Origin: Dryococelus australis | Lineage: Eukaryota > Arthropoda > Insecta > Phasmatodea > Phasmatidae | Assembly (NCBI GenBank): GCA_029891345.1 | Contig: CM056993.1 | Coordinates: 272,336,900-272,400,899 of the forward strand | Direction of reading: 5' to 3' | Length of the DNA stretch: 64,000 nucleotides | Shown here: positions 1 through 64,000 of the stretch, piece after piece | Layout of the letters: every line of letters starts with the position of its first letter | How positions within the stretch are numbered: the stretch's first letter is position 1 | Made by a program: the position numbers and the translations under genes | The notes under the pieces: model-generated | The model's database searches: none | The model's input: only the letters and a program-made list of their open reading frames with translations | What the model was told of the DNA's origin: nothing

Positions 1-800
1 GTGCAGGAACCTGAGGTTGTTCACATAGAGTTTTCTCCCTGGAAGTTAAGGCTTGCCATTTGTGAGCAGTTGCTTTGATGAGGAGAAAAATAATATTTTG
101 AGATGTATAACCTAGAGTTTGAAGGGCAGGTAAGTCCAACTTGCCTGAATTTAACTATGTTTTTAAAAGTGTTACTGCTGCCATATGTTGAAAAAGGCCA
201 AATATTAAATGGTAAAGTAAAATTTTATAGCGCCTGGCAGGTTTAATTGAAAGATGATATGGCAATTTCAAAATAAATGGATTGTTGCTCCACATATGTA
301 AATTTTGCTTAGATAATTAATTTAAAAGTAGTTTATGGAGCATGGTGATGGAATGGTCGTATAACCAGAGAAATATGTGTTATCTTAAAAATAGATTATA
401 TAAATTTCATGGTGAAATTTATTTGGTGATAAAGCAGTTTATGTAGCATGTCCTTGGAATGGTCGGTTAGCAAGGGAAATGAGCTATTATGAAAGTAAAA
501 ATAATCATAAGTTAGCAAGTTGAAATTTCTTTGGTAATAAAGTCAGTATATTCAGTATGGTTGTGGATGGCCTGGGAGCCAACAAATAAATATTGTAAAA
601 GTAAACATATTGGATCTTTAAAATATATTTTTAGTGCACTTTAGAATTTGCTTGGGTTTTAACCAGACATTTTATTCTGGTTGATCATTTTATAGTAATT
701 GGAAAATATTATGAATATAGCTGCACTGTGGCAGAAAATTATTGAGAGTATTTTTCTAGAAAATATTTTTGTAACAATATTTTTGAATTCTTATATTAAC
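1..800. repeat. Unrecognised AT-rich DNA with a decayed tandem repeat
   Basis: No coding region is supported here. Between about 320 and 640 a phrase built round 'ggaatggtcg', preceded by 'gtttatgg/tagcatg' and followed by 'aagggaaat', recurs at roughly 110-bp spacing, with two clear units and a weaker third. It reads as an old tandem duplication, not a gene. It may be the outer part of the Polinton fossil that follows, but no terminal motif is visible to show that. Confidence 0.3.
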
Positions 801-1071
801 TGTTATGATACACACATGTTGTGTTATTTCCTTATATTGTGATATTTGTAGAAACCAAAGAGAAAAGAGAATAAAAGAAATTTTAAAATTAATAAAAGAC
901 AATATTCCACATACTTCATGTGTTCTTATAATGTTTACTCATATTACAGATACTCCTACCTTGCTCAATGAAATTTACTTGCTGGCATTTTGTGCCTTGT
1001 TTCTTTTTTGATGGTCAGATTCTTCTGGGATTTGGGTAATTTCAGTCTTGCATCATACTTGAGTCAAGGGC

Positions 1072-1674
1072 TTAGCAAGGGTCTGAAAGTTTACCATTTC
1101 GGTTGACTGTACTCACAACTAATTCATCAACATGGCTGACTATTACTGGAAGATAAATTAAAATACTTGGCTTTACAATTAATTTATTTCCTGGAGCAAC
1201 AGAACACGTGAATTCATGTAATGTGTTGTCTGTTTTCCATTTAAAAACAAACCACCAACAATATATACATTTACACGACATACATTTACTGATAAAATAC
1301 TATCTTGTTTTAACGATTCGTGTACTTGATTACCTGAATAAACATTCTTTTATAGCCTAACATAGATGAAATCGAATCTTTTGCATGAAATCAATATCGA
1401 CATTACTACACATTACATTAGTTAAAGTATTTGTATTACCGCATAATAAGATATTAACATTTTCAAAAAACACTATACTCCTAATAAATGTTTCCAACTC
1501 TTCGAGTTTGTGCTGACCAACAGGTATAATGATCCTGTGTTTCTCATCACCAATATTTAATGTGAATGATTGGTTGTGTGTGTCTACATTGGAAATACTG
1601 TTATAAGTTACAAATTCAATAAATCTTATTTGCCAGTCACTGTCTAATTTCAATGGTGGGAAATAAATAGCCAT
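1072..1674 (-). pseudogene. Penton-like minor capsid protein remnant (Polinton fossil 1)
   Basis: Two reading stretches on the minus strand (1,357-1,674 and 1,072-1,281) resemble the two halves of the Polinton penton-like protein, which forms the vertex capsomer in this family. The first shows the middle-domain phrase 'RIIIPVGQHKLEELE', comparable to 'VVITIPKGRCDVESLK' in fossil 2. The second carries the C-terminal phrase 'ILIYLPVIVSHVDELVV' followed by 'RNGKL', matching the usual end of the family. The remnant is broken. Identification rests on motif likeness and on position next to pX-like and ATPase pieces. Confidence 0.5.
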
Positions 1675-1960
1675 AGTTGGAATGAGTTACCACTTAATAT
1701 CAGTGTGATGGACATTTTACCAACAAGTTTTAAGGATTACACATCTTATTTATACTTCCGAATCACAAACATAAGTGACCACAATAATATGTGTTTGGTA
1801 ATTGTTCACTTTCGTAATTGTACTTGATGGGTTACTATTTAAATAGTTACATATTTCTGATGGAAAATGTAAATCACCAAAACTATTACAGTAAATTGAA
1901 TTATGTCAGTAATTCCACACGGTGTGTTCCTTCGATTTAGTCTTTAATCTAAATTAAATA

Positions 1961-2488
1961 TCATACATTCCTGAATGTGCGGTTTCCAAGGTAAATCATC
2001 TCGTATAAATACACCACGAAAGTTTGGAATCTTAAGTTTCTTAGAGTATACAAGAATGTCTCTGTTGGTGAGCAGTTTATGTGGGTGGTCATTTTAAGAC
2101 TTTCTCCATTTTCCCCCCTCCTTGAGCTTTTTTTTTTTATCAAACCTCCCTTTCTATTTTTGTATTGGCGAAGAAACATTCCCTTCCCAGTCTGCTTAAC
2201 TGTTCTACTAATGGCACATGCTATGCCCATTAAAGGTCCTAGGGCAGAAAATCCTGGGTAAATATATTGCAACAGACCACCCTTATTCTTCGATTTGCAC
2301 ATCGGAGCCTTATTTCTTCTGCAAAAACCCATCCCACATTTCATCCTAGCATGCATCATTTTTTCTACTGCCCAGGTGCCGAGCTTTGCATCTGTGGAAG
2401 CGGTAGAACTCTTTCTAATAATCGCAGCTTTCTCACCCCAAAATCGTATCTGCCATGTGTGGTGTTGTCTTAAATTGTTAATTTGCAC
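1961..2488 (-). pseudogene. pX-like core/minor capsid protein remnant (Polinton fossil 1)
   Basis: A 175-codon minus-strand reading stretch. Its centre has the Gly/Ala-rich hydrophobic segment 'YPGFSALGPLMGIACAIS', followed by 'TGKGMFLRQYKNRKGGL'. This is the arrangement seen in Polinton/adintovirus proteins likened to adenovirus pX: a membrane-active or core segment, then a basic tail with repeated Gly-Lys-Gly-Leu-Phe/Tyr-Leu-type phrases. In virions such proteins pack the genome or help endosome escape; that role is family knowledge, not shown here. The ends probably include non-homologous sequence. Confidence 0.45.
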
Positions 2489-2699
2489 ATAAGTGATATT
2501 GTGTCCTTGAATGTGTTATCTAATGTATTTATTCCTTGGTTGTTTTATACTAAATGCTTCACGAGCTTGGTTCCTGGCCCACAAAAATTATATTTTGGTA
2601 AATGTAATTCAAATAGCACATTATTAATTTGTGTATTTAAAACCCTGCTACCTTACTTGATGCATTTAGTGCGAGATATTATTTACAACATACAGTTTC

Positions 2700-3370
2700 T
2701 ATGTTAGTATGTTACATTTTGTTTAGTATGAAGGTTGTAAAACAAAATACAAAACTTTTAGTAATTGTGCCTAAGTATGAAAATGTAATTGAACAAAAAC
2801 ATAGAATACTATTACTATCAAACATATGTTGCATAATAAGTGGACCTTCTTCTCGCAGGAAGGCATATTTTATTGTCGCTATTAGATCATCCAAATGGAC
2901 TTAAGTTTTAAAATGTGTATTTGTTTTCGAAAACATTTTAGCAAGACAAATATAAATGTTTAGCAAGTATTTTGTCATCAATTGAAGGCATGCAATATTT
3001 ACCCTTACCATGCAAATTCAGTGTTTATATTTGACGAAGTCTGGAGTGAAACTCAAGGTGTGATTCAGCAGTATTTCAGTTTTGGCAGACATTCCAATGT
3101 AGATTGTTATTATCTTTCGCAGAGTTATGTTAAAATTTCCAAACATAATTTGCAGGATAATGAGAATATGTTAATTATTTTCAAAATTGATAATTTAAAT
3201 CCGCAGCATATTTACAATATTCATATTTTAGGTGATATGTAATTTACAAACTTTAAGACATTTTTTTTATTGTTGGAAAGATAAGTATGGTTTTATTGTG
3301 ATTATCCCTAAACTTAAGATTTATAGAGGTAGATATTGGTGCAGATTTGATAGTTTTATACTACCAAATG
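2700..3370 (+). pseudogene. Genome-packaging ATPase remnant (Polinton fossil 1)
   Basis: Plus-strand remains of the FtsK/HerA-type packaging ATPase. The N-terminal part reads 'EQKHRILLLSNICCIISGPS', leading to the nucleotide-binding loop region. The second part (from 2,982) reads 'YPYHANSVFIFDEVW', the Walker B strand, then 'VIQQYFSFGRHSNVDCYYL'. The last phrase matches the sensor region of the ATPases of the other two fossils ('VIREYFTREKHKHTGVFYL' in fossil 2). In virions this enzyme drives DNA into the capsid. The copy is broken. Its wording is much closer to a second Polinton ATPase type than to fossils 2 and 3. Confidence 0.6.
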
Positions 3371-3539
3371 AAAAATTAGTATTTTAAAATTTGGTCATAG
3401 ATGTATAAGATGGAGTCATTGCAATATGTGTTTAACCAGAACTTGTGATGGTAATTGCGACTTGAATTGCCATACTTCAAGTAATGTGGATGTGCCAGTC
3501 AAAGACACCAATACAGCGAATGAACATTTTGTTGAAAAC

Positions 3540-3940
3540 TTACTTTTGAAAGCCCTGCTTAAGATCTACTTGTAGGCACATTGTGTATTTTCCACCTTAT
3601 GTAAGCTTAACATTGTCATGGGCCTCATCACTTTATTCATGCATCGGTCAAGTGAAACTGTAAAATTATTAGAAAAGTAAATATTTAACAAATCTGCTCA
3701 TTTTCACAGCTCGGTGGATTAAAAAGAAAAGCAAAGAGCTAAATAAATAATTAAAATTATCGGAAATGGTTTCCCAACTCTTTTTATTCGATGTTAAGAA
3801 ATGAAAATACTCCCCATCTATCATTACCAACTTTACTGGGCACATGTCACTCAGCGCGCCCGTTGAAATATATGCAGGTAGGGGCAGTGACATTTTATTA
3901 ATGGTTGATTTCAAAAAGTGCTCACTTTATCGTGAACAGC
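3540..3940 (-). mobile_element. Tc1/mariner-type MITE, long form (family A)
   Basis: About 400 bp. The right end reads 'GTGCTCACTTTATCGTGAACAGC', a slightly changed version of the family's terminal repeat; the left end is decayed and starts near 'TACTTTTGAAAGCCC'. The interior shares the phrases 'AAGATCTACTTGTA', 'CTTTTTATTCGATGTTA' and 'TTTACTGGGC' with the copies at 7,731, 8,637, 10,389, 33,453 and 50,220. It has no coding capacity, and this copy is inverted relative to 7,731. The transposase that moved the family is not in the window. Confidence 0.75.
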
Positions 3941-3944
3941 ATTT

Positions 3945-4400
3945 AAATGTTTGTACTTAGTAATAGTTCATCACATGTAATAAGTGATTGTTAATTACAC
4001 AAGTGCATAATTGCACATGAGTGTACTTAGCCATTCTACAGTTAAATAGTCTAATTACACATATTCACCCTAGATGGATGTCGAACTACCACCCCCTCCC
4101 CTTCCCCTACCAACATCGTCAGTTGGGTTTCGCCAGTCGAAGGGTCAACATGTCACTGCTCCATTCCATGCATTGCTCGTTAGAGCTCACAATGGGGGCA
4201 GTCCAACACATGACACCCGCCAAAACAGATACTCAAATCTCCGGTGCTCTCACAAATGTCCCTTGTACCAGTTTTGCTAAACAGATACCCCCGCAGCCAA
4301 CAGCCAATCACAGCACACTTCACAGGGTGGAGGAGAAACCAGTAGGCCAATCACAACACACCTCAGGAGGTGGTGTGGTGGAAGGGGGTACATACAAGAG
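3945..4400. other. Unassigned stretch with a duplicated CCAAT-like phrase
   Basis: No gene supported. A phrase 'CCAATCACAGCACAC...GGTGG' near 4,301-4,330 is repeated with small changes at 4,342-4,373, so two CCAAT-like boxes lie 40 bp apart. This could be promoter-like or just a short duplication. No transcript start or following host exon is recognisable. Confidence 0.25.
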
Positions 4401-5098
4401 GAGATAATAATTTTATGGAATAACACTTGTGCCACTCTTGCTTCCCAGTGATCTCGGAAATACATGCGGTCACTACTTACCCCATTTTTACTCCAGATCC
4501 TATTCTGTTCGATCTGTTCGGCTCTGGAACAAACTTCCCATGAACGTAAAACGATGCACGTCATTTATAATTTTCAGAAAGCTTGTACTGAAATTTATGT
4601 CTTCAGCAAATACCAAAGGTACCGAATAAATTTCACTCTTTTTTTTCTTTATGCCTTCATGCAAACGTGGCGCATAGTTACTGCATGTGGTGTGTGGGTG
4701 TGTGTGTGTGTGTGTGATCTGTGCGTGTGTGTGTGTTGGTGGGCGAGTGTATGTGTATGGACGGGTGTAAAAGATAAATACACGTGTAATTTTTTGTAAT
4801 CTCCTTATAGCATAATGTTTTATGAGATTTTTCTTGTGTAAAATTGTATTTTAAAGTTGCAGTTGTAAAGTTCCTCCGTCAAGAGCATTTATACATATTT
4901 CATACTGACTGTTCTGTTAAGTTAACAGCATTAGTTGATTTTTACTGTTTTTGCATTGACGAAGCGAAAATTTCATTTTGCAATTAGAATTGTTACTTAT
5001 TATCAGAAGAAAATATTGCATGTTCTCTGTAGTTAAGTGGTAGACAAGGTCATATGGCCTAACTTCGCAACATAAACAAAGACGACTATTATTAATTC
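4400..5098 (+). mobile_element. LINE 3' end (ORF2 C-terminus plus 3' UTR)
   Basis: The reading frame ending at 4,629 has the phrase 'RSYSVRSVRLWNKLP', followed after a short gap by a Phe-Arg-Lys 'F(K/R)..L' helix ('FIIFRKLVLKF'). This 'WN.LP ... FK..L' block is the usual extreme C-terminus of non-LTR retrotransposon ORF2 proteins, after the reverse transcriptase. A stop follows, then about 470 bp of 3' UTR with a TG-rich run (about 4,690-4,740), ending near the A/T-rich triplet tail 'ACTATTATTAATTCC' at about 5,098. The 5' part, with the endonuclease and reverse transcriptase, is missing, as in most LINE copies. The clade is uncertain. Confidence 0.6.
4686..4745. repeat. (TG)n-rich microsatellite in LINE 3' region
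   Basis: Interrupted TG dinucleotide runs ('GTGTGTGTGTGTGTG' and neighbours). Simple-sequence DNA inside the LINE tail. Confidence 0.8.
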
Positions 5099-5513
5099 CG
5101 TACAGGCTCTAATAACAGCAAATAAACCATAATTCTGAAAATAACATGTTTCGCCTGCTCTCACTCAAATAAGACTGCAATACATGATCACTTCTTTGCG
5201 ATTTTGGAAAATCGAGAGACTTCTCTCAGTCTCACATGGTTATGTCGACTCTGACATTTTAAGTTCGAAAATATATAATAGGTTGGCACATTTTTTGCTG
5301 AGCTGTCATACATCAAATAATGGTGCCTCTAATGGAGCTGGTATTATGACAGAAGAAACTGCTCCTTGTGATAGCGTATTTATAAACGGCCTTGTACCGA
5401 TATACAGAAACCATTGCGTAATCATGGGAGTTACAACCGTGCCGACAAATATATGAATGGAGAAAAACATTAACGTAAAAAACTAATAAGTTGACAAGTA
5501 TACGCATAGTGTA
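5099..5513. other. No gene or element recognised
   Basis: Short open stretches on both strands show no domain or motif I can name. Confidence 0.4.
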
Positions 5514-5515
5514 TA

Positions 5516-5748
5516 GGCTATTCACGGTAAAGTGAGCACTTTCGAAAGCCCTCTAATTTTGAATAATAGTCAATAAATATATTTTATTGTAGTCTTACAC
5601 GTTTACTTCCGAGTGGGCTGGAATATACACATGTGTTTAATACTTGCATGGCAATATTTATTTTTAAAATGGTGTTCAAAGGATAAAAATTTGCTGAAAG
5701 GAAAAGTAACTAGGACCTCAAAAGTGCTCACTTTACCGTGAACAGCCT
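5516..5748. mobile_element. Tc1/mariner-type MITE, short form (family B)
   Basis: About 233 bp between 'GGCTATTCACGGTAAAGTGA' and its inverse ending 'TTACCGTGAACAGCC', with TA on both sides, as expected of Tc1/mariner insertion. It shares ends with the long form but has a different interior, with the phrases 'TTACTTCCGAGTG' and 'AAAAGTAACTAGG' also found at 9,686 and (inverted) 52,617. It is non-coding. Confidence 0.85.
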
Positions 5749-5751
5749 ATG

Positions 5752-6239
5752 CATATTTATTCTCGCCGTGTCATAATTTACATGATATTTCTTTGCAAAT
5801 ACACACTGTTGTGGCCATAACACGAAATTAATTTGTGTAATTTTACAAGATGCTAGAGATGCGCATGCGAGTTCATGAGAGCTGTTGTGTCAACAAAAAA
5901 TAAATGAACTAATTTGTTTTTTACTTTACTCACGCAGCTATTATTTACAACATAATGCTATCGATCTCCAATATTGGTCTTGTTATTCTTAGTGAGCGCT
6001 ATAGTTAATGTTAATTTTAATTCTATTTAAAGTCGTTCTCAATGTGTCTAGATTGGTTATAGTAAAAGAATTCAAACTCATTATTTACACATATTCACTC
6101 TGTCTATTGCAATCATTCCAAATGTCTTACACTCGTGCTTCCAGTTCAATAGTCCCACCGTCAGTTTCGCCCTTCACTGTACCTATGCTCGCAGTCCTCA
6201 GTCTCCATTCCTGCTGGCCACTTGACGCTCTGCTGGCTC
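5752..6239. other. No gene recognised
   Basis: AT-rich DNA without recognisable coding or element structure. Confidence 0.4.
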
Positions 6240-6798
6240 GCAGCATCGTTGTCTTGCTGGACCTCCGTGGGAGCCCCGTGTCCAAGGTCAAGAAGCGAGG
6301 GAGCGATAGGGGCGACATTAACACGCGCGCCTAGCGCTTCATCACTCCTACGTGCAAGGCGTGCAGTGTTTCCGCCCTAACAATGTACTGTGCATCTGTT
6401 ACATAGAGGTTTTATTATACGCGATGAAAGACCGCAGATTAAACTTCGCTCGTATCTTTGTAATTTTCTCTTGCCGCTTAAGGAAACTGCATGGGAAAGA
6501 TTCAAAAATTCGATATTCGACCATTTTCACGAATGTTTTTCTCCAAAAATACACTTAATATGACAAAAAAAGTGGCATTTGTTTTTTATGTTTTGTGACA
6601 AAAAGTCGTATTTGCAGAACATTTATTTACCGAGATACGCGTATTCGCGCAGACAACTGTATCAAAATATGCGGGGGTCCATCCCACTCTTAATGTCGCG
6701 CAATCCTCCAATGTCTTAAACTTTCGGCTCTCGGAGGTCGGTGTGGATTGTGTAACTATGGGACTTTAAGCGGTGACCCTATCATTTTATTGGTTAAG
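6240..6798 (+). repeat. Dispersed repeat C, copy 1
   Basis: The phrases 'AAGCGAGGGAGCGATAGG', 'CTCCTACGTGCAAGGCG', 'TGCAGTGTTTCCG' and 'ATGGGACTTTAAGCGGTGAC' occur here in order. They recur, more closely spaced, at about 7,376-7,570, and the first recurs at 56,575-56,610. The copy here has about 370 bp of extra internal sequence. The class is not recognised; no coding motif is visible. Confidence 0.55.
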
Positions 6799-6799
6799 A

Positions 6800-7154
6800 G
6801 GAATGGTGTATGAAGGCAGTATATTTACAGGATTTTCGGTATAAGTCGTTTTCAAAAAGTTTATTGTAATTTTTGGTTCGGCAAGAAGTAAATAATACTT
6901 TTCAACACCTTTTTAAGTTGTTAGATTTTCACTGCCTACGTTATTATCGGAGCACTGATGTACGAAATGAAAGGAATTTTTTTCTTGTCTTCAATCAGAG
7001 CTTCGAGAATAGCGAACACAGGAAATTTTTCAACATGTAATAAGATGTTCAAAATTGTTATTTACGCCTTGTCGAACCAAAAATTTAGAAAAATCCCCTG
7101 TAAAACAAATTGTGACAAAATTATATAAATATACGATTTTCGTGCACCATTACC
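6800..7154. mobile_element. TIR element family 2 (MITE), copy 1
   Basis: About 355 bp whose left end 'GGAATGGTGTATGAA' pairs with its right end 'TTCGTGCACCATTACC' as an imperfect inverted repeat. The interior phrase 'GTTAGATTTTC.C' followed by 'TTTCGGAGCACTGATG' (or close variants) is shared with 10,811-11,168. It is non-coding. It sits directly after repeat C copy 1. Confidence 0.6.
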
Positions 7155-7189
7155 CATAAGTAATGAGTGGAGATTCGAACGACTCTTAC

Positions 7190-7368
7190 AGCGTTGGAAT
7201 GAAAGGGCGGGGGAAACAGGAGATCCCCGATAAAACCCGCCGACCAGAGGATGCTTCTGGCACGATTCTCACGTGCCAAAATCCGGTGTGAACCAACCGG
7301 GGGTTGAACCCGGATCGCCTTAGTGGGAGGCGAGCAGGCTAACAGCTCAGCCACCGTGGCCCCTGTGG
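7190..7368 (-). mobile_element. tRNA-derived SINE, copy 1
   Basis: Read on the minus strand, the head 'CACGGTGGCTGAGCTG' gives an A-box-like promoter, and 'CCGGGTTCAACCCC' (7,301-7,314) is a good B box. A GC-rich body follows with 'GGTCGGCGGGTTTT' and 'GGGGATCTCC'. The same head, B-box position and body occur at 37,590-37,771. The 3' tail is not clear. It is a retroposon family and not a working tRNA gene: no acceptor stem or anticodon arm can be folded with confidence. Confidence 0.7.
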
Positions 7369-7375
7369 CTTAAGG

Positions 7376-7570
7376 GCGCCGCCTACTCGAAGATTTTTAG
7401 GGCGTCTGAGGCAGGGGAGCGTGGGAGCAATAAGGGCGACACTGGCTGGCGCGCCTGATGTCTGTTCGCTCCTACGCGCAAGGCGCTGAATTGGCGTGCA
7501 GTGTTTCCGTTGTGCTGCGTGTATCTATGGGACTTTAAGCGGTGACCCTATCATTTTATTGGTGAAAAGT
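7376..7570 (+). repeat. Dispersed repeat C, copy 2
   Basis: Repeats the phrases of 6,240-6,798 ('GGGAGCAATAAGGGCGACA', 'CTCCTACGCGCAAGGCG', 'CAGTGTTTCCG', then 'GACTTTAAGCGGTGACC'). The shared end 'CTATCATTTTATTGGT' falls at about 7,562. Confidence 0.55.
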
Positions 7571-7730
7571 CTATAGCGAGGTTCACTGTAGGTCCCTGTA
7601 ATAGTTTCGCAAGTTTCCAACCTGTATATTATGCGATAGAGACGTGTGAAAAAGCCGTTTTTTGATATATTGGAGGGCTCGGGAATAGCACTTATAAAGT
7701 ACACGATGTATTGAGAGTATTATACGTAAA

Positions 7731-8142
7731 GGCTGTTCACGATAAAGTGAGCACTTTTGAAAACAACCTTAGAAAAAAGTACCTGCATATATTTTAACTA
7801 GCGCACTGAGTGACATGCGTCCAGTAAAGTTGGTAACGATAGATGGGGTGTAGTTCCGTATTTTAAAGTCTAATAAAAAGTGTTAGGTAACCATTTCTTA
7901 TAATTTAAATTATTTCTTGCGCTTTGTGTATTTTTTTTTAATCCATCAAAGTATAGCAATCAGTAGATTTGTAACATATTTACTTTTATAGTAATTTTAC
8001 AGTTTTACTTGACTGACGCATGAATATAGTGATGAGGCCCATGACAATGTTATTCTTACACAAAGCGGAAGAATACACAACGCGCATACAAGTAGATCTT
8101 AAGCAGGGCTTTCAAAAGTGCTCATTTTACCGTGACTAGCCT
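7731..8142 (+). mobile_element. Tc1/mariner-type MITE, long form (family A)
   Basis: 412 bp from 'GGCTGTTCACGATAAAGTGA' to 'ATTTTACCGTGACTAGCC', with TA just outside the right end. Interior phrases 'CACTGAGTGACATGCG', 'AGTAAAGTTGGTAACG' and 'AAGCAGGGCTTTCAAAAG' are shared with the other long copies. It has no coding capacity. Confidence 0.85.
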
Positions 8143-8636
8143 ATACCTAGTCTGCAGAGAGTTTTCTTTTCGTACAACGATTTCACGGGCACACGTTTAA
8201 TTGTTTCGTAAAAAAACGCGGTTTCAAACACACAGCAGCGGCGCCCTTAAGTAGTCTCGCTGGCCCGATCTGAAAGGTTACCCATACCTCGAGTTCCGCT
8301 GAGAGAAGCTAGAGCAATGACCAGAACATAGTTTCAAAGATAACATCAGAAATGCAATCTGCTGAAGGTCAGGAGCACGCGAGTTGCTATAAGCTTATCG
8401 CGGCGGCACGCGGCGACTTGGCTTTGGAAATCGCCGCGTACTTCTCGCGTTTCTACTCTGTGCTTCAATCACTGCTTCGCTCGCTCGCTGGCGCGGGTCG
8501 GGTCAACACAAGCGATGCGAAGCAGTGAGCGCGGAACTGTAACGTGCCACACCTGATACGTCGTATCTATAGGAAGAGCGAACAACACATCTGCCTCAGA
8601 GCGACTTGTAATTATGACTCACGAGCTCTGGTAGAG
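8143..8636. other. GC-richer stretch, no gene recognised
   Basis: Richer in C, G and CpG than its surroundings. It holds a short imperfect inverted repeat ('CACTGCTTCGCTCGC' near 8,470 and 'GCGAAGCAGTGAGCGC' near 8,517). It could be an old repeat or a CpG-rich host segment. No reading frame is convincing. Confidence 0.3.
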
Positions 8637-9055
8637 GCTGTTCACGGTAAAATGAGCACTTTTGAAAACCCTGCTTAAGATCTACTTGTATACACGTTGT
8701 GTATTATTCCGCCTAATGTAAAATTAACATTGCCATGGCCGCATCACTTGATCCGTGCGTCGGTCAAATGAAACTGTGAAATAATTAGAAAAGTATATAC
8801 ATTTTTCAAATTTGCTCAATTATTACACTTCGAAGCATTAAAAAAATAAAATAAAATAAATAAATAATAAAAGTTATCACAATTGGTTACCTAACACTTT
8901 TTATTCGATGTTAGGATATGGACTATTTAACATCCATAGTTACCAACTTTACTGGGCGCATATCACTCAGTGCGCCCGTTAAAATGTATGCAAGTAGGAG
9001 TAGTGAATTTTTTCAAAGGTTCATTTCAAAAGTGCTCACTTTATCGTAAGCAGCC
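8637..9055 (-). mobile_element. Tc1/mariner-type MITE, long form (family A)
   Basis: 419 bp from 'GGCTGTTCACGGTAAAATGA' to 'CTTTATCGTAAGCAGCC', inverted relative to the copy at 7,731. Interior 'AAGATCTACTTGTA', 'CTTTTTATTCGATGTTAGG' and 'CACTCAGTGCGCCCG' match the family. Confidence 0.85.
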
Positions 9056-9685
9056 TTTACTCGCCTTCGCGACTGTTAGCTTGTTTCATTGCGAAACCTT
9101 TTCCCCTTTCTGACGACGAATAAATTGGCACCTACGCAATGATATAGCGCGGCGTGTTTTCCACTGCGCGCTACACGAGCTGGAACATTCGACTTCTGCG
9201 ACCTTCGACCTGCCAGCAGTCGAGATTGCGCGAACACACTTAATTCGGTATTTGCGTGCGAGTTAATCGACTCCGTCTACTTCGCAGCCGTGGCATCGCC
9301 TCTCGCGCGGAGAAACAAGGATAGAGAGAGATATACACCCCTGACTTCGTATGTCTACAACAGGGGCATACAAACTTCGCAAGGCCCGTTGAATGAAGTT
9401 ACCTGAGATGTCTGGTTCGTAGCACTTGAAGTACCGTAAACCGGGGTTACTTTGCACATGTAGGTGTACCTTTGCATTACTAGAAATTTTTGTTACGTCG
9501 CAATTTGCCAAAGAAACACAGAACTGTAGCTGTGCGTTTTAAATTTCGAATGTCATCCACGCATTTCATATTTCCTGCCTCCTCACCAAATGTCAGCACC
9601 AAAGCAAATATTCTGAGTGGTGATAAGTTAACCCAGCAGGTGCAAAGAAATCCTGGTTTACGGTATGTGACGGCAACACTCTATA
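9056..9685. other. No gene recognised
   Basis: Two phrases, 'AAACCGGGGTTACTTTGC' near 9,438 and 'GGTGCAAAGAAATCCTGG' near 9,639, face each other as a short inverted pair, so this may be a decayed TIR element. Nothing coding is supported. Confidence 0.3.
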
Positions 9686-9923
9686 GGCTATTCAATTCAC
9701 GGTATAGTGAGCACTTTTCAAAGCCGTCTCATTTGGAATAATAGTCAGTGTACATGTATTTATTTTAGCCTTAGAAATTAACTTCCGAGTGCGGTGGAAT
9801 ACACACAATGTGTTTATTACATACATGGTAATATTTATTAAAAACGACAGTTAAACGAAAAGAAGTGGCTGAAATAAAAAAGTAACTAGGGTCTCAAAAG
9901 TGCTCTCTTTACCGTGAACAGCC
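9686..9923. mobile_element. Tc1/mariner-type MITE, short form (family B)
   Basis: 238 bp from 'GGCTATTCAATTCACGG' (a short extra duplication of 'ATTCA' in the left end) to 'CTTTACCGTGAACAGCC', with TA on both sides. Same interior as 5,516-5,748. Confidence 0.85.
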
Positions 9924-10050
9924 TATAACAGTCATGTCACAAATGCTCAATTAAACGTTTTATGTATGTACACATTATACCAACAACCCAGAAATTAAGT
10001 ACTTAATATTTATTTTCCGGTTTAACAGAACTTCTGTGTATATATATTAA

Positions 10051-10067
10051 AAAAAAAAAAAAAAAAA
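10051..10067. repeat. Poly-A tract
   Basis: A run of about 17 A, possibly a retroposon tail, with no clear element before it. Confidence 0.6.
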
Positions 10068-10156
10068 GGTTCAAATTATAATTAAAAAATAAATAAAAAC
10101 AGCTTCAAAACAAGACTGTAGCAACTACAACATATATGTTATATTTCCATTATGTA

Positions 10157-10383
10157 GGGCCGTGGTGGTGTAACATGTACCCATATTACTCGTCTCCGCC
10201 AAGGCGGGTCGGGTTCGATTACCAGCGGCGGCGCCAGGCTTTTCACACTTGGCAAAAACGGCGGGCGTTGTCGTTGGCCATTTGTTTTCTCGGCGCATCC
10301 TCTTATACCGTCCCCTTGCATTCCACCATTGCTCCGTCCTCGCCTCATTCCACCCTCCCCGACGTGCGCTCCACACTTTTCTG
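10157..10383 (+). mobile_element. tRNA-derived SINE, copy 2 (plus strand)
   Basis: The head 'GGGCCGTGGTGGTGTAAC' is followed by the B-box-like 'GGGTTCGATTACC' at about 10,210. A GC-rich body follows with 'AACGGCGGGC' and 'TTTTCTCGGCGCATCCTC', resembling the bodies at 7,190 and 37,590. It ends next to the MITE at 10,389. Being more diverged, it may be a sister subfamily. Confidence 0.55.
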
Positions 10384-10388
10384 TTAAA

Positions 10389-10805
10389 GGCTGTTCACAA
10401 TACAGTGAGCACTTTTAAAATCGACCTTAGAAAAAAATCACTGCTCCCATCTGCATATATTTTAACGGGCGCGCTGCGTGACATGCGCCCAGTAACGTTG
10501 GTAACTTTGGAGGGAAAGTAGTTCCATATCTTAACGTCGAATTAAAAGTGTTGGGTACCATTTGTAATAACTTAAATTATTTATTTCCCTTTCTGTTTTT
10601 TTTTTATGCAGGGAAGTGTAAGATTCAGCAGATTCGAAAATATTTACTTTTGTAATAATTTCACAGTTTCACTCGACCGAAACCTGAATAAAGTGATAAG
10701 GTCCATGCCAGTGTTAATTTTACACAAGGTGGAAGAATACACAACTGGTATACAAGTAGATCATAAGCAGGGCTATCAAAAGTGCTCATTTTACTGTGAA
10801 CAGTT
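10389..10805 (+). mobile_element. Tc1/mariner-type MITE, long form (family A)
   Basis: About 417 bp from 'GGCTGTTCACAATACAGTGA' to 'TTTTACTGTGAACAG'. Interior 'GTGACATGCGCCCAG', 'GGGAAAGTAGTTCC' and 'AGCAGGGCTATCAAAAG' match the family. Confidence 0.85.
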
Positions 10806-10810
10806 TATAA

Positions 10811-11168
10811 GGGTAATAGTGCATGAACGCATTATATTTACCCGATTTTCGTCATATGTAAGTAGTTGTTAAGAGGATTTAACCAAATTTTTGGTAAAAG
10901 ACATAAATTATAATTTTGAACACCTTCTTACATTGTTAGATTTTCGCCGATTTTTTTATTTTCGGAGCACTGATGAAAGATAAGAAATAATATATTCCTT
11001 CTTACCTTACGTCAGTGATCCGAGAATCATACAGGCAATGAATGTCTATCAATGTAATAACGTAATTATTATTTACGGAATTTCGTGCCAATAATTTCCC
11101 TGGAAACAACTTGTGACAAAAACTGAGGTAAATACCCGAGTAAATGTGCTGCTATCTTGCACCATTCC
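10811..11168. mobile_element. TIR element family 2 (MITE), copy 2
   Basis: About 358 bp starting 'GGGTAATAGTGCATGAACG' and ending 'CTTGCACCATTCC'. It aligns along its length with 6,800-7,154, with shared 'TGTTAGATTTTCGCC', 'TTTCGGAGCACTGATG' and 'ACTTGTGACAAAA'. It is non-coding and directly abuts the family A element. Confidence 0.6.
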
Positions 11169-11544
11169 GCTCAAGCACCGACCGAAATTTCTCAATTCAA
11201 TTTTTATTTCGTGTTTGCCTCTTTTCAGCTCAATACATACACATGCTTGCAATCTTTCCTTGAAAAACTTTTTGGACACAACATCCCGAGGCGCTGGCTC
11301 AGGCTAGTTTCGAGGCTGGTTAGTAATTTATTGCAGAAAACCTACATTTGCCCAGCTAACGTGAACTAAGCATGGCAGGAGAGTAAAAGAAAAAAAAACC
11401 TCTATAATTGCGTAAGCGGCATTCTCTGGCATGGCAATCGCGTTATGGATTAACGAGTTTCGTGTGATAACACTTGCAGTAGTAAAGCTGCTGACCTAGA
11501 AACAAACAACGCCTCCGTCAACACACGTCATCGATATACAGCAT
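11169..11544. other. No gene recognised
   Basis: Open stretches on both strands lack a nameable domain. Confidence 0.4.
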
Positions 11545-11893
11545 GCTTGTTCACGGTGAACTGAGCACTTGAATGTACATTCTTCCAGCACAGTTATCGT
11601 AGGCCTGATTACTCAATCCATGCGCCGGTCAGTGAAACTGTAAAATTACTGAATAATAAATACTGTATGTTACTAATTTGCGAATTCTAAAATGTATATC
11701 AATTTAGAAAACCACAAAGCAAAATTAATTATCTACCGGACACTTTTAATTCACCAATAAATAATTGAACTACTTTCGTCTCCATCGTTACCAACTTTAC
11801 TTGGCACGTGTCGGTCAGTGTGTCCACTAAAATACATGCAGCGATATTTTTCAAACGTGGATTTCAAAAGTGGTCGACTAATCGTGACCATCC
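11545..11893 (-). mobile_element. Tc1/mariner-type MITE, long form (family A), internally shortened
   Basis: About 350 bp from 'GCTTGTTCACGGTGAACTGA' to 'AATCGTGACCATCC'. Interior 'CTCAATCCATGCGCCGGTCA' and 'TTACCAACTTTACT' match the family in inverted orientation. It is more diverged and shorter than the others. Confidence 0.7.
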
Positions 11894-13134
11894 TATATCG
11901 TCTTTAAGGTTGAACACGGAACCTGACTGTACAATCTGAAGAACTCATAAAAATTTAGTAGACACCATAACAAATTTCAAAAAAGTGTGATTTATGCTGT
12001 GTATGAAATAAGATGGTACGTATTTTACAACATTATAAAATATTTTACTAAAACATACTTTTTAAATGTAAAAGATTAATCGAATTAAGTAGTCTGTATT
12101 TTTAACCGAATTTAAGTGCATTTCCGTTTTGGATGCTTCGGAACGCAGAAATTACAAAAAAATCTTCAAGAAATATCGTCATAATATTTACTGTGATAAT
12201 ATGTACTAAAATCATAGTAATAATGTATCATGTCAATTTTATAATAAACTTTATTTACGTCAATTTCAGCCATAAATGATTGAGACAAATGGACGCACAT
12301 AAATTCAATTATAAAAATTATTTCCTACATTATTATTACATTTTCTTGCACATAATCATAGTAAACATTACGACGATATTCCATAACGAAGATTTTCTTG
12401 AAATTCTACTTTCTAAAGCATCAGAATGGAAATATGCTTAAATTTGGTTAAAAATTCAGACTATATTAATGGATTAATTGTTTGCATTTAAAAAGTTTAT
12501 TTTAGTAAAAATGTTTTATAATGTTGCAAAATATATACATTCTTCTTTAATACACAGCATAAATCGCCCTTTTCTGGCAATTTTTATGGTGTGTGTACTA
12601 CTTTTTTTGATGAGTTCTTCACATTGTACAGTCAGGTTCAGTGCTCCATACGCAGTTAATTTATTTCAACCTCAATGGCTGAGCTACAGTTTATTCTACT
12701 CAGCATGGGAAGCTCAGTACTTTTAGCTTGGCAACTAGACATTTCCGCTACCAGAGTGCACTGGTATCGTATGCCTATCGGATATTTCCGTTTTGCATGT
12801 AAGTAAATGAGACGATTGCAATTTTCCTAAAATAGATATAATTATGTAAAATCTTAATATTTATATGGTGTTACAGCCTACGTTAGAAATTAAGTTTGTT
12901 CTTCACAACCTAATGGAAATAAAACGAAATATATTCACATGTTGTTTAATGTTCCGTTCTAAACTTGATTTAGCAAAACGCTGGCTTACACAATTCATAG
13001 AGTCAGTTATTTTTACGACAGTTTAATATGTAACCACGGGTGTCCTCATTACTTTAGACTAGATTCACTTAAGATAAAGTGAATTGTAAGGCCGGTACAC
13101 ATTACTGAAATTCAACCTCAAGTATTAGTTTATT
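11894..13134. other. AT-rich DNA, nothing recognised
   Basis: More than 1.2 kb of AT-rich sequence without a convincing reading frame, repeat or inverted repeat. Confidence 0.45.
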
Positions 13135-14099
13135 ACAAACTAGCTGTACCCTCTTCCGATTCCTTGGGAATAGATTTATTTTGAAAATTGCAATCGCTCT
13201 AGCCACTCACTTGATATATTTCTATCCACTGAGCCACTGCGGCCCCACTTGATATATTTTTATACACTGAACCGCTGCGGCCTCATTCGGATCACTCTAG
13301 CCAGTGGGTCTTTGTGGCCTCACTTGATATATTTCTATCTACTGAGCCACTGCTTCCCCACTTGGAATCGCTCTAGCCACTGAGCCACTGCGGCCCCACT
13401 TGATATATTTCTATCCACTGAGCCATTGCGGCCCCACTTGAGAGTGCTCTAGCCACTGAGCCACTACGGCCCCACTTGGAATCGCTCAAGCCACTGCGCC
13501 TCTACGGCCCCACTTGATATATTTCTATCCACTGAGCCATTGCGGCCCCACTTGAGAGTGCTCTGACCTCTGAGCCACTACAGCCCCATTAGGGATTACT
13601 CTGGGCCACTACGACCCCACTTGATATATTTCTATCCACTGAGCCATTGCGGCCCCACTTGAGAGTGCTCTAGCCACTGAGCCACTGCTTCCCCACTTGG
13701 GATCGCTCTACCCACTGGTCCGCTGCGGCTCCACTTGAGATTACTCTATCCTCTGGGCCTCTGTGGCCCCACTTGATATTTCTATAGTTATATGGAAGAC
13801 TGTAGCTTTGTAACAATGAAAGAATTGTAACAATCGGCCCTGCAGTTTTGGTAGAGCATGCTTAGAAAACAACAAAATAGCTAATTTTTTCCGGATTTGA
13901 TTCACTAATGCCGTTAAAGCTCAGCTCCTATAAGTACTACAGTAATTTTTAATGCACACAAACCTTCCTCGATAAATGAAGACCATAACAGAAAAAACCG
14001 CATCCAAATCCGTTCAGTGGTTCTCGAGATTAGCGCAGTCATATAGACAGACGCGTGCCAGGGACTTCCTTTTATACTATTACAAATATTGGAGAAAAT
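13135..14099 (+). repeat. Dispersed repeat R1, copy 1 (carries a minisatellite)
   Basis: Starts 'AACTAGCTGTACCCTCTTCC' and ends with 'CGTTCAGTGGTTCTCGAG' followed by 'GACAGACGCG'. A second copy (31,728-32,520) has a closely similar head ('AACTAGCTGTGCCAGGAAC') and an equivalent tail ('GATTCAGCCGTTTCGGAG', then 'GACAGAAAGACGG'). Repeats with such heads and tails are common in insect genomes; I cannot name the class. The middle is occupied by the minisatellite at 13,195-13,790. Confidence 0.5.
13195..13790 (-). repeat. Minisatellite built from tRNA-SINE-like A-box heads
   Basis: About fourteen units of roughly 38-50 bp alternating 'CCACTGAGCCACTGCGGCCC' with either 'CACTTGATATATTTCTAT' or 'CACTTGAGAGTGCTCTAG' (or 'GGAATCGCTCTAG'). 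Read on the minus strand, a unit is 'GGGCCGCAGTGGCTCAGTGG' followed by 'CTAGAGCG', which looks like the 5' head and A-box promoter of tRNA-derived SINEs such as those at 7,190 and 37,590. No B boxes are included. Confidence 0.75.
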
Positions 14100-14697
14100 A
14101 TTCAAGATGGAACAATTAGTATCTGGATAATGTGTTCCGGAGCAAAGATTTGTAAACACCACAGATCGTTACTGTCGCTGTCATCAAATTATCTCATGGA
14201 AATATAATCATGGCTACAACTTAATATGTTGTATATACGTTTTCGCCTTCTTTTCTCGTGATTAACCTGCTGCTGCCGAAGTTTATCGGTCGAATTTAGA
14301 TACATCCTATATATGGTTTTCCAGCATAAATGATTTGCGACGCTAATGAAACTCTATTGTGCTCATTTTTAAATGAAAAAATGACCTTTCCGAGAGAAAG
14401 TGTCCTCGTAACCCTACTCACGAGCTAGCAAGAGGTGTTGAACCAAGTGCAGACGATAAAACATGTCGCAAGCGTTGTCCCCAGATTCCGTTAGTCATTC
14501 AGTGATTCGAAAGTTTCGTATTTGTGTGTCGCACGCCTTACAATTTGTAGTCTAATCTAGGTTGGGGGGGGGGGGGGGAGGGAAAAACAAATTTGGACAG
14601 CCATAATTACATTTTTGACGGGTTCGTTCGAGTGAGGATATTAGAATTGTTGATACTGAATAAAAACACGTAAACATATGATGACAGGTAGTCACTG

Positions 14698-14736
<39 letters not shown>

Positions 14737-16541
14737 ACGAAGCCATGGCAGCCCAAAATTAGTACAGAACACTAAAAATAACCCAGGTTAGCTACTGTTG
14801 TTATTCAAATCAGAAATTATCTTCATGAGGAAGGGGAGATGAGTCGTAATGCAAAAACCATTAATTTTCAATTTCACGTAGTTCTTTATTCAGACCATAT
14901 TCCTTCAGCATAGCGTCAACAGGGGTGACTTTGGCCCATTTTTCGCTCACTTCGTCTTAAAATATACTTGAACAGGCCAGCAGCTATAAGCTATTATTTT
15001 TCGAATATTTTTATTGACTAGACGAGATTCGAACCAATAGTTTAACATCCTATTTTAAAACTATACACATTTTTTAACCTTCAAGACGTACTTCCAAAAA
15101 AGGGGGACAGTCCCAGCTCGACATTGGGTGACTGCCTCGAGGCATGCTGTAACTTGAATAATCGTTTAGAAATACCAGTGAGACAATGCGACCCCATTGT
15201 TTCCTTTGCAAAAATTATTGTATTAGCTATACGTCCATATTTTTTTCTTCAAGCTAGCAAATATACCTCGAGGAATCTACGATCACGAGCTTCTTTCTTT
15301 ATACCATAAGGGAGATAGCGCCTATTGAAGTTTTTTTTTTTTCAAGTGGTGGGACAAAGTCACCTCGTGGTAGATAACGCCGCACTGGTTGAAGGGGGCT
15401 CAGGGTCAATCACGAGGATATGCAGGCTATTTCCGGGCAAACGCCCGAAGACATTTCTGACCACAACTAACCGACGGCGGCTATGAAAAAGAGAATTAAA
15501 CTAGTCTGAAACAAAAAAAAAAAAAAATTTCACGAAAACATTTTTTCGAAGTTCATGATTGAAGTAAAAGCTACTCTTCACAGTTAACTCAGTTTTCGCA
15601 TCTAATTGGTGAATCGAGCATCTTCGTACTGCAGTGTTATCTGACAAAGATAGCTCCGCCCCATTGCCCTTTCCTGTTGAATACAAGAATGAGTTCTGTT
15701 CGTTCTTTCGCTTCTATTCGGGTCGCTCAAGGCACAATGACGCGAAGAAGCTATCAGGAGCAAACTTCCTCAACTCCAAGAGTCAAAAATACAGCATTAC
15801 ACTAAAAGATGGAATCACTTCAGGTTCCTATATCCGTACACACAAAAGAAGACCTTCCTTCCCACTGGCAAAGTTCTAATACTTCGCCTTTCTCTCCCAC
15901 GTAATAATGAATATCCCAGAAGCAAACTCGTTCACTGAAAAGTTTTAACCCTGTCTCACCTTTGCTTTCCTATTTTAGACCTACCGCTCCTCAAGCACTA
16001 CACCTTGAGGCACTTCTATGACGCCTCTCTTTTCCCGTTTGATTCCTGACCAAGGGTCAATGTCGGAATCAAGTGTTACAAATGCTAACTCCCTGCGCTT
16101 GTCATTTGAAATTTGGCTTGAATCAAGCTTTAATCGCATGTTATATGACGAGTTTTCTCAGAGTGGCAAATTCAAGTCAAACAGCGAGTTTACTTACTAC
16201 GGGCTAGTATGTACCAAAGTATAAAATTTAGGTTATAATATTGTGCACAGTTAATGAATATGAAACAAATGCTTCTTAGCTACAACTTCGCCGTGAAATT
16301 TTCTTGCCAAAAGAATGTCGGATCCAGGAAAACAGACATTCCAATTTGGTTGCAGCGAGGGTTCTCCCTTCTGTTATATACCAAAATATACTGGTATGTG
16401 AGACACTATTATAACTCGTTTATAACTCGTGAAAGTAGTGAGGTGTGCTTAAAAATTTTCCCAAATTTCCTTATTTCCAAGATGGGGTAGAACAGATTCA
16501 TATCATAGGACTACGTGTGAGACCGTTTACACCGGACAACA
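14100..16541. other. Long stretch without recognised genes
   Basis: Holds a G run (about 14,562-14,578), a 35-bp A run (about 14,702-14,735) and a short A run near 15,512. Between them are small open stretches (for example 15,634-15,879 + and 16,018-16,224 +) with no nameable motif. A retroposon with an A tail may lie between the G and A runs, but no head is recognisable. Confidence 0.4.
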
Positions 16542-16547
16542 AATGGT
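16542..16547. repeat. Left 6-bp target duplication of Polinton fossil 2
   Basis: AATGGT, matching AACGGT at 30,652-30,657 at five of six bases. Six-base target duplications are the rule for Polintons. Confidence 0.65.
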
Positions 16548-16947
16548 AGACGTATGTGGGTAGATTGAGGACAAGCCATTTTTAGACCCAAATTTCATGT
16601 TTTTTACCCCAAATATCAGGCTTTTTACACCAAATTTCACGCTTTTTTCATCAATGTTCAAACTCTTTGCCCCCTAAAGTTCATGCTCCCCCCCCCCCCC
16701 CGAATTTCATGATTTTTACTCCAAATTTCATGTTTTTTACCTCGAATTTCGCGTTTGAATTTCAACCCACAAAAAATTCAGACACGAATCGAACACGCAA
16801 GATTTAGAACCAAAATCAAGCAAATTTAAGCTAAAAATCAATCTAATTTCTCGATTTTCAAGCAAATTTTCATGTTTTATAGAAAACATTAATTTTGCAG
16901 GCAAGCAATCTAAATCCAGCAAATTCAATCCAAAATCAAGTAAAATT
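16548..16947 (+). repeat. Left terminal inverted repeat of Polinton fossil 2
   Basis: About 400 bp. Begins 'AGACGTATGTGGGTAGATTG' and pairs base for base with 'AGTAGTATATGGGCAGATTG' read inward from 30,651. Inside it, short phrases such as 'CCAAATTTCATG...TTTTTACC' repeat at about 20-25-bp spacing, a small internal tandem array kept in both ends. A C run (about 16,688-16,700) corresponds to the G run in the right repeat. Confidence 0.85.
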
Positions 16948-17006
16948 TGATCAAATAAAGTGAACATATTGAAAAGACAAATGATAATTTAAATTCGAAG
17001 CTCTAC

Positions 17007-17177
17007 TTACTTTTTAAAAATTTCTTCTATATTGTCAAAGTCGTCCCTTATTTCATGAAGTACATATTTGTCGTTAATGTTTTCGGAGAGTGTTAATTGT
17101 AAATTTTGTAGATTTCGATTAAATTTGTAAACTAATTCTCTGAGTTCTTCAGGAAGGCGTAGTTGATTTACAGCCAT
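17007..17177 (-). CDS. Small open reading frame, 56 aa (Polinton fossil 2)
   Basis: An uninterrupted minus-strand frame starting 'MAVNQLRLPEELRELVYKF' and ending 'DDFDNIEEIFKK'. It is acidic and helical, likely a coiled coil, and not recognised as a known family. It lies between the left inverted repeat and the major capsid remains, on the same strand as the latter, so it may have been a small capsid-associated protein. Its short length makes survival by chance possible. Confidence 0.4.
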   Translation of the reverse strand: MAVNQLRLPEELRELVYKFNRNLQNLQLTLSENINDKYVLHEIRDDFDNIEEIFKK

Positions 17178-17379
17178 CTTTAAAAAGATTTGTCATACTG
17201 CAAGGTAACACAAGCACTTTTATGTATAAAAGAAAAAAATATTAAGAGAAAGAAAAAAGCTCAATCAGTTTTAACAAAAAGATTTTTTATTCGACCAAAC
17301 AACTTAACAATACATATAAAAATTGTATTAAAATATCGAAACAGTTTCTTGTTTCTGTAAAATCGTTTACAGCCTCCAT

Positions 17380-18870
17380 GTAATAAAATTAGACATTTAT
17401 ATTTCTTCACTAATCCGATCTTTCAAATAATCATACGTTAGATTTCTTTTACTAACTAAAACAGCATTACAAACTATACGTGCTTTTTCAACCTTTTTAT
17501 TAAAATCAACACTAATGTTTACCTTTGTTTTTTCTTTAACAACAGTTGTGTTTCTGTTTAAACAATTAATAACATAGAATGGTCTTCACCCAAAAAATTA
17601 ATAATAATTGACATAGGCCGTTCACCGTAAAGTGAGCACTTTTTAAGGCCCTTTCAAAATTTTCTATTAAGCCAATTTTTATATTTAAGCCATTTTTAAA
17701 TATAAGTATTGTCACATGACTAATAAATACAGTGTATACTTTCACCACTCTCAAAATGTAATGCCCGAGGCTGCAATAAAACATTTATTAGTGGTTCACA
17801 CCTGTTGGGAGGGCCTTAAAAAGTGCTCACTTTATCGTGAACAGCCTATACTGCCTTTGAAGTTTACAGTTGGTTTATAATAAAGTTCATTATTTCTACA
17901 TATAGTATATAGTTTTGTTTTTGAATTTCTAAAGTCACTATAAGCAAGGCACATTTTATCACAAAGACCTTTTTCAAAATCTAGATTACAATTTTCTTTT
18001 GGAAAAATTTCATTCCTACCATTTTTAACACAAATATTTTTTCACATTACAGTGGTCAAACATAGACGCGTGGACATCCTGTTCAGCATGATTTTTTCTA
18101 TTATTTTTTAAGCCTACAATTACAAAATCGAGTATGTCAAACTGTGAATTATTAAACTGAAATTTTATACCAAAGTTAAAAACAGTCGAAACAGGAACTC
18201 CTTTTTATAAAAATTGCCAATAATCAAAACTAATAGGAATTTTAGGGTGTTTGTATACTTTTTCTTTAATTGCAATTGGTGTCTTAGATTCATATTTAGG
18301 AATAGGCCACATAATTTCCAATTTTCCAATTTAAATCTTACCCGGATCATCATAGCTTTTCTGAACCGTTCCATCTGCATTACTTGTTTCATAAACAAAT
18401 AAACAGTTGTTATCAGATGAATTTCTAAAAAAAAAAAAAAGTATTTTTATAACCGCCTTTCCGATAAATTTAAATGCTGTCATGAATAAAACCAAACAAA
18501 TATCTCAGTGGATGCGTTATTTAATTTGTTTTATGACTATGGACAGAGTTTACTCGATATTTATTATCAACACCAGAAAATTCTAAATTATTTTGTTCAT
18601 CTGGGGATCTTAATACAGCATTCATTATTGTTGATGTTATACCTGGATTATCAACAGCTTCAATAATATTTCCATGTTTTGAAATTTCTACTCTAGAAAA
18701 CTGAAAAGGAAAAAATTTCGAACAAACATCGACATTATCTTCTTTTACATATTTTACCGCATCTCCAACCTTATCTTTCTTTTGTAATTTATATTGCTAA
18801 TAAACATAAGCAGCATTTGAAAAAGAAAGCGTATCACATATGGAAAATATCAAATTCGATTCTATTATTG
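17380..18870 (-). pseudogene. Major capsid protein remnant (Polinton fossil 2)
   Basis: Minus-strand remains of the double-jelly-roll major capsid protein. Phrases equivalent to the better-preserved copy at 62,974-64,000 appear in the same order, including the middle segment read at about 18,165-18,398 (Leu-Glu-Ile, Trp-Pro-Ile, then 'YKHPKIPISF'-like wording). Towards the C-terminal side comes 'DFVIVG', then the 'MFDHCNVK'-like phrase near 18,050. In virions this protein forms the hexon-like capsomers. It is broken, with many breaks, and split by the MITE at 17,616-17,846. Confidence 0.6.
17616..17846. mobile_element. Tc1/mariner-type MITE, short form (family B), inside Polinton fossil 2
   Basis: 231 bp from 'GGCCGTTCACCGTAAAGTGA' to 'ACTTTATCGTGAACAGCC', with TA on both sides. 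It interrupts the capsid gene of the older Polinton, so it inserted later. Its ends keep near-perfect pairing. Confidence 0.9.
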
Positions 18871-19009
18871 TAAACATTGAAATTCCCCCTAGTTTGATCA
18901 CTTGGGGGAAAAAGTTTGTCTATCGAAACTCTCAATACTTTTATAATACATTTAAAAGAAAAAAAATATGTATACATGAAAGATTCGAATAGCATTTCTC
19001 GAGTTAAAT

Positions 19010-19870
19010 CACTCATCGAGAGATACAAAAATTATAAAAAACACCATGAAGTATAATATGAAAAAAATAAGAACGATCTACCTTTAATTGATGGGTAAAA
19101 AGTAGAACAAGTAAGTGAAGAAAATAAAAATTTAATAACAACATTAGTTCCTGTAGCAGCAAAAAATAAAGATTATCCACCAACACCATAAGAAACATAA
19201 TTTGAGACAGAATTATTTTCAGAACAAAAATCTCCTAGTTTGGAAGAGCGAATGGGAATCGTACCACTGAGAAATTTACCACATACAGCGTCTACTATAA
19301 ATCTAGGAACAGAAATCTCTAAAAGAATTAATGTTATTAACGAAAAACTTGGTTTACGTGGAGTTAATCAAAATTTTTACATTGGTGATACAAAAGTAAC
19401 GATAAATGATGTTACACTATTTGTTAATGATAAAGAATATAAATTGACACCAGGGCTTTGTACTTTGCTAACTGAAAATACACAAGAGCCCCTTGAGAAT
19501 AAATTTCATGATGAGGATTACGGAAATTATACAGAAATTGTTAAAACAACTAATGCTGCATTCCAACAATACAAAATACGAAAATATAATTGGACCAATT
19601 TATCATAATCATATAAAAGATTCACATTCAAAAAACAGCACCAAACACACCAGAAAAAAAGATTTCTCCAAGAACTCCTAGATCTGGAGAAGGTATAAAA
19701 AAATTCAATAATTTACCAAGAGAATATGTCTGGATGGATTATGTTAGAAACTTAATCAATAGATTGTAAATTATTCATGGCGAAGAAAATGATAGTGATA
19801 ACAATTATTACAATTAAAAAGGAGGAATATTGAATATGTTGAACAGTAAATTTACTGATTTTGTTGTTTA
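19010..19870 (+). pseudogene. DUF8207-like Polinton protein remnant (fossil 2)
   Basis: The best stretch, 19,240-19,608, contains 'GDTKVTINDVTLFVNDKEYK' and 'TPGLCTLLTEN'. It corresponds to 'GDDEVTFINDKFTVNGLTYT' and a following Leu-Leu phrase in fossil 3 (60,894-61,502). Further on, near 19,720-19,860, wording like 'REYVWMD', 'EEN' and 'NMLNSKF' again matches fossil 3. This family (called DUF8207 from memory) sits next to the PLA2-like gene in many Polintons, and its role is unknown. It is broken. Confidence 0.6.
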
Positions 19871-20300
19871 TAACCCAAAAGGAATACCTTATCTTATAAG
19901 AGTTTTAAATGTAATTCCTCACTCATTTTGGAATTCTGAACACCATTGCAAAAGCATTATAAACTGGCCATTAAATAATTTAAAATTGGCCGAAATGCAT
20001 TTGCCTGGTTATAATTATTGTGGACCATTTACAAAATTAAACGAAAGACTAGAAAGAGGAGGCACATGAATAAATAAGTTAGATGAAACATGCAAATATC
20101 ACGATATTGCTTATAGAGACCACAAATATTTAGAATATAGACATGAAGCTGATAAAATTTTACAAAAGGAAGCAAAAGAAAATATGTTAGATAGAAACAC
20201 TCCAATTGGAGAAAAAATTGCTCCTGCTGCTGTTGCCTCAACTATGTTTACAAAAAGAAAATTAGGTTGGGAATTAAAATGTTTTATTGATTATATATAA
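19871..20300 (+). pseudogene. Phospholipase-A2-like protein remnant (Polinton fossil 2)
   Basis: Shows 'MHLPGYNYCGPFTKLNERLE', the glycine-rich calcium-loop region. Then comes 'CKYHDIAYRDHK', the His-Asp catalytic helix of the parvovirus-VP1-type phospholipase A2 fold. The C-terminus 'TKRKLGWELK' matches 'IKRKLGWGFK' of fossil 3. In parvoviruses this domain breaches the endosome during entry; in Polintons the same job is inferred. It follows the DUF8207-like remains and precedes the pX-like remains in both fossils. It is broken. Confidence 0.7.
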
Positions 20301-20307
20301 CTTATAA

Positions 20308-20617
20308 ATGAAGATAAAAAGCTTAACTTTCGATATACCCATTGATCAATTAAGAGATTTGGGCATAGATAAAGTTTTAACAAAAGATCAACTTGAGAAA
20401 AAAAAATTAAAAATTAAAAGAAGGCTAAGCTTTCTTATTGACTTTGGAACTTCCAATACTAAAAAAAATACCAAAAGGAAAAATAGGAATTGGTTTACAC
20501 CATGGAGGATTTTTACAAATTTTATTTGCAGCTTTAGGTGCACTTGGAGCTTTAGATGAAGCAGCTACTGCAATTTATAATTCTGTTGAATGGACTAGAA
20601 AAATAAATAAGAATTAG
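20308..20617 (+). pseudogene. pX-like core/minor capsid protein remnant (Polinton fossil 2)
   Basis: The N-terminal stretch has 'LTKDQLEKKKLKIKRRL'. A little further on the characteristic 'GLHHGGFLQILFAALGALGA' segment (about 20,490-20,560) matches 'GLTVHKGGFLPLIFAALG' of fossil 3. It is a short basic protein with a hydrophobic Gly/Ala segment, likened in adintoviruses to adenovirus pX. It is broken. Confidence 0.6.
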
Positions 20618-20739
20618 AAGAACAACAAAGACACAATTTGGCAATGGAAAATAAATTAGGAAGTGGCATAGTTGCTAAAAAAGTACAAGGCCAAAATTTT
20701 TTTTGTATTACCACTATCTAATATCGATATTGAAAAATA

Positions 20740-21060
20740 TGTAAAAATATGAAATATAAAAAATTTCAGAAATGTTTATGATTGACGAATTACCAACAAA
20801 AATATGCTCAAAATAAAGTGTGCTGTGGTTAATTTCGACATTTCAACAAATCCTGGTACTCATTGGGTTTGCTATTTTAAAAGAAACAACGATGTTTACT
20901 ATTTCGATTCACTTGGAGGCAATACTCCAAATAATTTAACTAATTATTTAAAAAAACAGAAATGTTTATTACAATGATGATCGAATTCAGAATTTTGATT
21001 CAGTTATTTGTAGACATCTTTTTTAATCGATTACATCTTTTTCCGAGAGAATTTAAGTTT
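20740..21060 (+). pseudogene. Adenain-like cysteine protease remnant (Polinton fossil 2)
   Basis: Contains 'NPGTHWVCYF', with the His-Trp of the catalytic site, and 'YYFDSLGGNTP', the Asp-Ser-(Phe/Leu)-Gly-Gly strand typical of adenovirus-type maturation proteases. The matching piece in fossil 3 lies at 59,890-60,050. In virions it cleaves capsid precursors. It is broken. Confidence 0.65.
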
Positions 21061-21085
21061 AATGATATCATTTACATGTTATTAA

Positions 21086-21846
21086 ATGGCAGCTATATTT
21101 GGGAAACCATTAATCAAATCTTTAAATAAAATTTTTGACACAAGTGCTTATGCTTTAAAAAAAGCTGTAGATTCAAAATATAAAACTATTACATCTGATA
21201 ACACTTTAAAAACATATGTAGATTCACAATGCAATTCTGGTGTTTATGATTTACAGAGTAAACTAAGCACATGCTTTGATTAGACAAAATTTTATGTTTC
21301 TTTTTTAGGGCATAGAATTGTTAGTAGAGATGATCCTAGAGACGATAAAGATGCAGTCAATAAAAGATTTTTTAATAAACAAATAGCTGATTATGCTTCA
21401 AAAGCAGATATAAATGTACAATTCAGTAATACTATTGCTGAGTATTTAAAACGAATAAATAATGCGAATCAGGCTCTAAAAAAGGAAGGAGATTCGAAAT
21501 ATAAAAATATAGTTTCTTATTATGCATTAAAAACCACGTCGATTCAAAATACAATACTAGTGTTTCTGATTTAAAAACATATGCAAATTGAAAATACGAT
21601 ATCATTGTTTCTGCTTTACAAGATCAACTTAGTAAAGTGTTTGTTTATACAACAGACTATGTTTCTATTCAAAATCGTAGAATTAATAATATAGCTGAGC
21701 CTGTAGATGGAAAAGATGCTGCATATAAGAGATATTTCGTTAAAGAAATAGCTGATAAATTGCAAAATTTAGATGAATCAGTTTTGAGTTATTGTAATAC
21801 ACTCGTTAACTTGAAAGTTGAAGAAAAATCTCATATATTTTATTGA
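21086..21846 (+). pseudogene. Fibre/spike-like repeated protein remnant (Polinton fossil 2)
   Basis: Starts 'MAAIFGKPLIKSLNKIFD'. At about 21,340-21,390 it reads 'DDKDAVNKRFFNKQIADY', and at about 21,700-21,760 'DGKDAAYKRYFVKEIADKL', the second preceded by 'RRINNIAEP'. The pattern Arg-Ile-x-Asn-(Ile/Val)-x-x-Pro ... Asp-Ala-x-x-Lys-(Arg/Lys)-Tyr is a hallmark of phage and large-virus tail-fibre and adhesin repeats. Between these, 'DSKYK.I' phrases recur at about 21,165 and 21,495, so the protein was internally repetitive. No counterpart is seen in fossil 3. It is broken. The fibre role is inferred from the repeat motif only. Confidence 0.5.
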
Positions 21847-22039
21847 CCCACAAAGTGGAATAAAAAACCGATAATTTTCACTTAGATAATCTATTTTTCT
21901 TTTTTTTTTTTGTGCATTATAATGTTTATAGAATAATGTCACATTATTTATCTGACGATACTCTAACTGTTATTAAGGATTCCAAAAAAAATGATTATAG
22001 TATACCATTTGATGTTAAAATAGGTGATAAATGGATTTT

Positions 22040-23190
22040 TTAAATAAAATAAAATATCAGAATATGCTGATGGGTTTGTGACTATAATAGGAATATTCAT
22101 CTTTGAAGTGCAAAAAAGTCACCAAAAATAATAATATAAAAACTGAAAATACTAAAAATGGGAGATTAGTTCCAAAAAGTAAATGTTCTATGTGCAATTT
22201 TATTAAATTCTTGAAAAATTTTTTCCTTAATATAAGAGAAGGCAAAATCAATAAACTATATAAACCTGCACGAAAAAAATTTCCAAGAAGAAAAGTAATT
22301 GCGTATTAAATTAATGATTTATGGCTAATTGATCTTGTTGAAATGGATACCGGAAATTTGAAAGGAATATTACATATTAACAATGGTTACAAGTATATTA
22401 TGACAATTATCGATGTTTTTTGAAAAATGTATTTTCAATACCAATTGAAGATAAAACAGTAAAGAATGTAGCAAATGCTTTAGAATAAAAAAAACCCACG
22501 TAATATTCAAAGCGACTATAGCTTAGAATTTTATAATAAAATATTCAATGATTTATGCCAAAATATAAATTCAATCACTATTCTATATACATTGTACTTA
22601 AAGCCAGTTGTGTGAAAAGGCATAATCGTACAATGAAGAATACAATTTGGAAGAAATTTGCTTTGAATGGCAATTACAAATGGGTAAATATATTAGATGA
22701 TTTAGTGAAGAATACAACAATACCAAACGCAGATCCATTGATATAAAGCCGATTGAAGTTAATAAAAGATATGAAAAAAATTTAAGACAACAAGACTTTG
22801 CGAATGTGATTACTAAACCGAAATATAAAGTTGGCGATATAGTCCACGTAAGCAAGAGTAAACAATGTTTTGAAAAGGGTTGTACAGCTAATTGGACAAC
22901 AGAATAATTTATAATTTTTGAGGTTCTAAATAATGATGTGCCAACTTACAAACTGAAAGATGCCAATGGAGAATAAATAAAAGTCAGTTTTTATGAATAT
23001 GATATTATGAAAACTAACTATCCCGATGAATATTTGGTTAAAGAAAATCTTAAAAACGAAAATCGATAAAATTTATGTAAAATGGCTGGGTTTTGATGAT
23101 TCAGATAGCTGTTGGATTAAAAAAGAACAGTTGTTTTGTAAATTTAAAAATAAAAATGATCTTACTCAATTAGACAAAGATTATTAATAT
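22040..23190 (+). pseudogene. Polinton integrase remnant with chromodomain-like end (fossil 2)
   Basis: A short zinc-ribbon-like piece (about 22,100-22,210, two Cys pairs) leads into the retroviral-type integrase core. 'WLIDLVEMD' holds the first catalytic Asp, and 'NRTMKNTIWKKF' lies next to the third catalytic position. 'KPKYKVGDIVHVSKSK' is the DNA-binding barrel. Near 23,085-23,120 'KMAGF'/'DSDSCWI'-like wording resembles a chromodomain, as in fossil 3. It inserts the linear element with 6-bp duplications. It is broken. Confidence 0.7.
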
Positions 23191-23199
23191 CATTAATCA

Positions 23200-24050
23200 A
23201 TTGTTGTTGAGTATAATAATTTCCGGCAATATAAAAATATTTACGAAAACACTCAATGTGGTAATTCAATGTTCGATTTCATTCTTTGGATTAAATTGAT
23301 AGAATTTGGAATATAATCAAATCTCAATAATTCCTCGCATTTTGGATGTCTATCTTCTAATGTATACAATTGTCTTTGAACATATTTTCTTTGAGTTCTT
23401 AAGACATTATAATTATCTTAAAAATAATTATCAAATAATATTAAAAGATTGAATGTTCGATTTAGAGTTAGATTTTGTGTTTGTGGTACGATGTGTGGGG
23501 TCAATTCTCTGATTACCTCATTTCTGCGAACTATTCATCTAATGCCAAATCAACTGACACTCTTAAATGTTCAACATCATAATCTTTACTTTTATTTATA
23601 TTTTTTAATGATTTTTTTTATTTTGTTCATTTTATTTGTATGCTCTAATTGATTTAATTTTATATATTTCAATTTAATTACTTTATGTAATTTATATTCA
23701 CCATATTTACGAATTGATGGTAAAACTTCTTTGGTTACCCATCTTTTAAATTGTTAAGTTTCTTCTTTTTTCGAAAACAGAATTAAAGAATAAAGGCCAG
23801 GTTCGTTGATAAATACCACAGATTTTTCATTGCCTCTTAAGGGCATCTGGCAGATGCTATTTAAGTTTTCTCTTAAAATAGTATCATCATCGATATTTTT
23901 TCTTATAGATTGTTTTGTATCTTTGTAATCTAAAATTTCAGCAATATTTTTGGCTTTAAACCAAGAATTATTATTCTCATCAATAATCATAAGAATTTCT
24001 TTACCATTGTAAGCAAGCTTGTTGTTAATTGTGTCTAGAATTGAGTCCAT
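23200..24050 (-). pseudogene. BRO-type gene remnant (BRO-N plus C-terminal region), Polinton fossil 2
   Basis: The minus-strand stretch 24,050-23,754 reads as a BRO-N domain: 'WFKAKNIAEILDYKDTKQSI', then 'SVVFINEPGLYSLIL'. Downstream, toward 23,690, 'KRWVTKEVLPSIRKYGEY'-like wording ends the domain. Near 23,410-23,290 'RTQRKYVQRQLYTLEDRHPK' belongs to a C-terminal region often joined to BRO-N. BRO proteins bind DNA and are common in baculoviruses, entomopoxviruses and other insect DNA viruses. Here the gene lies between integrase and ATPase. It is broken. Confidence 0.7.
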
Positions 24051-24059
24051 TTTTTAATG

Positions 24060-24216
24060 CAAAACTATGTGCAAGTGAAATTGGCGAGTTGTAATAAGTC
24101 TTGTTACTAGTATTATTTTTTAATAAGCAAATAAAAATTAAAGAATATAGACCAGATTCATTGATAAATATTGTATTCAACTTCCCCAAATGGGGTATGC
24201 AATTCAGTGCCCTCAA
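24060..24216 (-). pseudogene. Second BRO-N piece (Polinton fossil 2)
   Basis: The minus-strand stretch reads 'LNCIPHLGKLNTIFINESGL' followed by 'YSLIF', the second half of a BRO-N domain. It is adjacent to, but distinct from, the larger BRO-type remnant to its left, so at least two related domains stood side by side. Confidence 0.6.
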
Positions 24217-24248
24217 TCAACTCTTTTATAAAAAATAAAAATTAACAA

Positions 24249-24835
24249 ATGGGAAACAGTCAAAGTGAGATGAGAGAATTACAAGACAGCTTTAATATCT
24301 TCTCTTAAAACTATAAAACTTACGAAATTATTAATAAAGATCTCAAAAAGGATTATGTAGAATTAAGAGAAATTGCAAAGAATTTAATCATTAGGGGCTA
24401 TTCTTACAAGAGGAAACACGATTTAATGGAGTGCATAGATGAAGTACAAAATAATCTCCCAGAATCCAAAAGATTATTACATTCTAGAGATTCGGAGATA
24501 GAAGATCTATATGTTAAAAAATTTCCAAATTGAGCAAAAACATTAAAGATAGAAAAATACTATAGTTATCGAAGAGAAGAACTAATATAACTAATAAAAA
24601 ATATAAACTAATATTAGGGAAACCATTTTCAGCTATAGAAAGAAGAAAGTTGCAGAATTAAAAGAAATCGCAAAGCATTATAAGATTCGAGGAAATTTGT
24701 ACATTAATGAAAGCAAAAATCTTCGAAATAGTGATTTAATTAATTTAATCTTACAAGAGAAAGAAAGATTAATAAAAATACAACAATGTAATTTTGGAGA
24801 ATCCTTGCACTATATAAAAGCTGAAAATTTTAATT
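24249..24835 (+). pseudogene. SAP-like DNA-binding protein remnant (Polinton fossil 2)
   Basis: Begins 'MGNSQSEMRELQDSFNIFS'; an N-terminal Met-Gly could be a myristoylation site. It then shows two helix-extended-helix motifs of SAP type, 'LREIAKNLIIRGYSYKRKHD' and 'LKEIAKHYKIRGNLY' with 'NLRNSDLINLIL'. Such proteins bind DNA and are frequent in Polintons and large DNA viruses. It is broken. Confidence 0.5.
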
Positions 24836-24899
24836 TACTATTTTTTTTGTAATTGTTTCATTTTGGTGTATTCATCCCTTATTCTGGGCCCACACAAAA

Positions 24900-25030
24900 A
24901 TATAACTTTTTTTACATTTATAGATTGTTATATAAAATTAAACAATACAGGCCAGATTCATTCATGCAAATAGTGTTTTCTTTATTGTAAGTAAAGGGAC
25001 ATCAATTCAGCTCCCTCACAAAAATTCAAT
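24900..25030 (-). pseudogene. Third BRO-N piece (Polinton fossil 2)
   Basis: Short minus-strand remains with wording equivalent to the end of the two BRO-N pieces to the left (an Asn-Glu-Ser-Gly-Leu-Tyr core, followed by Leu-Ile-Leu). It is too short to define further. Confidence 0.4.
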
Positions 25031-25099
25031 TTTTTTAGTGATAAATTAGGTGTTGGTAAAACATCGACACTCAGATTTTGAATCAACATTATAAAAAAT

Positions 25100-25710
25100 T
25101 TCAAATGTTAAGTGAGATATCTAGATGTGAGTTAAAAATTGTCGAATTTGATTTCTGTACTTACCACTGTTAATTTTTCTACTCAAATCTAATGTTAAAA
25201 AACCATAATCCTCCTTCCAACAGCTTGCACAGATTTCTTTAAATTTTTCATAAGGCATATTGCCATCGACAAAATCATTATATATATGTCTTAGGTTCGT
25301 GTCATCTTGTCTAAATATACATAGAAAGTTCGTGTTGTCTTTCACAAGTTGTTTGGGCACCCTCAAATTAGTCTGTAACAAATAAAAAACACCTGTGTGT
25401 TTATGTTTTTCTCTAGTAAAATATTCGCGGATGACATTTTGATCATTTAAAATAACATCATCAAATATGACTAAAGAATTATTTTCACATTGACCTAAAG
25501 GAATCATTTTGTCATTGTTATTAAAAAATATGCCATTTTTTCATTAAACTTGCTGGATATTACATCAAAGTAATTTTGTAACTGAATATATTTTGGTTGA
25601 TTTAAACTTTTTGAAAAAACATACAATTTATTAAAGTTTAGCCATCCTGGCTTATAAATAAAATTAATCATCAGATTGGTTTTCCACAATTGCTGGGCAC
25701 AATTAAACCT
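25100..25710 (-). pseudogene. Genome-packaging ATPase remnant (Polinton fossil 2)
   Basis: Two overlapping minus-strand stretches. The first (25,689-25,504) has 'FIYKPGWLNFNKLYVFSKSL', then 'NQPKYIQLQ'. The second (25,507-25,121) has 'NNSLVIFDDVILNDQNVI' (Walker B), then 'FRQDDTNLRHIYNDFVDGNM'. It aligns along its length with the fossil 3 ATPase (58,511-59,203). The P-loop side lies near 25,700. It powers DNA packaging in the family. It is broken. Confidence 0.75.
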
Positions 25711-25861
25711 CTTATGTCATCAGGCAATAGCTCGACATTATTATTGATTTTATTATCATCTCCTTTGGAAATTAAAACACCGACACCCCAATCAAATTTT
25801 GCACAGCACAGGCTACTTTAGCTGCCACTTTTCCATTTAATAACAAATTTTTTTGTAATAA

Positions 25862-26473
25862 ATGGATAATAAAGTATTCAAGTTAACTAACAACAGTTCT
25901 ATACTAAAGAAGAAACTTCACTATGATATATTTCATGAAGATAAATCGATAGCATTAGTTATTTTACATGCAAATTTTTTAACACCAAATATAGACACTA
26001 ATACTATAGCAACAGTTGAAAAACTGAGTGCTGTTTATAAGAATGTAGTTATCACTATTCCTAAAGGTCGATGTGATGTAGAATCTTTAAAAGAAGCGAT
26101 AAATTCAATTGACTTATTTTCAACAAATAACATTGAAATAACAGATAGTGTGAAAAACAGAATATCGATTAAATATAAGTATAATATTAAATCTGACGAC
26201 CAATTATCTGATATTCTTGGCTTTCAGAGAAATATGACTATTGAAAAAGACAAAATTGTTGTAGGTGTTTAAGTTACCTAATTTTAATCCAGTTAAAATA
26301 ATAAATGTTCACTGTAATTTGGTATGTGGCATGTTCATAAAATATGACGAATCTAATAATTTAGAAACAGACATAATTGCTAGTTTTCCACCAAAACTAT
26401 GTTTGGCTTTAGAGATTACATTAGTAATGAATGGTTTAATAACATTGTTTTAGAAATTAGGGACGAAAATGGT
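25862..26473 (+). pseudogene. Penton-like minor capsid protein remnant (Polinton fossil 2)
   Basis: A 136-codon stretch from 25,862 begins 'MDNKVFKLTNNSSILKKKLH', matching the start of the fossil 3 gene. It contains 'VVITIPKGRCDVESLKEAI' and 'LGFQRNMTIEKDKIVVGV'. It is followed by 'NFNPVKIINVHCNLVCGMFI' and, near 26,450, an 'EIRDENGKLI' end. This is the single-jelly-roll penton of Polintons, divergently placed beside the ATPase in both fossils. It is broken. Confidence 0.7.
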
Positions 26474-27197
26474 AAACTCATCATTTGTACTATATGTATT
26501 TTATTTCCATTAAATTCTTGAACAGATATAAAGAGGGTCACATGGTCTCACTTCATCCACACCTCACTCGTCTAGTGTCCCAGAAGTGGGTTGCATGGTC
26601 TCGCTCCATTCACAAATAAAAAATAATATACCTTGTACCACCCTTACACCAACATTAACACCGATATAAACAATTACAACCCACTCCTCTATTCAGTCCA
26701 TGCCAGCAAGTCACAGAGGACATATCGATGTTGCTCCCTCAATATCACCCTTAACCCTTTCAACAACAATGAAAATTAAAGAAATTTCATATCAAAAATA
26801 TTTTTTATTAATGAATTATTTAAGTAATTCTATTAATTGCACTAATTTATTTGATTAATTTATCAACTATTAATCGACTAGTCGATTAGCAACTAATCTA
26901 ATATTCGATGTATCGATATTAAATTAATCTAACAATCTATTATCCACACCATCCACATGTCATTTTACAAGTGTCCCAGAAGTTGTTCGTCCCTACTACT
27001 GTTGTTCTTCCTTCATTGTATTGATTCCATAATATTTTGTAGCATATATCTTTCCAAATTTAATTTTGATTTTCTGGTGTATTAAAAAGTGTAGAAAATA
27101 TCCTTATTTAAGCTCTTCTAATCCAAATGTTATTTTGATATTTAGACTCGGTATGTTAAGTTACATAATTTTTTGCCTCGATATATTGTTTGGGGCT
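26474..27197. other. Foreign or rearranged segment between penton and polymerase remains
   Basis: Bounded by a direct repeat: 26,474-26,530 resembles 27,307-27,364 inside the polymerase remnant (both run 'AAACTCATCATTTGTACTA' to 'CTTGAACAGATATA'). The phrase 'GTGTCCCAGAAGT' occurs twice within it, near 26,575 and 26,968. It holds no coding motif. It probably replaced or displaced much of the polymerase gene. Confidence 0.45.
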
Positions 27198-28710
27198 TCA
27201 TACTGTTTCTAACACAATATTGTAAAATAAAATATGAATCGTAGTCTTTTGAATTATGTGCAATAAATGTTTATCCTTTATTTTCTTCAGATATCGCCCA
27301 TTCACAAAACTCATCATTTGTACTAAAATGTATTTTGTTTCCATTAAAGTCTTGAACAGATATAAAATTTGGTGTATGAAAACCAGTATCTTGTGTGGCT
27401 TCATAGTCGAAAAAGTAGTATTTTTCTGTGTAAGAGCAATCCTTATATTTTTTGTTGTTTTTGCCATTACAAGCACAAGCTGTTGCGCAAAAACTGCCTT
27501 TTTGTTGTTTCTCTTGCATATAACATTTGTGGTCATCAATTTTCACAAATTCCTTACAATTCCAGCATTTGTTATCACCACAGTTGTGATTTTTAATTTC
27601 CCAAGCATTTTTTGATACAAGTTTTACACTCATAGGCTGCCTTACATACACCATCGGGATTAGCAAAACATTCCTGTCCAAAGCAATACCAGTTACATTT
27701 TTAGCAATATATTCTAACACGATCTTCACCTTCCGAAACTTTATCGTGCTGGGGTTTTTTTATTATATTGCATATATTTTTATTATTTTTCTTACACTCG
27801 TGTTGATCTTTTACTATTGTATGGTTTGTCACAATTTTTCCAATAATAAACAATACCTAAAAATGCTTTTATACTATTAATGGTATCGTAGTGTTCGTCG
27901 AGTAAGTACATATGAATAGTTGTTGCTTTTTTAGTTTCAGAATGTATAATTGAATTGAAATTTGCAGCTGAAACAATTTTAATTTGGATATTCAGAAAAT
28001 TTTCTGCATCCATAATATCTTCTAAACTGAAACCGATTTCACAATATTTACCCATTCTTACGCAAAGTTCACGAGCCAATTCTCCTGGTAGTTATCTTCC
28101 TTTTCTAATATAAATAAGCTCTTATTAGTTAATTCTCTATCTAAAATTATGTTAGTTTCGTATGTTAACGCTGCAATTACTGCTCTGGGTTCACACAAAT
28201 TATCATCATTGTTAATTTTATTAATACATTGTTTTGTCTTCATATCTTTAGTTAAATTAACTTTTTTTTTTTTTGCTTTTTGCGCCATTACCGCTGGGTA
28301 CTCTGTAAACATCTATATCGAAAGTAGTTTCATTTATATCAACATTTTCATTCGATGTAATTACTCTTTCCATTTGAGTAAGTAAATTTTCGGCGTTCAA
28401 ATTGTTATTTCTTGCGGCCGAAATAATGTGGCAAAAATTCTGATTATTTGCATATATTTTCATTTGATCACTTTGATTATAACTAGTTAATTTTCTTACT
28501 GCTTTCATTGCTGCGTGAACAGCATTTCAAGCAGCATTAATTTTTTTATTGGCGTTCCTTCTAAATTATTTATACGAATACCGTATTTTGTTTGCCGAAT
28601 GTTGAAAGCTTCATTAAAATTACGACTAATTTCGCGAATTTCAAAGGGTTGTCTTCTTTCTACGTGTTCATTAAAATTTTTCTTGTTTGAAAGGAAAAAT
28701 TTGTCCTAAA
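27198..28710 (-). pseudogene. Protein-primed DNA polymerase B remnant, N-terminal and exonuclease part (Polinton fossil 2)
   Basis: Minus-strand pieces in family order. First comes an N-terminal region with 'HVERRQPFEI'-like wording (near 28,665), then 'QMERVITSNENVDI' (28,508-28,257). An OTU-like or linker region follows (28,312-27,792, with 'NDDNLCEPRAVIAALTYE'). Then comes a Cys-rich stretch and the exonuclease I motif in 'YYFFDYEATQDTGF' (about 27,430-27,390). The palm domain with its catalytic aspartates is not seen in the window. In Polintons this enzyme replicates the element from protein-primed ends. It is broken. Confidence 0.7.
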
Positions 28711-28891
28711 CTTTTATTTTCTTCTTTAATTGAAAAGGTCAAATTTTTGTTAGTTTTATTTCTTAGTTGTACAAATATCTGATTAGAAAATGGGAATATT
28801 TTTTTTCCTTCAATTTCTTTCTATCTTTCATATATAATTCATTGATATTGGAATAAGAAAATGGCAGATTTGCAAAATTTCTTTTTCTTTG

Positions 28892-29113
28892 CTAATCAAT
28901 AATAGTTCTAATTAAAACATCTTTCCTTAAATTAGATATATTTGTTATGTTAAAGCTTTTAGCTTTAGTTCTTAATTCCTCAACTGTTAAATCATGTAGA
29001 TTTTCCTCTGCTTGACGACTTTTTGTAATAATGCTTGTAATAAGATCATCTTTACGTAATTTATATAATTTTTTTATGTTTAATTCTCTAGCTATAATGC
29101 TCAACTCGGTCAC
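28892..29113 (-). CDS. Small protein with two SAP-like motifs, 73 aa (Polinton fossil 2)
   Basis: An uninterrupted frame starting 'MTELSIIARELNIKKLYKLR'. The motif 'L..IA..L.I....LRKDDLI' appears twice (about residues 3-28 and 41-70, the second 'LTVEELRTKAKSFNITNISN'). Tandem SAP/Rho-N-like helix-extended-helix motifs suggest DNA binding. It lies just upstream of the polymerase remains on the same strand. It resembles, but does not duplicate, the SAP-like remnant at 24,249. The start is the first Met; a longer protein is possible. Confidence 0.5.
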   Translation of the reverse strand: MTELSIIARELNIKKLYKLRKDDLITSIITKSRQAEENLHDLTVEELRTKAKSFNITNISNLRKDVLIRTIID

Positions 29114-29389
29114 CCTCCTTTCGCGCAGATCTACTACTGAATAATTCGTAGTGATATTTGTTTATTTATAAGAAATAAAAATTTATAAACGTTTAAAAAA
29201 ATTAAAAAATGAAGAAATGTCAGAAATAGTGGAAATGCTGGAATGAAATGCATAGATTATTGATAATAATTTTTAAAAATATTTAACATCTTCTGTGATA
29301 ATATATCTCACTACAGCTTTTTTTTTTTGTATATTGTTAAATGTTTGTCTTTGACGTTTTTATTAATAAACAAATAATTTTATAGATTT

Positions 29390-29816
29390 ATTCCCATTAA
29401 AACTGTGCATGTTTTTGTTGGATAATAATCATTTTGAATTTCTTTAAGAGTGTCTATTGATGTATTGTGTGATATAGTTTTTTTTTTATCCTCCTTGAGA
29501 TATATAATACAAACATATCTTCCACATTCACATAATATTTTCTCATTAAAACATTATTTACATTTTGTTGTATGTTTGTCTACAGTCGCTTTATGAGGAT
29601 AAAATTAATCAATATATTTATTCTCATTACGTACTAAACATGCCTTTGTTGAATAATCATGGCGAATTTCAATGGTATTATGCGATTTACTATTTTTATG
29701 CTTTTTGAGATATAGTTTAGAAACATATTTTCCACATTCGCATAGTACGTTCTTTGTTTATTTTTTTTACTCATGTTGATTTTTTTATGTTGCTTGGATA
29801 TGGTATTATTTTCCAT
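29390..29816 (-). pseudogene. Two related zinc-finger-like small genes (Polinton fossil 2)
   Basis: Two minus-strand regions (about 29,760-29,640 and 29,560-29,400) carry the same wording: a 'CECG.YV..LYLK' phrase, then a His-rich 'SHNT' phrase, then 'STKAC' or 'PTKTC'. This is a Cys2-His2-like arrangement, duplicated in tandem. Small zinc-finger proteins of this kind recur near the polymerase end of Polintons. Their function is unknown. Confidence 0.45.
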
Positions 29817-29923
29817 TTAGAGCACAGTTGCCATTTTATTTATTAAGAAAATTTATTTATTAAGAGAATGAAAAAATATTTTTCTTCAATAATCTGTTTC
29901 TTTATAAATTACACAAAACAAAA

Positions 29924-30262
29924 CATGGAATCTCTTCTCAAGAGGTTGAACAATTCGTTTGAATTCACTAAACTATAAGATCTAGAAAAAAATTAATAGT
30001 TTACTGCCACAGATTTTGAAATTTATGAATCCAATTTTGTTAAATTTCATTAACAGAGCGCTATGTGAAAATATTAGATAAAAATCCTTTGAAACTACTA
30101 AATGAGGAGGTTTTTATGTCATATAGAGGCTTAAAAGAATTGAAAAATGGAAAGTCTGTGCATGATGTAGAGTTCTCTTTAAAAATATACAAATATCTAT
30201 TCATTTGGATCTTTCTAATATTTTTACTTTATTTCATCTTATTTTGCTTGATTGTGGGTTAA
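29924..30262 (+). pseudogene. Small OB-like protein remnant (Polinton fossil 2)
   Basis: Begins 'MESLLKRLNNSFEFTKL', matching 'MDQLLNVLNGAKQFKKL' at 57,183 in fossil 3. Its later part includes 'NEEVFMSYRGLKELKNGKS'. In both fossils it lies beside a terminal repeat. This short family is common in Polintons and has been thought to resemble single-strand DNA-binding proteins; I cannot confirm that fold here. It is broken. Confidence 0.5.
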
Positions 30263-30651
30263 ATTTGCTTGATTTAGATTGCTCGCTTGCAAAAGTGACG
30301 TTTTCTACAAAACATGAAAATTTGCTTGAAAATCGATAAATTGAATCGATTTTAGCTTAAATTAGCTTGATTTTGGTTCTAAATCTTGCGTTCTTGATTC
30401 TTTCCGGATTTTTTTGGAGGGGGGGGGGAGGAGAGCTGAAATTCAAACGTGAAATTCGAGGTAAAAACATGACATTTGGAGTAAAAACATGAAATTTGGG
30501 GGGTAAAAGCATGAACTTTGGGGGGTAAAAAGTTTGAACATTGATGGGGAAAAAAAATTGAAATTTGGGGTAAAAAGCTTGATATTTGGGGTAAAAAATC
30601 ATGCAATTTGGGCCTAAAAATGGCTTTCCCTCAATCTGCCCATATACTACT
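30240..30651 (-). repeat. Right terminal inverted repeat of Polinton fossil 2
   Basis: The inverse of 16,548-16,947. Ends '...CATATACTACT', so its inward reading starts AGTAGTATA, as do the termini at 43,236, 50,003 and 56,704. It contains the same small 'AAATTTGGGGTAAAAA' internal tandem repeat and a G run (about 30,418-30,428). Confidence 0.85.
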
Positions 30652-30657
30652 AACGGT
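30652..30657. repeat. Right 6-bp target duplication of Polinton fossil 2
   Basis: AACGGT, partner of AATGGT at 16,542-16,547. Confidence 0.65.
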
Positions 30658-31727
30658 GCACGATATTTATAGAGTATTATTGGATATTTAAAACGAGCTT
30701 ATTCTACTATCGTAATTTATTCACGAAATAACGAACTCCAGTTACTACAGGCTCCCTCGAGATTTCTTCCAATTTCCACAGCTATCACTGGAAGTGCGCA
30801 GTTTTGGTTTGGTATTTCTAGAATCTTTGTGGTGACCGCAAGAAAGCAGCTACAAAGACATGTGCGATCGCTGCTTGACATAGGATGCAGGCAACGGATT
30901 CAGCGCCTCAGGTGAGAAGGGACAGAAAAAAATTGGGTTTGGCTGCGTTGGGGACACGGCCGTTTGTTTTGCGTGAATAATCTACGTAGACGCTCTCGGA
31001 CGTCTTGATGTTTATTTTACATTCCCGGCACCGCTTCACTCGATCATATGGGGTTTTATGGGTATCACTGAATTGATCTTGAGTTGCTCTTTCCAAGCGT
31101 ATACGATTCCTGTATTTCGACTTGGTTTTTTGACGAGTATAAATCGAAATTGTGTTAAGTTTTCTAAATGTTTTCATTAAACGCATACAATTTCACCATA
31201 ACCAAAGGCCACACAAATATTTTTATACACGCAATTGGTCTATTTTGACGAGAGCTGTCGATTGGAACTTAAACCAGAGTCGTAGCTTCTCTTAGTCAAA
31301 AGTTATACTACGCGGAAGTTATGAGATGCGGTTAAATGAGCTCAATATTGCGCTCCCCCCCCCCCCCCTCCCGGGACACGCGACGCTCCGCAGTCCTCAC
31401 TCAACGTAATATATTCTTTAATCCTTTGGCAGTCGAATGGTGTAATTGAATTTTGAATGTAGACTATAGATTCGAAGCTGCAATGTCAAACTCTTTCCCC
31501 CGATTCTGTTATCATCGGATTTTCTGGATTGCCTTCCACCATGCTTGCAAATTTAAAAATGTATTCACGTCAAAACACGAAGTCCGAGTTGGTATGGTCA
31601 CTTCGGAAGGGGAATACGCTTTATATGTAGCCGTACGCCATATTAGTAGATACTAATAGGGCGTCTATCATTTCTTATCCGTAAGAAAGCATGGTGCGAT
31701 TGTTGATGTGTGTTAAATTAGTTATAA
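30658..31727. other. No gene recognised
   Basis: Contains a C run (about 31,357-31,368) and short open stretches (for example 30,908-31,186 - and 31,453-31,656 +) without nameable motifs. Confidence 0.4.
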
Positions 31728-32520
31728 ACTAGCTGTGCCAGGAACTTCGTTCGCGTGGATTTTACGATTTGTTTACACATTATTAAAATAGAAATTGAAA
31801 ATTGAAATAAGGCGTGAATAGTTTCGAACGGAATTTATACATAAGAATTTCTATAATCAAAACAAAATATAAATTTTAAAGTTTTAAATATTAATCAAAT
31901 AGGATTTACAAATGTCTTTTTATGTTTAGGTGGAAATTAATACAGTGCCTACGACTTCGTTCGCGGGGACTTTAGAATTTGTTTACATATGTTTAAAACA
32001 TAAATTTCGCTTCGCTTAAATTTTATGGAGTTAATAAAATTCAACCCACTATCGCTTCGCTCGGGTTTTGTGCTTAAAATATAAATATCGCTTCGTTCAG
32101 GTTTTATATAGTTATTAAATTACAGCCCGCCATCGCTTCGCTCAGATTTTATGGAGTTATTGAAATCATACCTATATAATTGGTTTGAAAGATTGTTACT
32201 TTATTATCGAAAATAGTTTTATCGTCGCGTTAGTGTTGGTTGTTTAATGTTATTTCACTATGTTTTTCCAAAAACTAATGTATCATTTTCTATGATGCGT
32301 ATTATATCAATGATCATTAAAAAAAAAACTATTGTCGTTTCAACAATGCTTTATGACAATAATCCTTTTGCCAAAAGGTAAAATATGAAATAAACTCTAT
32401 GATCTCTGAAAGTTTTATCAAAAGCGATTCAGCCGTTTCGGAGCCTATATTGGCCAAACATCAAGACAGAAAGACGGAAATTTTTTTTAAAACAGTTATT
32501 TATTCTTCAGTATCGTTTAA
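31728..32520 (+). repeat. Dispersed repeat R1, copy 2
   Basis: Head 'AACTAGCTGTGCCAGGAAC', tail with 'GATTCAGCCGTTTCGGAG' and 'GACAGAAAGACGG'. The middle (31,940-32,165) has four roughly 65-bp degenerate units built on '(A/T)TCGCTTCGCTC(A/G)G(G/A)TTTT'. No coding motif. Compare 13,135-14,099. Confidence 0.5.
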
Positions 32521-33452
32521 ATAGCATATTACGCTTAGATATTGGTATTAATTTTGAAATAACAGACAAGACACTTGAATTTTATTTATTAGTATACAAG
32601 TTGTTTATCTGATAACTCACAGTAAGTTCATGTAAAATATTATAGCATTATTTAAGTAATGGTTGGTACCCAGTTGTGTTTGTTATCTGATTTCAAAAGC
32701 TACATAATAAAGGAAAACCGTATGAGCGGCAATTTGGCTGTAGCAACAGAGCAACGAGAATGTCGAAGAAGCACGTGGTTAAATATGTCAATTAAATTAA
32801 CTCACTTTTTACTGTGGATGTGGATTTCACATACAGTAATTTGATAATCGAAGACTGTCTTGTTTTGAGTTGCAAACATACTTTTTTTTTAAGGACTTTG
32901 CTTTCACATATGAAAATTAAAGTAATTCGCTATTCACTCTACTTTCCGAAGGAAAGGGGCTTATTACTACTGGGTTCACATAATTTACTCATTGAAGACT
33001 AATTTATTTTGGGTTGCAAATGTGAATTTTTTTGTTATAAATTTGTTTTCAATTAGGCGTACTCGTCCTAAACTATGCATGTATGCACGACAATGGAACG
33101 AATATGTTATCAATGTAATGCTGTAGAAAACATCCATTATGTAGTTCAAGGTGTTGCGGTTACTGTCCAAAATAGAACAGCGTTTCTATAAATGAGCATT
33201 TTAGATCGCGCGTCTTGCAGGTCTGCTTTGTACATGAGTAAGTTACTGTTACGTTATCATTTCCCTAATGGCAAGAAAAATTGTATAGGCTAGTGGGTTA
33301 CGGAGATCATAGGGTACAGTTAAAAAAGTGAGGGTACTACACATGAACTGATTTTCATGCCTCTCCCCACTAACAAGGCGCTTACAGCTTCCAATGAGAT
33401 TAAAATCATCTGTGAGGAAATAAAGACAAACCCATGCTTACACACTAATAAA
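32521..33452. other. No gene recognised
   Basis: A phrase 'AATAATCGAAGACTG...TTTGGGTTGCAAA' is loosely repeated at about 32,838-32,880 and 32,990-33,022. Nothing else is visible. Confidence 0.35.
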
Positions 33453-33874
33453 GGCTGTTCACTACAAAGTGAGCACTTTATAAATCAACCCTAAAAAAAT
33501 GTCACTGCTCCTACCTGCATATATTTTAACGGGTGCACTGAATGACATGCGCCCAGTTAAGTTGGTAACGATAGAGGGGAAGTAGTTCCATGTCTTAACG
33601 TCGAATGAAAAGTGTTAAGGTAACAATTTGTGAAAACTTAAAATTATTTCATTTGTTTTCTGCTTTCTTTTAATGCATCGAAGTGCCATCATGAGCAGAT
33701 TGGTAAAATTCATAGTTTTATAAATATTTCACAGTTTCACTTGACCGACGCTCGAATAAAGTAATTAGGCCCACGGTAATGTTAATTTTACATATGTGGG
33801 AAGAATACAAAACGTGTACACAAGTAGATCTTAAGTATGGCTTTCAAAAGTGCTTATTTTATCATGAACAAACT
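33453..33874 (+). mobile_element. Tc1/mariner-type MITE, long form (family A)
   Basis: 422 bp from 'GGCTGTTCACTACAAAGTGA' to 'TTTTATCATGAACAAAC'. Interior 'CTGCATATATTTTAACGGG', 'GACATGCGCCCAG' and 'AAGTAGATCTTAAG' match the family. Confidence 0.85.
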
Positions 33875-34404
33875 ATAATAAACTTTCGGGCTATTTGGCG
33901 CCCCCCTTCCCCCATCAACCAAATCTTTCTTCACACACACCTTCCAAAAAAAAAAAAAAAAAATGCCGAAATCATACGTCTTTATAAAAGTCATAGTAAT
34001 TCTCCAGAAAATATTTATCAATTAAATAACCGCTTATTTCAACTGCAACTATTTCCGAACACATGGAAAACGCTTCTTAACTACTTACAATAAATACATA
34101 ATGTGATGTTGTTTATACGGAATATTTCATTTCGGTTGTGTGATTGGCAGCCATATTGGTGTGAGCTGCTCTCAGGATTGTTTGGCTACATTTTTGCCAT
34201 CACTCGCGTCATCTGGACTTTTCCAATATCTTGCGGGAGGACAGAGAGGAAAGGAGCCCTCCACCTTACAATAGCTTGGATGTAAGACAAGGAGCCCTTG
34301 ATGACCGTGTTTGCTAATGATAGCATTACGTGACCGTATTTCTCCTACTGGATTATTCAAAATCTGCCGTACCAGCTGGCGCACTGGTTAGCGTGGCAGG
34401 TAAA
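33875..34404. other. No gene recognised
   Basis: An A run near 33,946-33,962. No coding or element signature. Confidence 0.4.
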
Positions 34405-34554
34405 GGCTTTTGAGACCCTAGTTACTTTTTCCTTTCAGTCATATTTTTTTTTTTTTTTTAACATTTCTACAACTTTTTAAAATAAATATTGTCATGTAAG
34501 TAATAAACACGGTGTGTATATTCCACCGCACTTCGAAGTTAACGGTCTAAGACT

Positions 34555-34558
<4 letters not shown>
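34405..34558. mobile_element. Tc1/mariner-type MITE, family B, one end only
   Basis: Starts 'GGCTTTTGAGACCCTAG' (the terminal repeat itself largely lost). It continues with 'TTACTTTTTCCTTTCAG', 'ATAAATATTGTCATG' and 'GCACTTCGAAGTTAACGG', as in the inverted family B copies, then stops at the microsatellite that begins at 34,559. Confidence 0.7.
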
Positions 34559-34647
<89 letters not shown>

Positions 34648-34648
34648 T
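34559..34648. repeat. (TA)n-(CA)n microsatellite
   Basis: About 60 bp of TA repeats followed by about 28 bp of CA repeats. The short reading frame through it is an artefact of the repeat. Confidence 0.95.
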
Positions 34649-34649
34649 A

Positions 34650-35345
34650 CTGTACGTATGTGCTTCACTTGTGTGCTATCACTTTTCTGCTTTTAGTCGA
34701 TTCAAAGTTACATTCACCTTTTTTGAGTGTTTGAGTGAACACGCAAGGTTTATTTTTGTATTTACGTGGGGATTGGTAATGTTTCATTCAACTTCGTTAT
34801 TTCTTTACGTCTAATTATGGTATTTAAACACACACATATGTATATATATACACACACATGTGTGTGTTTAAATACCATGTGTGTGTTTAAATATATATAT
34901 ACATACATATGTGTGTGTTTAAATACCATAATTAGACGTAAAGAAATAACGAAGTTGAATGAAACATTACCAATCCCCACGTAAATACAAAAATAAACCT
35001 TGCGTGTTCACTCAAACATTATGACGTGTTGAAATTACACCAGTACAAATAATTTTATTAAAATATCAAATAATTGTATACATATTTACGAAATACTAGC
35101 AAGCACCAACTGTCTCTCGCGCCAGTACGCCAACTTTTGTGTGTGCGCAAAAAAAACTCAAGATATGCGTGGATTATCAAATTGCAGACTAAAGTAACGA
35201 AATACGATAACGAGAATCTAACGTGCCTAATCCTGGAAGCAGAACTTCAGCAAGGCTTCAAAAAAGGTGAATGTAACTTTGAATCGACTAAAAGCAGAAA
35301 AGTGATAGCACACAAGTGAAGCACATACGTACAGTATATGTATAC
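34650..35345. repeat. Asymmetric foldback (inverted repeat) structure
   Basis: The inner arms 34,728-34,850 and 34,895-35,017 are near-perfect inverse copies: 'GTTTGAGTGAACACGCAAGG' on the left, 'CCTTGCGTGTTCACTCAAAC' on the right, meeting at TA/CA-rich DNA. The outer arms 34,650-34,727 and 35,254-35,345 also pair ('GTGCTTCACTTGTGTGC' against 'GCACACAAGTGAAGCAC'). On the right about 230 bp lies between inner and outer arm; on the left they touch. No gene is present. Confidence 0.85.
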
Positions 35346-35679
35346 ACACTCATACGCAAAACACCAGGCCAATGCTCATTCCAATGTGATGTTGGACCGC
35401 TTTATTGTCGCAAAGCATGCGTGCTCGTGATCGACATTCGAATGTAAGTAGTAGGTTATACACGGAGAGGAGTTTCTCCCATAGTTACATACATGAACAC
35501 TTAGGAGATTTTTGCGGTTGTTGAGAAAAAGCAAAGAAATCAATAAAGGCGACGCTCTCGCGCGAATCAAATGTAATTTCACCCATGCGTGTAACGCATT
35601 CACCTGACATTGCTACAAGCTTGCAGTCGTGCAGTGTACAGCCACAGAAATTCATGGCGCGACTATGTTAAGGGCAACG
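35346..35679. other. No gene recognised
   Basis: No recognisable feature. Confidence 0.4.
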
Positions 35680-35850
35680 CCTACCAGCTGGCAGCAGATG
35701 CGAAATATACATAGGAAATCCCGTGTTAAGGAAGTTTCGTCTCAGTGCGTTAATCTTAAAGATAAGCGTTTCAAAAAATATATATTCTTCGCGAATTTTC
35801 CAAGGAGAAATTCCTTGCAGCGAGGAATGTTTCCATAACATGTATAGTCT
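35680..35850 (+). repeat. Dispersed repeat D, copy 1
   Basis: About 170 bp sharing 'AAATCCCGTGTTAAGGAAG', 'TTTCGTCTCAGTGCGTTAAT' and 'AAAGATAAGCGTTTC' (with changes) with 37,040-37,310 on the other strand. Both copies can be read as a short conserved peptide ('VKEVSSQCVNLKDKRF' here, 'VKEISPQWINFKDKLF' there). It could therefore be a coding remnant, but the family is not recognised. Confidence 0.5.
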
Positions 35851-36116
35851 GTTTGCAAGAAATTTTTAAAATTCATGTTCCACAAAAAAGTAGGCACATA
35901 CTGCCTGTCTATATTGAAAATATACTAGATGGAGATTTTTTGGACATTAGCCATTGCGATGCAGATGCCTGCCATGGAGAAACAAGACTAAACATGAAAA
36001 AAAAAAAAAAACTTAAATAGTACAAGTAACCTATGGACGAGAAAATAAATATATGTATACAACTTTGGAAAATTCCAAGAGGGAATAGAGTCAAGAAACA
36101 GGACAGCAACTAGTTA

Positions 36117-36118
<2 letters not shown>

Positions 36119-36207
<89 letters not shown>
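36119..36207. repeat. (TA)n microsatellite
   Basis: About 85 bp of TA dinucleotides next to the TIR element that starts at 36,208. Confidence 0.95.
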
Positions 36208-36760
36208 CAGATTGTTCAGAAATTAAACGCCCAAACCATGGGCGTTTAATGAAAACTTCTTATGAAAACTAGAGTCGAAAATATAAAGGACACCATATAC
36301 CTAAACAGAATATTAAAGGAGATATTAGCCTGTAAATATTGGGTTTTGAAAACATATTTTTGCTGAATGCCTTGTACTTTCTGCCAGCGGTAGGGATGAC
36401 GGCGATTTCCCACAGTACATCCCACACTATTGAATGGGACATGCTCATTTGGCAAGCTATGGAGCGTGTACTAATGGACCTATCACTTCCTCAAGCCGAA
36501 CAGTGCGCACAGGCCAAGGACGGCCAGCATTATGCATGTGAGTTTGCAACATGGGAAGCATAAGTCGTCTCTTTATTGCGGACTTCGTAGGCATTGTACA
36601 ATGCATATGGCAAAAATACGTATTCAAAACTCAGATTTCATAGGTCATATCTCCTTTAATATTCCATTTAGGTATATGGTGTCCTGTATATTTTCGACTT
36701 TATGTTTCATAAGGAATCACCTCCCGCAGCATGGGCGTTTAATTTACGAACAACCTTTAT
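36208..36760. mobile_element. TIR element family 3 with ~190-bp inverted ends
   Basis: The left end 'CAGATTGTTCAGAAATTAAA' and right end 'TTTAATTTACGAACAACCT' are inverse, and the pairing continues inward for about 190 bp ('AAGGACACCATATACCTAAA' against 'TTTAGGTATATGGTGTCC'). It is flanked by TATATA on both sides. The ~170-bp middle can be read as a protein on the plus strand but matches nothing I know. It inserted into repeat E at a TA microsatellite. Confidence 0.8.
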
Positions 36761-37039
36761 ATATACTACCAACAGATAGCGAAAAGAAAACAACACTGGC
36801 TAGAAACCTGCTTGAAAAAATAACTAAAACAACACAGACAAAATATGTAGGAACAAAATGAGACAACACAACTAAGAATGCACCCTAACACAACAGTTTT
36901 ACCAGACACGACAAAATGCAAGCCATTTATGCTGTGGTCAAGAAAGGCAGTTACAGGTTAATTTAACATACCTAAAAGTTGTCGCCTCCGGTAGTATTAG
37001 GAGGTCGACTTTCGAGTTGGCGCTGAATTATTCTAAGTC

Positions 37040-37310
37040 TACACAATGGCACAAAACTTCGGAACTGGAACGCTCGTAGAGATCTTCTCCTAAAAAAATT
37101 TTGAAGAATATATTTTGTTGGAAAAGCTTATCTTTGAAATTAATCCACTGAGGCGAAATTTCCTTAACATTTGATTTCCAATTTAAATTTCGCAGCTGCC
37201 ATCCGGCAGGCAGTGTCCTTAATCTGGTTGAGCTAGCACGTTGAAGATGGGACCGCAAATTATGGATGCGCGAAATTGTGCCGCGACGCCACCCAGATTC
37301 GCAGAACCAA
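37040..37310 (-). repeat. Dispersed repeat D, copy 2
   Basis: Minus-strand partner of 35,680-35,850, with a slightly longer open frame (37,321-37,028, 97 codons). See copy 1 for shared phrases. The frame's meaning is unknown. Confidence 0.5.
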
Positions 37311-37589
37311 GAATTGGACATTCGGTCACAACTTTCCTGTTGTATAATTTATTAATTTTTAAAATTATATTTTAGGTACGTTCGAGCGTACATAGACAAC
37401 GACTTTCAATTCGCGAATGAACATATCCGTAGCTCTAGTTGATGTCACCCTAGAATATTACTACGGACAAATTTCCTCTCATTCAATCTGTTACCGATTC
37501 TATTTCAATGAAAATATTGGATGCCTATTAGTGAGAGAGTCGAGAGATTTGGGCGGCCTTTAACAAAGATGTCTTGTGAATGTGAGAAT

Positions 37590-37771
37590 GGAGCAGCGCC
37601 GGAGTGCATGGGCGGAGGAAATGGGAGATCCCCGAGAAAACCCGCCGACCAGCAGCATCGTCCGGCACGATTCCCACATGCGAAAATCTGGGAATGACCC
37701 GGCCGGAGATAGAATCCGGTTCGCTTTGGTAGGAGGCGAGCAGGTTAACCGCCCAACCACCGCTGCCCCAG
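37590..37771 (-). mobile_element. tRNA-derived SINE, copy 3
   Basis: On the minus strand: head 'GGCAGCGGTGGTTGGGCGG', a weak B box at about 37,706-37,720, then 'GGTCGGCGGGTTTT' and 'CGGGGATCTCCC', as in 7,190-7,368. It ends near 37,590 in 'CATTCTCACATTCAC'. Confidence 0.7.
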
Positions 37772-39404
37772 TGAGAGAACATGTGGTTTTTATAATTTTT
37801 CCTGGGGACTGCAAAAGTTTATGCGTGTGTGAAAGTTCGACCGCTACAGATACAAATCAATGTGTATCAAAACTTGGTATATTAGCGCGCAAACTCATTT
37901 CGTTTGGTATGAGTGCATAAGAACTGAACTGAGCGGAACATTCACTTTAACTGAATGTGCATACGTTCTATGCGAAATGTGCGGTAAATGGAACACAGCG
38001 TGACATAAAATCATGCCACTGCTCACGTGAACGGAATTTAACTTGGTATACCAAACTTTCTGCAAATTTACTTTTAAAAACATATTTCCAAGGCAACATC
38101 GATAATGTTTTCATTACCGCATATGTTGGCGAGTGTAGAATTCTCGCCTACCTGGCACTTGAGATCAGCTGAAATACAGGTTTTGACGAACCTATTGAAC
38201 AAGCCCCAAATATGTATGTTCACCTATGAAAAGAAATCATACCTCGAACACGGACATGATGGCAGTTTCAAGATATCAGACATACTATCTATATTAAACT
38301 TCTATACGTTGATACTCGCAGCACGACGAGAACACTGCACGCGAGTCCATAGCCTTGCGTGTAGCGGCGATGGCACACTTGATGCATGTGGTAATGTCGT
38401 CCTTATAGCTACCGCGTTTCTCTGCTCAATCACAAAGAAGCGCCAGATTGGCGACCACACTAACAAGATTGTCAGCAACGATGGTAATGTAATGTGAGGA
38501 TGGATCAGCGAGGGAATGCAGTGCTACATTATAAATTTGAATATGTGATTTCAATCATCAGAATAATTTTACTGAATCGTTAAGTTAACCAGCTGTTATC
38601 TACTGGCAAATCAGCAGAATGCACTGAAGTTTTACTGCCAGACGAGTGCACTTCACCAGGAATCAGTACAAATTACTGTTTAATTATTTTACAAATAATA
38701 TATGCCTACTGTTAACGTTCGCTGCTTTGTTCCGTGCTAGATACTAAAAGCAAAAAAACAGAGAAGTTATATGATAGCGGCGGCAAGTCAATGAAATACT
38801 TTGAATAACAGGCGAGCGATAAACCAGGAACCACGTATCTGTTACAAAAAGCGAGCCGAAACGATAATCCTTTTTGCGGTGAACGCTGCTGACCCTGGTT
38901 GTATTGAGTTTTTTGTATTTATCTGAATAATTTTCTAGTGGTTTGCTGTCCTAATTTCTCTAACCGTGACTCGGGGTGCGTCGAACTTTCCAGATCAAGG
39001 CCAGCAGAGTACAGATATGTGACGGGCCTCCAGGCCGGCAGTTGTTGAATGTGTGAGTGGCCGAGTTTCAGCGATAGACGACGAGCAGCGAGAGAAGTGG
39101 CCACCAGAGAAAGGGAAATCTGCGACTGCGCGTATCAAGCAGTCGAGAGTGCGGCTGGCATGCTGGACTATCTGACGATATGCGTGAGTGAAAAACATTT
39201 CAAATGATGGCAACCGGTAGACTAAACACGTGTTAATTATGAGTATGAGTTAATTGACTGTAACCAAACAGAGACATTAAGGACGTTCATTACACTTGAA
39301 ATAGACACTAAATATTGTGCTCAATGAGAAATAAAAAGAGTACTAGTGGAGACAGATAATTTAATGCTGTAAATAATAGCTGTGTTAATAAAATAAAAAT
39401 ATTT
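37772..39404. other. Long stretch without recognised genes
   Basis: Short open stretches on both strands (for example 38,105-38,497 + and 39,213-38,919 -) have no nameable domain. The part near 38,940-39,190 is GC-richer. Confidence 0.4.
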
Positions 39405-39745
39405 TAGTTCTTTTATTTTTATTATGATCTCCAACCCCCACGAACACGGATACGCTCCTCAGGCGTCTTGTAAAAATACATTTAGTGTATACGAGTCTAG
39501 TATATAACTTAATACTTAACAAACCAAGGAGATAATTAAATTACCCTCACATTCATTCACACACTCACTCACATGCACACATGCATTAACACAACTTCGC
39601 GAAAAGTCAGCATCATCCTCTCATCCATTGGAGTGACCAAGGTGGTACTTATTTACTATATTCTTAAATCTACTGAAACTTACAATATTTCTGTGTTCAA
39701 TCGGCAGACTGTTCCATGCTTTCGGTGTTGACCGCCATTTTACAT
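39405..39745 (-). mobile_element. LINE 3' end (ORF2 C-terminus plus tail), minus strand
   Basis: The minus-strand frame reads 'WRSTPKAWNSLPIEHRNIV', then 'SFSRFKNIVNKYH', then a stop near 39,630. This is the 'AWNSLP ... SF..FK' block that closes many insect LINE ORF2 proteins. About 220 bp of 3' UTR follows, ending in an A-rich tail near 39,405-39,420. The upstream reverse transcriptase is absent. It lies downstream, on the same strand, of the gag-like ORF1 at 40,978-42,282. Whether both came from one element is open. Confidence 0.6.
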
Positions 39746-40977
39746 CACTGGGACGCTACTCCCTCAGCGCGGGGGTGGATCGGTCCCTTGTGAGGGACCT
39801 TGGCCACCCAGTTGGTTGTCAGTTAGATTGCGGAGGCGAGGAGAAGCTAACCACCTCCCCCCTCCGCACCCATCAAACATATTTTTGCTGCAAGGCTAGC
39901 ATTATTGTACAGGATTCCCAGGGTAGCGCCTGGGAGCTGTTTCCAAAACTGAATTTTACTCTCTTTTTCCCTGCATGTACGGGATAAAAGAGAGTGGTGA
40001 AGTTAATTGATTTTATCAGCACGGAATTTTAAAGTTCAGGACTGTGAAGTACTGTCACGAGCTCCCTGTGAGAGAGCTAGCGACAGTTTGGTATAAAAAG
40101 CGGAGGTTAATAGCCAAATGAAGTTAAATTTTCGATATAAGTAGCTTTCCCATGACGGGAGTGGCAAGGGTTTATATAATTAAATTAATTATATGTATAT
40201 TGAAGTGGTGAATTTAAGTTTCGCGAAAATTTAAATCAGTGTAGTTGTTTCAGTTTCAGTAATTACTTCATATCTTATATGTTAAATACAATTAAATAAT
40301 CTGATTGGTGTGTGAATGCATGTCTGAATGTACCGAGACGAGCGGCTAAAAGTTAAGTAAAGCATGTTAACTCGGGGAAGTCCGAGAGCGATATGGCAAG
40401 CGCGATGCTAGCGCCAACTAGTTTTGTTAAACGTGGTCGATTTTTGTACCGGACCGATCGGAAAATTCCGGCCAGTTTCGGGGTCTTATTTCTATGAAAT
40501 CGGGCGGTATTATTGCGCTGAAGGCGTGAATTTATATTTTTAATATTGTTTTGAACAATATTCCGTATTGATAATTATTTAGACTTGTAAAGTTCTAAAG
40601 CAGAGCCATGAAAACACGTCGCGTTAGTGAAGTTAAACAGTAATATAGGCCAGAGGGCTCTGATTGGCCGAGAGAACTTGGTGGGGCGGAGCTTATGAAG
40701 TTGCTCGAGAGATGGCAGCATGGTCGCTAATTTACCGTCAACAGCTTTTATTTGACACGGAAAAATTTAAATAAATTAAAAGCGGTTGTAATTAAAGTTA
40801 TTAAATCGTCTTAAATAAATAATTGGTGCTGCAAAACTTAAAATGCTCAGTTGTGTACGACTAAAAAATATACGCGATTATTTCGCTCGTCATAGTGATT
40901 AATGTTAATGTAAAGTGTTTCGGAGTCGCCCCAGTACAGAGTAGGGGAAATTGGCATATGCGGGTCTAGTTGACGGG
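39746..40977. other. No gene recognised; weak LTR-like features
   Basis: Near 40,054 'TGTCACGAGCTCCCTGTGAG' is followed 40 bp later by a TATA-like 'GGTATAAAAAGC'. At about 40,815-40,835 'ATAATTGGTGCTGCAAAAC' looks a little like a retroelement LTR end and primer site. No matching second copy and no coding part is seen, so a solo LTR fossil is only a guess. Confidence 0.2.
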
Positions 40978-42282
40978 CTAGGGGGCCGCAAATGACGCCA
41001 TGGCTTCGAGAAGTAGCCAGGTTCTCTCATGTTTTTCTGTGATGTTGCGGAGTTTTAGTATGTAGGGGTGGAAATGAGCCATGAGCGAGGCGAAGTCGCA
41101 TGCTCTAAGGAATTCCATGAGTTCATGGAAATCCTGCATTACGCTTCGCACCTCTCCTGGCGAATTTCGCTGGCGAGGGCGGGACTGAGGTTGTGTATTT
41201 GGCATTGCAGGGGTGTCAAGAGTCGGAGCTGGTTTGTGAATAGACGCAGAGAGTGCCTGCGAATACGTTTTGCCAGGCTGTAATGTCCTGACTGTGAACC
41301 TGGACGGGGCAGGAGGTTGTTTTGCAGTTTTTGGCGCGATTTTCGTAGCAGCAACTGTAGTTCTTTTCTGCACCAAGTCCAGGAACTTGGGGCATGCTTT
41401 TGATAGGGCTGTGTGTTCGCCTGCGCAGTTACTGCATGTAGGCTTGGAGTTGTTTTTGTTTGTGTTGCAAGCACTCTCGGGGTGAGGGCCGGCGCAGTGT
41501 GGGCATTTTGTCGGCATGGAACAATGATTTTTTGTGTGTCCTAAAGCGAGACAGTTGCGGCATTGTGCCACGTCTGTCGGCCGTTTCTGGTATTGTCGGG
41601 GATGAAGTATTGTCATATTTATTCTCGTGACAGAGTGCAGAGGAGGGAGAGAAGTGTTCTGCGCCGCCGTGACACAGAAAAAACGTTGCGGCTCCAACGT
41701 GAATTTGGTGGGGTCTGTTTGGTCTGGGATACGTTTTTTAAATTGATAAATGTGCTGGATTGAGTATCCGGCATATTCCAGGTCTGTCTTGATGTCCGCA
41801 ATGTCGGTTGTGGGGTGGAGGTCAAAAACGACTTTCTGTGGGAGCTCGGAAGCTTGACAGAAAGTAAAGTAATGTATGTAGTTCGCTTCTAGCATTGTGC
41901 GAGCAGCTGTGAAAAAGTTAAAGTTTTTAGTCAGGATTTGCGTTCCGCGAGCTGTGGGGAGAAGGGAGAACCCGTCCCTACTAATAGCTCGCAGTTTCTG
42001 GACAAGTAAGTTGTATTTTGTGGCGTCAGGAACCACTAATCTGTACTGGTTTTGTTTTTTCTGTCGTGTTTGTGGTGCAGCCGTTTGTGTTTTGTGGGTG
42101 GAGATGCTTGAAGAGCCGGGATGGTTAACTGCTGAGGTTTTTTCTGTTACCTCCTTAAGCGGGGAAAACCTATTTTGTGTAGGAATGGTGTTTGAATGTG
42201 TCTCAGACGACACAGAATGGAGACGCTTGTTCTCCTGCGTGGTTGTTCTGTATCGGTGTTGATTCCGAGCAGTTTTAACTGT
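40978..42282 (-). CDS. Jockey-type LINE ORF1 (gag-like nucleic-acid-binding protein), uninterrupted
   Basis: A single open frame of over 400 codons. From the GTG at 42,213 it gives 411 aa; the frame stays open to a stop at 42,283-42,285 but has no ATG before the middle of the protein, so the true start is missing or lies on another exon. Residues about 55-210 form the PRE_C2HC-like region of jockey-clade ORF1. Three zinc knuckles follow: C218-C221-H226-C231 (CX2CX4HX4C), C237-C240-H244-C249 and C260-C263-H267-C274. A Pro/Gln/Thr-rich linker and a helical C-terminus with many aromatic residues end it. Such proteins coat the element's RNA. No endonuclease/reverse transcriptase follows. It may be a young truncated copy, a half-LINE or a co-opted gene. 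Confidence 0.85.
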   Translation of the reverse strand, partial: TVKTARNQHRYRTTTQENKRLHSVSSETHSNTIPTQNRFSPLKEVTEKTSAVNHPGSSSISTHKTQTAAPQTRQKKQNQYRLVVPDATKYNLLVQKLRAISRDGFSLLPTARGTQILTKNFNFFTAARTMLEANYIHYFTFCQASELPQKVVFDLHPTTDIADIKTDLEYAGYSIQHIYQFKKRIPDQTDPTKFTLEPQRFFCVTAAQNTSLPPLHSVTRINMTILHPRQYQKRPTDVAQCRNCLALGHTKNHCSMPTKCPHCAGPHPESACNTNKNNSKPTCSNCAGEHTALSKACPKFLDLVQKRTTVAATKIAPKTAKQPPAPSRFTVRTLQPGKTYSQALSASIHKPAPTLDTPAMPNTQPQSRPRQRNSPGEVRSVMQDFHELMEFLRACDFASLMAHFHPYILKLRNITEKHERTWLLLEAMASFAAP

Positions 42283-42297
42283 TTAGATTTAGTGTAT

Positions 42298-42450
42298 GGC
42301 GCTATGGCGCGTGAGCACCCAAGAAAACATCGTTCAACGGCAACGACCGCTGCTCTTAATACATGCGGAAACTATTGGAATGAATCAGCTGGGACTCGAA
42401 CCTGTGTCGTCGTGGTGGGGGAGACAGGTATGGCTAGCCACTAGCTACCA
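42298..42450 (-). mobile_element. tRNA-like SINE fragment
   Basis: Read on the minus strand: 'GTAGCTAGTGGCTAGCCATA' (A-box-like), then 'CAGGTTCGAGTCCCAGCTG' with a good B box at 42,391-42,402. The body is short and ends just upstream of the open frame at 42,282. It is a different subfamily from the SINEs at 7,190 and 37,590. Confidence 0.5.
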
Positions 42451-43229
42451 TTTACACATGTCGTTATACCGCATTCAGTTTCCGGGATAATAATAAATAA
42501 AATAATTGTGTACTTACTTTATTTTTATTGAATAGTCGTAATTTTGAATGAAGACAGCTGAACACCCAACGTGACGTGTTTCGACATCTTAGGAAAATAG
42601 GTTCATCGACCTTAATGTTTTTAATGGGACTCCCACATATTCCTCTTTTACTGAGTTGACGTAAATGTTGGTTCACAGTGGGGTGGAGGAGGAGGAAGGA
42701 ACAAAAAGTCAGGGTTGTAAAAGAAGAAAAAGAAAAGCGATTTCAAAAGAAGTGTCGCTTTCTGTACTCTTCCCTACTTTTCCCGGCTGAGAACACGAGT
42801 TTTTTTAATCTTTCTTTCTTTTCGAGCCGTTCAAATCTGCAGAGCTCTCTCAGGCTTGCGTCATTTGTCATGCGAACAAAGGGACCAGCTGGTGGGCGAC
42901 TCTGTCTGCCATCTAGCTGGCTGTCCCGTTCTCGTCTGTGCCTGGATCGTAAAGTGTGCGCATGGCATGCGGACTGCGCAGGCGCCACTCTCCCTGTTCC
43001 AACGTTAAACTGATATTCTGCCAGCAGCACTACAAAAAACAACGTGGGTGGGCTTTGAAGTTAGAACATTGTTCGTGTACATAAATAATTAGAGATGTTC
43101 ACTCACTCGCCCGAACATAATTTTAATGCTACTACTATAGTCCAGTCACGGTTACTTCCTTTTTCTGTTGCCCCGCTAAAGTTCTACTTTCAGGATATTC
43201 CTCCGCCTCATGCATATAAGCTTAAGTAC
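42451..43229. other. No gene recognised
   Basis: A purine-rich stretch (about 42,680-42,760) is followed by a GC-richer part (about 42,860-43,010). The open stretches are not nameable. Confidence 0.4.
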
Positions 43230-43235
43230 ATCTAG
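43230..43235. repeat. Left 6-bp target duplication of the giant palindrome
   Basis: ATCTAG, identical to 50,004-50,009. Confidence 0.85.
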
Positions 43236-43675
43236 AGTAGTATAAAAATGATGGTCCTGGCGTACCTGGATGCTGGCTGAGGACTAGAAGACTTCAGTTA
43301 GCATATTAAGGTCTATGCCCATAAAAAAATTTCAAAAATTTTCCTCTAATTTGCATATTACCTGGCGTCGAGAAGCGGACACCAGGAGCGAGGATTTTCC
43401 TTCCCCCCCCCCTTTTTTCGTCCAAAATGGGCGATTTCGCGTACAAAACGTCCTTTTCCCCCCTCGAAATTTCCCGATTTTCCCTACCGCCGTCGGAAGC
43501 CATCTTGGAAGCAAGTGCCTGCCGCCATTATTTGCCCTAATAAGCATAATCCAGCAGGTGACTCCTCAAGGTGGCAAATAACCCATTTTTGGGAGGGTCC
43601 CCATGAGGGTCCCCGCTGCCAACTTGGATCACGAGCACCACTGACCAACAATATGGCGTCCGCATGTCGACCATG
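43236..43675 (+). repeat. Outer segment of left palindrome arm
   Basis: About 440 bp, inverse of 49,575-50,003, with 'CTAATTTGCATATTACCTGG' and 'GGTGGCAAAT' shared. It holds a C run near 43,400. The open frames through it are not coding-like. Confidence 0.8.
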
Positions 43676-45430
43676 TAAGCATAGTTGGCTGTAATTCCCG
43701 AACCGTTAAAGGTATAGTTGCCAAATTCATAAAATAGACATCAACCACGACAAGGAAAAGAACTGTGGGGTCAAATATGACCTATGCTAACTGCCATATT
43801 GGTATCGACGACCTATGTCTACCCAGGACAATTTGCGACCAGCTGAGGATGTCGATCTTTTTGATGGCCAGCGCCTCGGCAGCGGCAACATCAGCGGGGC
43901 GTCAAGGAGTCGCGAACGATCATATCTCGTGTAACACTGCCTCCTCCTTAAGTCTGTGTGTGCATAACACTTATAAGCATAGTAGGCTATAATTTCCGAA
44001 CCATTTACGTTATAGTTGTCAAATTCATAACATAGCCATTCACACCGACTAGGGGAAGGGTCGCGGGGTCAAATATGCCACATGTAATCTTATAAGAAGT
44101 TGGCTGTAATTTCCGAACTGTTTAAGTTATAGTTGTCAAATTCATGCCATAGGCATCCACCACGACTAGGAGAAGGGTCGAGGGGTCAAGTATGACCTTC
44201 GTCGACCTATGAGCATATGTAGCTGTAATTTCCGAACCATTTAAGTTATAGTTGTCAAATTCAAACCATAGGCATCAACCCCGACTACAAGAAGGCTCGC
44301 AATGACAAGTATGACATATGCTAACTTATAAGCATAGTTGACTGTAATTAACAAACCATTGTAGGTAAACTAGCAAATCCATAAAATAGGCATCAATCCC
44401 GACTATGAGAATGGTCGCAGGTTCAAGTATGACCTATTTCTACATATAAGCATAATTTGCTGTAATTTCCGAACTGTTTACATTATTGTTGTCAAATTCA
44501 TAACAAGAGCATCGCCCCAAATGATGAGAAAAGACGAGTGGTCAAGTATGCCATATGCCTACTTGTTAGCATAGGTGGCTATAATTTACAAACACTATGA
44601 AATGTTGTCAAATTCATAACATTAGCATCGCCCCAGATGTGGAGAAGAGATGAGTTGTCAAGTATGGTCTATGTCGACCTATAGTATAGTTGGCTGTAAT
44701 TTCCTAACTATTTAAGTTATAGTCGCCAAGTTCATACATAACCATCACCCCGACGACAAGAAGTGACGATTTACCAAGTATGCCTTATGTCGACATATAA
44801 GCATAGTTGGCTGTAATTTCCGAACCATGTGAGATTCAACTGTCAATAAGTTATAGTCGCCAAATTCAGCACATGGACATCGTCCCTGACGACGAGAAGA
44901 GTCAAGTGGTCAAGTACATCCCATGTTGACGAATAAGCATAGTTGGCTGCAATCTCCAAAATGTGTCAGATACAACTACCAAATCCATAACATAAGAATC
45001 ACCCCAGATGATGGGAATACTCACAATGCCAAGTGTGTGTCCTATGATTACGTATAAGCATAGTTGGCCTGAACCATTCGTGATACAGAAGACAAATGCA
45101 TAACATGATCATCACACCAGATGACCCACAAGGCCCAGTATTTCCTATGTCTACCAATATGCATAGTTAGGTGTAATGTCAGAATCAGTTGTCAAATTCA
45201 TAACATAGACACCACCCTAGAAGATGAGAAAAGGACAAGTAAACCCTATGTCAGCATACAAACATAGTTGGCTATAAGTTCCAAACCATTTAAGTATAAT
45301 ACCCATGGCTATGTATAAGCATAGTTGGTCGTAATTACCAAACCATATAAGATACAACTACCAACACAGTCACCGAAAAGGATCGAGGGGTCTAGTAAGT
45401 CCTAAGCACAAATATAAGCACTACAGCTAG
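43676..45430 (+). repeat. ~118-bp tandem repeat array, left arm
   Basis: About fourteen units, each opening 'TATAAGCATAGTTGGCTGTA', then 'ATTTCCGAACC', 'GTCAAATTCATAACATAG', 'CATC.CCCCGAC' and 'GGTCAAGTATGACCTATG'. Unit starts fall near 43,970, 44,092, 44,210, 44,328, 44,445, 44,562, 44,680 and 44,797, giving a 117-118-bp period. Later units are more irregular. Confidence 0.85.
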
Positions 45431-46449
45431 CACCAATCAGTTCGGTGTTCGTACATTAAGTAATGACTTTAGTTCACTATTAAACACCAGCCTCTGAAAT
45501 ACACTTGTTGAAAAAAAAAATATGCTGTCCCTAACATTACTGAAATAATGCTCCTGGTCATATTTAAAGGAAACAATATTTCCACCAGCTCAAAAAAAAA
45601 AGCATTCTAAATGTAATTGTTAAACTGGTACAAACACACACACACATAGGATGTATTAAATCCGTTTTTATTTTATTTCCGACATTCACTCGTGTACCGA
45701 AGCTGGTTTAAAATAATAATTACAGACAGACATACACGAACATCAATACATGTACATACCTCCACACAGACAGAGAAAGTACCACACCACTAGTGGGGGA
45801 ACAACCTTACACTCGTGCGTAGTGTACCAAGACTTCGATATATTTAAGTAATGAGATTAAACTCGGTAATCGCAATCAATATGCAGCTGAGTCCCCACTC
45901 ATACAACAATGCATGTTAGAATGATAAGTTTATTACAGAATGATTTATCCCCTACCTTAACCTGTGTAGCATCGTCAATGTGACCTCGTTAGAAGTAGAG
46001 ACTGCAATGACTGGTCCCACACTCCCTGCATTTTAGATACCGTTCAAGTACTGCATCCCCACCACCTCCCCTGGTCAACATATACTATTTATACAACTAT
46101 AGTATACAACGGTATACTATTTAAAGGAAACAATGCATGCACCTTGTACAATATGCGTGGTATCGCAGGATCGATTCCCTTAGAGAGTGGTAATACAAGT
46201 TGCTCATAAAATCGACATTGGATGTTCGTTCATCAAGGGGGGAAGCAAGGGGGTGCACCCACTGCTGAAACACTGACATGAAGAGAGTAGCTATCATTGT
46301 CTACATCAGTATTCATAATTACAGCCAGACCCTGATCTGCATTCGTGCACCAAGCCCATCACACACATGCAATTAGAGATAGTCATATGCATTGTTCTGT
46401 GTGCTTCTGCATGTCGTCCGCTAGAGTGCACAAAAGGAAATACCTACCA
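45431..46449 (+). repeat. Inner segment of left palindrome arm
   Basis: Unique-looking sequence with A-rich runs near 45,510 and 45,590. The innermost ~340 bp (46,107-46,449) is almost identical to its inverse in the right arm. Confidence 0.8.
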
Positions 46450-46554
46450 ACCCACACATGCATTTTGCACAAGCAGATAAGACTATACATCATATCTCAT
46501 TCGACAAAAGCCATGTAATGCCATCACTTATACAAATTTTCAGGTTTGCCGAGC
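46450..46554. other. Palindrome spacer
   Basis: About 105 bp between the arms, with no inverse partner and no coding sense. Confidence 0.8.
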
Positions 46555-47690
46555 TGGTAGGTAGTTCCTTTTGTGCACTCTAGCGGACGACATTGAAAAG
46601 CACACAGAACAATGCATATGACTATCTCTAATTGCATGTGTGTGATGAGCTTGGTGCACGAATGCAGATCAGGGTCTGGCTGTAATTATGAATACTGATG
46701 TAGACAATGATAGCTACTCTCTTCATGCCAGTGTTTCAGCAGTGGGTGCACCCCCTTGCTTCCCCCCTTGATGAACGAACATCCAATGTCGATTTTATGA
46801 GCAACTTGTATTACCACTCTCTAAGGGAATCGATCCTGCGATACCACGCATATTGTACAAGGTGCATGCATTGTTTCCTTTAAATAGTATACCGGTATGT
46901 ATGTTGACCAGGGGAGGTGGTGGGGATGCAGTACTTGATCGGTATCTAAAATGCAGGGAGTGTGGGACCAGTTATTGCAGTCTCTACTTTCAACGAGGTC
47001 ACATAGACAATGGTGAGATGTGCTCGCAGCATATGGGTAATTCACTGCTATACGGGTAAGGTAGGTGATCAATTGTTTCGTAATAAGCTTATTGTTATAG
47101 TTTGTGTTGAATGTGTGGGTGCTCGGCTGCGTATTTATTGCTATGTACCAAGAGACGTTTCATTATGTATATTCATAGACATATCAGTATAAACACACAA
47201 GTGCAATGGTGGTCCCCCCACCAAACCCCCCTTTCCCCCCGCTTGTGGTGTGGTACTAACCAGCTGTCTGGAAGTATGTACATGCATTGAAGTGTTGGGT
47301 ATGCCTGTCTGTAATTATTATTACCTGCTTCGGTACACAACTTTCAGTAGGAGATAAAAATAAAAACTGTATTTAATACATCCTATGTGTGTGTACCGGT
47401 TTAACAGTTACATTTATAATGTTTTATTTTGAGCTGGTGGAAGTATTGTTCCTTCCCAATATGACTGGGATAGTTATTTCCGCAATGTTAGGCACAGCAT
47501 ATTTTTTTTTCATCAAGAGTATTTCAGAGGCTGGTGGTTAATCGTGAACTAAAGTCAGTATTATATGTAGGAACACCGAACTACTCGGTGCTAGCTGTGG
47601 TGCTTATATTTGTGCTTAGGGCATACTAGACTCTTCGATCCTTTTGGGTGGCTGTTGGTAGTTGTATCACTTATGGTTGGGTAATTATGA
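46555..47690 (-). repeat. Inner segment of right palindrome arm
   Basis: Inverse of 45,431-46,449. Shares 'GTGCACTCTAGCGGACGAC', 'CAGTGGGTGCACCCCCTTGC' and 'GTACTTGATCGGTATCTAAA' (one change). Differences from the left arm grow with distance from the centre. Confidence 0.8.
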
Positions 47691-49574
47691 CCAATTATGC
47701 TTATACATACCCATGGGTCATATACTTTAATGGTTTGGAACTTATCGCCAATTATGTTTTTATGCTGACATGAGGGTTACTTGACCCTTCTCATCTTCTG
47801 GGGTGGTGTCTATGTTTTGAATTTGACAACTGGTTTGGACATAATGCTAACAATGCATATTGTGGGTCATCTGTAGTGTTGCTCATATTATTAATTTTGC
47901 TAATGTATCGTGAATGGTTCAGACCACTACGCTTATACATAGCCATAGGACACGCACTTTACATTGCGAGTCTTCTCGTTGTCTGTGTTGATACCTATGT
48001 TTTGCATTTGGTAGTTGTATATCACACACTTCGGATATTGTAGCCAACTATGCTTATACATCAAAATGGGGTGTACTTGACCACTTGACTCTTTTCGTCG
48101 TCGGAAATTACAGCCGAATATGCTTATAGGTCGACATAGACCATACTTACCCACTTGTCTCTTCTCCACAACTGGGGCGATGCTAATGTTATGAATTTGA
48201 CGACTATATCTTAAATGGTTCGGGCATTATAGCCAACTATGCTTATAAGTAGGCATATGGCATACTTGACCACTCATGTCTTCTTATACATGGGACGATG
48301 CTCATGTTATGAATTTTACAACACTAGCTTAAATGGTTCCGAAATTACAGCAAGCTATGCTTGTATGTAGAAATAGGTTATACTTGACCCTGTGACCCTT
48401 CTCATAGTTGGGGTCGATGCATATGTTATGAATTTGCAAGTTTACCTCCTATGGTTCAGTAATTACAGCCAACTAAGCTTATAAGTTGGCATATGTCATA
48501 CTTGACATTGCGACCCTTCTTGTAGTCAGGGTTTACACCTGTGGTTTGAATTTGACAATAACAAATTTTAAACTGTGCAGAAATTACAGCCATCTATGCT
48601 TATAGGTCGATGGAGGTCATACTTGACCCTCGACCCTTCTCATAGTCAGGGTGATGAATATGTTATGAATTTAGTAGTTGTACATCCAACAGTTCAGTAA
48701 TTACAACCAACTATGCTTATAAGTTTGCATAGGTCATATTTGACCCCGCAACCCTTCCCCTGGTTGGGGTGGATGACTATGTTATGATTTTGACAACTAT
48801 AATTTAAACTGTTCTAAAATTACAGCCAACTATGCTTATAAATTGGCATAGGTCATATTTGACCCTGCGACCCTTCTCATAGTAGGGGTTGATGCATACA
48901 TTATTAATTTGGTAGTTGTACCTCCAACATTTTGCTAATTACAGCCAACTATGCTTATAAGTTGGCTTAAGTCATACTTGGCATTGCGACCTTTCTCGTA
49001 GTCAGAGTTTATGCCTATGGTTTGAATTTGACAACTATAACTTAAATGGTTCGGAAATTACAACCATATATACTTATAAGTCGACATAGGTAATATTTGA
49101 TGCCACAACCCTTCTCCTAGTCGCAGATGATGTCTACGTTATTAATTTGACTACTACAATTTTTATGGTTCGGAAATTATGGCCACCTATACTTATAAGT
49201 TGACATGTGCCATATTTGACCCTGCGACCCTTCTCCCAATCAGGGTGGATGCCTATGTTATGAATTTGACAACTATAACTTAAATGGTTCGGAAATGATA
49301 GCCAACAATGCTTATAAGTGTTATGCACACATGCAGAGAGACTTGAGGATGTAATGTTACACGAGATGCAATAGTTTGCAGTGCCTTGATGCCCCACCAC
49401 GGCTAGTGAGGTGCTGGCTGCCAAAATGGTCTGCATCGATACCAAGATGGCCATTGGCATAGCTCATATTTGACCCCGCAGCCGTTCTCCTTGTAGTGGT
49501 TGATGTATACATTATGAATTTGGCAACTATACCTTTAAAGATTCGGGAATTACAGCCAACTATGCTTACATGGT
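47691..49574 (-). repeat. ~118-bp tandem repeat array, right arm
   Basis: About fourteen or fifteen units in the inverse orientation, each with 'TTACAGCCAACTATGCTTAT', then 'GGTCATACTTGACC' and 'ATGTTATGAATTTGACAACT'. It corresponds unit by unit to the left array, with one exchange of sequence near 49,320-49,450 that matches the left arm at 43,860-43,975. Confidence 0.85.
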
Positions 49575-50003
49575 CGACATATAGCTGCCAAATTTTTGGT
49601 CAGTAGTGCTCGTGATCCAAGGTGGCCACGGAGACCCTCATGTAGACTCTCCGAAAAAATGAGTAATTTGCCACCTTGAGAAGGCACATGCTGGATTATG
49701 GTAATTAGGGCGAAAATGTCGGCCGGCACTGGCTGCCAAGATGGCCGCCGCTGGTGGGAGGGAAATTTTGAGCGAAAAGGGGAAAAGTGACGTTTTTGTA
49801 CGCGAATTCGACCATTTTGGATGGGAAAAAGGGCAAAACAGGGAAATTCTCGCTCCTGGAGTCCGCAGCCCGACGCCAGGTAATATGCAAATTAGAGGAA
49901 ATTTTTGAGATTTTTTATGGGCAGGGACCTTAATATGCTAATTACAGTCTTCCAGTCCTCAGCCAGCAGCCAGGTGCGCCAGAACAATCCTTTTTATACT
50001 ACT
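49575..50003 (-). repeat. Outer segment of right palindrome arm
   Basis: Inverse of 43,236-43,675, ending 'TTTTTATACTACT'. Confidence 0.8.
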
Positions 50004-50009
50004 ATCTAG
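50004..50009. repeat. Right 6-bp target duplication of the giant palindrome
   Basis: ATCTAG, identical to 43,230-43,235. Confidence 0.85.
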
Positions 50010-50219
50010 TCAATTACACCGAATGGACAACGCATTGCATTCGTGCCCACTCAGTGTAATAATAGTTTGCATAAGAACTATTTATTACTAGGCATTACCA
50101 ACACACCTTTTTTATCACTGGTTTTAAACATAAAAATGAAGTATCATGTTTATTTACAGATAAAATAGAATTAAAAGTCCAATTAACCAATGTTAACAGA
50201 AGTGTAAAACTCTTGTATA

Positions 50220-50638
50220 GGCTGATCACGATAAAGTGAGCACTTTTGAAGTCAACCTCAGTAAAAAGTCACCGCTCCTGTCTGCATATATTTTAACGGG
50301 CGCACTGAGTGACATGCGCTGAATAAAGTTGATCACAATGAATTGAAAGTAGTTCCATAGCTTACCGTCGAATAAAAAATGTTAGGAAACCATTTGTGAT
50401 GTATTTTATATTTCTTTGGTTTTTCTATTTTTTTTTAATGTATCGAAGTGTTAAATTGAACAGATCTGTAAATTATTTACCATACTGATAATCTCACACT
50501 TTCACTTGACCGACGTATGAATAAAGCGATGAAGTCCATGGCAATGTTAATTTTACGTAAGGCGGAATATTACACAACATGCACACGAGTAGATCTTAAG
50601 CAGGGCTTTCAAAAGTGCTCATTTCACTGTGAACAGCG
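50220..50638 (+). mobile_element. Tc1/mariner-type MITE, long form (family A)
   Basis: 419 bp from 'GGCTGATCACGATAAAGTGA' to 'TTCACTGTGAACAGC', with TA at the left edge. Interior matches 7,731, 10,389 and 33,453. Confidence 0.85.
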
Positions 50639-50746
50639 TATAATACACGACATATTTAGGAAACAACTAGACAAAACATGTTTAGGGTGATTTTTCAAAG
50701 GTTTGATTCAAAAAGTGTGAAGAAACTGTGAATCGACTGTAGCATA

Positions 50747-51279
50747 CAGGATGGGATTTATTTGGAGATACCGCCACTCACAGGACTTATTCCTTACATC
50801 ATTAAGAGCATATACATGTGGGTCGTATTCCCAATATTTACAGAGTAATTCGACAAATTGGAAATGCTTATATTATTGCGTATGGGGCTGGATGGAGGAT
50901 ATTGGTTACCAAAGGACTGTACAAACACGTGAGGAACTACTTGCGCGTATCATGCATGCTACTACAGAAATCTAAGACAAGCCGTGTGCAGTTACGTAGA
51001 GCAACATGTGCGTTCATAAGCGCGAGGCCAAGTGTATGAAGGTAGACGGAAACATTTTTTAACATATTTTAAAACTTGTTAGACGCAATTGTGATGCTCT
51101 GATAATACACCACTGTATTTACTTCTGAAAGGGTTATTATTATACTTGTCAATTTTCAGTTGTTTTGAAATACTGTGTAAATATTGGGAATAGAACCCAC
51201 ATGTATATGATATATTCTGCTCCAAATGATGTCAGAAATAAGCCCTGTGGGGAGCGGTATCTCCTCTTGAATCAGCCTA
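50747..51279. mobile_element. TIR element family 4 with ~120-bp inverted ends
   Basis: The left end 'CAGGATGGGATTTATTTGGA' and inverse right end 'TCCTCTTGAATCAGCCT' pair. So do 'GAGATACCGC' and 'GCGGTATCTC', and 'TACATGTGGGTCGTATTCCC' with 'GGGAATAGAACCCACATGTA'. The middle has a short frame (50,751-50,975) of no known family. A non-autonomous DNA transposon of about 530 bp. Confidence 0.75.
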
Positions 51280-51699
51280 TTTATTTACGGTATGTATTTA
51301 ATTAATATGAAAGGATGTGTTTGTCAAAAATTGGAATGTAAACAAGGACGTTTATCACTGTTTCCCATGTAACTTTGACAGTCGTACTGGCGATAAGCGA
51401 GTCTGCACTTACGAAATTATTCGGATATTTATCATATGCTTAGTGAGAAAGCAGGAATAGCAATGTTTTCCCCTATACAATCCTTGTAGCGTTCCGACAT
51501 TTGCTCAGGAAACAGTCAAATGCATAGTGTAGTTCCCAACTGTGTATAGTAGTGCTGCTAAATATTCCTATATCTGCAGGTTCTGTGGTATTATTACCAT
51601 ACAGTGTATAGGTTAACAATTTCCATTACAGTTATGAAGTTTACCAGAAAAATTTTTACAGTGTGTGTTTTGGACATCGCTGAAGGCGGAAAGTCGGTC
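51280..51699. other. No gene recognised
   Basis: AT-rich DNA without recognisable features. Confidence 0.4.
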
Positions 51700-52014
51700 T
51701 ATCTCACGTTCAGTTTGGCCTGGACGCTATAAGCACGTGGCTTCATAGTTCCAGCGATGTCAGTTCAGCTGCTGCTGACAGATCGCCTGGACCAAGAACG
51801 TCTTTTGTGGGGTCGGCAGGGAGTGTTAGCGTCACTGGGTCGTGTGCTCTGGCTGGGCCTCTCCTGTCTTTTGCCGACCTCCTGTGGCGCAGACGGTCCC
51901 TCGATGCCTCCGATGCGGCAAATTTTCACTTCGCTTGTCACACTGGGAATTTGTCAACAAGTCGATCTCATTTGACCTCAACAACAACTACTACTACGGC
52001 AAAAAAAAAAAAAA
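51700..52014 (+). mobile_element. Possible retroposon 3' end with poly-A tail
   Basis: GC-rich sequence overlapped by three open stretches and ending in 'CTCAACAACAACTACTACTA' and then about 15 A (52,001-52,015). This is how LINE/SINE copies end. No ORF2 or promoter motif confirms it. Confidence 0.35.
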
Positions 52015-52015
52015 A

Positions 52016-52110
52016 AGTCCGTTGGTGAGCCACCCATCTGGGGTGTGGGAGGCTCTGGGTTCGAATCCCAGGCAAGGCATGGGTTTTTTAGGCGGATTCC
52101 CAGCCGCCAT
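52016..52110 (+). mobile_element. tRNA-like SINE head
   Basis: Just after the A run: 'TCCGTTGGTGAGCCACCC' (A-box region), then 'CTGGGTTCGAATCCCAGG' with a strong B box at 52,058-52,069. The sequence ends in a T-rich run near 52,125. The B box is flanked by a perfect short stem (CTGGG/CCCAG), like a T-arm. Confidence 0.5.
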
Positions 52111-52479
52111 ATAGGATTTATCGATTTTTTTTTGCCAAAGCTTCTATTTCAGAAAGTGTATTGAAATTTCCCGCACGACATATCTTAAACAACAGCTTCC
52201 CAAACTTTATCGAACTGCCACAGCTTCGCTACATTTCTTAATTTTTAGCTGGCAACTGTCGAGGCGAAACGCGAGATTATTTCTTGCGAACGGTTACAAA
52301 ATCGACCATATCAACAGTAATCGAGAAATACTGACCTAAGGTATTGCACTAGGCAATACTCTGTGCTTTGTCGTTCCAAAAAACATAATACAAAACTGTA
52401 TTTCCAGAGTATGGCAAAAATTTCGTAAATTCATAATGGCGGGTGGGAATCTGCCTTAATTTAGGTTATAAGTTAGTCT

Positions 52480-52548
52480 GTAAGCCGTCCCCTGCTAAGC
52501 TTTCAAGCATAAAACCGGGGGACGTTAAAAAGCCCTTTACAATACAAT
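52480..52548 (+). mobile_element. Non-LTR retrotransposon or SINE 3' tail
   Basis: 'AAACCGGGGGACGTTAAAAA' followed by 'GCCC' and a pentamer repeat '(ACAAT)n'. I know this wording from the 3' tails of arthropod non-LTR elements. What lies between 52,110 and 52,480 is not recognised, so the element's start is unknown. Confidence 0.45.
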
Positions 52549-52616
52549 ACAATACTCCTGTCTTTTGATGCCCACCCGTTTGCCAAGGAGACTTTGGCTG
52601 CGTCCACGTCTCTATA

Positions 52617-52858
52617 AGCTGTTCACAATAAAGTGAGCACTTTTAAAGCCCAAGTTACTTTTTCCTTTCGATCATTTTTTTTTTTATCCTTTAACGTCCT
52701 TATTAAATAAATATTACCCTGCAATTGATAAAGACTGTGCGTACAGTATATTCCATCGCACTCGGAAGTTAATATCCAAGACTGAAATAAAATATATTTA
52801 TTGAATATTATTCCACATGAGAGGGCTTTCAAAAGTACTCGCTTTACCGTGAATAGAC
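52617..52858. mobile_element. Tc1/mariner-type MITE, short form (family B)
   Basis: 242 bp from 'AGCTGTTCACAATAAAGTGA' to 'GCTTTACCGTGAATAGAC', with TA on both sides. Interior 'AAGTTACTTTTTCCTTTC' and 'GCACTCGGAAGTTAA' match the family in inverted orientation. Confidence 0.85.
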
Positions 52859-54146
52859 TATAACTGACTTTCTTGCAGTTTTTCGTTGCTAGTACATTTG
52901 AGACACGGGACAAAAAAATTCTGAAACCCTCATTTTATAAAATCGACTTCCTTAGCAATCTTCCCATATCGTAACAGCTTCCTACTTAGAAATCCACAGA
53001 CGCAAAATACAGGTAAACATATTTCTATACATTAATGCTACTGATAGAGCTTTCCAACTTCAATAACACGTCAATGTAAGCTATCTCGAGACGAACTTAA
53101 GATACAAAGAAACATTCTGGTGGTGACATCTACCATTACCATGTACCTAAATCGTTAATCTTAGAAATAAAAAAGTTAATTAATCCATGAATTTGAAAAA
53201 AAAAATTTAACCATTTATTTAATAACTCTTCAGTATCCATCAACATGGGGAAAATATAATTAACTGCAACTAAGGCGCATTTCAGATAAAAGAAGCTCAC
53301 GTGCTTAGGCCCTACTTTAGTTTGTTAGAATTATGTACAAGTTCCTGTGCCCTAAATTCTAAAGACAGAATTTTAAAATAATTAATTCATAGAAGAGGTA
53401 AATACAGGTTTTAATTCAAGACAAACTTGGGGAACAATATTTATTTAATTTAAATGGAATAGTAAACTGTTAAATATCCAGTAAACGTGTACAAATTTCT
53501 ACTGCAAACTCCCCCCCCCCCCCAAATACTATCATAATAAAATTTACTTACTACCCGTGCTGTACAAACGGACGGAATTTAATCTGATATTTCGGAATAT
53601 CAGGAAGGGTTTTATCAGTGTAAGTGCATCACAAAGCGCGGGAGACAAAAATCAACTGTGCAAAAACTAAGCACCTGTGGAGTCGAGCTCACAACGAGCT
53701 GTCTAGTATCTATTGTGGGCGTCACAATACTGGCGGTTCAGATGCCTGCGTTTGGACCGCAGCCGCGCCGGCACGTCCCAGCCGGCGGCAGGTGATATTA
53801 GTGACGGTCCGGCAGTGTACAAACTGTTATAAAAATATTCGTCGCGCATTGGCAAAAGCGCAACTGACAATACGGAGACGAATGTTTTCAGCACGGCAGC
53901 AGGCTGCGCACGCAGCTTCCGCTCCCCTCGACATTCCCTCACCCTTCCACCAGCAGTTGTGGCGCTAATAGTATTTCGTTGAGCAGGCCAACATTCCTAG
54001 ATACTGTCTTGATGAGGGTTGAGCCATAGATGTGGTTCACCGATTTTAGTCTTGTGGGCATGTTAACCCTTATATTTATTTTGCCATCGCCAATACAGCT
54101 GACAAAATTACATGCTCAACTGTCATAAACGTGTTAGTTTGCAGCT

Positions 54147-54184
<38 letters not shown>

Positions 54185-54695
54185 ACTTTTATGTGAATAA
54201 TATATTTTAACAAACTTGAGTATCTTGAAGTCGCATTAAAAGTCGGTGGAAGTGGAAAAACTCTTCATTACATAAACTGTATTATAATCTCAAAAAGCTA
54301 TCCTTGTTTATTTTGATGGTGCAATTGCCAAAAAATCAGTATTTTGAAAAACGGAGAGTAGTAAATGTGCAGCTAACATGCGCCCTCTACAACTTATACC
54401 CTTTACGGGTTGAGCCAGATATTTTTCAACCACTGCATTGTTTCACAATAACTAATATAAGCTATGTTGCAAGTAATTTGGTGTGCAATATGATCTGTGA
54501 CAGTTCCTGACACAAGTGAGAGACGATTATAAACTTTATAAAAACTACACTGGAATTAAGACAACTTGAACGTCGTTCGTGATTCGTTGTACATTATGAC
54601 GAAGTCCTTAAATGTGTGTAATATGCGTACTCCGAGGACACGGCAAGAAACACGTCGTTCGGTAAGACGTGAACACTTCTACACGTTCTGGCAAA
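52859..54695. other. No supported gene; GC-rich island and poly-A run
   Basis: Mostly AT-rich, with a C run at about 53,511-53,523 and a 33-bp A run at about 54,150-54,182. At 53,624-53,968 (+) a 114-codon open stretch runs through a CpG-rich patch. Its Arg/Ala-rich composition and lack of any motif make it look like chance in GC-rich DNA, though it could be the 5' part of a host exon. Confidence 0.3.
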
Positions 54696-54775
54696 GGCTG
54701 ATCACGGTAAAGCGAGCACTTTTGAAATTAACCTTTGAAATAAAACCACTGCACACAACTATATGCATATTCTGC
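54696..54775 (+). mobile_element. Tc1/mariner-type MITE, left end only
   Basis: 'GGCTGATCACGGTAAAGCGA', then 'ACTTTTGAAATTAACCTTTG' and 'CCACTGCACACAACTATATG' match the left end of the long form, then diverge. No right end follows. Confidence 0.65.
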
Positions 54776-55079
54776 AGTACACACAGACAGGGAGGCTGCA
54801 GTTGGCAACGAATTTGTAAAAATGCACTCCTGTGTATGTAAATCGCTACGCCCATAAAAAGTCATCCATTTGTAATGGAATCAAGACTACGTACAGTACT
54901 AATTGCGCAATGCAAACGTGACGTCGCAGAAACTTCAAAGTAACACGTATATGTATGGATCGCTTGTGACCAGTACACAGTCTTTGAAAGGCTGGAAGGG
55001 CAGAAGTCTGCGTATTAAGAGGCAGGTCAGTATAACACGGCTTCGTGCTCGTTAAGAATATCACCAGATACAGATTTCT
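54776..55079. other. No gene recognised
   Basis: No recognisable feature. Confidence 0.4.
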
Positions 55080-55265
55080 GCACATACGCCATTGCGATGC
55101 ATATGTCTGTCATGGAAAACAGGACTGAGCACAAAAATACTTACATAAGACAAGTATCCTATGGACGAGAAAATAAATATATGTATACAACAGTGGAAAA
55201 TTCCAGGAAGGAATAGTAGAAAAACAGAACATCAACTAATTACGAAAAATATATGTATATATACA
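55080..55265 (-). repeat. Dispersed repeat E, second copy
   Basis: Closely matches 35,930-36,120 in the same orientation. Confidence 0.6.
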
Positions 55266-55429
55266 CAACCAAAAAATAACACGTTTTCCATGACAAACAT
55301 CCCCAAAGGCGTATATCCTTCTAGTCATTCACCACCATTACATTATTCATTCAGAGATCACAATACTATCACCACCCAGAGCTATCTGAACGGGGTCGTA
55401 TGGTCAGACTGCACTAAGCCGGATGGTCG

Positions 55430-56400
55430 GCTCGTTGTATAGCCATTCATCTTGGCCGTGCAGTCACCACTGTGACACAATGTAGCATGTACTAGTCCTG
55501 CCAGATGCACTATGGATATACTGTAGCTTGAAGATCGTCGTACCCGACGACGTGCAGTAGGAGAACGTGGCCCCACATCCAGAGAGATCCTGCAGTCTGT
55601 AAAGCCTGCATTGCATTTACCGAAAGAACCATTCTTCGCAGTTAGAATGAGGCTCGCCTACAGGCTCGGCGTCCACTGCGCCGATTGCCTTTAATCCCTC
55701 GGCATCCGTCAATGACACCAGAAACGTCAACATTGGACATAGGAATGGCGACGCATTGTGTTTTTCGTCGAGTCCTGCTTCAATCAGACTGAAAAATGTG
55801 ATGGTCGCAGCAGGGTTTGGCACCCTAGTGGACAATACAACAGTCCTGCACTTATTTGTGAACGCCACACGTCTTGGACACCAGGTGTCATGGTATAAGG
55901 TGTCATCAATTTTGACTCCAAGTCACGTATTGTGGTAGTTGACGGCACGGAGACAGCACAGCGATGTGTCAGTGAGGTTCTGCGGCTCCACTTCCTGCAA
56001 TTTTTGCGTACCCAACGCTATCACGCAACGAGATCATGCTCGTCCCCGTACAGCTCGCATCACCCAACATGTTCTTAACCTCTGCCAAGCTTCCAGAATT
56101 GTCTCCTATTGTAAAAGTATTGGTATACGGTGTTGCGACGTTGTCAACCACCTGCCCAAACAATATCTGATCTACATATGCAGTTGCAGAAAGCATGATG
56201 GTGCATACCTCAAGCCACTATCCGCCACCTGTGTGGTAGAACTCCTCGTCCCATCGCCGAAAGAGGAGGCTCTACCTCGAAAATTAGTGCGTGCTTGGCA
56301 GCTGCTAAACAACGAACCTTCTATGCACGAAAGACTAATCACTACTTCTTTGTACTATCACCTATCAGCCTGTAATGGTTTAATAAAGTTTCATATACGG
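55430..56400 (+). pseudogene. Tc1-like transposase remnant (plain DNA transposon)
   Basis: Family blocks appear in order over about 970 bp, in different frames. 'AIHLGRAVTTVTQ' is the helix-turn-helix. 'LQARRPLRRLPLIPRHP' leads to the catalytic core. 'WRRIVFFVESCFN' is the first catalytic strand, with Val where Asp is expected. Then come 'DGRSRVW', 'RIVVVDGTETAQRCVSEVL' and 'DHARPRTARITQHVLN', the second Asp block (usual wording QDNARPHTARIT). The C-terminal end near 56,300-56,380 resembles 'W..L....I..L..S...HL.AC'. There are at least two in-frame stops in the core and one or more frame changes. The first catalytic residue is altered, so it cannot be active. Terminal repeats were not found. 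Confidence 0.75.
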
Positions 56401-56544
56401 AAAGAGGGTGGAGCTATTTCCACGTTCAGCAGAATTTTAAGACTCGACGTTGTATTGCGAGTCTAATGTTTAAATTAATGGTTACCGAAGTGAATGCCTC
56501 TTATTTCATACTCATACGAGCGCGATATTGCATATTATTAAGAG

Positions 56545-56640
56545 TGGAGTGGACCCCCGTAGGAACCCCGCATCCAAGGTCAAGAAGCGAGGGAGCAATA
56601 CGAGCGACACTAACGTGCAGGCCAAAATTTGAGGCCGGAA
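56545..56640 (+). repeat. Dispersed repeat C, copy 3 (short)
   Basis: 'ATCCAAGGTCAAGAAGCGAG' followed by 'GGAGCAATACGAGCGACAC' matches 6,270-6,320 and 7,410-7,430. Confidence 0.55.
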
Positions 56641-56697
56641 CTGCGCAGGTGTGGCCTCGAGGTTTGACGTGAAACGTATTGTCCCCACACACGCTTC

Positions 56698-56703
56698 AAC
56701 ATT
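56698..56703. repeat. Probable target duplication, left side of Polinton fossil 3
   Basis: AACATT, the six bases before the AGTAGTATA terminus. The right partner is outside the window, so this is untested. Confidence 0.3.
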
Positions 56704-57140
56704 AGTAGTATAGAAATACCGGTTCGAGCACAGGCCCCAGTTATCAGAAAACCAACAGCAAATTGAATGCCCAAACCATCAGAAAAAATTACCGTTTGTT
56801 TTCCTGATCCAAAACACCAGCTGCCAGTTCGAGCATAACGCAAAAAAGTGACTGCAAAAGTTGAGTTAGAGTGCAACCGCAAAAAGTTGCGTTTGGGAGC
56901 ATCCCCCAGTTATCAGAAAACCAACGGCAAATTAAATGCGCGAGCCATCACAAAACACCAGCTGTCGGTTCGAGCACAGCTGCAAAAAAGTGACTGCAAA
57001 AGTTGCATTTGGGTCCATATGCAAAAAGTAACTGCAAAAAGTTGCGTTAGAGTGCAGTTGCAGAAAAGTGACAGCAAAAGTTGCGTTAGAGTGCAAGCGA
57101 AAAATGTGACTGCAAAAAGTTACAAAGAGCGGCTCAAGAA
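56704..57140 (+). repeat. Terminal region of Polinton fossil 3 with tandem repeats
   Basis: Two ~180-bp units each hold 'CCCAGTTATCAGAAAACCAA', 'CAAATT.AATGC' and 'AACACCAGCTG.C.GTTCGAG' (about 56,732 and 56,912). After them a ~33-bp unit, 'AAAAGTGACTGCAAAAGTTG' plus 'CGTTAGAGTGCA', repeats five or six times to about 57,120. Such arrays are common in Polinton terminal repeats. The inverse copy should lie beyond the right edge. Confidence 0.7.
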
Positions 57141-57182
57141 ATTTGAATACGAAAAAAAAATAAAATATTGTCCATAATAAAG

Positions 57183-57374
57183 ATGGACCAGTTGCTAAAT
57201 GTATTGAACGGAGCCAAACAATTTAAGAAACTTTCCGAACTTTCAATGGGAAAGACCTATTCTATAGACCATGCTGAAATATATGATACACGGTATGTAT
57301 ACAAAGTGGTAATTACTTCTGGAAATTTTAAAGTAACCTTGCAGACAGATATATTCAGATTTTCAGCGAAATAG
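57183..57374 (+). CDS. Small OB-like Polinton protein (fossil 3)
   Basis: A 63-codon frame from the ATG at 57,183 ('MDQLLNVLNGAKQFKKLSEL'); an upstream in-frame ATG at 57,168 adds five residues. Related to 29,924-30,262 of fossil 2, where it also lies beside the terminal repeat. The short beta-rich sequence ('RYVYKVVITSGNFKVTLQTD') fits a small barrel. A single-strand DNA-binding role is only a guess. The frame may not be the full original length. Confidence 0.5.
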   Translation: MDQLLNVLNGAKQFKKLSELSMGKTYSIDHAEIYDTRYVYKVVITSGNFKVTLQTDIFRFSAK

Positions 57375-57756
57375 TTTTAGACGGCGTTAATCATGGAGGT
57401 ATAAATTTTGCGTATGATGGAATGGAGGATTGGGGGTTAAACAAAGGCATTCTATTCGGTTTTTAAAGAGTAAATGATCGTCGCATTAGACATCAGTAGA
57501 TTTTTATTTGTGCTCATATCTCTATAAAGTTGTAATGGTTATCCAATCATTAAAACACAATTATCGCTCTTACTTCGGCAATGTGCTACAACATAGTCTA
57601 ATTAAAAATTTAGACACACATCTCCAAATTCGACACATTAAAGTAGCCGAAACATTGAGTTCTTTCATTACACTTTCTATAGAAATATTAGTCATCTTTA
57701 TCACACGAAACTTTAATATATAGAATATGACTACTTCCAACCGAAAAAATACCTAC

Positions 57757-58483
57757 CGCTTCATCTCTAATACCACTGTTCTTTCAGACAAATCAAAGTT
57801 AATTAACTTACCTTTTTCATCCCTAATTTCAACTATTATTTCATTAACTTGATTTGTTTGCAATGGGAAAAATAATAGATAAGCTGGTTCGCAATAGATT
57901 GTGTCGCCAAATACAAATGTTGTTCTTGGTAAAAAGTGGCAATTATGCTAGTTTCTCTATGGTTATGTTCATAATGTTTTAATATCATACCATTTACTAT
58001 ATTACAGTGAATATTTATTGTTTCCAATGGAGCAAATTTTGGAATTGTATCACCATAATGATCCACTTTTGCTTTTAGAGTTTTATTTTCTACGAAACCC
58101 AAAAGTTTTCCTATTGAACCCCATTTTCCAAACTGTAATTTAAGCGTACATTTTATTTTCACTCTGTTTGTTATTTTATCCAGCTCGAAAGATATATCAT
58201 TTTCTTTCCCACCCATTGAATCTACACTAACTGAAAAAATTGCTTTTATGGATATTTCAAGATCTTTTAAGCTATATTGACCAACTGGACTATCAATTGC
58301 TGATTCCATATCAATCTGACCCACAAAATATAACTTATTTCTCCCAAAGATAATGTTATGCATTAGATAAGTAGTTTAGAACTGAAGTAAAGCCAATGAG
58401 TGTCCCTCTATCTCTAAAGGGTAGCGTAGTCTCTTCTTCAACACTGATTTATTATCTGTTAGTTTGAATACTTTCCTCATTTA
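57757..58483 (-). pseudogene. Penton-like minor capsid protein remnant (Polinton fossil 3)
   Basis: The N-terminal end near 58,483 reads 'MRKVFKLTDNKSVLKKRLRY', as in fossil 2. The long stretch 58,363-57,836 contains 'VGQYSLKDLEISIKAIF', 'GKLLGFVENKTLKAKVD' and 'APLETINIHCNIVNGMIL'. Near 57,830 'FPLQTNQVNEIIVEIRDEKG' closes the jelly roll. It is divergent from the ATPase and separated from it by only some 30 bp, so they probably shared a two-way promoter. It is broken. Confidence 0.75.
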
Positions 58484-58510
58484 TTACATTATTAAAAAAT
58501 CTATAAATAA

Positions 58511-59203
58511 ATGAGCAAGAAACATGTAGACTGTGATATTAGAATAAGAATACCAGACAAGACTGTATCGGCAAAACGTCATGGAGAATTATTACCTAAT
58601 AATATTAGGTGTTTGATTGTGGGTCTTAGTAACTGTGGGAAAACTACACTTATGATAAATAATTTTATATATGCTCAGGGATGGTTGGACGTTGGTACTC
58701 TCTATGTATGTTCAAAAAGTCTGGACCAACCAAAATATATCAATTTAAAGAAAGATATAGATGTAGCATCAAAATTATTTAATGAACCAATAGCATACTT
58801 CTTTATCAAATGAAGAAATAGTTGATGTAAATGAATGTCATAAAGAGTCTCTGTAGTTGTTTTCGATGATATCATACTTGAAAAACAAAATATGGTAAGA
58901 GATTACTGTACTCGCAGTAGACATAAAGATATTGATTGTTTCTATTTAGCTCAGACATACTCAAAAGTACCTAAGCAGCTTATAAAAGACGATGCTAATT
59001 TTCTTTGCAAATTCAGACAAGACGATACAAATCTTAAACATATTCATAGTGATTTTGTTGGGGGTGATATGTCATTTGAGAAATTTAGGGAGACTTGTTC
59101 AAAATGTTGGAATAACGAATATGGTTTTGTTACAATAGATATGACACGTAAGTTAAAAAATGGCAAGTATAATAATAAAATTAAAGACTTTTTACATTCT
59201 TAG
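58511..59203 (+). pseudogene. Genome-packaging ATPase remnant (Polinton fossil 3)
   Basis: The first stretch (58,511-58,813) has the P-loop 'IVGLSNCGKTTLMINNFIYA', then 'LYVCSKSLDQPKYINL'. The second (58,892-59,203) has 'RSRHKDIDCFYLAQTYSK', 'FRQDDTNLKHIHSDFVGGDM' and 'FVTIDMTRKLKNGKYNNK'. The Walker B strand lies between them near 58,860. The FtsK/HerA-type packaging motor. Order and wording match fossil 2. It is broken. Confidence 0.85.
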
Positions 59204-59644
59204 ATTGTAAGTATTGTTTCTAATGGAAACACTTCCATTAAATACTAACATAATCTGATCTTTTTAAACGTATTCATATACCATAACTATCTCAATAAAC
59301 ACAATTGTACCTTTGGGTACATTGTGGGATTTTGGTATTTTAAAATATATCCTATCATCAGGGTGTACTTCAAAATTTTATGCAGGTAAATTTTTTTCCG
59401 TTCATGATAACAATTGATAACACTTTTATATTTTTCTGGTTATATTATTATTTCAACTATAGTTCAATCTCTCATAAAAAATATCGAATTGTATTTCCCA
59501 ACTAAACGAATAATGATAATTCTGTTTTTCTGTTAGTACTCTAAATTGATTGCGTCCATCGTTGCAATGGGATTTCCCACATGTCTTAGTCTTATTTGTT
59601 CAAGAGCTATATTATTATCTACTTACAAGTAAGTAAGATAGGCT
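59204..59644. other. Polinton interior, not assigned
   Basis: About 440 bp between ATPase and the next small gene. Weak coding signs on the minus strand, with no recognisable family. Confidence 0.3.
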
Positions 59645-59806
59645 TTAGCCAATGATTTTTTTATTTCTTTTCAGAGTGGTTATAAAGACATTGAACTGTG
59701 TGTTGGAACCAAAATCATTAGGACTGATCTTCTCAACATTGTTCATGCATTCTTTAATTTGATCTTCAATCCAAGAGCTCATTAATGCATTTCCGCATAT
59801 ATCCAT
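59645..59806 (-). CDS. Small open reading frame, 53 aa (Polinton fossil 3)
   Basis: An uninterrupted minus-strand frame, 'MDICGNALMSSWIEDQIKEC' to 'NVFITTLKRNKKIIG'. Not recognised. It lies between ATPase and protease on the same strand as the protease. Confidence 0.35.
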   Translation of the reverse strand: MDICGNALMSSWIEDQIKECMNNVEKISPNDFGSNTQFNVFITTLKRNKKIIG

Positions 59807-59879
59807 TGTTTATTAATAGTGAAATAATTTTTGAAAATTCAAATTTATGTGGAAAGAGATTTAGCACAATTACACACAA

Positions 59880-60060
59880 TTGACCACAAGTTACTTTATT
59901 GAAATTTTGAATTATATCATTGTTATAAAAATATTACTTCCGAGATATGCTATTAATTGTCCCGGTGGATTTCCGCCAAATGAATCAAAATAATATTTAT
60001 TGTTTGCTTTTTTAACCATTTGATCAATATCGAATTTACTGAGTGGAGTTATTTTTTTTA
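59880..60060 (-). pseudogene. Adenain-like cysteine protease remnant (Polinton fossil 3)
   Basis: The minus strand reads 'KYYFDSFGGNPPGQLIAYLG', the central strand of adenovirus-type proteases, matching 'YYFDSLGGNTP' of fossil 2. Flanking catalytic segments are hard to see. It is broken and short. Confidence 0.6.
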
Positions 60061-60137
60061 ACATTTTTGCCCCACTTACCTTTTTTCAATCCCTTGCCAT
60101 ATTCCTCCATACCTAAATTATGTCTGCGTTGTTCTTC

Positions 60138-60332
60138 CTATTCTTGGTTTTTCTTCTTGGCATTAATTACTGATGTAGCGATAGATGATGCACCGCCAGC
60201 TAACGCTCCTAGATCTCCCAATGCTGCGAAAATTAAGGGTAAAAATCCACCCTTGTGAACTGTCAAACCATTTCCAGTTTTCATTTCTTTGGACATTTTC
60301 TTAAGCTGTGGAACTGAAATTGTGATAGTCAT
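60138..60332 (-). pseudogene. pX-like core/minor capsid protein remnant (Polinton fossil 3)
   Basis: The 64-codon stretch starts 'MTITISVPQLKKMSKEMKTG' and has 'GLTVHKGGFLPLIFAALG' then 'GALAGGASSIATSVINAKKK'. The N-terminal amphipathic helix, hydrophobic Gly/Ala segment and basic tail are the features likened to adenovirus pX or membrane-lytic peptides. It lies between protease and PLA2-like genes, as in fossil 2. Confidence 0.65.
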
Positions 60333-60477
60333 CCCTGTGTCCTCCTTTAGTTTATTGTTTTTTACGATCCAGTTGGTCTTTCGTTAGGAAAGAATCAGTA
60401 TTCAAACCCTTCAACTCCTCGTTAGGAACTTGATATACAATGTTTTTTTACTTTCATTTATTATAAAAAAAATTATA

Positions 60478-60890
60478 TCATTTTATTTTAAATCCCCAGC
60501 CAAGCTTACGTTTAATATGCATTGCAGATCCAGTAACGCCAGCCCACAATCTCTCATTGAGACCAGCGGCTGAACTTAACAATCTTTTGAACGCTTTCTT
60601 TTCTAGTTCTTTGTCAGCTACATTTCTTTCAGCTAGATCTTTATGATGATGATAAGCTATATCATGTTCCATTGCAGCCGCATCTCATGAATTAATGGGT
60701 TTATCACCATGCTCAATTCTCTCATTTAGTCTGGTACTCGGACCTAAGTACTGATATCCGGGTGCGTGCAACTCAAAAGGTAGTAAATTTATTATGTCAT
60801 TGAGTAACCCTTTTCCGTGATGCTCTGCCTCCCAAAAATTATGTGGGATTGTGTTTAACATTCGTATCAGATATGGTATACCTTTTGGAT
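60478..60890 (-). pseudogene. Phospholipase-A2-like protein remnant (Polinton fossil 3)
   Basis: The stretch upstream of 60,672 (read on the minus strand) includes 'LPFELHAPGYQYLGPSTRLN' with the calcium loop. The stretch 60,672-60,478 starts 'MEHDIAYHHHKDLAERNVAD', with the His-Asp pair, and ends 'MHIKRKLGWGFKIK'. It is a parvovirus-type PLA2 fold, thought to act in membrane escape. It is broken. Confidence 0.75.
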
Positions 60891-60893
60891 TAT

Positions 60894-61502
60894 TTACAAC
60901 AAAGTCACAAACTTGCTGTTGAGCATATTCATTATTCCAACTTTTTCATTGTAATATTTATCATTTCCAGCATTCTCTTCGCCATAAATAACAAGAAGTC
61001 CATCAATGAGCATCCTAACATCATCCATCCATATGTATTCTTTGGGGTAGTCTGTATACTTCTTTATACCGTTCCCCTTTTTAGGTGAGGGCCATTTCTT
61101 TTTAATCGAATCGTAAATAGGTTTAACAATAATTTTCCATTTATTCCCTTTATTCGAATTTGGTGTTCCCAAGTTTGGATCATTGTTTTGATAAACTGTG
61201 TTCGTATCTGTTACGATATGACTATAGTGTTCATAATCGATTGTTGTGTAGTCGCTTTCTGTTACTTTCTTACTAGTTAGTAATTTCATCAAACTATCGG
61301 TTGCAGTGTATGTTAGGCCATTTACAGTAAATTTGTCATTGATGAATGTTACTTCGTCATCACCAATATACAATTTACCTTTATCAGCCTTTAGCCCAAA
61401 AACATCGTCTTTGCAGTCAATTAAGAAATTGGCCAATTTCTTATCAATAAATGTTGTTTTGTAGTTAGTTAACTGTCGGATATCAGTTTTCAAATGCCCC
61501 AA
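60894..61502 (-). pseudogene. DUF8207-like Polinton protein remnant (fossil 3)
   Basis: A 202-codon stretch with 'GKLYIGDDEVTFINDKFTVN', 'YTATDSLMKLLTSKK', 'YPKEYIWMDDVRMLIDGLLV' and 'YGEENAGNDKYYNEKVGIMN'. The last two are typical of the C-terminal part of this family. It matches 19,240-19,870 in fossil 2. Role unknown; it sits just upstream of the PLA2-like gene on the same strand. Confidence 0.65.
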
Positions 61503-61505
61503 TGC

Positions 61506-61860
61506 TTAGTCATAGCATTCATCATCATCATCAATGTAATTAACGCCATCGTTATAGCATTCATCGCCATAATGTTCATTGGTGCCAGTTTTACCAAACA
61601 GTTTTCTTTCAAAAGATGTTTCTGTTGGTGTCTGTGGGTAGTCTAAATTCTTAACAACAATTGGAACAAGTTCTTTTATTAAATTCTTATTCTCATTTGT
61701 TACGTGTCCAATTTTTTGCTCCAAATCTTCTATCGCATCTATCAATGGTTGATCGTGTTTTTTATTTTTATCATATTCATCTTGGCAAATTTTCTAAAAG
61801 TTTTAAACTTTTCAATTAACTGTCTATTCTCTCTATATTCTTCTCCATATTGTTTACAAT
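61506..61860 (-). pseudogene. N-terminal region of the DUF8207-like protein (Polinton fossil 3)
   Basis: The 79-codon stretch 61,745-61,506 ('MIDAIEDLEQKIGHVTNENK', then 'VVKNLDYPQTPTETSFE') is a coiled coil followed by an acidic Asp/Tyr-rich end. The sequence to its right (to about 61,860) continues Lys/Glu-rich on the same strand. Fossil 2 has equivalent wording near 19,100-19,230. Confidence 0.5.
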
Positions 61861-61887
61861 TTTTTGTTGCCTCATTTATTATATAAA

Positions 61888-62061
61888 ATGAACAATGATA
61901 ACATAAATGTATACTGTCTCAAATGTATGAAAAATACACAAAGTTCATATAAACTTACCAATAATAACAAAGTAAGAATTAAATGTGTTTATAGGTGTAT
62001 GCTTTCCAATAGCGCTAAAACACCACTATTCACTGGTGGAAGTAAAAAAACGATATTGTAA
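61888..62061 (+). CDS. Zinc-ribbon small protein, 57 aa (Polinton fossil 3)
   Basis: An uninterrupted frame from 61,888, 'MNNDNINVYCLKCMKNTQSS'. It has a Cys-x-x-Cys pair and a second, spaced Cys pair ('IKCVYRC'), then a Gly/Ser/Lys-rich end ('FTGGSKKTIL'). Fossil 2 has a related piece at 22,103-22,210. It precedes the integrase on the same strand. It may be a separate protein or the integrase's zinc-binding N-terminus. Confidence 0.5.
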   Translation: MNNDNINVYCLKCMKNTQSSYKLTNNNKVRIKCVYRCMLSNSAKTPLFTGGSKKTIL

Positions 62062-62074
62062 ATGAAATACATAA

Positions 62075-62960
62075 ACCATTGCGAAAAAACTTCCACAGAA
62101 GAAGTGTTTTATCTTTTGGTATCGATTATCTTTGGCAAGCTGATTTAGTTGAGATGAATTCTGGATCTTTAAAAGGTATAATACATGTTAACTGTGATAG
62201 GTGTTTTTTTCCAAATATACATGGGCAATACCAAACAAAGATAAAACTGGTGAAAATGTTACGTTAGCATTTAAAACTATTTTGAATGATCGCAAACCCA
62301 TGCATTTACAAACAGATGAAGGTAAAGAAATTTACAATAAATCATTTATGACATTAATATCCAACAACAACATAACACACTATTCAACATACAGTGGAAA
62401 GAAAGTTAATGTTGTAGAAAGATTTAATAGAACATTGAAGGGGAAAATGTGGAAGATTTTACTATGCAGGGAAACTATAAATGGGTGGTTATAGTACCTA
62501 AATTAATAAGTGAATACAATAACACTGTTCAGAGTACAATTGGAATGAAAACCGCCAATGTAATTGCAAAGAATGAAGGTTCTATTCTAATTAGCATGTA
62601 TGAAGGAGAAAGAAAAATGGTTAAACCAAAGTTTGCAATAGGAGATGAAATTCGTATAAGTAAAAGTAAAAATTTGTTTGAAAAAGGATATACACCAAAT
62701 TGGTCTACTGAAGTATTTAAGGTGTGTGAAGTATTACACACAAACCCCATGACATACAGAATAAAAGATTAAAAAAATAAACTTATTAAAGGTATTTTTA
62801 TAAGTCACAGCTGCTTAAGACCAAATATGATAAAGACTACTTAGTGGAAAAAGTTTTGCGAAGAAAAGGAAATAAGCTGCTAATTAAATGGCTAGGTTTT
62901 GATATTAGTCAGAATTCTTGGGTTGATAAGAAAAGTATAGTTGTTTAAGAAAAATTTTTT
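62075..62960 (+). pseudogene. Polinton integrase remnant with chromodomain-like end (fossil 3)
   Basis: 'DYLWQADLVEMN' carries the first catalytic Asp. 'PMHLQTDEGKEIYNKSF' carries the second, and 'VVERFNRTLKGKMWKI' the Glu. From 62,595 'MVKPKFAIGDEIRISKSK' and 'FEKGYTPNWSTEVFKVCEVL' form the barrel domain. Near 62,840-62,945 'VEKVLRRKGNKLLIKWLGFD' with 'SWV' is chromodomain-like and may have guided target choice. All three catalytic residues are visible, but the gene is broken. Confidence 0.8.
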
Positions 62961-62973
62961 TTCTATATAATAG

Positions 62974-64000
62974 ATGGATCAACAAAAAATGAAAGTTATG
63001 AGCGTCAGTCGTTTACGCCAAACAACCAAACAACCAACAAAAAATTATTTGAATGAATACAACAAGCGCATTGATTTTCATATTCCTATTGGCGATGCAT
63101 TTTCACATCCGAATGAAGCTTATGTATACCAACAGTATAAGCTAACTAAAAGAGATACAAATGCAGCTTATGAAAAAACTTCAACTATTGACCTTTGTGA
63201 GAATTTTTTCCCATTCCAGTTCTCAAGAATAGAGATCACTAAACATGGTTGCATAATCGAAAGTATTGACAACCCTGGCATCACTTAAACATTGATGCAT
63301 ACATTGCAAGGTTCAGAATCAGAATCAGCATACTTCCAAATGTCGGGGATAGAATTAGGCAAATATGTTAGGAGAGATAATCCTAACGAAATTACCTATC
63401 CATTAAGATATTTGTTTGGTTTTATTAGAGATTGTAATGAAATATTCTGGAAAGGAGGGTACAAGATTAGATTAATTCGAAATTCTAGTGGCGATGTTTC
63501 GCTTTACAGAAGACCTCCAAAGAGAGCAGAAGGATCTGATGATGCAGATAATATACCAGCATCTGGTAAAATTATTATTGAGAAATTGGAAATTCTGTGG
63601 CCAATTGTTGAATACGATCCTATTTATGGAGATGAAATTAAAGAAAAATTATACAAACATCCCAAAATTCCAATTAGTTTTAATTATTGGCAATGCCTTG
63701 AAAAACCAGTACCTACTAATGCAAACTCATTTGAGTTTGATATAAAAGATCAGTTCAATTCAATTCAATTCGATATGCCAGACTTTGTCATTGTCGGTTT
63801 TCAGCAAAACAGAAAAGAAGATCCTGAACAATCCACACACGGTTCAATGTTTGACTCTTGTTCCGTAAAAAATATTTTTATTAAGAATGGACGAAATGAA
63901 GTGTTTCCCAAAGAGAATTGGAATTTAGACATTGATAATAAAATTTTCGATACAATGTATATTGGTTGCAATGATTTTAGAAATTCAAAGACTAAACTAG
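62974..64000 (+). pseudogene. Major capsid protein remnant (Polinton fossil 3), cut by the window edge
   Basis: Begins 'MDQQKMKVMSVSRLRQTTKQ', with 'IDFHIPIGDAFSHPNEAYVY' next and 'FFPFQFSRIEITKHG' near 63,215. Later wording includes 'MSGIELGKYV', 'PLRYLFGFIRDCNEI', 'KIRLIRNSSGD', 'YKHPKIPISFNYWQCL', 'PDFVIVGFQQNRKEDPEQST' and 'MFDSCSVKNIFIKNGRNEVF'. The last segments match the second jelly-roll half of Polinton hexon-like capsid proteins. The end lies beyond position 64,000. It is broken, with few breaks. Fossil 2 has the same gene at 17,380-18,870. Confidence 0.75.

What the first reader, a model, noticed from the sequence alone, without database searches (positions are those of the whole stretch)
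43236..50003. A 6.8-kb gene-less palindrome with Polinton-type ends
Seen: two inverted arms of 3.2-3.4 kb round a 105-bp spacer, starting AGTAGTATA at both ends and flanked by a perfect 6-bp duplication (ATCTAG). Known: AG starts and 6-bp target duplications are Polinton features, but Polintons normally carry 12-20 kb of genes between much shorter repeats. Inferred: this is a non-autonomous Polinton derivative made only of terminal repeats, moved by another element's integrase. I do not know of a described family of this form.
Basis: partly seen in the sequence, partly recalled or inferred. Interest (0 to 1): 0.85.

Follow-up and report, generated by a model that had tools for sequence, protein, structure and literature searches.

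The report
Palindromic offshoot of Polinton transposons
A 6.8-kb stretch with no long reading frame, whose two halves are inverted copies of each other, is an old inserted mobile element with Polinton-type ends, one of a large family of partly palindromic elements in this genome whose fold points differ among the copies examined.

Summary
Window 43236-50003 is an inverted repeat (arms 3,214 and 3,449 nt, about 85% alike, 105-bp spacer), with AGTAGTATA at both ends and perfect ATCTAG duplications. Three clear paralogous copies of the host repeat lack it. It belongs to a large family: over 13 elements with both ends located, flanks match at 60 of 78 bases for a 6-bp duplication (23-36% for other lengths), and 21 of 26 ends are exactly AGTAGT, the commonest published Maverick end motif. 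A gene-bearing Polinton in the same window (left end 56704) agrees with one member at 22 of 24 terminal bases and has a 6-bp duplication. So Polinton-type ends are well supported. A family 'made only of terminal repeats' is not: relatives have arms of up to about 10 kb with zinc-finger coding remnants and fold at different points, and this fold junction was seen only here (1 of 40 scored of 1,031 candidates). Its innermost ~480 bp are 97-98% alike, against 72-89% elsewhere, so arms were re-matched after insertion, though a similar patch lies away from the fold in another member. Best reading: snap-back-like Polinton derivatives mobilised in trans. The parent was not found, and deletion from a palindromic parent is not excluded.

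The parts
43230..43235 (.). left copy of the 6-bp target-site duplication ATCTAG
   Evidence: one similar target copy in paralogous empty sites
43236..46449 (+). left arm of the palindrome, starting AGTAGTATA
43969..44828 (+). 119-bp tandem repeat array in the left arm (7.3 copies)
45970..46449 (+). innermost left arm, 95-98% identical to its partner
   Evidence: (I1, I20)
46450..46554 (+). 105-bp spacer = continuation of the left arm in other family members
46539..46554 (+). first ~16 nt of a tRNA-like sequence that is longer in the arms of relatives; the arm folds here
   Evidence: alignment; RF00005 below gathering score in L019 and L022, none in L018
46555..50003 (-). right arm of the palindrome, ending TATACTACT
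46555..47012 (-). innermost right arm, 95-98% identical to its partner
48101..49319 (-). 119-bp tandem repeat array in the right arm (10.3 copies)
50004..50009 (.). right copy of the 6-bp target-site duplication ATCTAG
56704..64000 (+). part inside the window of a separate gene-bearing Polinton (P2; right end at C1:272408499, outside the window), possible type of helper: same AGTAGTATA end, AACATT duplication, DJR capsid protein, integrase core

Best explanation
The interval is a decayed non-autonomous element with Polinton/Maverick-type ends. Shown: a discrete 6,768-bp insertion with 6-bp duplication into a dispersed repeat, and ends shared with a large family and nearly with a gene-bearing Polinton. 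Inferred: family members were replicated and integrated by Polinton proteins acting in trans on the (AGT)2 ends; their palindromic shape arose when a growing strand switched templates and copied back on itself (snap-back, as in defective genomes of some DNA viruses), giving arm + loop + inverted arm with differing fold points. After insertion, arms were re-matched in patches by arm-to-arm conversion; in this copy the patch reaches the fold, so the present 105-bp-loop centre may have been re-made (trimmed) at that time, which would explain why no coding DNA is left.
For: TSD over 13 paired elements: 60 of 78 bases at length 6, 23-36% at lengths 3-5 and 7-10, 0 of 20,000 permutations as good. 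AGTAGT is exact in 27 of 34 ends, 21 of 26 paired; it is the commonest vertebrate Maverick end motif, linked in print to jumping-back in protein-primed replication (PMC8097293: passages, section 7). Empty sites. P2's left end shares 22 of 24 terminal bases with member L011, with AACATT on both sides; DJR capsid 5.6e-12, rve 5.2e-5 (below the curated cut-off) and Endonuclease VII 5.8e-7. Fold points on the reference arm (left/right): window 3575/about 3470, C1 3366/4748, C11 5515/5733, C17 6883/8453, C15 9033/about 8850; rough ones for C9a, C9b, E7 and C6 differ too. In E3 and E6, arm identity does not rise towards the fold, and both arms of E3, E11 and E12 are well-supported sisters in outer and inner regions, so these palindromes seem to have existed at integration. 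The window's inner arms are 97-98% alike, while the same region is 76-86% alike between elements.
Against: No autonomous parent with these arms was found, and no integrase or full polymerase was recognised in a member; the zinc-finger-gene domain resembles a Polinton polymerase N-terminal region only weakly (hhalign probability 86%, 4.8e-6, 14% identity). E14 has 0 of 6 duplication bases in register (TA repeat), E6 3 of 6. Fold points are often asymmetric by 1-2 kb or more (C1, C17, C9a, E7), as plain deletion would also give. E11 has a 94-99% patch at about R2.9-3.9k, far from its fold at R9k, so the window's patch need not mean that its fold was re-made. By raw identity, E1L, E6L, E6Ro, E2R, E2L and E3R (one region each) are as close or closer to another element's arm than to their own partner, and E2's arms are not sisters. 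E12's inner 2.5 kb are 99.8% alike against 83-87% outside, so some palindromes form or are converted in place.
Confidence: 0.57

Rival explanations
1. The parent is itself a long palindrome (arms of at least 10.4 kb); shorter palindromes, the window's included, are ordinary central deletions of it, without snap-back replication.
For: Long-armed palindromes exist: C15:62444477-62464962 and C6:89.18M, whose arms still pair at about R10.4k. A deletion between arms and a snap-back leave the same kind of junction. Several fold points are 1-2 kb or more asymmetric. Opposite-strand pairs are found again near R10k (3 among 40 scored).
Against: Three fold points (window, C11, C15) lie within about 105-220 bp of symmetry, more than random breakpoint pairs would give by a rough reckoning of mine (no call computed it). 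Opposite-strand pairs are fewer further in: 8 elements at R3.1-3.6k, 3 at R4.2-4.8k, 1 possible at R7.5-8.1k, each among 40 scored.
Confidence: 0.32
2. The palindrome is wholly a product of events in the chromosome: a long-TIR element inserted and its arms were later extended or re-copied by break repair and arm-to-arm conversion.
For: Window inner arms 97-98% against 72-89% elsewhere; E12 99.8% against 83-87%; E4 patchy, 80-100%, and E11 with a 94-99% patch.
Against: In E3 and E6 identity does not rise towards the fold, and arms of E3 and E11 are sisters also in the inner region.
Confidence: 0.22
3. It is a Foldback/Galileo-like or other cut-and-paste element, not Polinton-type.
For: Long internally repetitive TIRs, with first copies made only of TIRs, are typical of Galileo and resemble Foldback (PMC3573991, passages).
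Against: Duplication is 6 bp; ends are (AGT)2 as in Mavericks and close to those of a gene-bearing Polinton in this window. Ginger1 and Ginger2 make 4-bp duplications, Ginger1 with TGTNR ends (PMC2836005, passages).
Confidence: 0.07
4. Assembly artefact (foldback chimera).
For: Palindromes are a known artefact of some libraries (recalled); E12's 99.8% inner arms could be one.
Against: Window arms differ by about 15% with many indels, each arm matches other family members, and the flanks show a target duplication and empty paralogous sites.
Confidence: 0.02

Closest known systems
Polinton/Maverick elements
   Same: 6-bp target duplications, (AGT)2//(ACT)2 ends, inverted terminal repeats; nearly the same 24-bp end as Polinton P2 in this window
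   Different: no long ORF; arms of 3.2-3.4 kb against TIRs of 46-1,447 bp (mean 402) in intact vertebrate Mavericks (PMC8097293, section 7); palindromic
Snapback (subgenomic) genomes of adeno-associated virus (PMC8235507, passages)
   Same: arm + loop + inverted arm, symmetric or asymmetric, made from one end of the genome
   Different: those are molecules of a parvovirus population; here they would be integrated fossils of a protein-primed element, inferred only from structure
Galileo (P superfamily) and Foldback of Drosophila (PMC3573991, passages)
   Same: long, internally repetitive inverted repeats of variable length, recruitment of internal sequence into TIRs, copies made only of TIRs
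   Different: other transposase family; other duplication length and ends (recalled)

Membership tests
Polinton/Maverick | 6-bp target-site duplication | tested here: met
   6 of 6 for the window; 60 of 78 bases over 13 elements; empty sites
Polinton/Maverick | (AGT)2 or (AG)3 end motif at both termini | tested here: met
   both window ends; 27 of 34 family ends (ends were placed by best match to the motif near the predicted site); motif from PMC8097293
Polinton/Maverick | terminal inverted repeats | tested here: met
Polinton/Maverick | protein-primed polymerase, integrase, packaging ATPase and capsid genes between the repeats | tested here: not met
   no ORF of 150 aa or more in the interval; relatives show zinc-finger remnants with a weakly polymerase-like domain. 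So it is not filed as a Polinton proper but as a non-autonomous derivative
Polinton/Maverick | mobilisation by a Polinton integrase | not testable with these tools
   inferred from ends and duplication length
Snapback defective genome | one end duplicated in inverted orientation with its own fold point; loop colinear with one arm | tested here: met
   the same junction could come from a central deletion
Snapback defective genome | free replicating molecules | not testable with these tools
   genome assembly only
Foldback/Galileo | duplication longer than 6 bp (recalled) | tested here: not met
   match only at length 6
Foldback/Galileo | P-type transposase in autonomous copies | not tested
   no transposase was searched for by family; the Pfam scans of selected ORFs did not show one

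The most novel reading that the evidence does not exclude
This genome keeps a large fossil series of snapback (defective-interfering-like) genomes of Polintons: linear, protein-primed replicating molecules folded back at varying points, so that both ends carried (AGT)2 and were integrated with 6-bp duplications. That would be genomic evidence that Polintons replicate as free linear DNA, as proposed, and that they support parasitic palindromic satellites.
Probability: 0.32. Interest if true: 0.85.

Novelty: new variant of a known kind. Interest (0 to 1): 0.6.

Why it matters
Polintons are called self-synthesizing because of their genes, and the replication cycle itself has hardly been observed (recalled). 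Palindromic derivatives with differing fold points, intact (AGT)2 ends and 6-bp duplications are what such a cycle could leave behind, and would make it testable from genome sequence. Six phrases for non-autonomous Polintons or Mavericks found no paper in the held library; the titles listed for Polinton with palindrome (20 of 44), with defective/Maverick/long TIR terms (20 of 22) and with non-autonomous/TIR (25 of 40) show none on such elements.

Tried and rejected
1. The C5 element (77513125-77534566, duplication CCCATA 6/6) seemed to be the autonomous parent because polymerase-like and ATPase-like ORFs (by eye) lie in it (L026, L036). Rejected: 39 of 40 scored matches to the junction (2,268 candidates) stop at the family boundary, so the AT-rich DNA belongs to a separate repeat.

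2. Polymerase label: L038:2567-3619 looks by eye (recalled motif) like a protein-primed polymerase, but Pfam, PHROGs and PDB sequences gave nothing. P2 is called a Polinton from its capsid, integrase-core and Endonuclease VII hits and its ends and duplication.

3. Relatives of the zinc-finger-gene domain in IMG/VR: 45 pattern stretches, none confirmed. P2 protein in phage records: no match.

4. tRNA: ARAGORN found none in 14 sources, Rfam none at gathering score in 4 loci; below gathering, 2 of 3 stretches gave RF00005 (not L018). A permissive scan of the window interval gave one chance-level miRNA match in the flank.

5. Fold-junction microhomology cannot separate snap-back from deletion; not used.

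6. An adenovirus precedent (symmetric recombinants, recalled): the search listing (10 of 2,416) gave nothing usable; left out.

They weaken the steps 'centre re-made after insertion' and 'arms homogenised at birth', so I lowered the best explanation from 0.62 to 0.57 and the novel case from 0.35 to 0.32.
Full report
THE OBSERVATION. The window lies at C1:272336900-272400899 of a 3.4-Gb genome in 646 contigs. The interval 43236-50003 is an inverted repeat with arms 43236-46449 and 46555-50003 and 105 bp between. Both ends read AGTAGTATA and ATCTAG flanks it on both sides. Each arm has an array of 119-bp repeats, 7.3 and 10.3 copies. No ORF of at least 150 aa lies inside (shorter ones not examined). 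Arm identity is 72-89% in most 250-bp bins and 97-98% in the innermost ~480 bp.

A REAL INSERTION. The two flanks joined with one ATCTAG align without interruption across the junction to other copies of the surrounding dispersed repeat: L022 (222 aligned columns, 79%), L025 (267, 75%) and L028 (204, 74%). A fourth, L035, runs only 18 bases past the junction and resumes about 250 bases further on, so it is weak support. These are paralogous empty sites with one target similar to ATCTAG.

A FAMILY. The outer 500 bp has 44 matches, from 40 scored of 1,061 candidates in this genome. In an alignment of 18 ends the similarity starts at AGTAGTATA and the flanks are unrelated. For 13 elements I have both ends. 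Ends were placed by the best match to the end motif near the predicted site, without regard to the flanks, with one exception: C13a has two candidate right ends and I took the one (L025:4322) whose flank matches; without this element the sum is 54 of 72. Flank matches for a 6-bp duplication are 6, 5, 5, 4, 3, 4, 4, 6, 5, 6, 6, 6, 0 of 6 (window, C1, C11, C7, C17, C3a, C7b, C13a, C13b, C15, C5, C10, C3b). The zero sits in a TA repeat. The sum is 60 of 78; lengths 3-5 and 7-10 give 23-36%; 156 mismatched pairs average 1.78 of 6; 0 of 20,000 permutations reach the observed sum. Six further loci had one end only and are not in this count. AGTAGT is exact in 27 of 34 ends and 21 of 26 paired ones.

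POLINTON TYPE. In vertebrate Mavericks (AGT)2//(ACT)2 is the most common end motif, with 6-bp duplications; the repeated motif is thought to allow jumping-back in protein-primed replication, and TIRs of intact elements are 46-1,447 bp (PMC8097293: passages, section 7). In the window itself a second element (P2) starts at 56704 with AACATT|AGTAGTATAGAAATACCGGTTC and ends outside the window (L038:7600) before AACATT. It is 14.9 kb long and encodes a double-jelly-roll capsid protein (PF21738, 5.6e-12), an integrase core (PF00665, 5.2e-5, below the curated cut-off), Endonuclease VII (5.8e-7) and a Bro-N domain (4.5e-11). Its left end agrees with that of family member L011 at 22 of 24 bases (counted). 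A third, decayed element at about 16.5-30.65 kb ends AGTAGTATATGGG at 30651.

ANATOMY OF THE FAMILY. Using the left arm of L019 as a ruler (R), elements run from R1 inward, then fold and run outward. Left/right fold positions: window 3575/about 3470 (105 nt apart on its own arm); C1 3366/4748; C11 5515/5733; C17 6883/8453; C15 9033/about 8850. Rougher ones, reckoned on the assumption of no further indels: C9a at most 4935 / at least 6970, C9b about 7230 / at least 7716 (positions), E7 about 10.0k/5005, C6:89.18M with arms pairing to about R10.4k round a ~200-bp loop; C2:150.29M and C17:183.14M fold near R10.2-10.4k and cannot be told from C6 at this resolution. C3:281.281-281.283M has opposite-strand matches 0.55 kb apart and may be another short palindrome folding not far from the window's point; it was not fetched. 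Some members are not palindromic: C3b has a left arm to about R10.4k but a right arm of R1-1010, and C13b has one arm with gaps and 54 bp of the other end. Inner arms (beyond about R4.7k) hold coding remnants of a C2H2 zinc-finger gene (Pfam zinc-finger hits are below cut-off). A domain of it has 150 scored of 8,280 candidate matches in the genome and resembles weakly the N-terminal part of a Polinton polymerase gene as I read it (hhalign 4.8e-6, probability 86%, 14% identity). The arms also pass through a tRNA-like sequence (RF00005, 23.8 and 25.1 bits, gathering score 29; class II and anticodon UAA, hence tRNA-Leu, are my reading; no match in L018). The window's arm folds about 16 nt into it.

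THE WINDOW'S FOLD. A 201-bp query over the junction has 40 scored of 1,031 candidates. Only the window matches through; each other match lies on one side (query 1-110 or 97-201), and where both sides are present they run straight on along an arm (alignment). The inner-arm region is 76-86% alike between elements but 97% within the window element, so it was re-matched after insertion and is not simply slow to change. Whether the fold itself was re-made then is open. Patches of high identity occur elsewhere: E11 has 94-99% at about R2.9-3.9k, far from its fold at R9k; E4 has patches of 98-100%; E12 has an inner palindrome of 2,495 bp at 99.8% inside outer arms of 83-87%, the last either very recent or an assembly problem. 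In E3 and E6 identity does not rise towards the fold. In trees, the two arms of an element are sisters for E3, E11, E12 (support 0.98 or more), E1 (0.87) and E6 (0.83) in R2400-3170, and for E3, E11 and E12 in R3440-4600; E2's arms are not sisters. The tree is star-like, and by raw identity several arms (E1L, E2L, E2R, E6L, E6Ro; E3R in the inner region) are as close or closer to another element than to their partner. So the palindromes of E3 and E11 at least seem to be as old as their insertion, and the rest are uncertain.

MECHANISM. Shown: discrete insertions, 6-bp duplications, conserved (AGT)2 ends, differing folds, later re-matching of arm patches. Inferred: Polinton replication and integration in trans; snap-back of the growing strand as the source of the palindromes; break repair or conversion as the source of the window's present centre. 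The snap-back reading has a precedent in form in AAV, where symmetric and asymmetric snapback genomes are a major category of defective particles (PMC8235507, passages). The main rival, deletions inside a palindromic parent, is not excluded: junctions look the same either way, long-armed palindromes exist, and several folds are 1-2 kb or more asymmetric. Opposite-strand pairs are fewer inward (8 elements at R3.1-3.6k, 3 at R4.2-4.8k, 1 possible at R7.5-8.1k, each among 40 scored) but 3 reappear near R10k, which fits neither reading cleanly.

VERDICT. A new variant of a known kind: non-autonomous, palindromic elements with Polinton ends. No paper on non-autonomous Polintons or Mavericks was found with the phrases tried (seen as partial search listings only).

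Noticed in passing
window 56704-64000 (continues to L038:7600): A 14.9-kb gene-bearing Polinton (P2) with AACATT duplications, inverted ends with 39/78-bp tandem repeats, and capsid, integrase-core, Endonuclease VII and Bro-N hits.
   Followed up: partly
window about 16540-30651: A decayed AT-rich Polinton-like element (P1) with 21-bp repeats in its inverted ends and an AGTAGTATATGGG right end.
   Followed up: no
L026:1-6282 and L036:8000-10000 (C5:77523.7-77532.0k): An AT-rich repeat (2,268 candidates for its end) with polymerase-like and ATPase-like ORFs (by eye) ends exactly where the palindrome family's arm resumes; its end is not AGTAGTATA.
   Followed up: partly
L019:4742-4828, L022:6236-6322 (-): A tRNA-like sequence with long variable arm lies in the arms of the family; the window's palindrome folds inside it and E12's inner palindrome ends near it.
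   Followed up: partly
L036/L037 (C5:77515581-77522527): Inner palindrome with 2,495-bp arms at 99.8% identity inside an element whose outer arms are 83-87% alike: very recent rearrangement or assembly error.
   Followed up: no
C3:281281534-281282798: Opposite-strand matches to the arm centre 0.55 kb apart: possibly another short palindrome of this family.
   Followed up: no
L033:3377-3900 and L029:1-500 (E11): Arm patch of 94-99% identity at about R2.9-3.9k, away from the fold: about the same stretch that is re-matched in the window element.
   Followed up: no
L025:792-1185: Two family ends face away from a 392-bp stretch whose edges are themselves inverted (GTTGTGTTAT ... ATAACACAAC); cause unknown.
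   Followed up: no
window 13208-13776: Minisatellite of 38/114-bp units.
   Followed up: no
window 40978-42213 (-): 411-aa ORF with zinc-knuckle-like cysteines (by eye, gag-like, recalled); no Pfam hit at 0.001.
   Followed up: no
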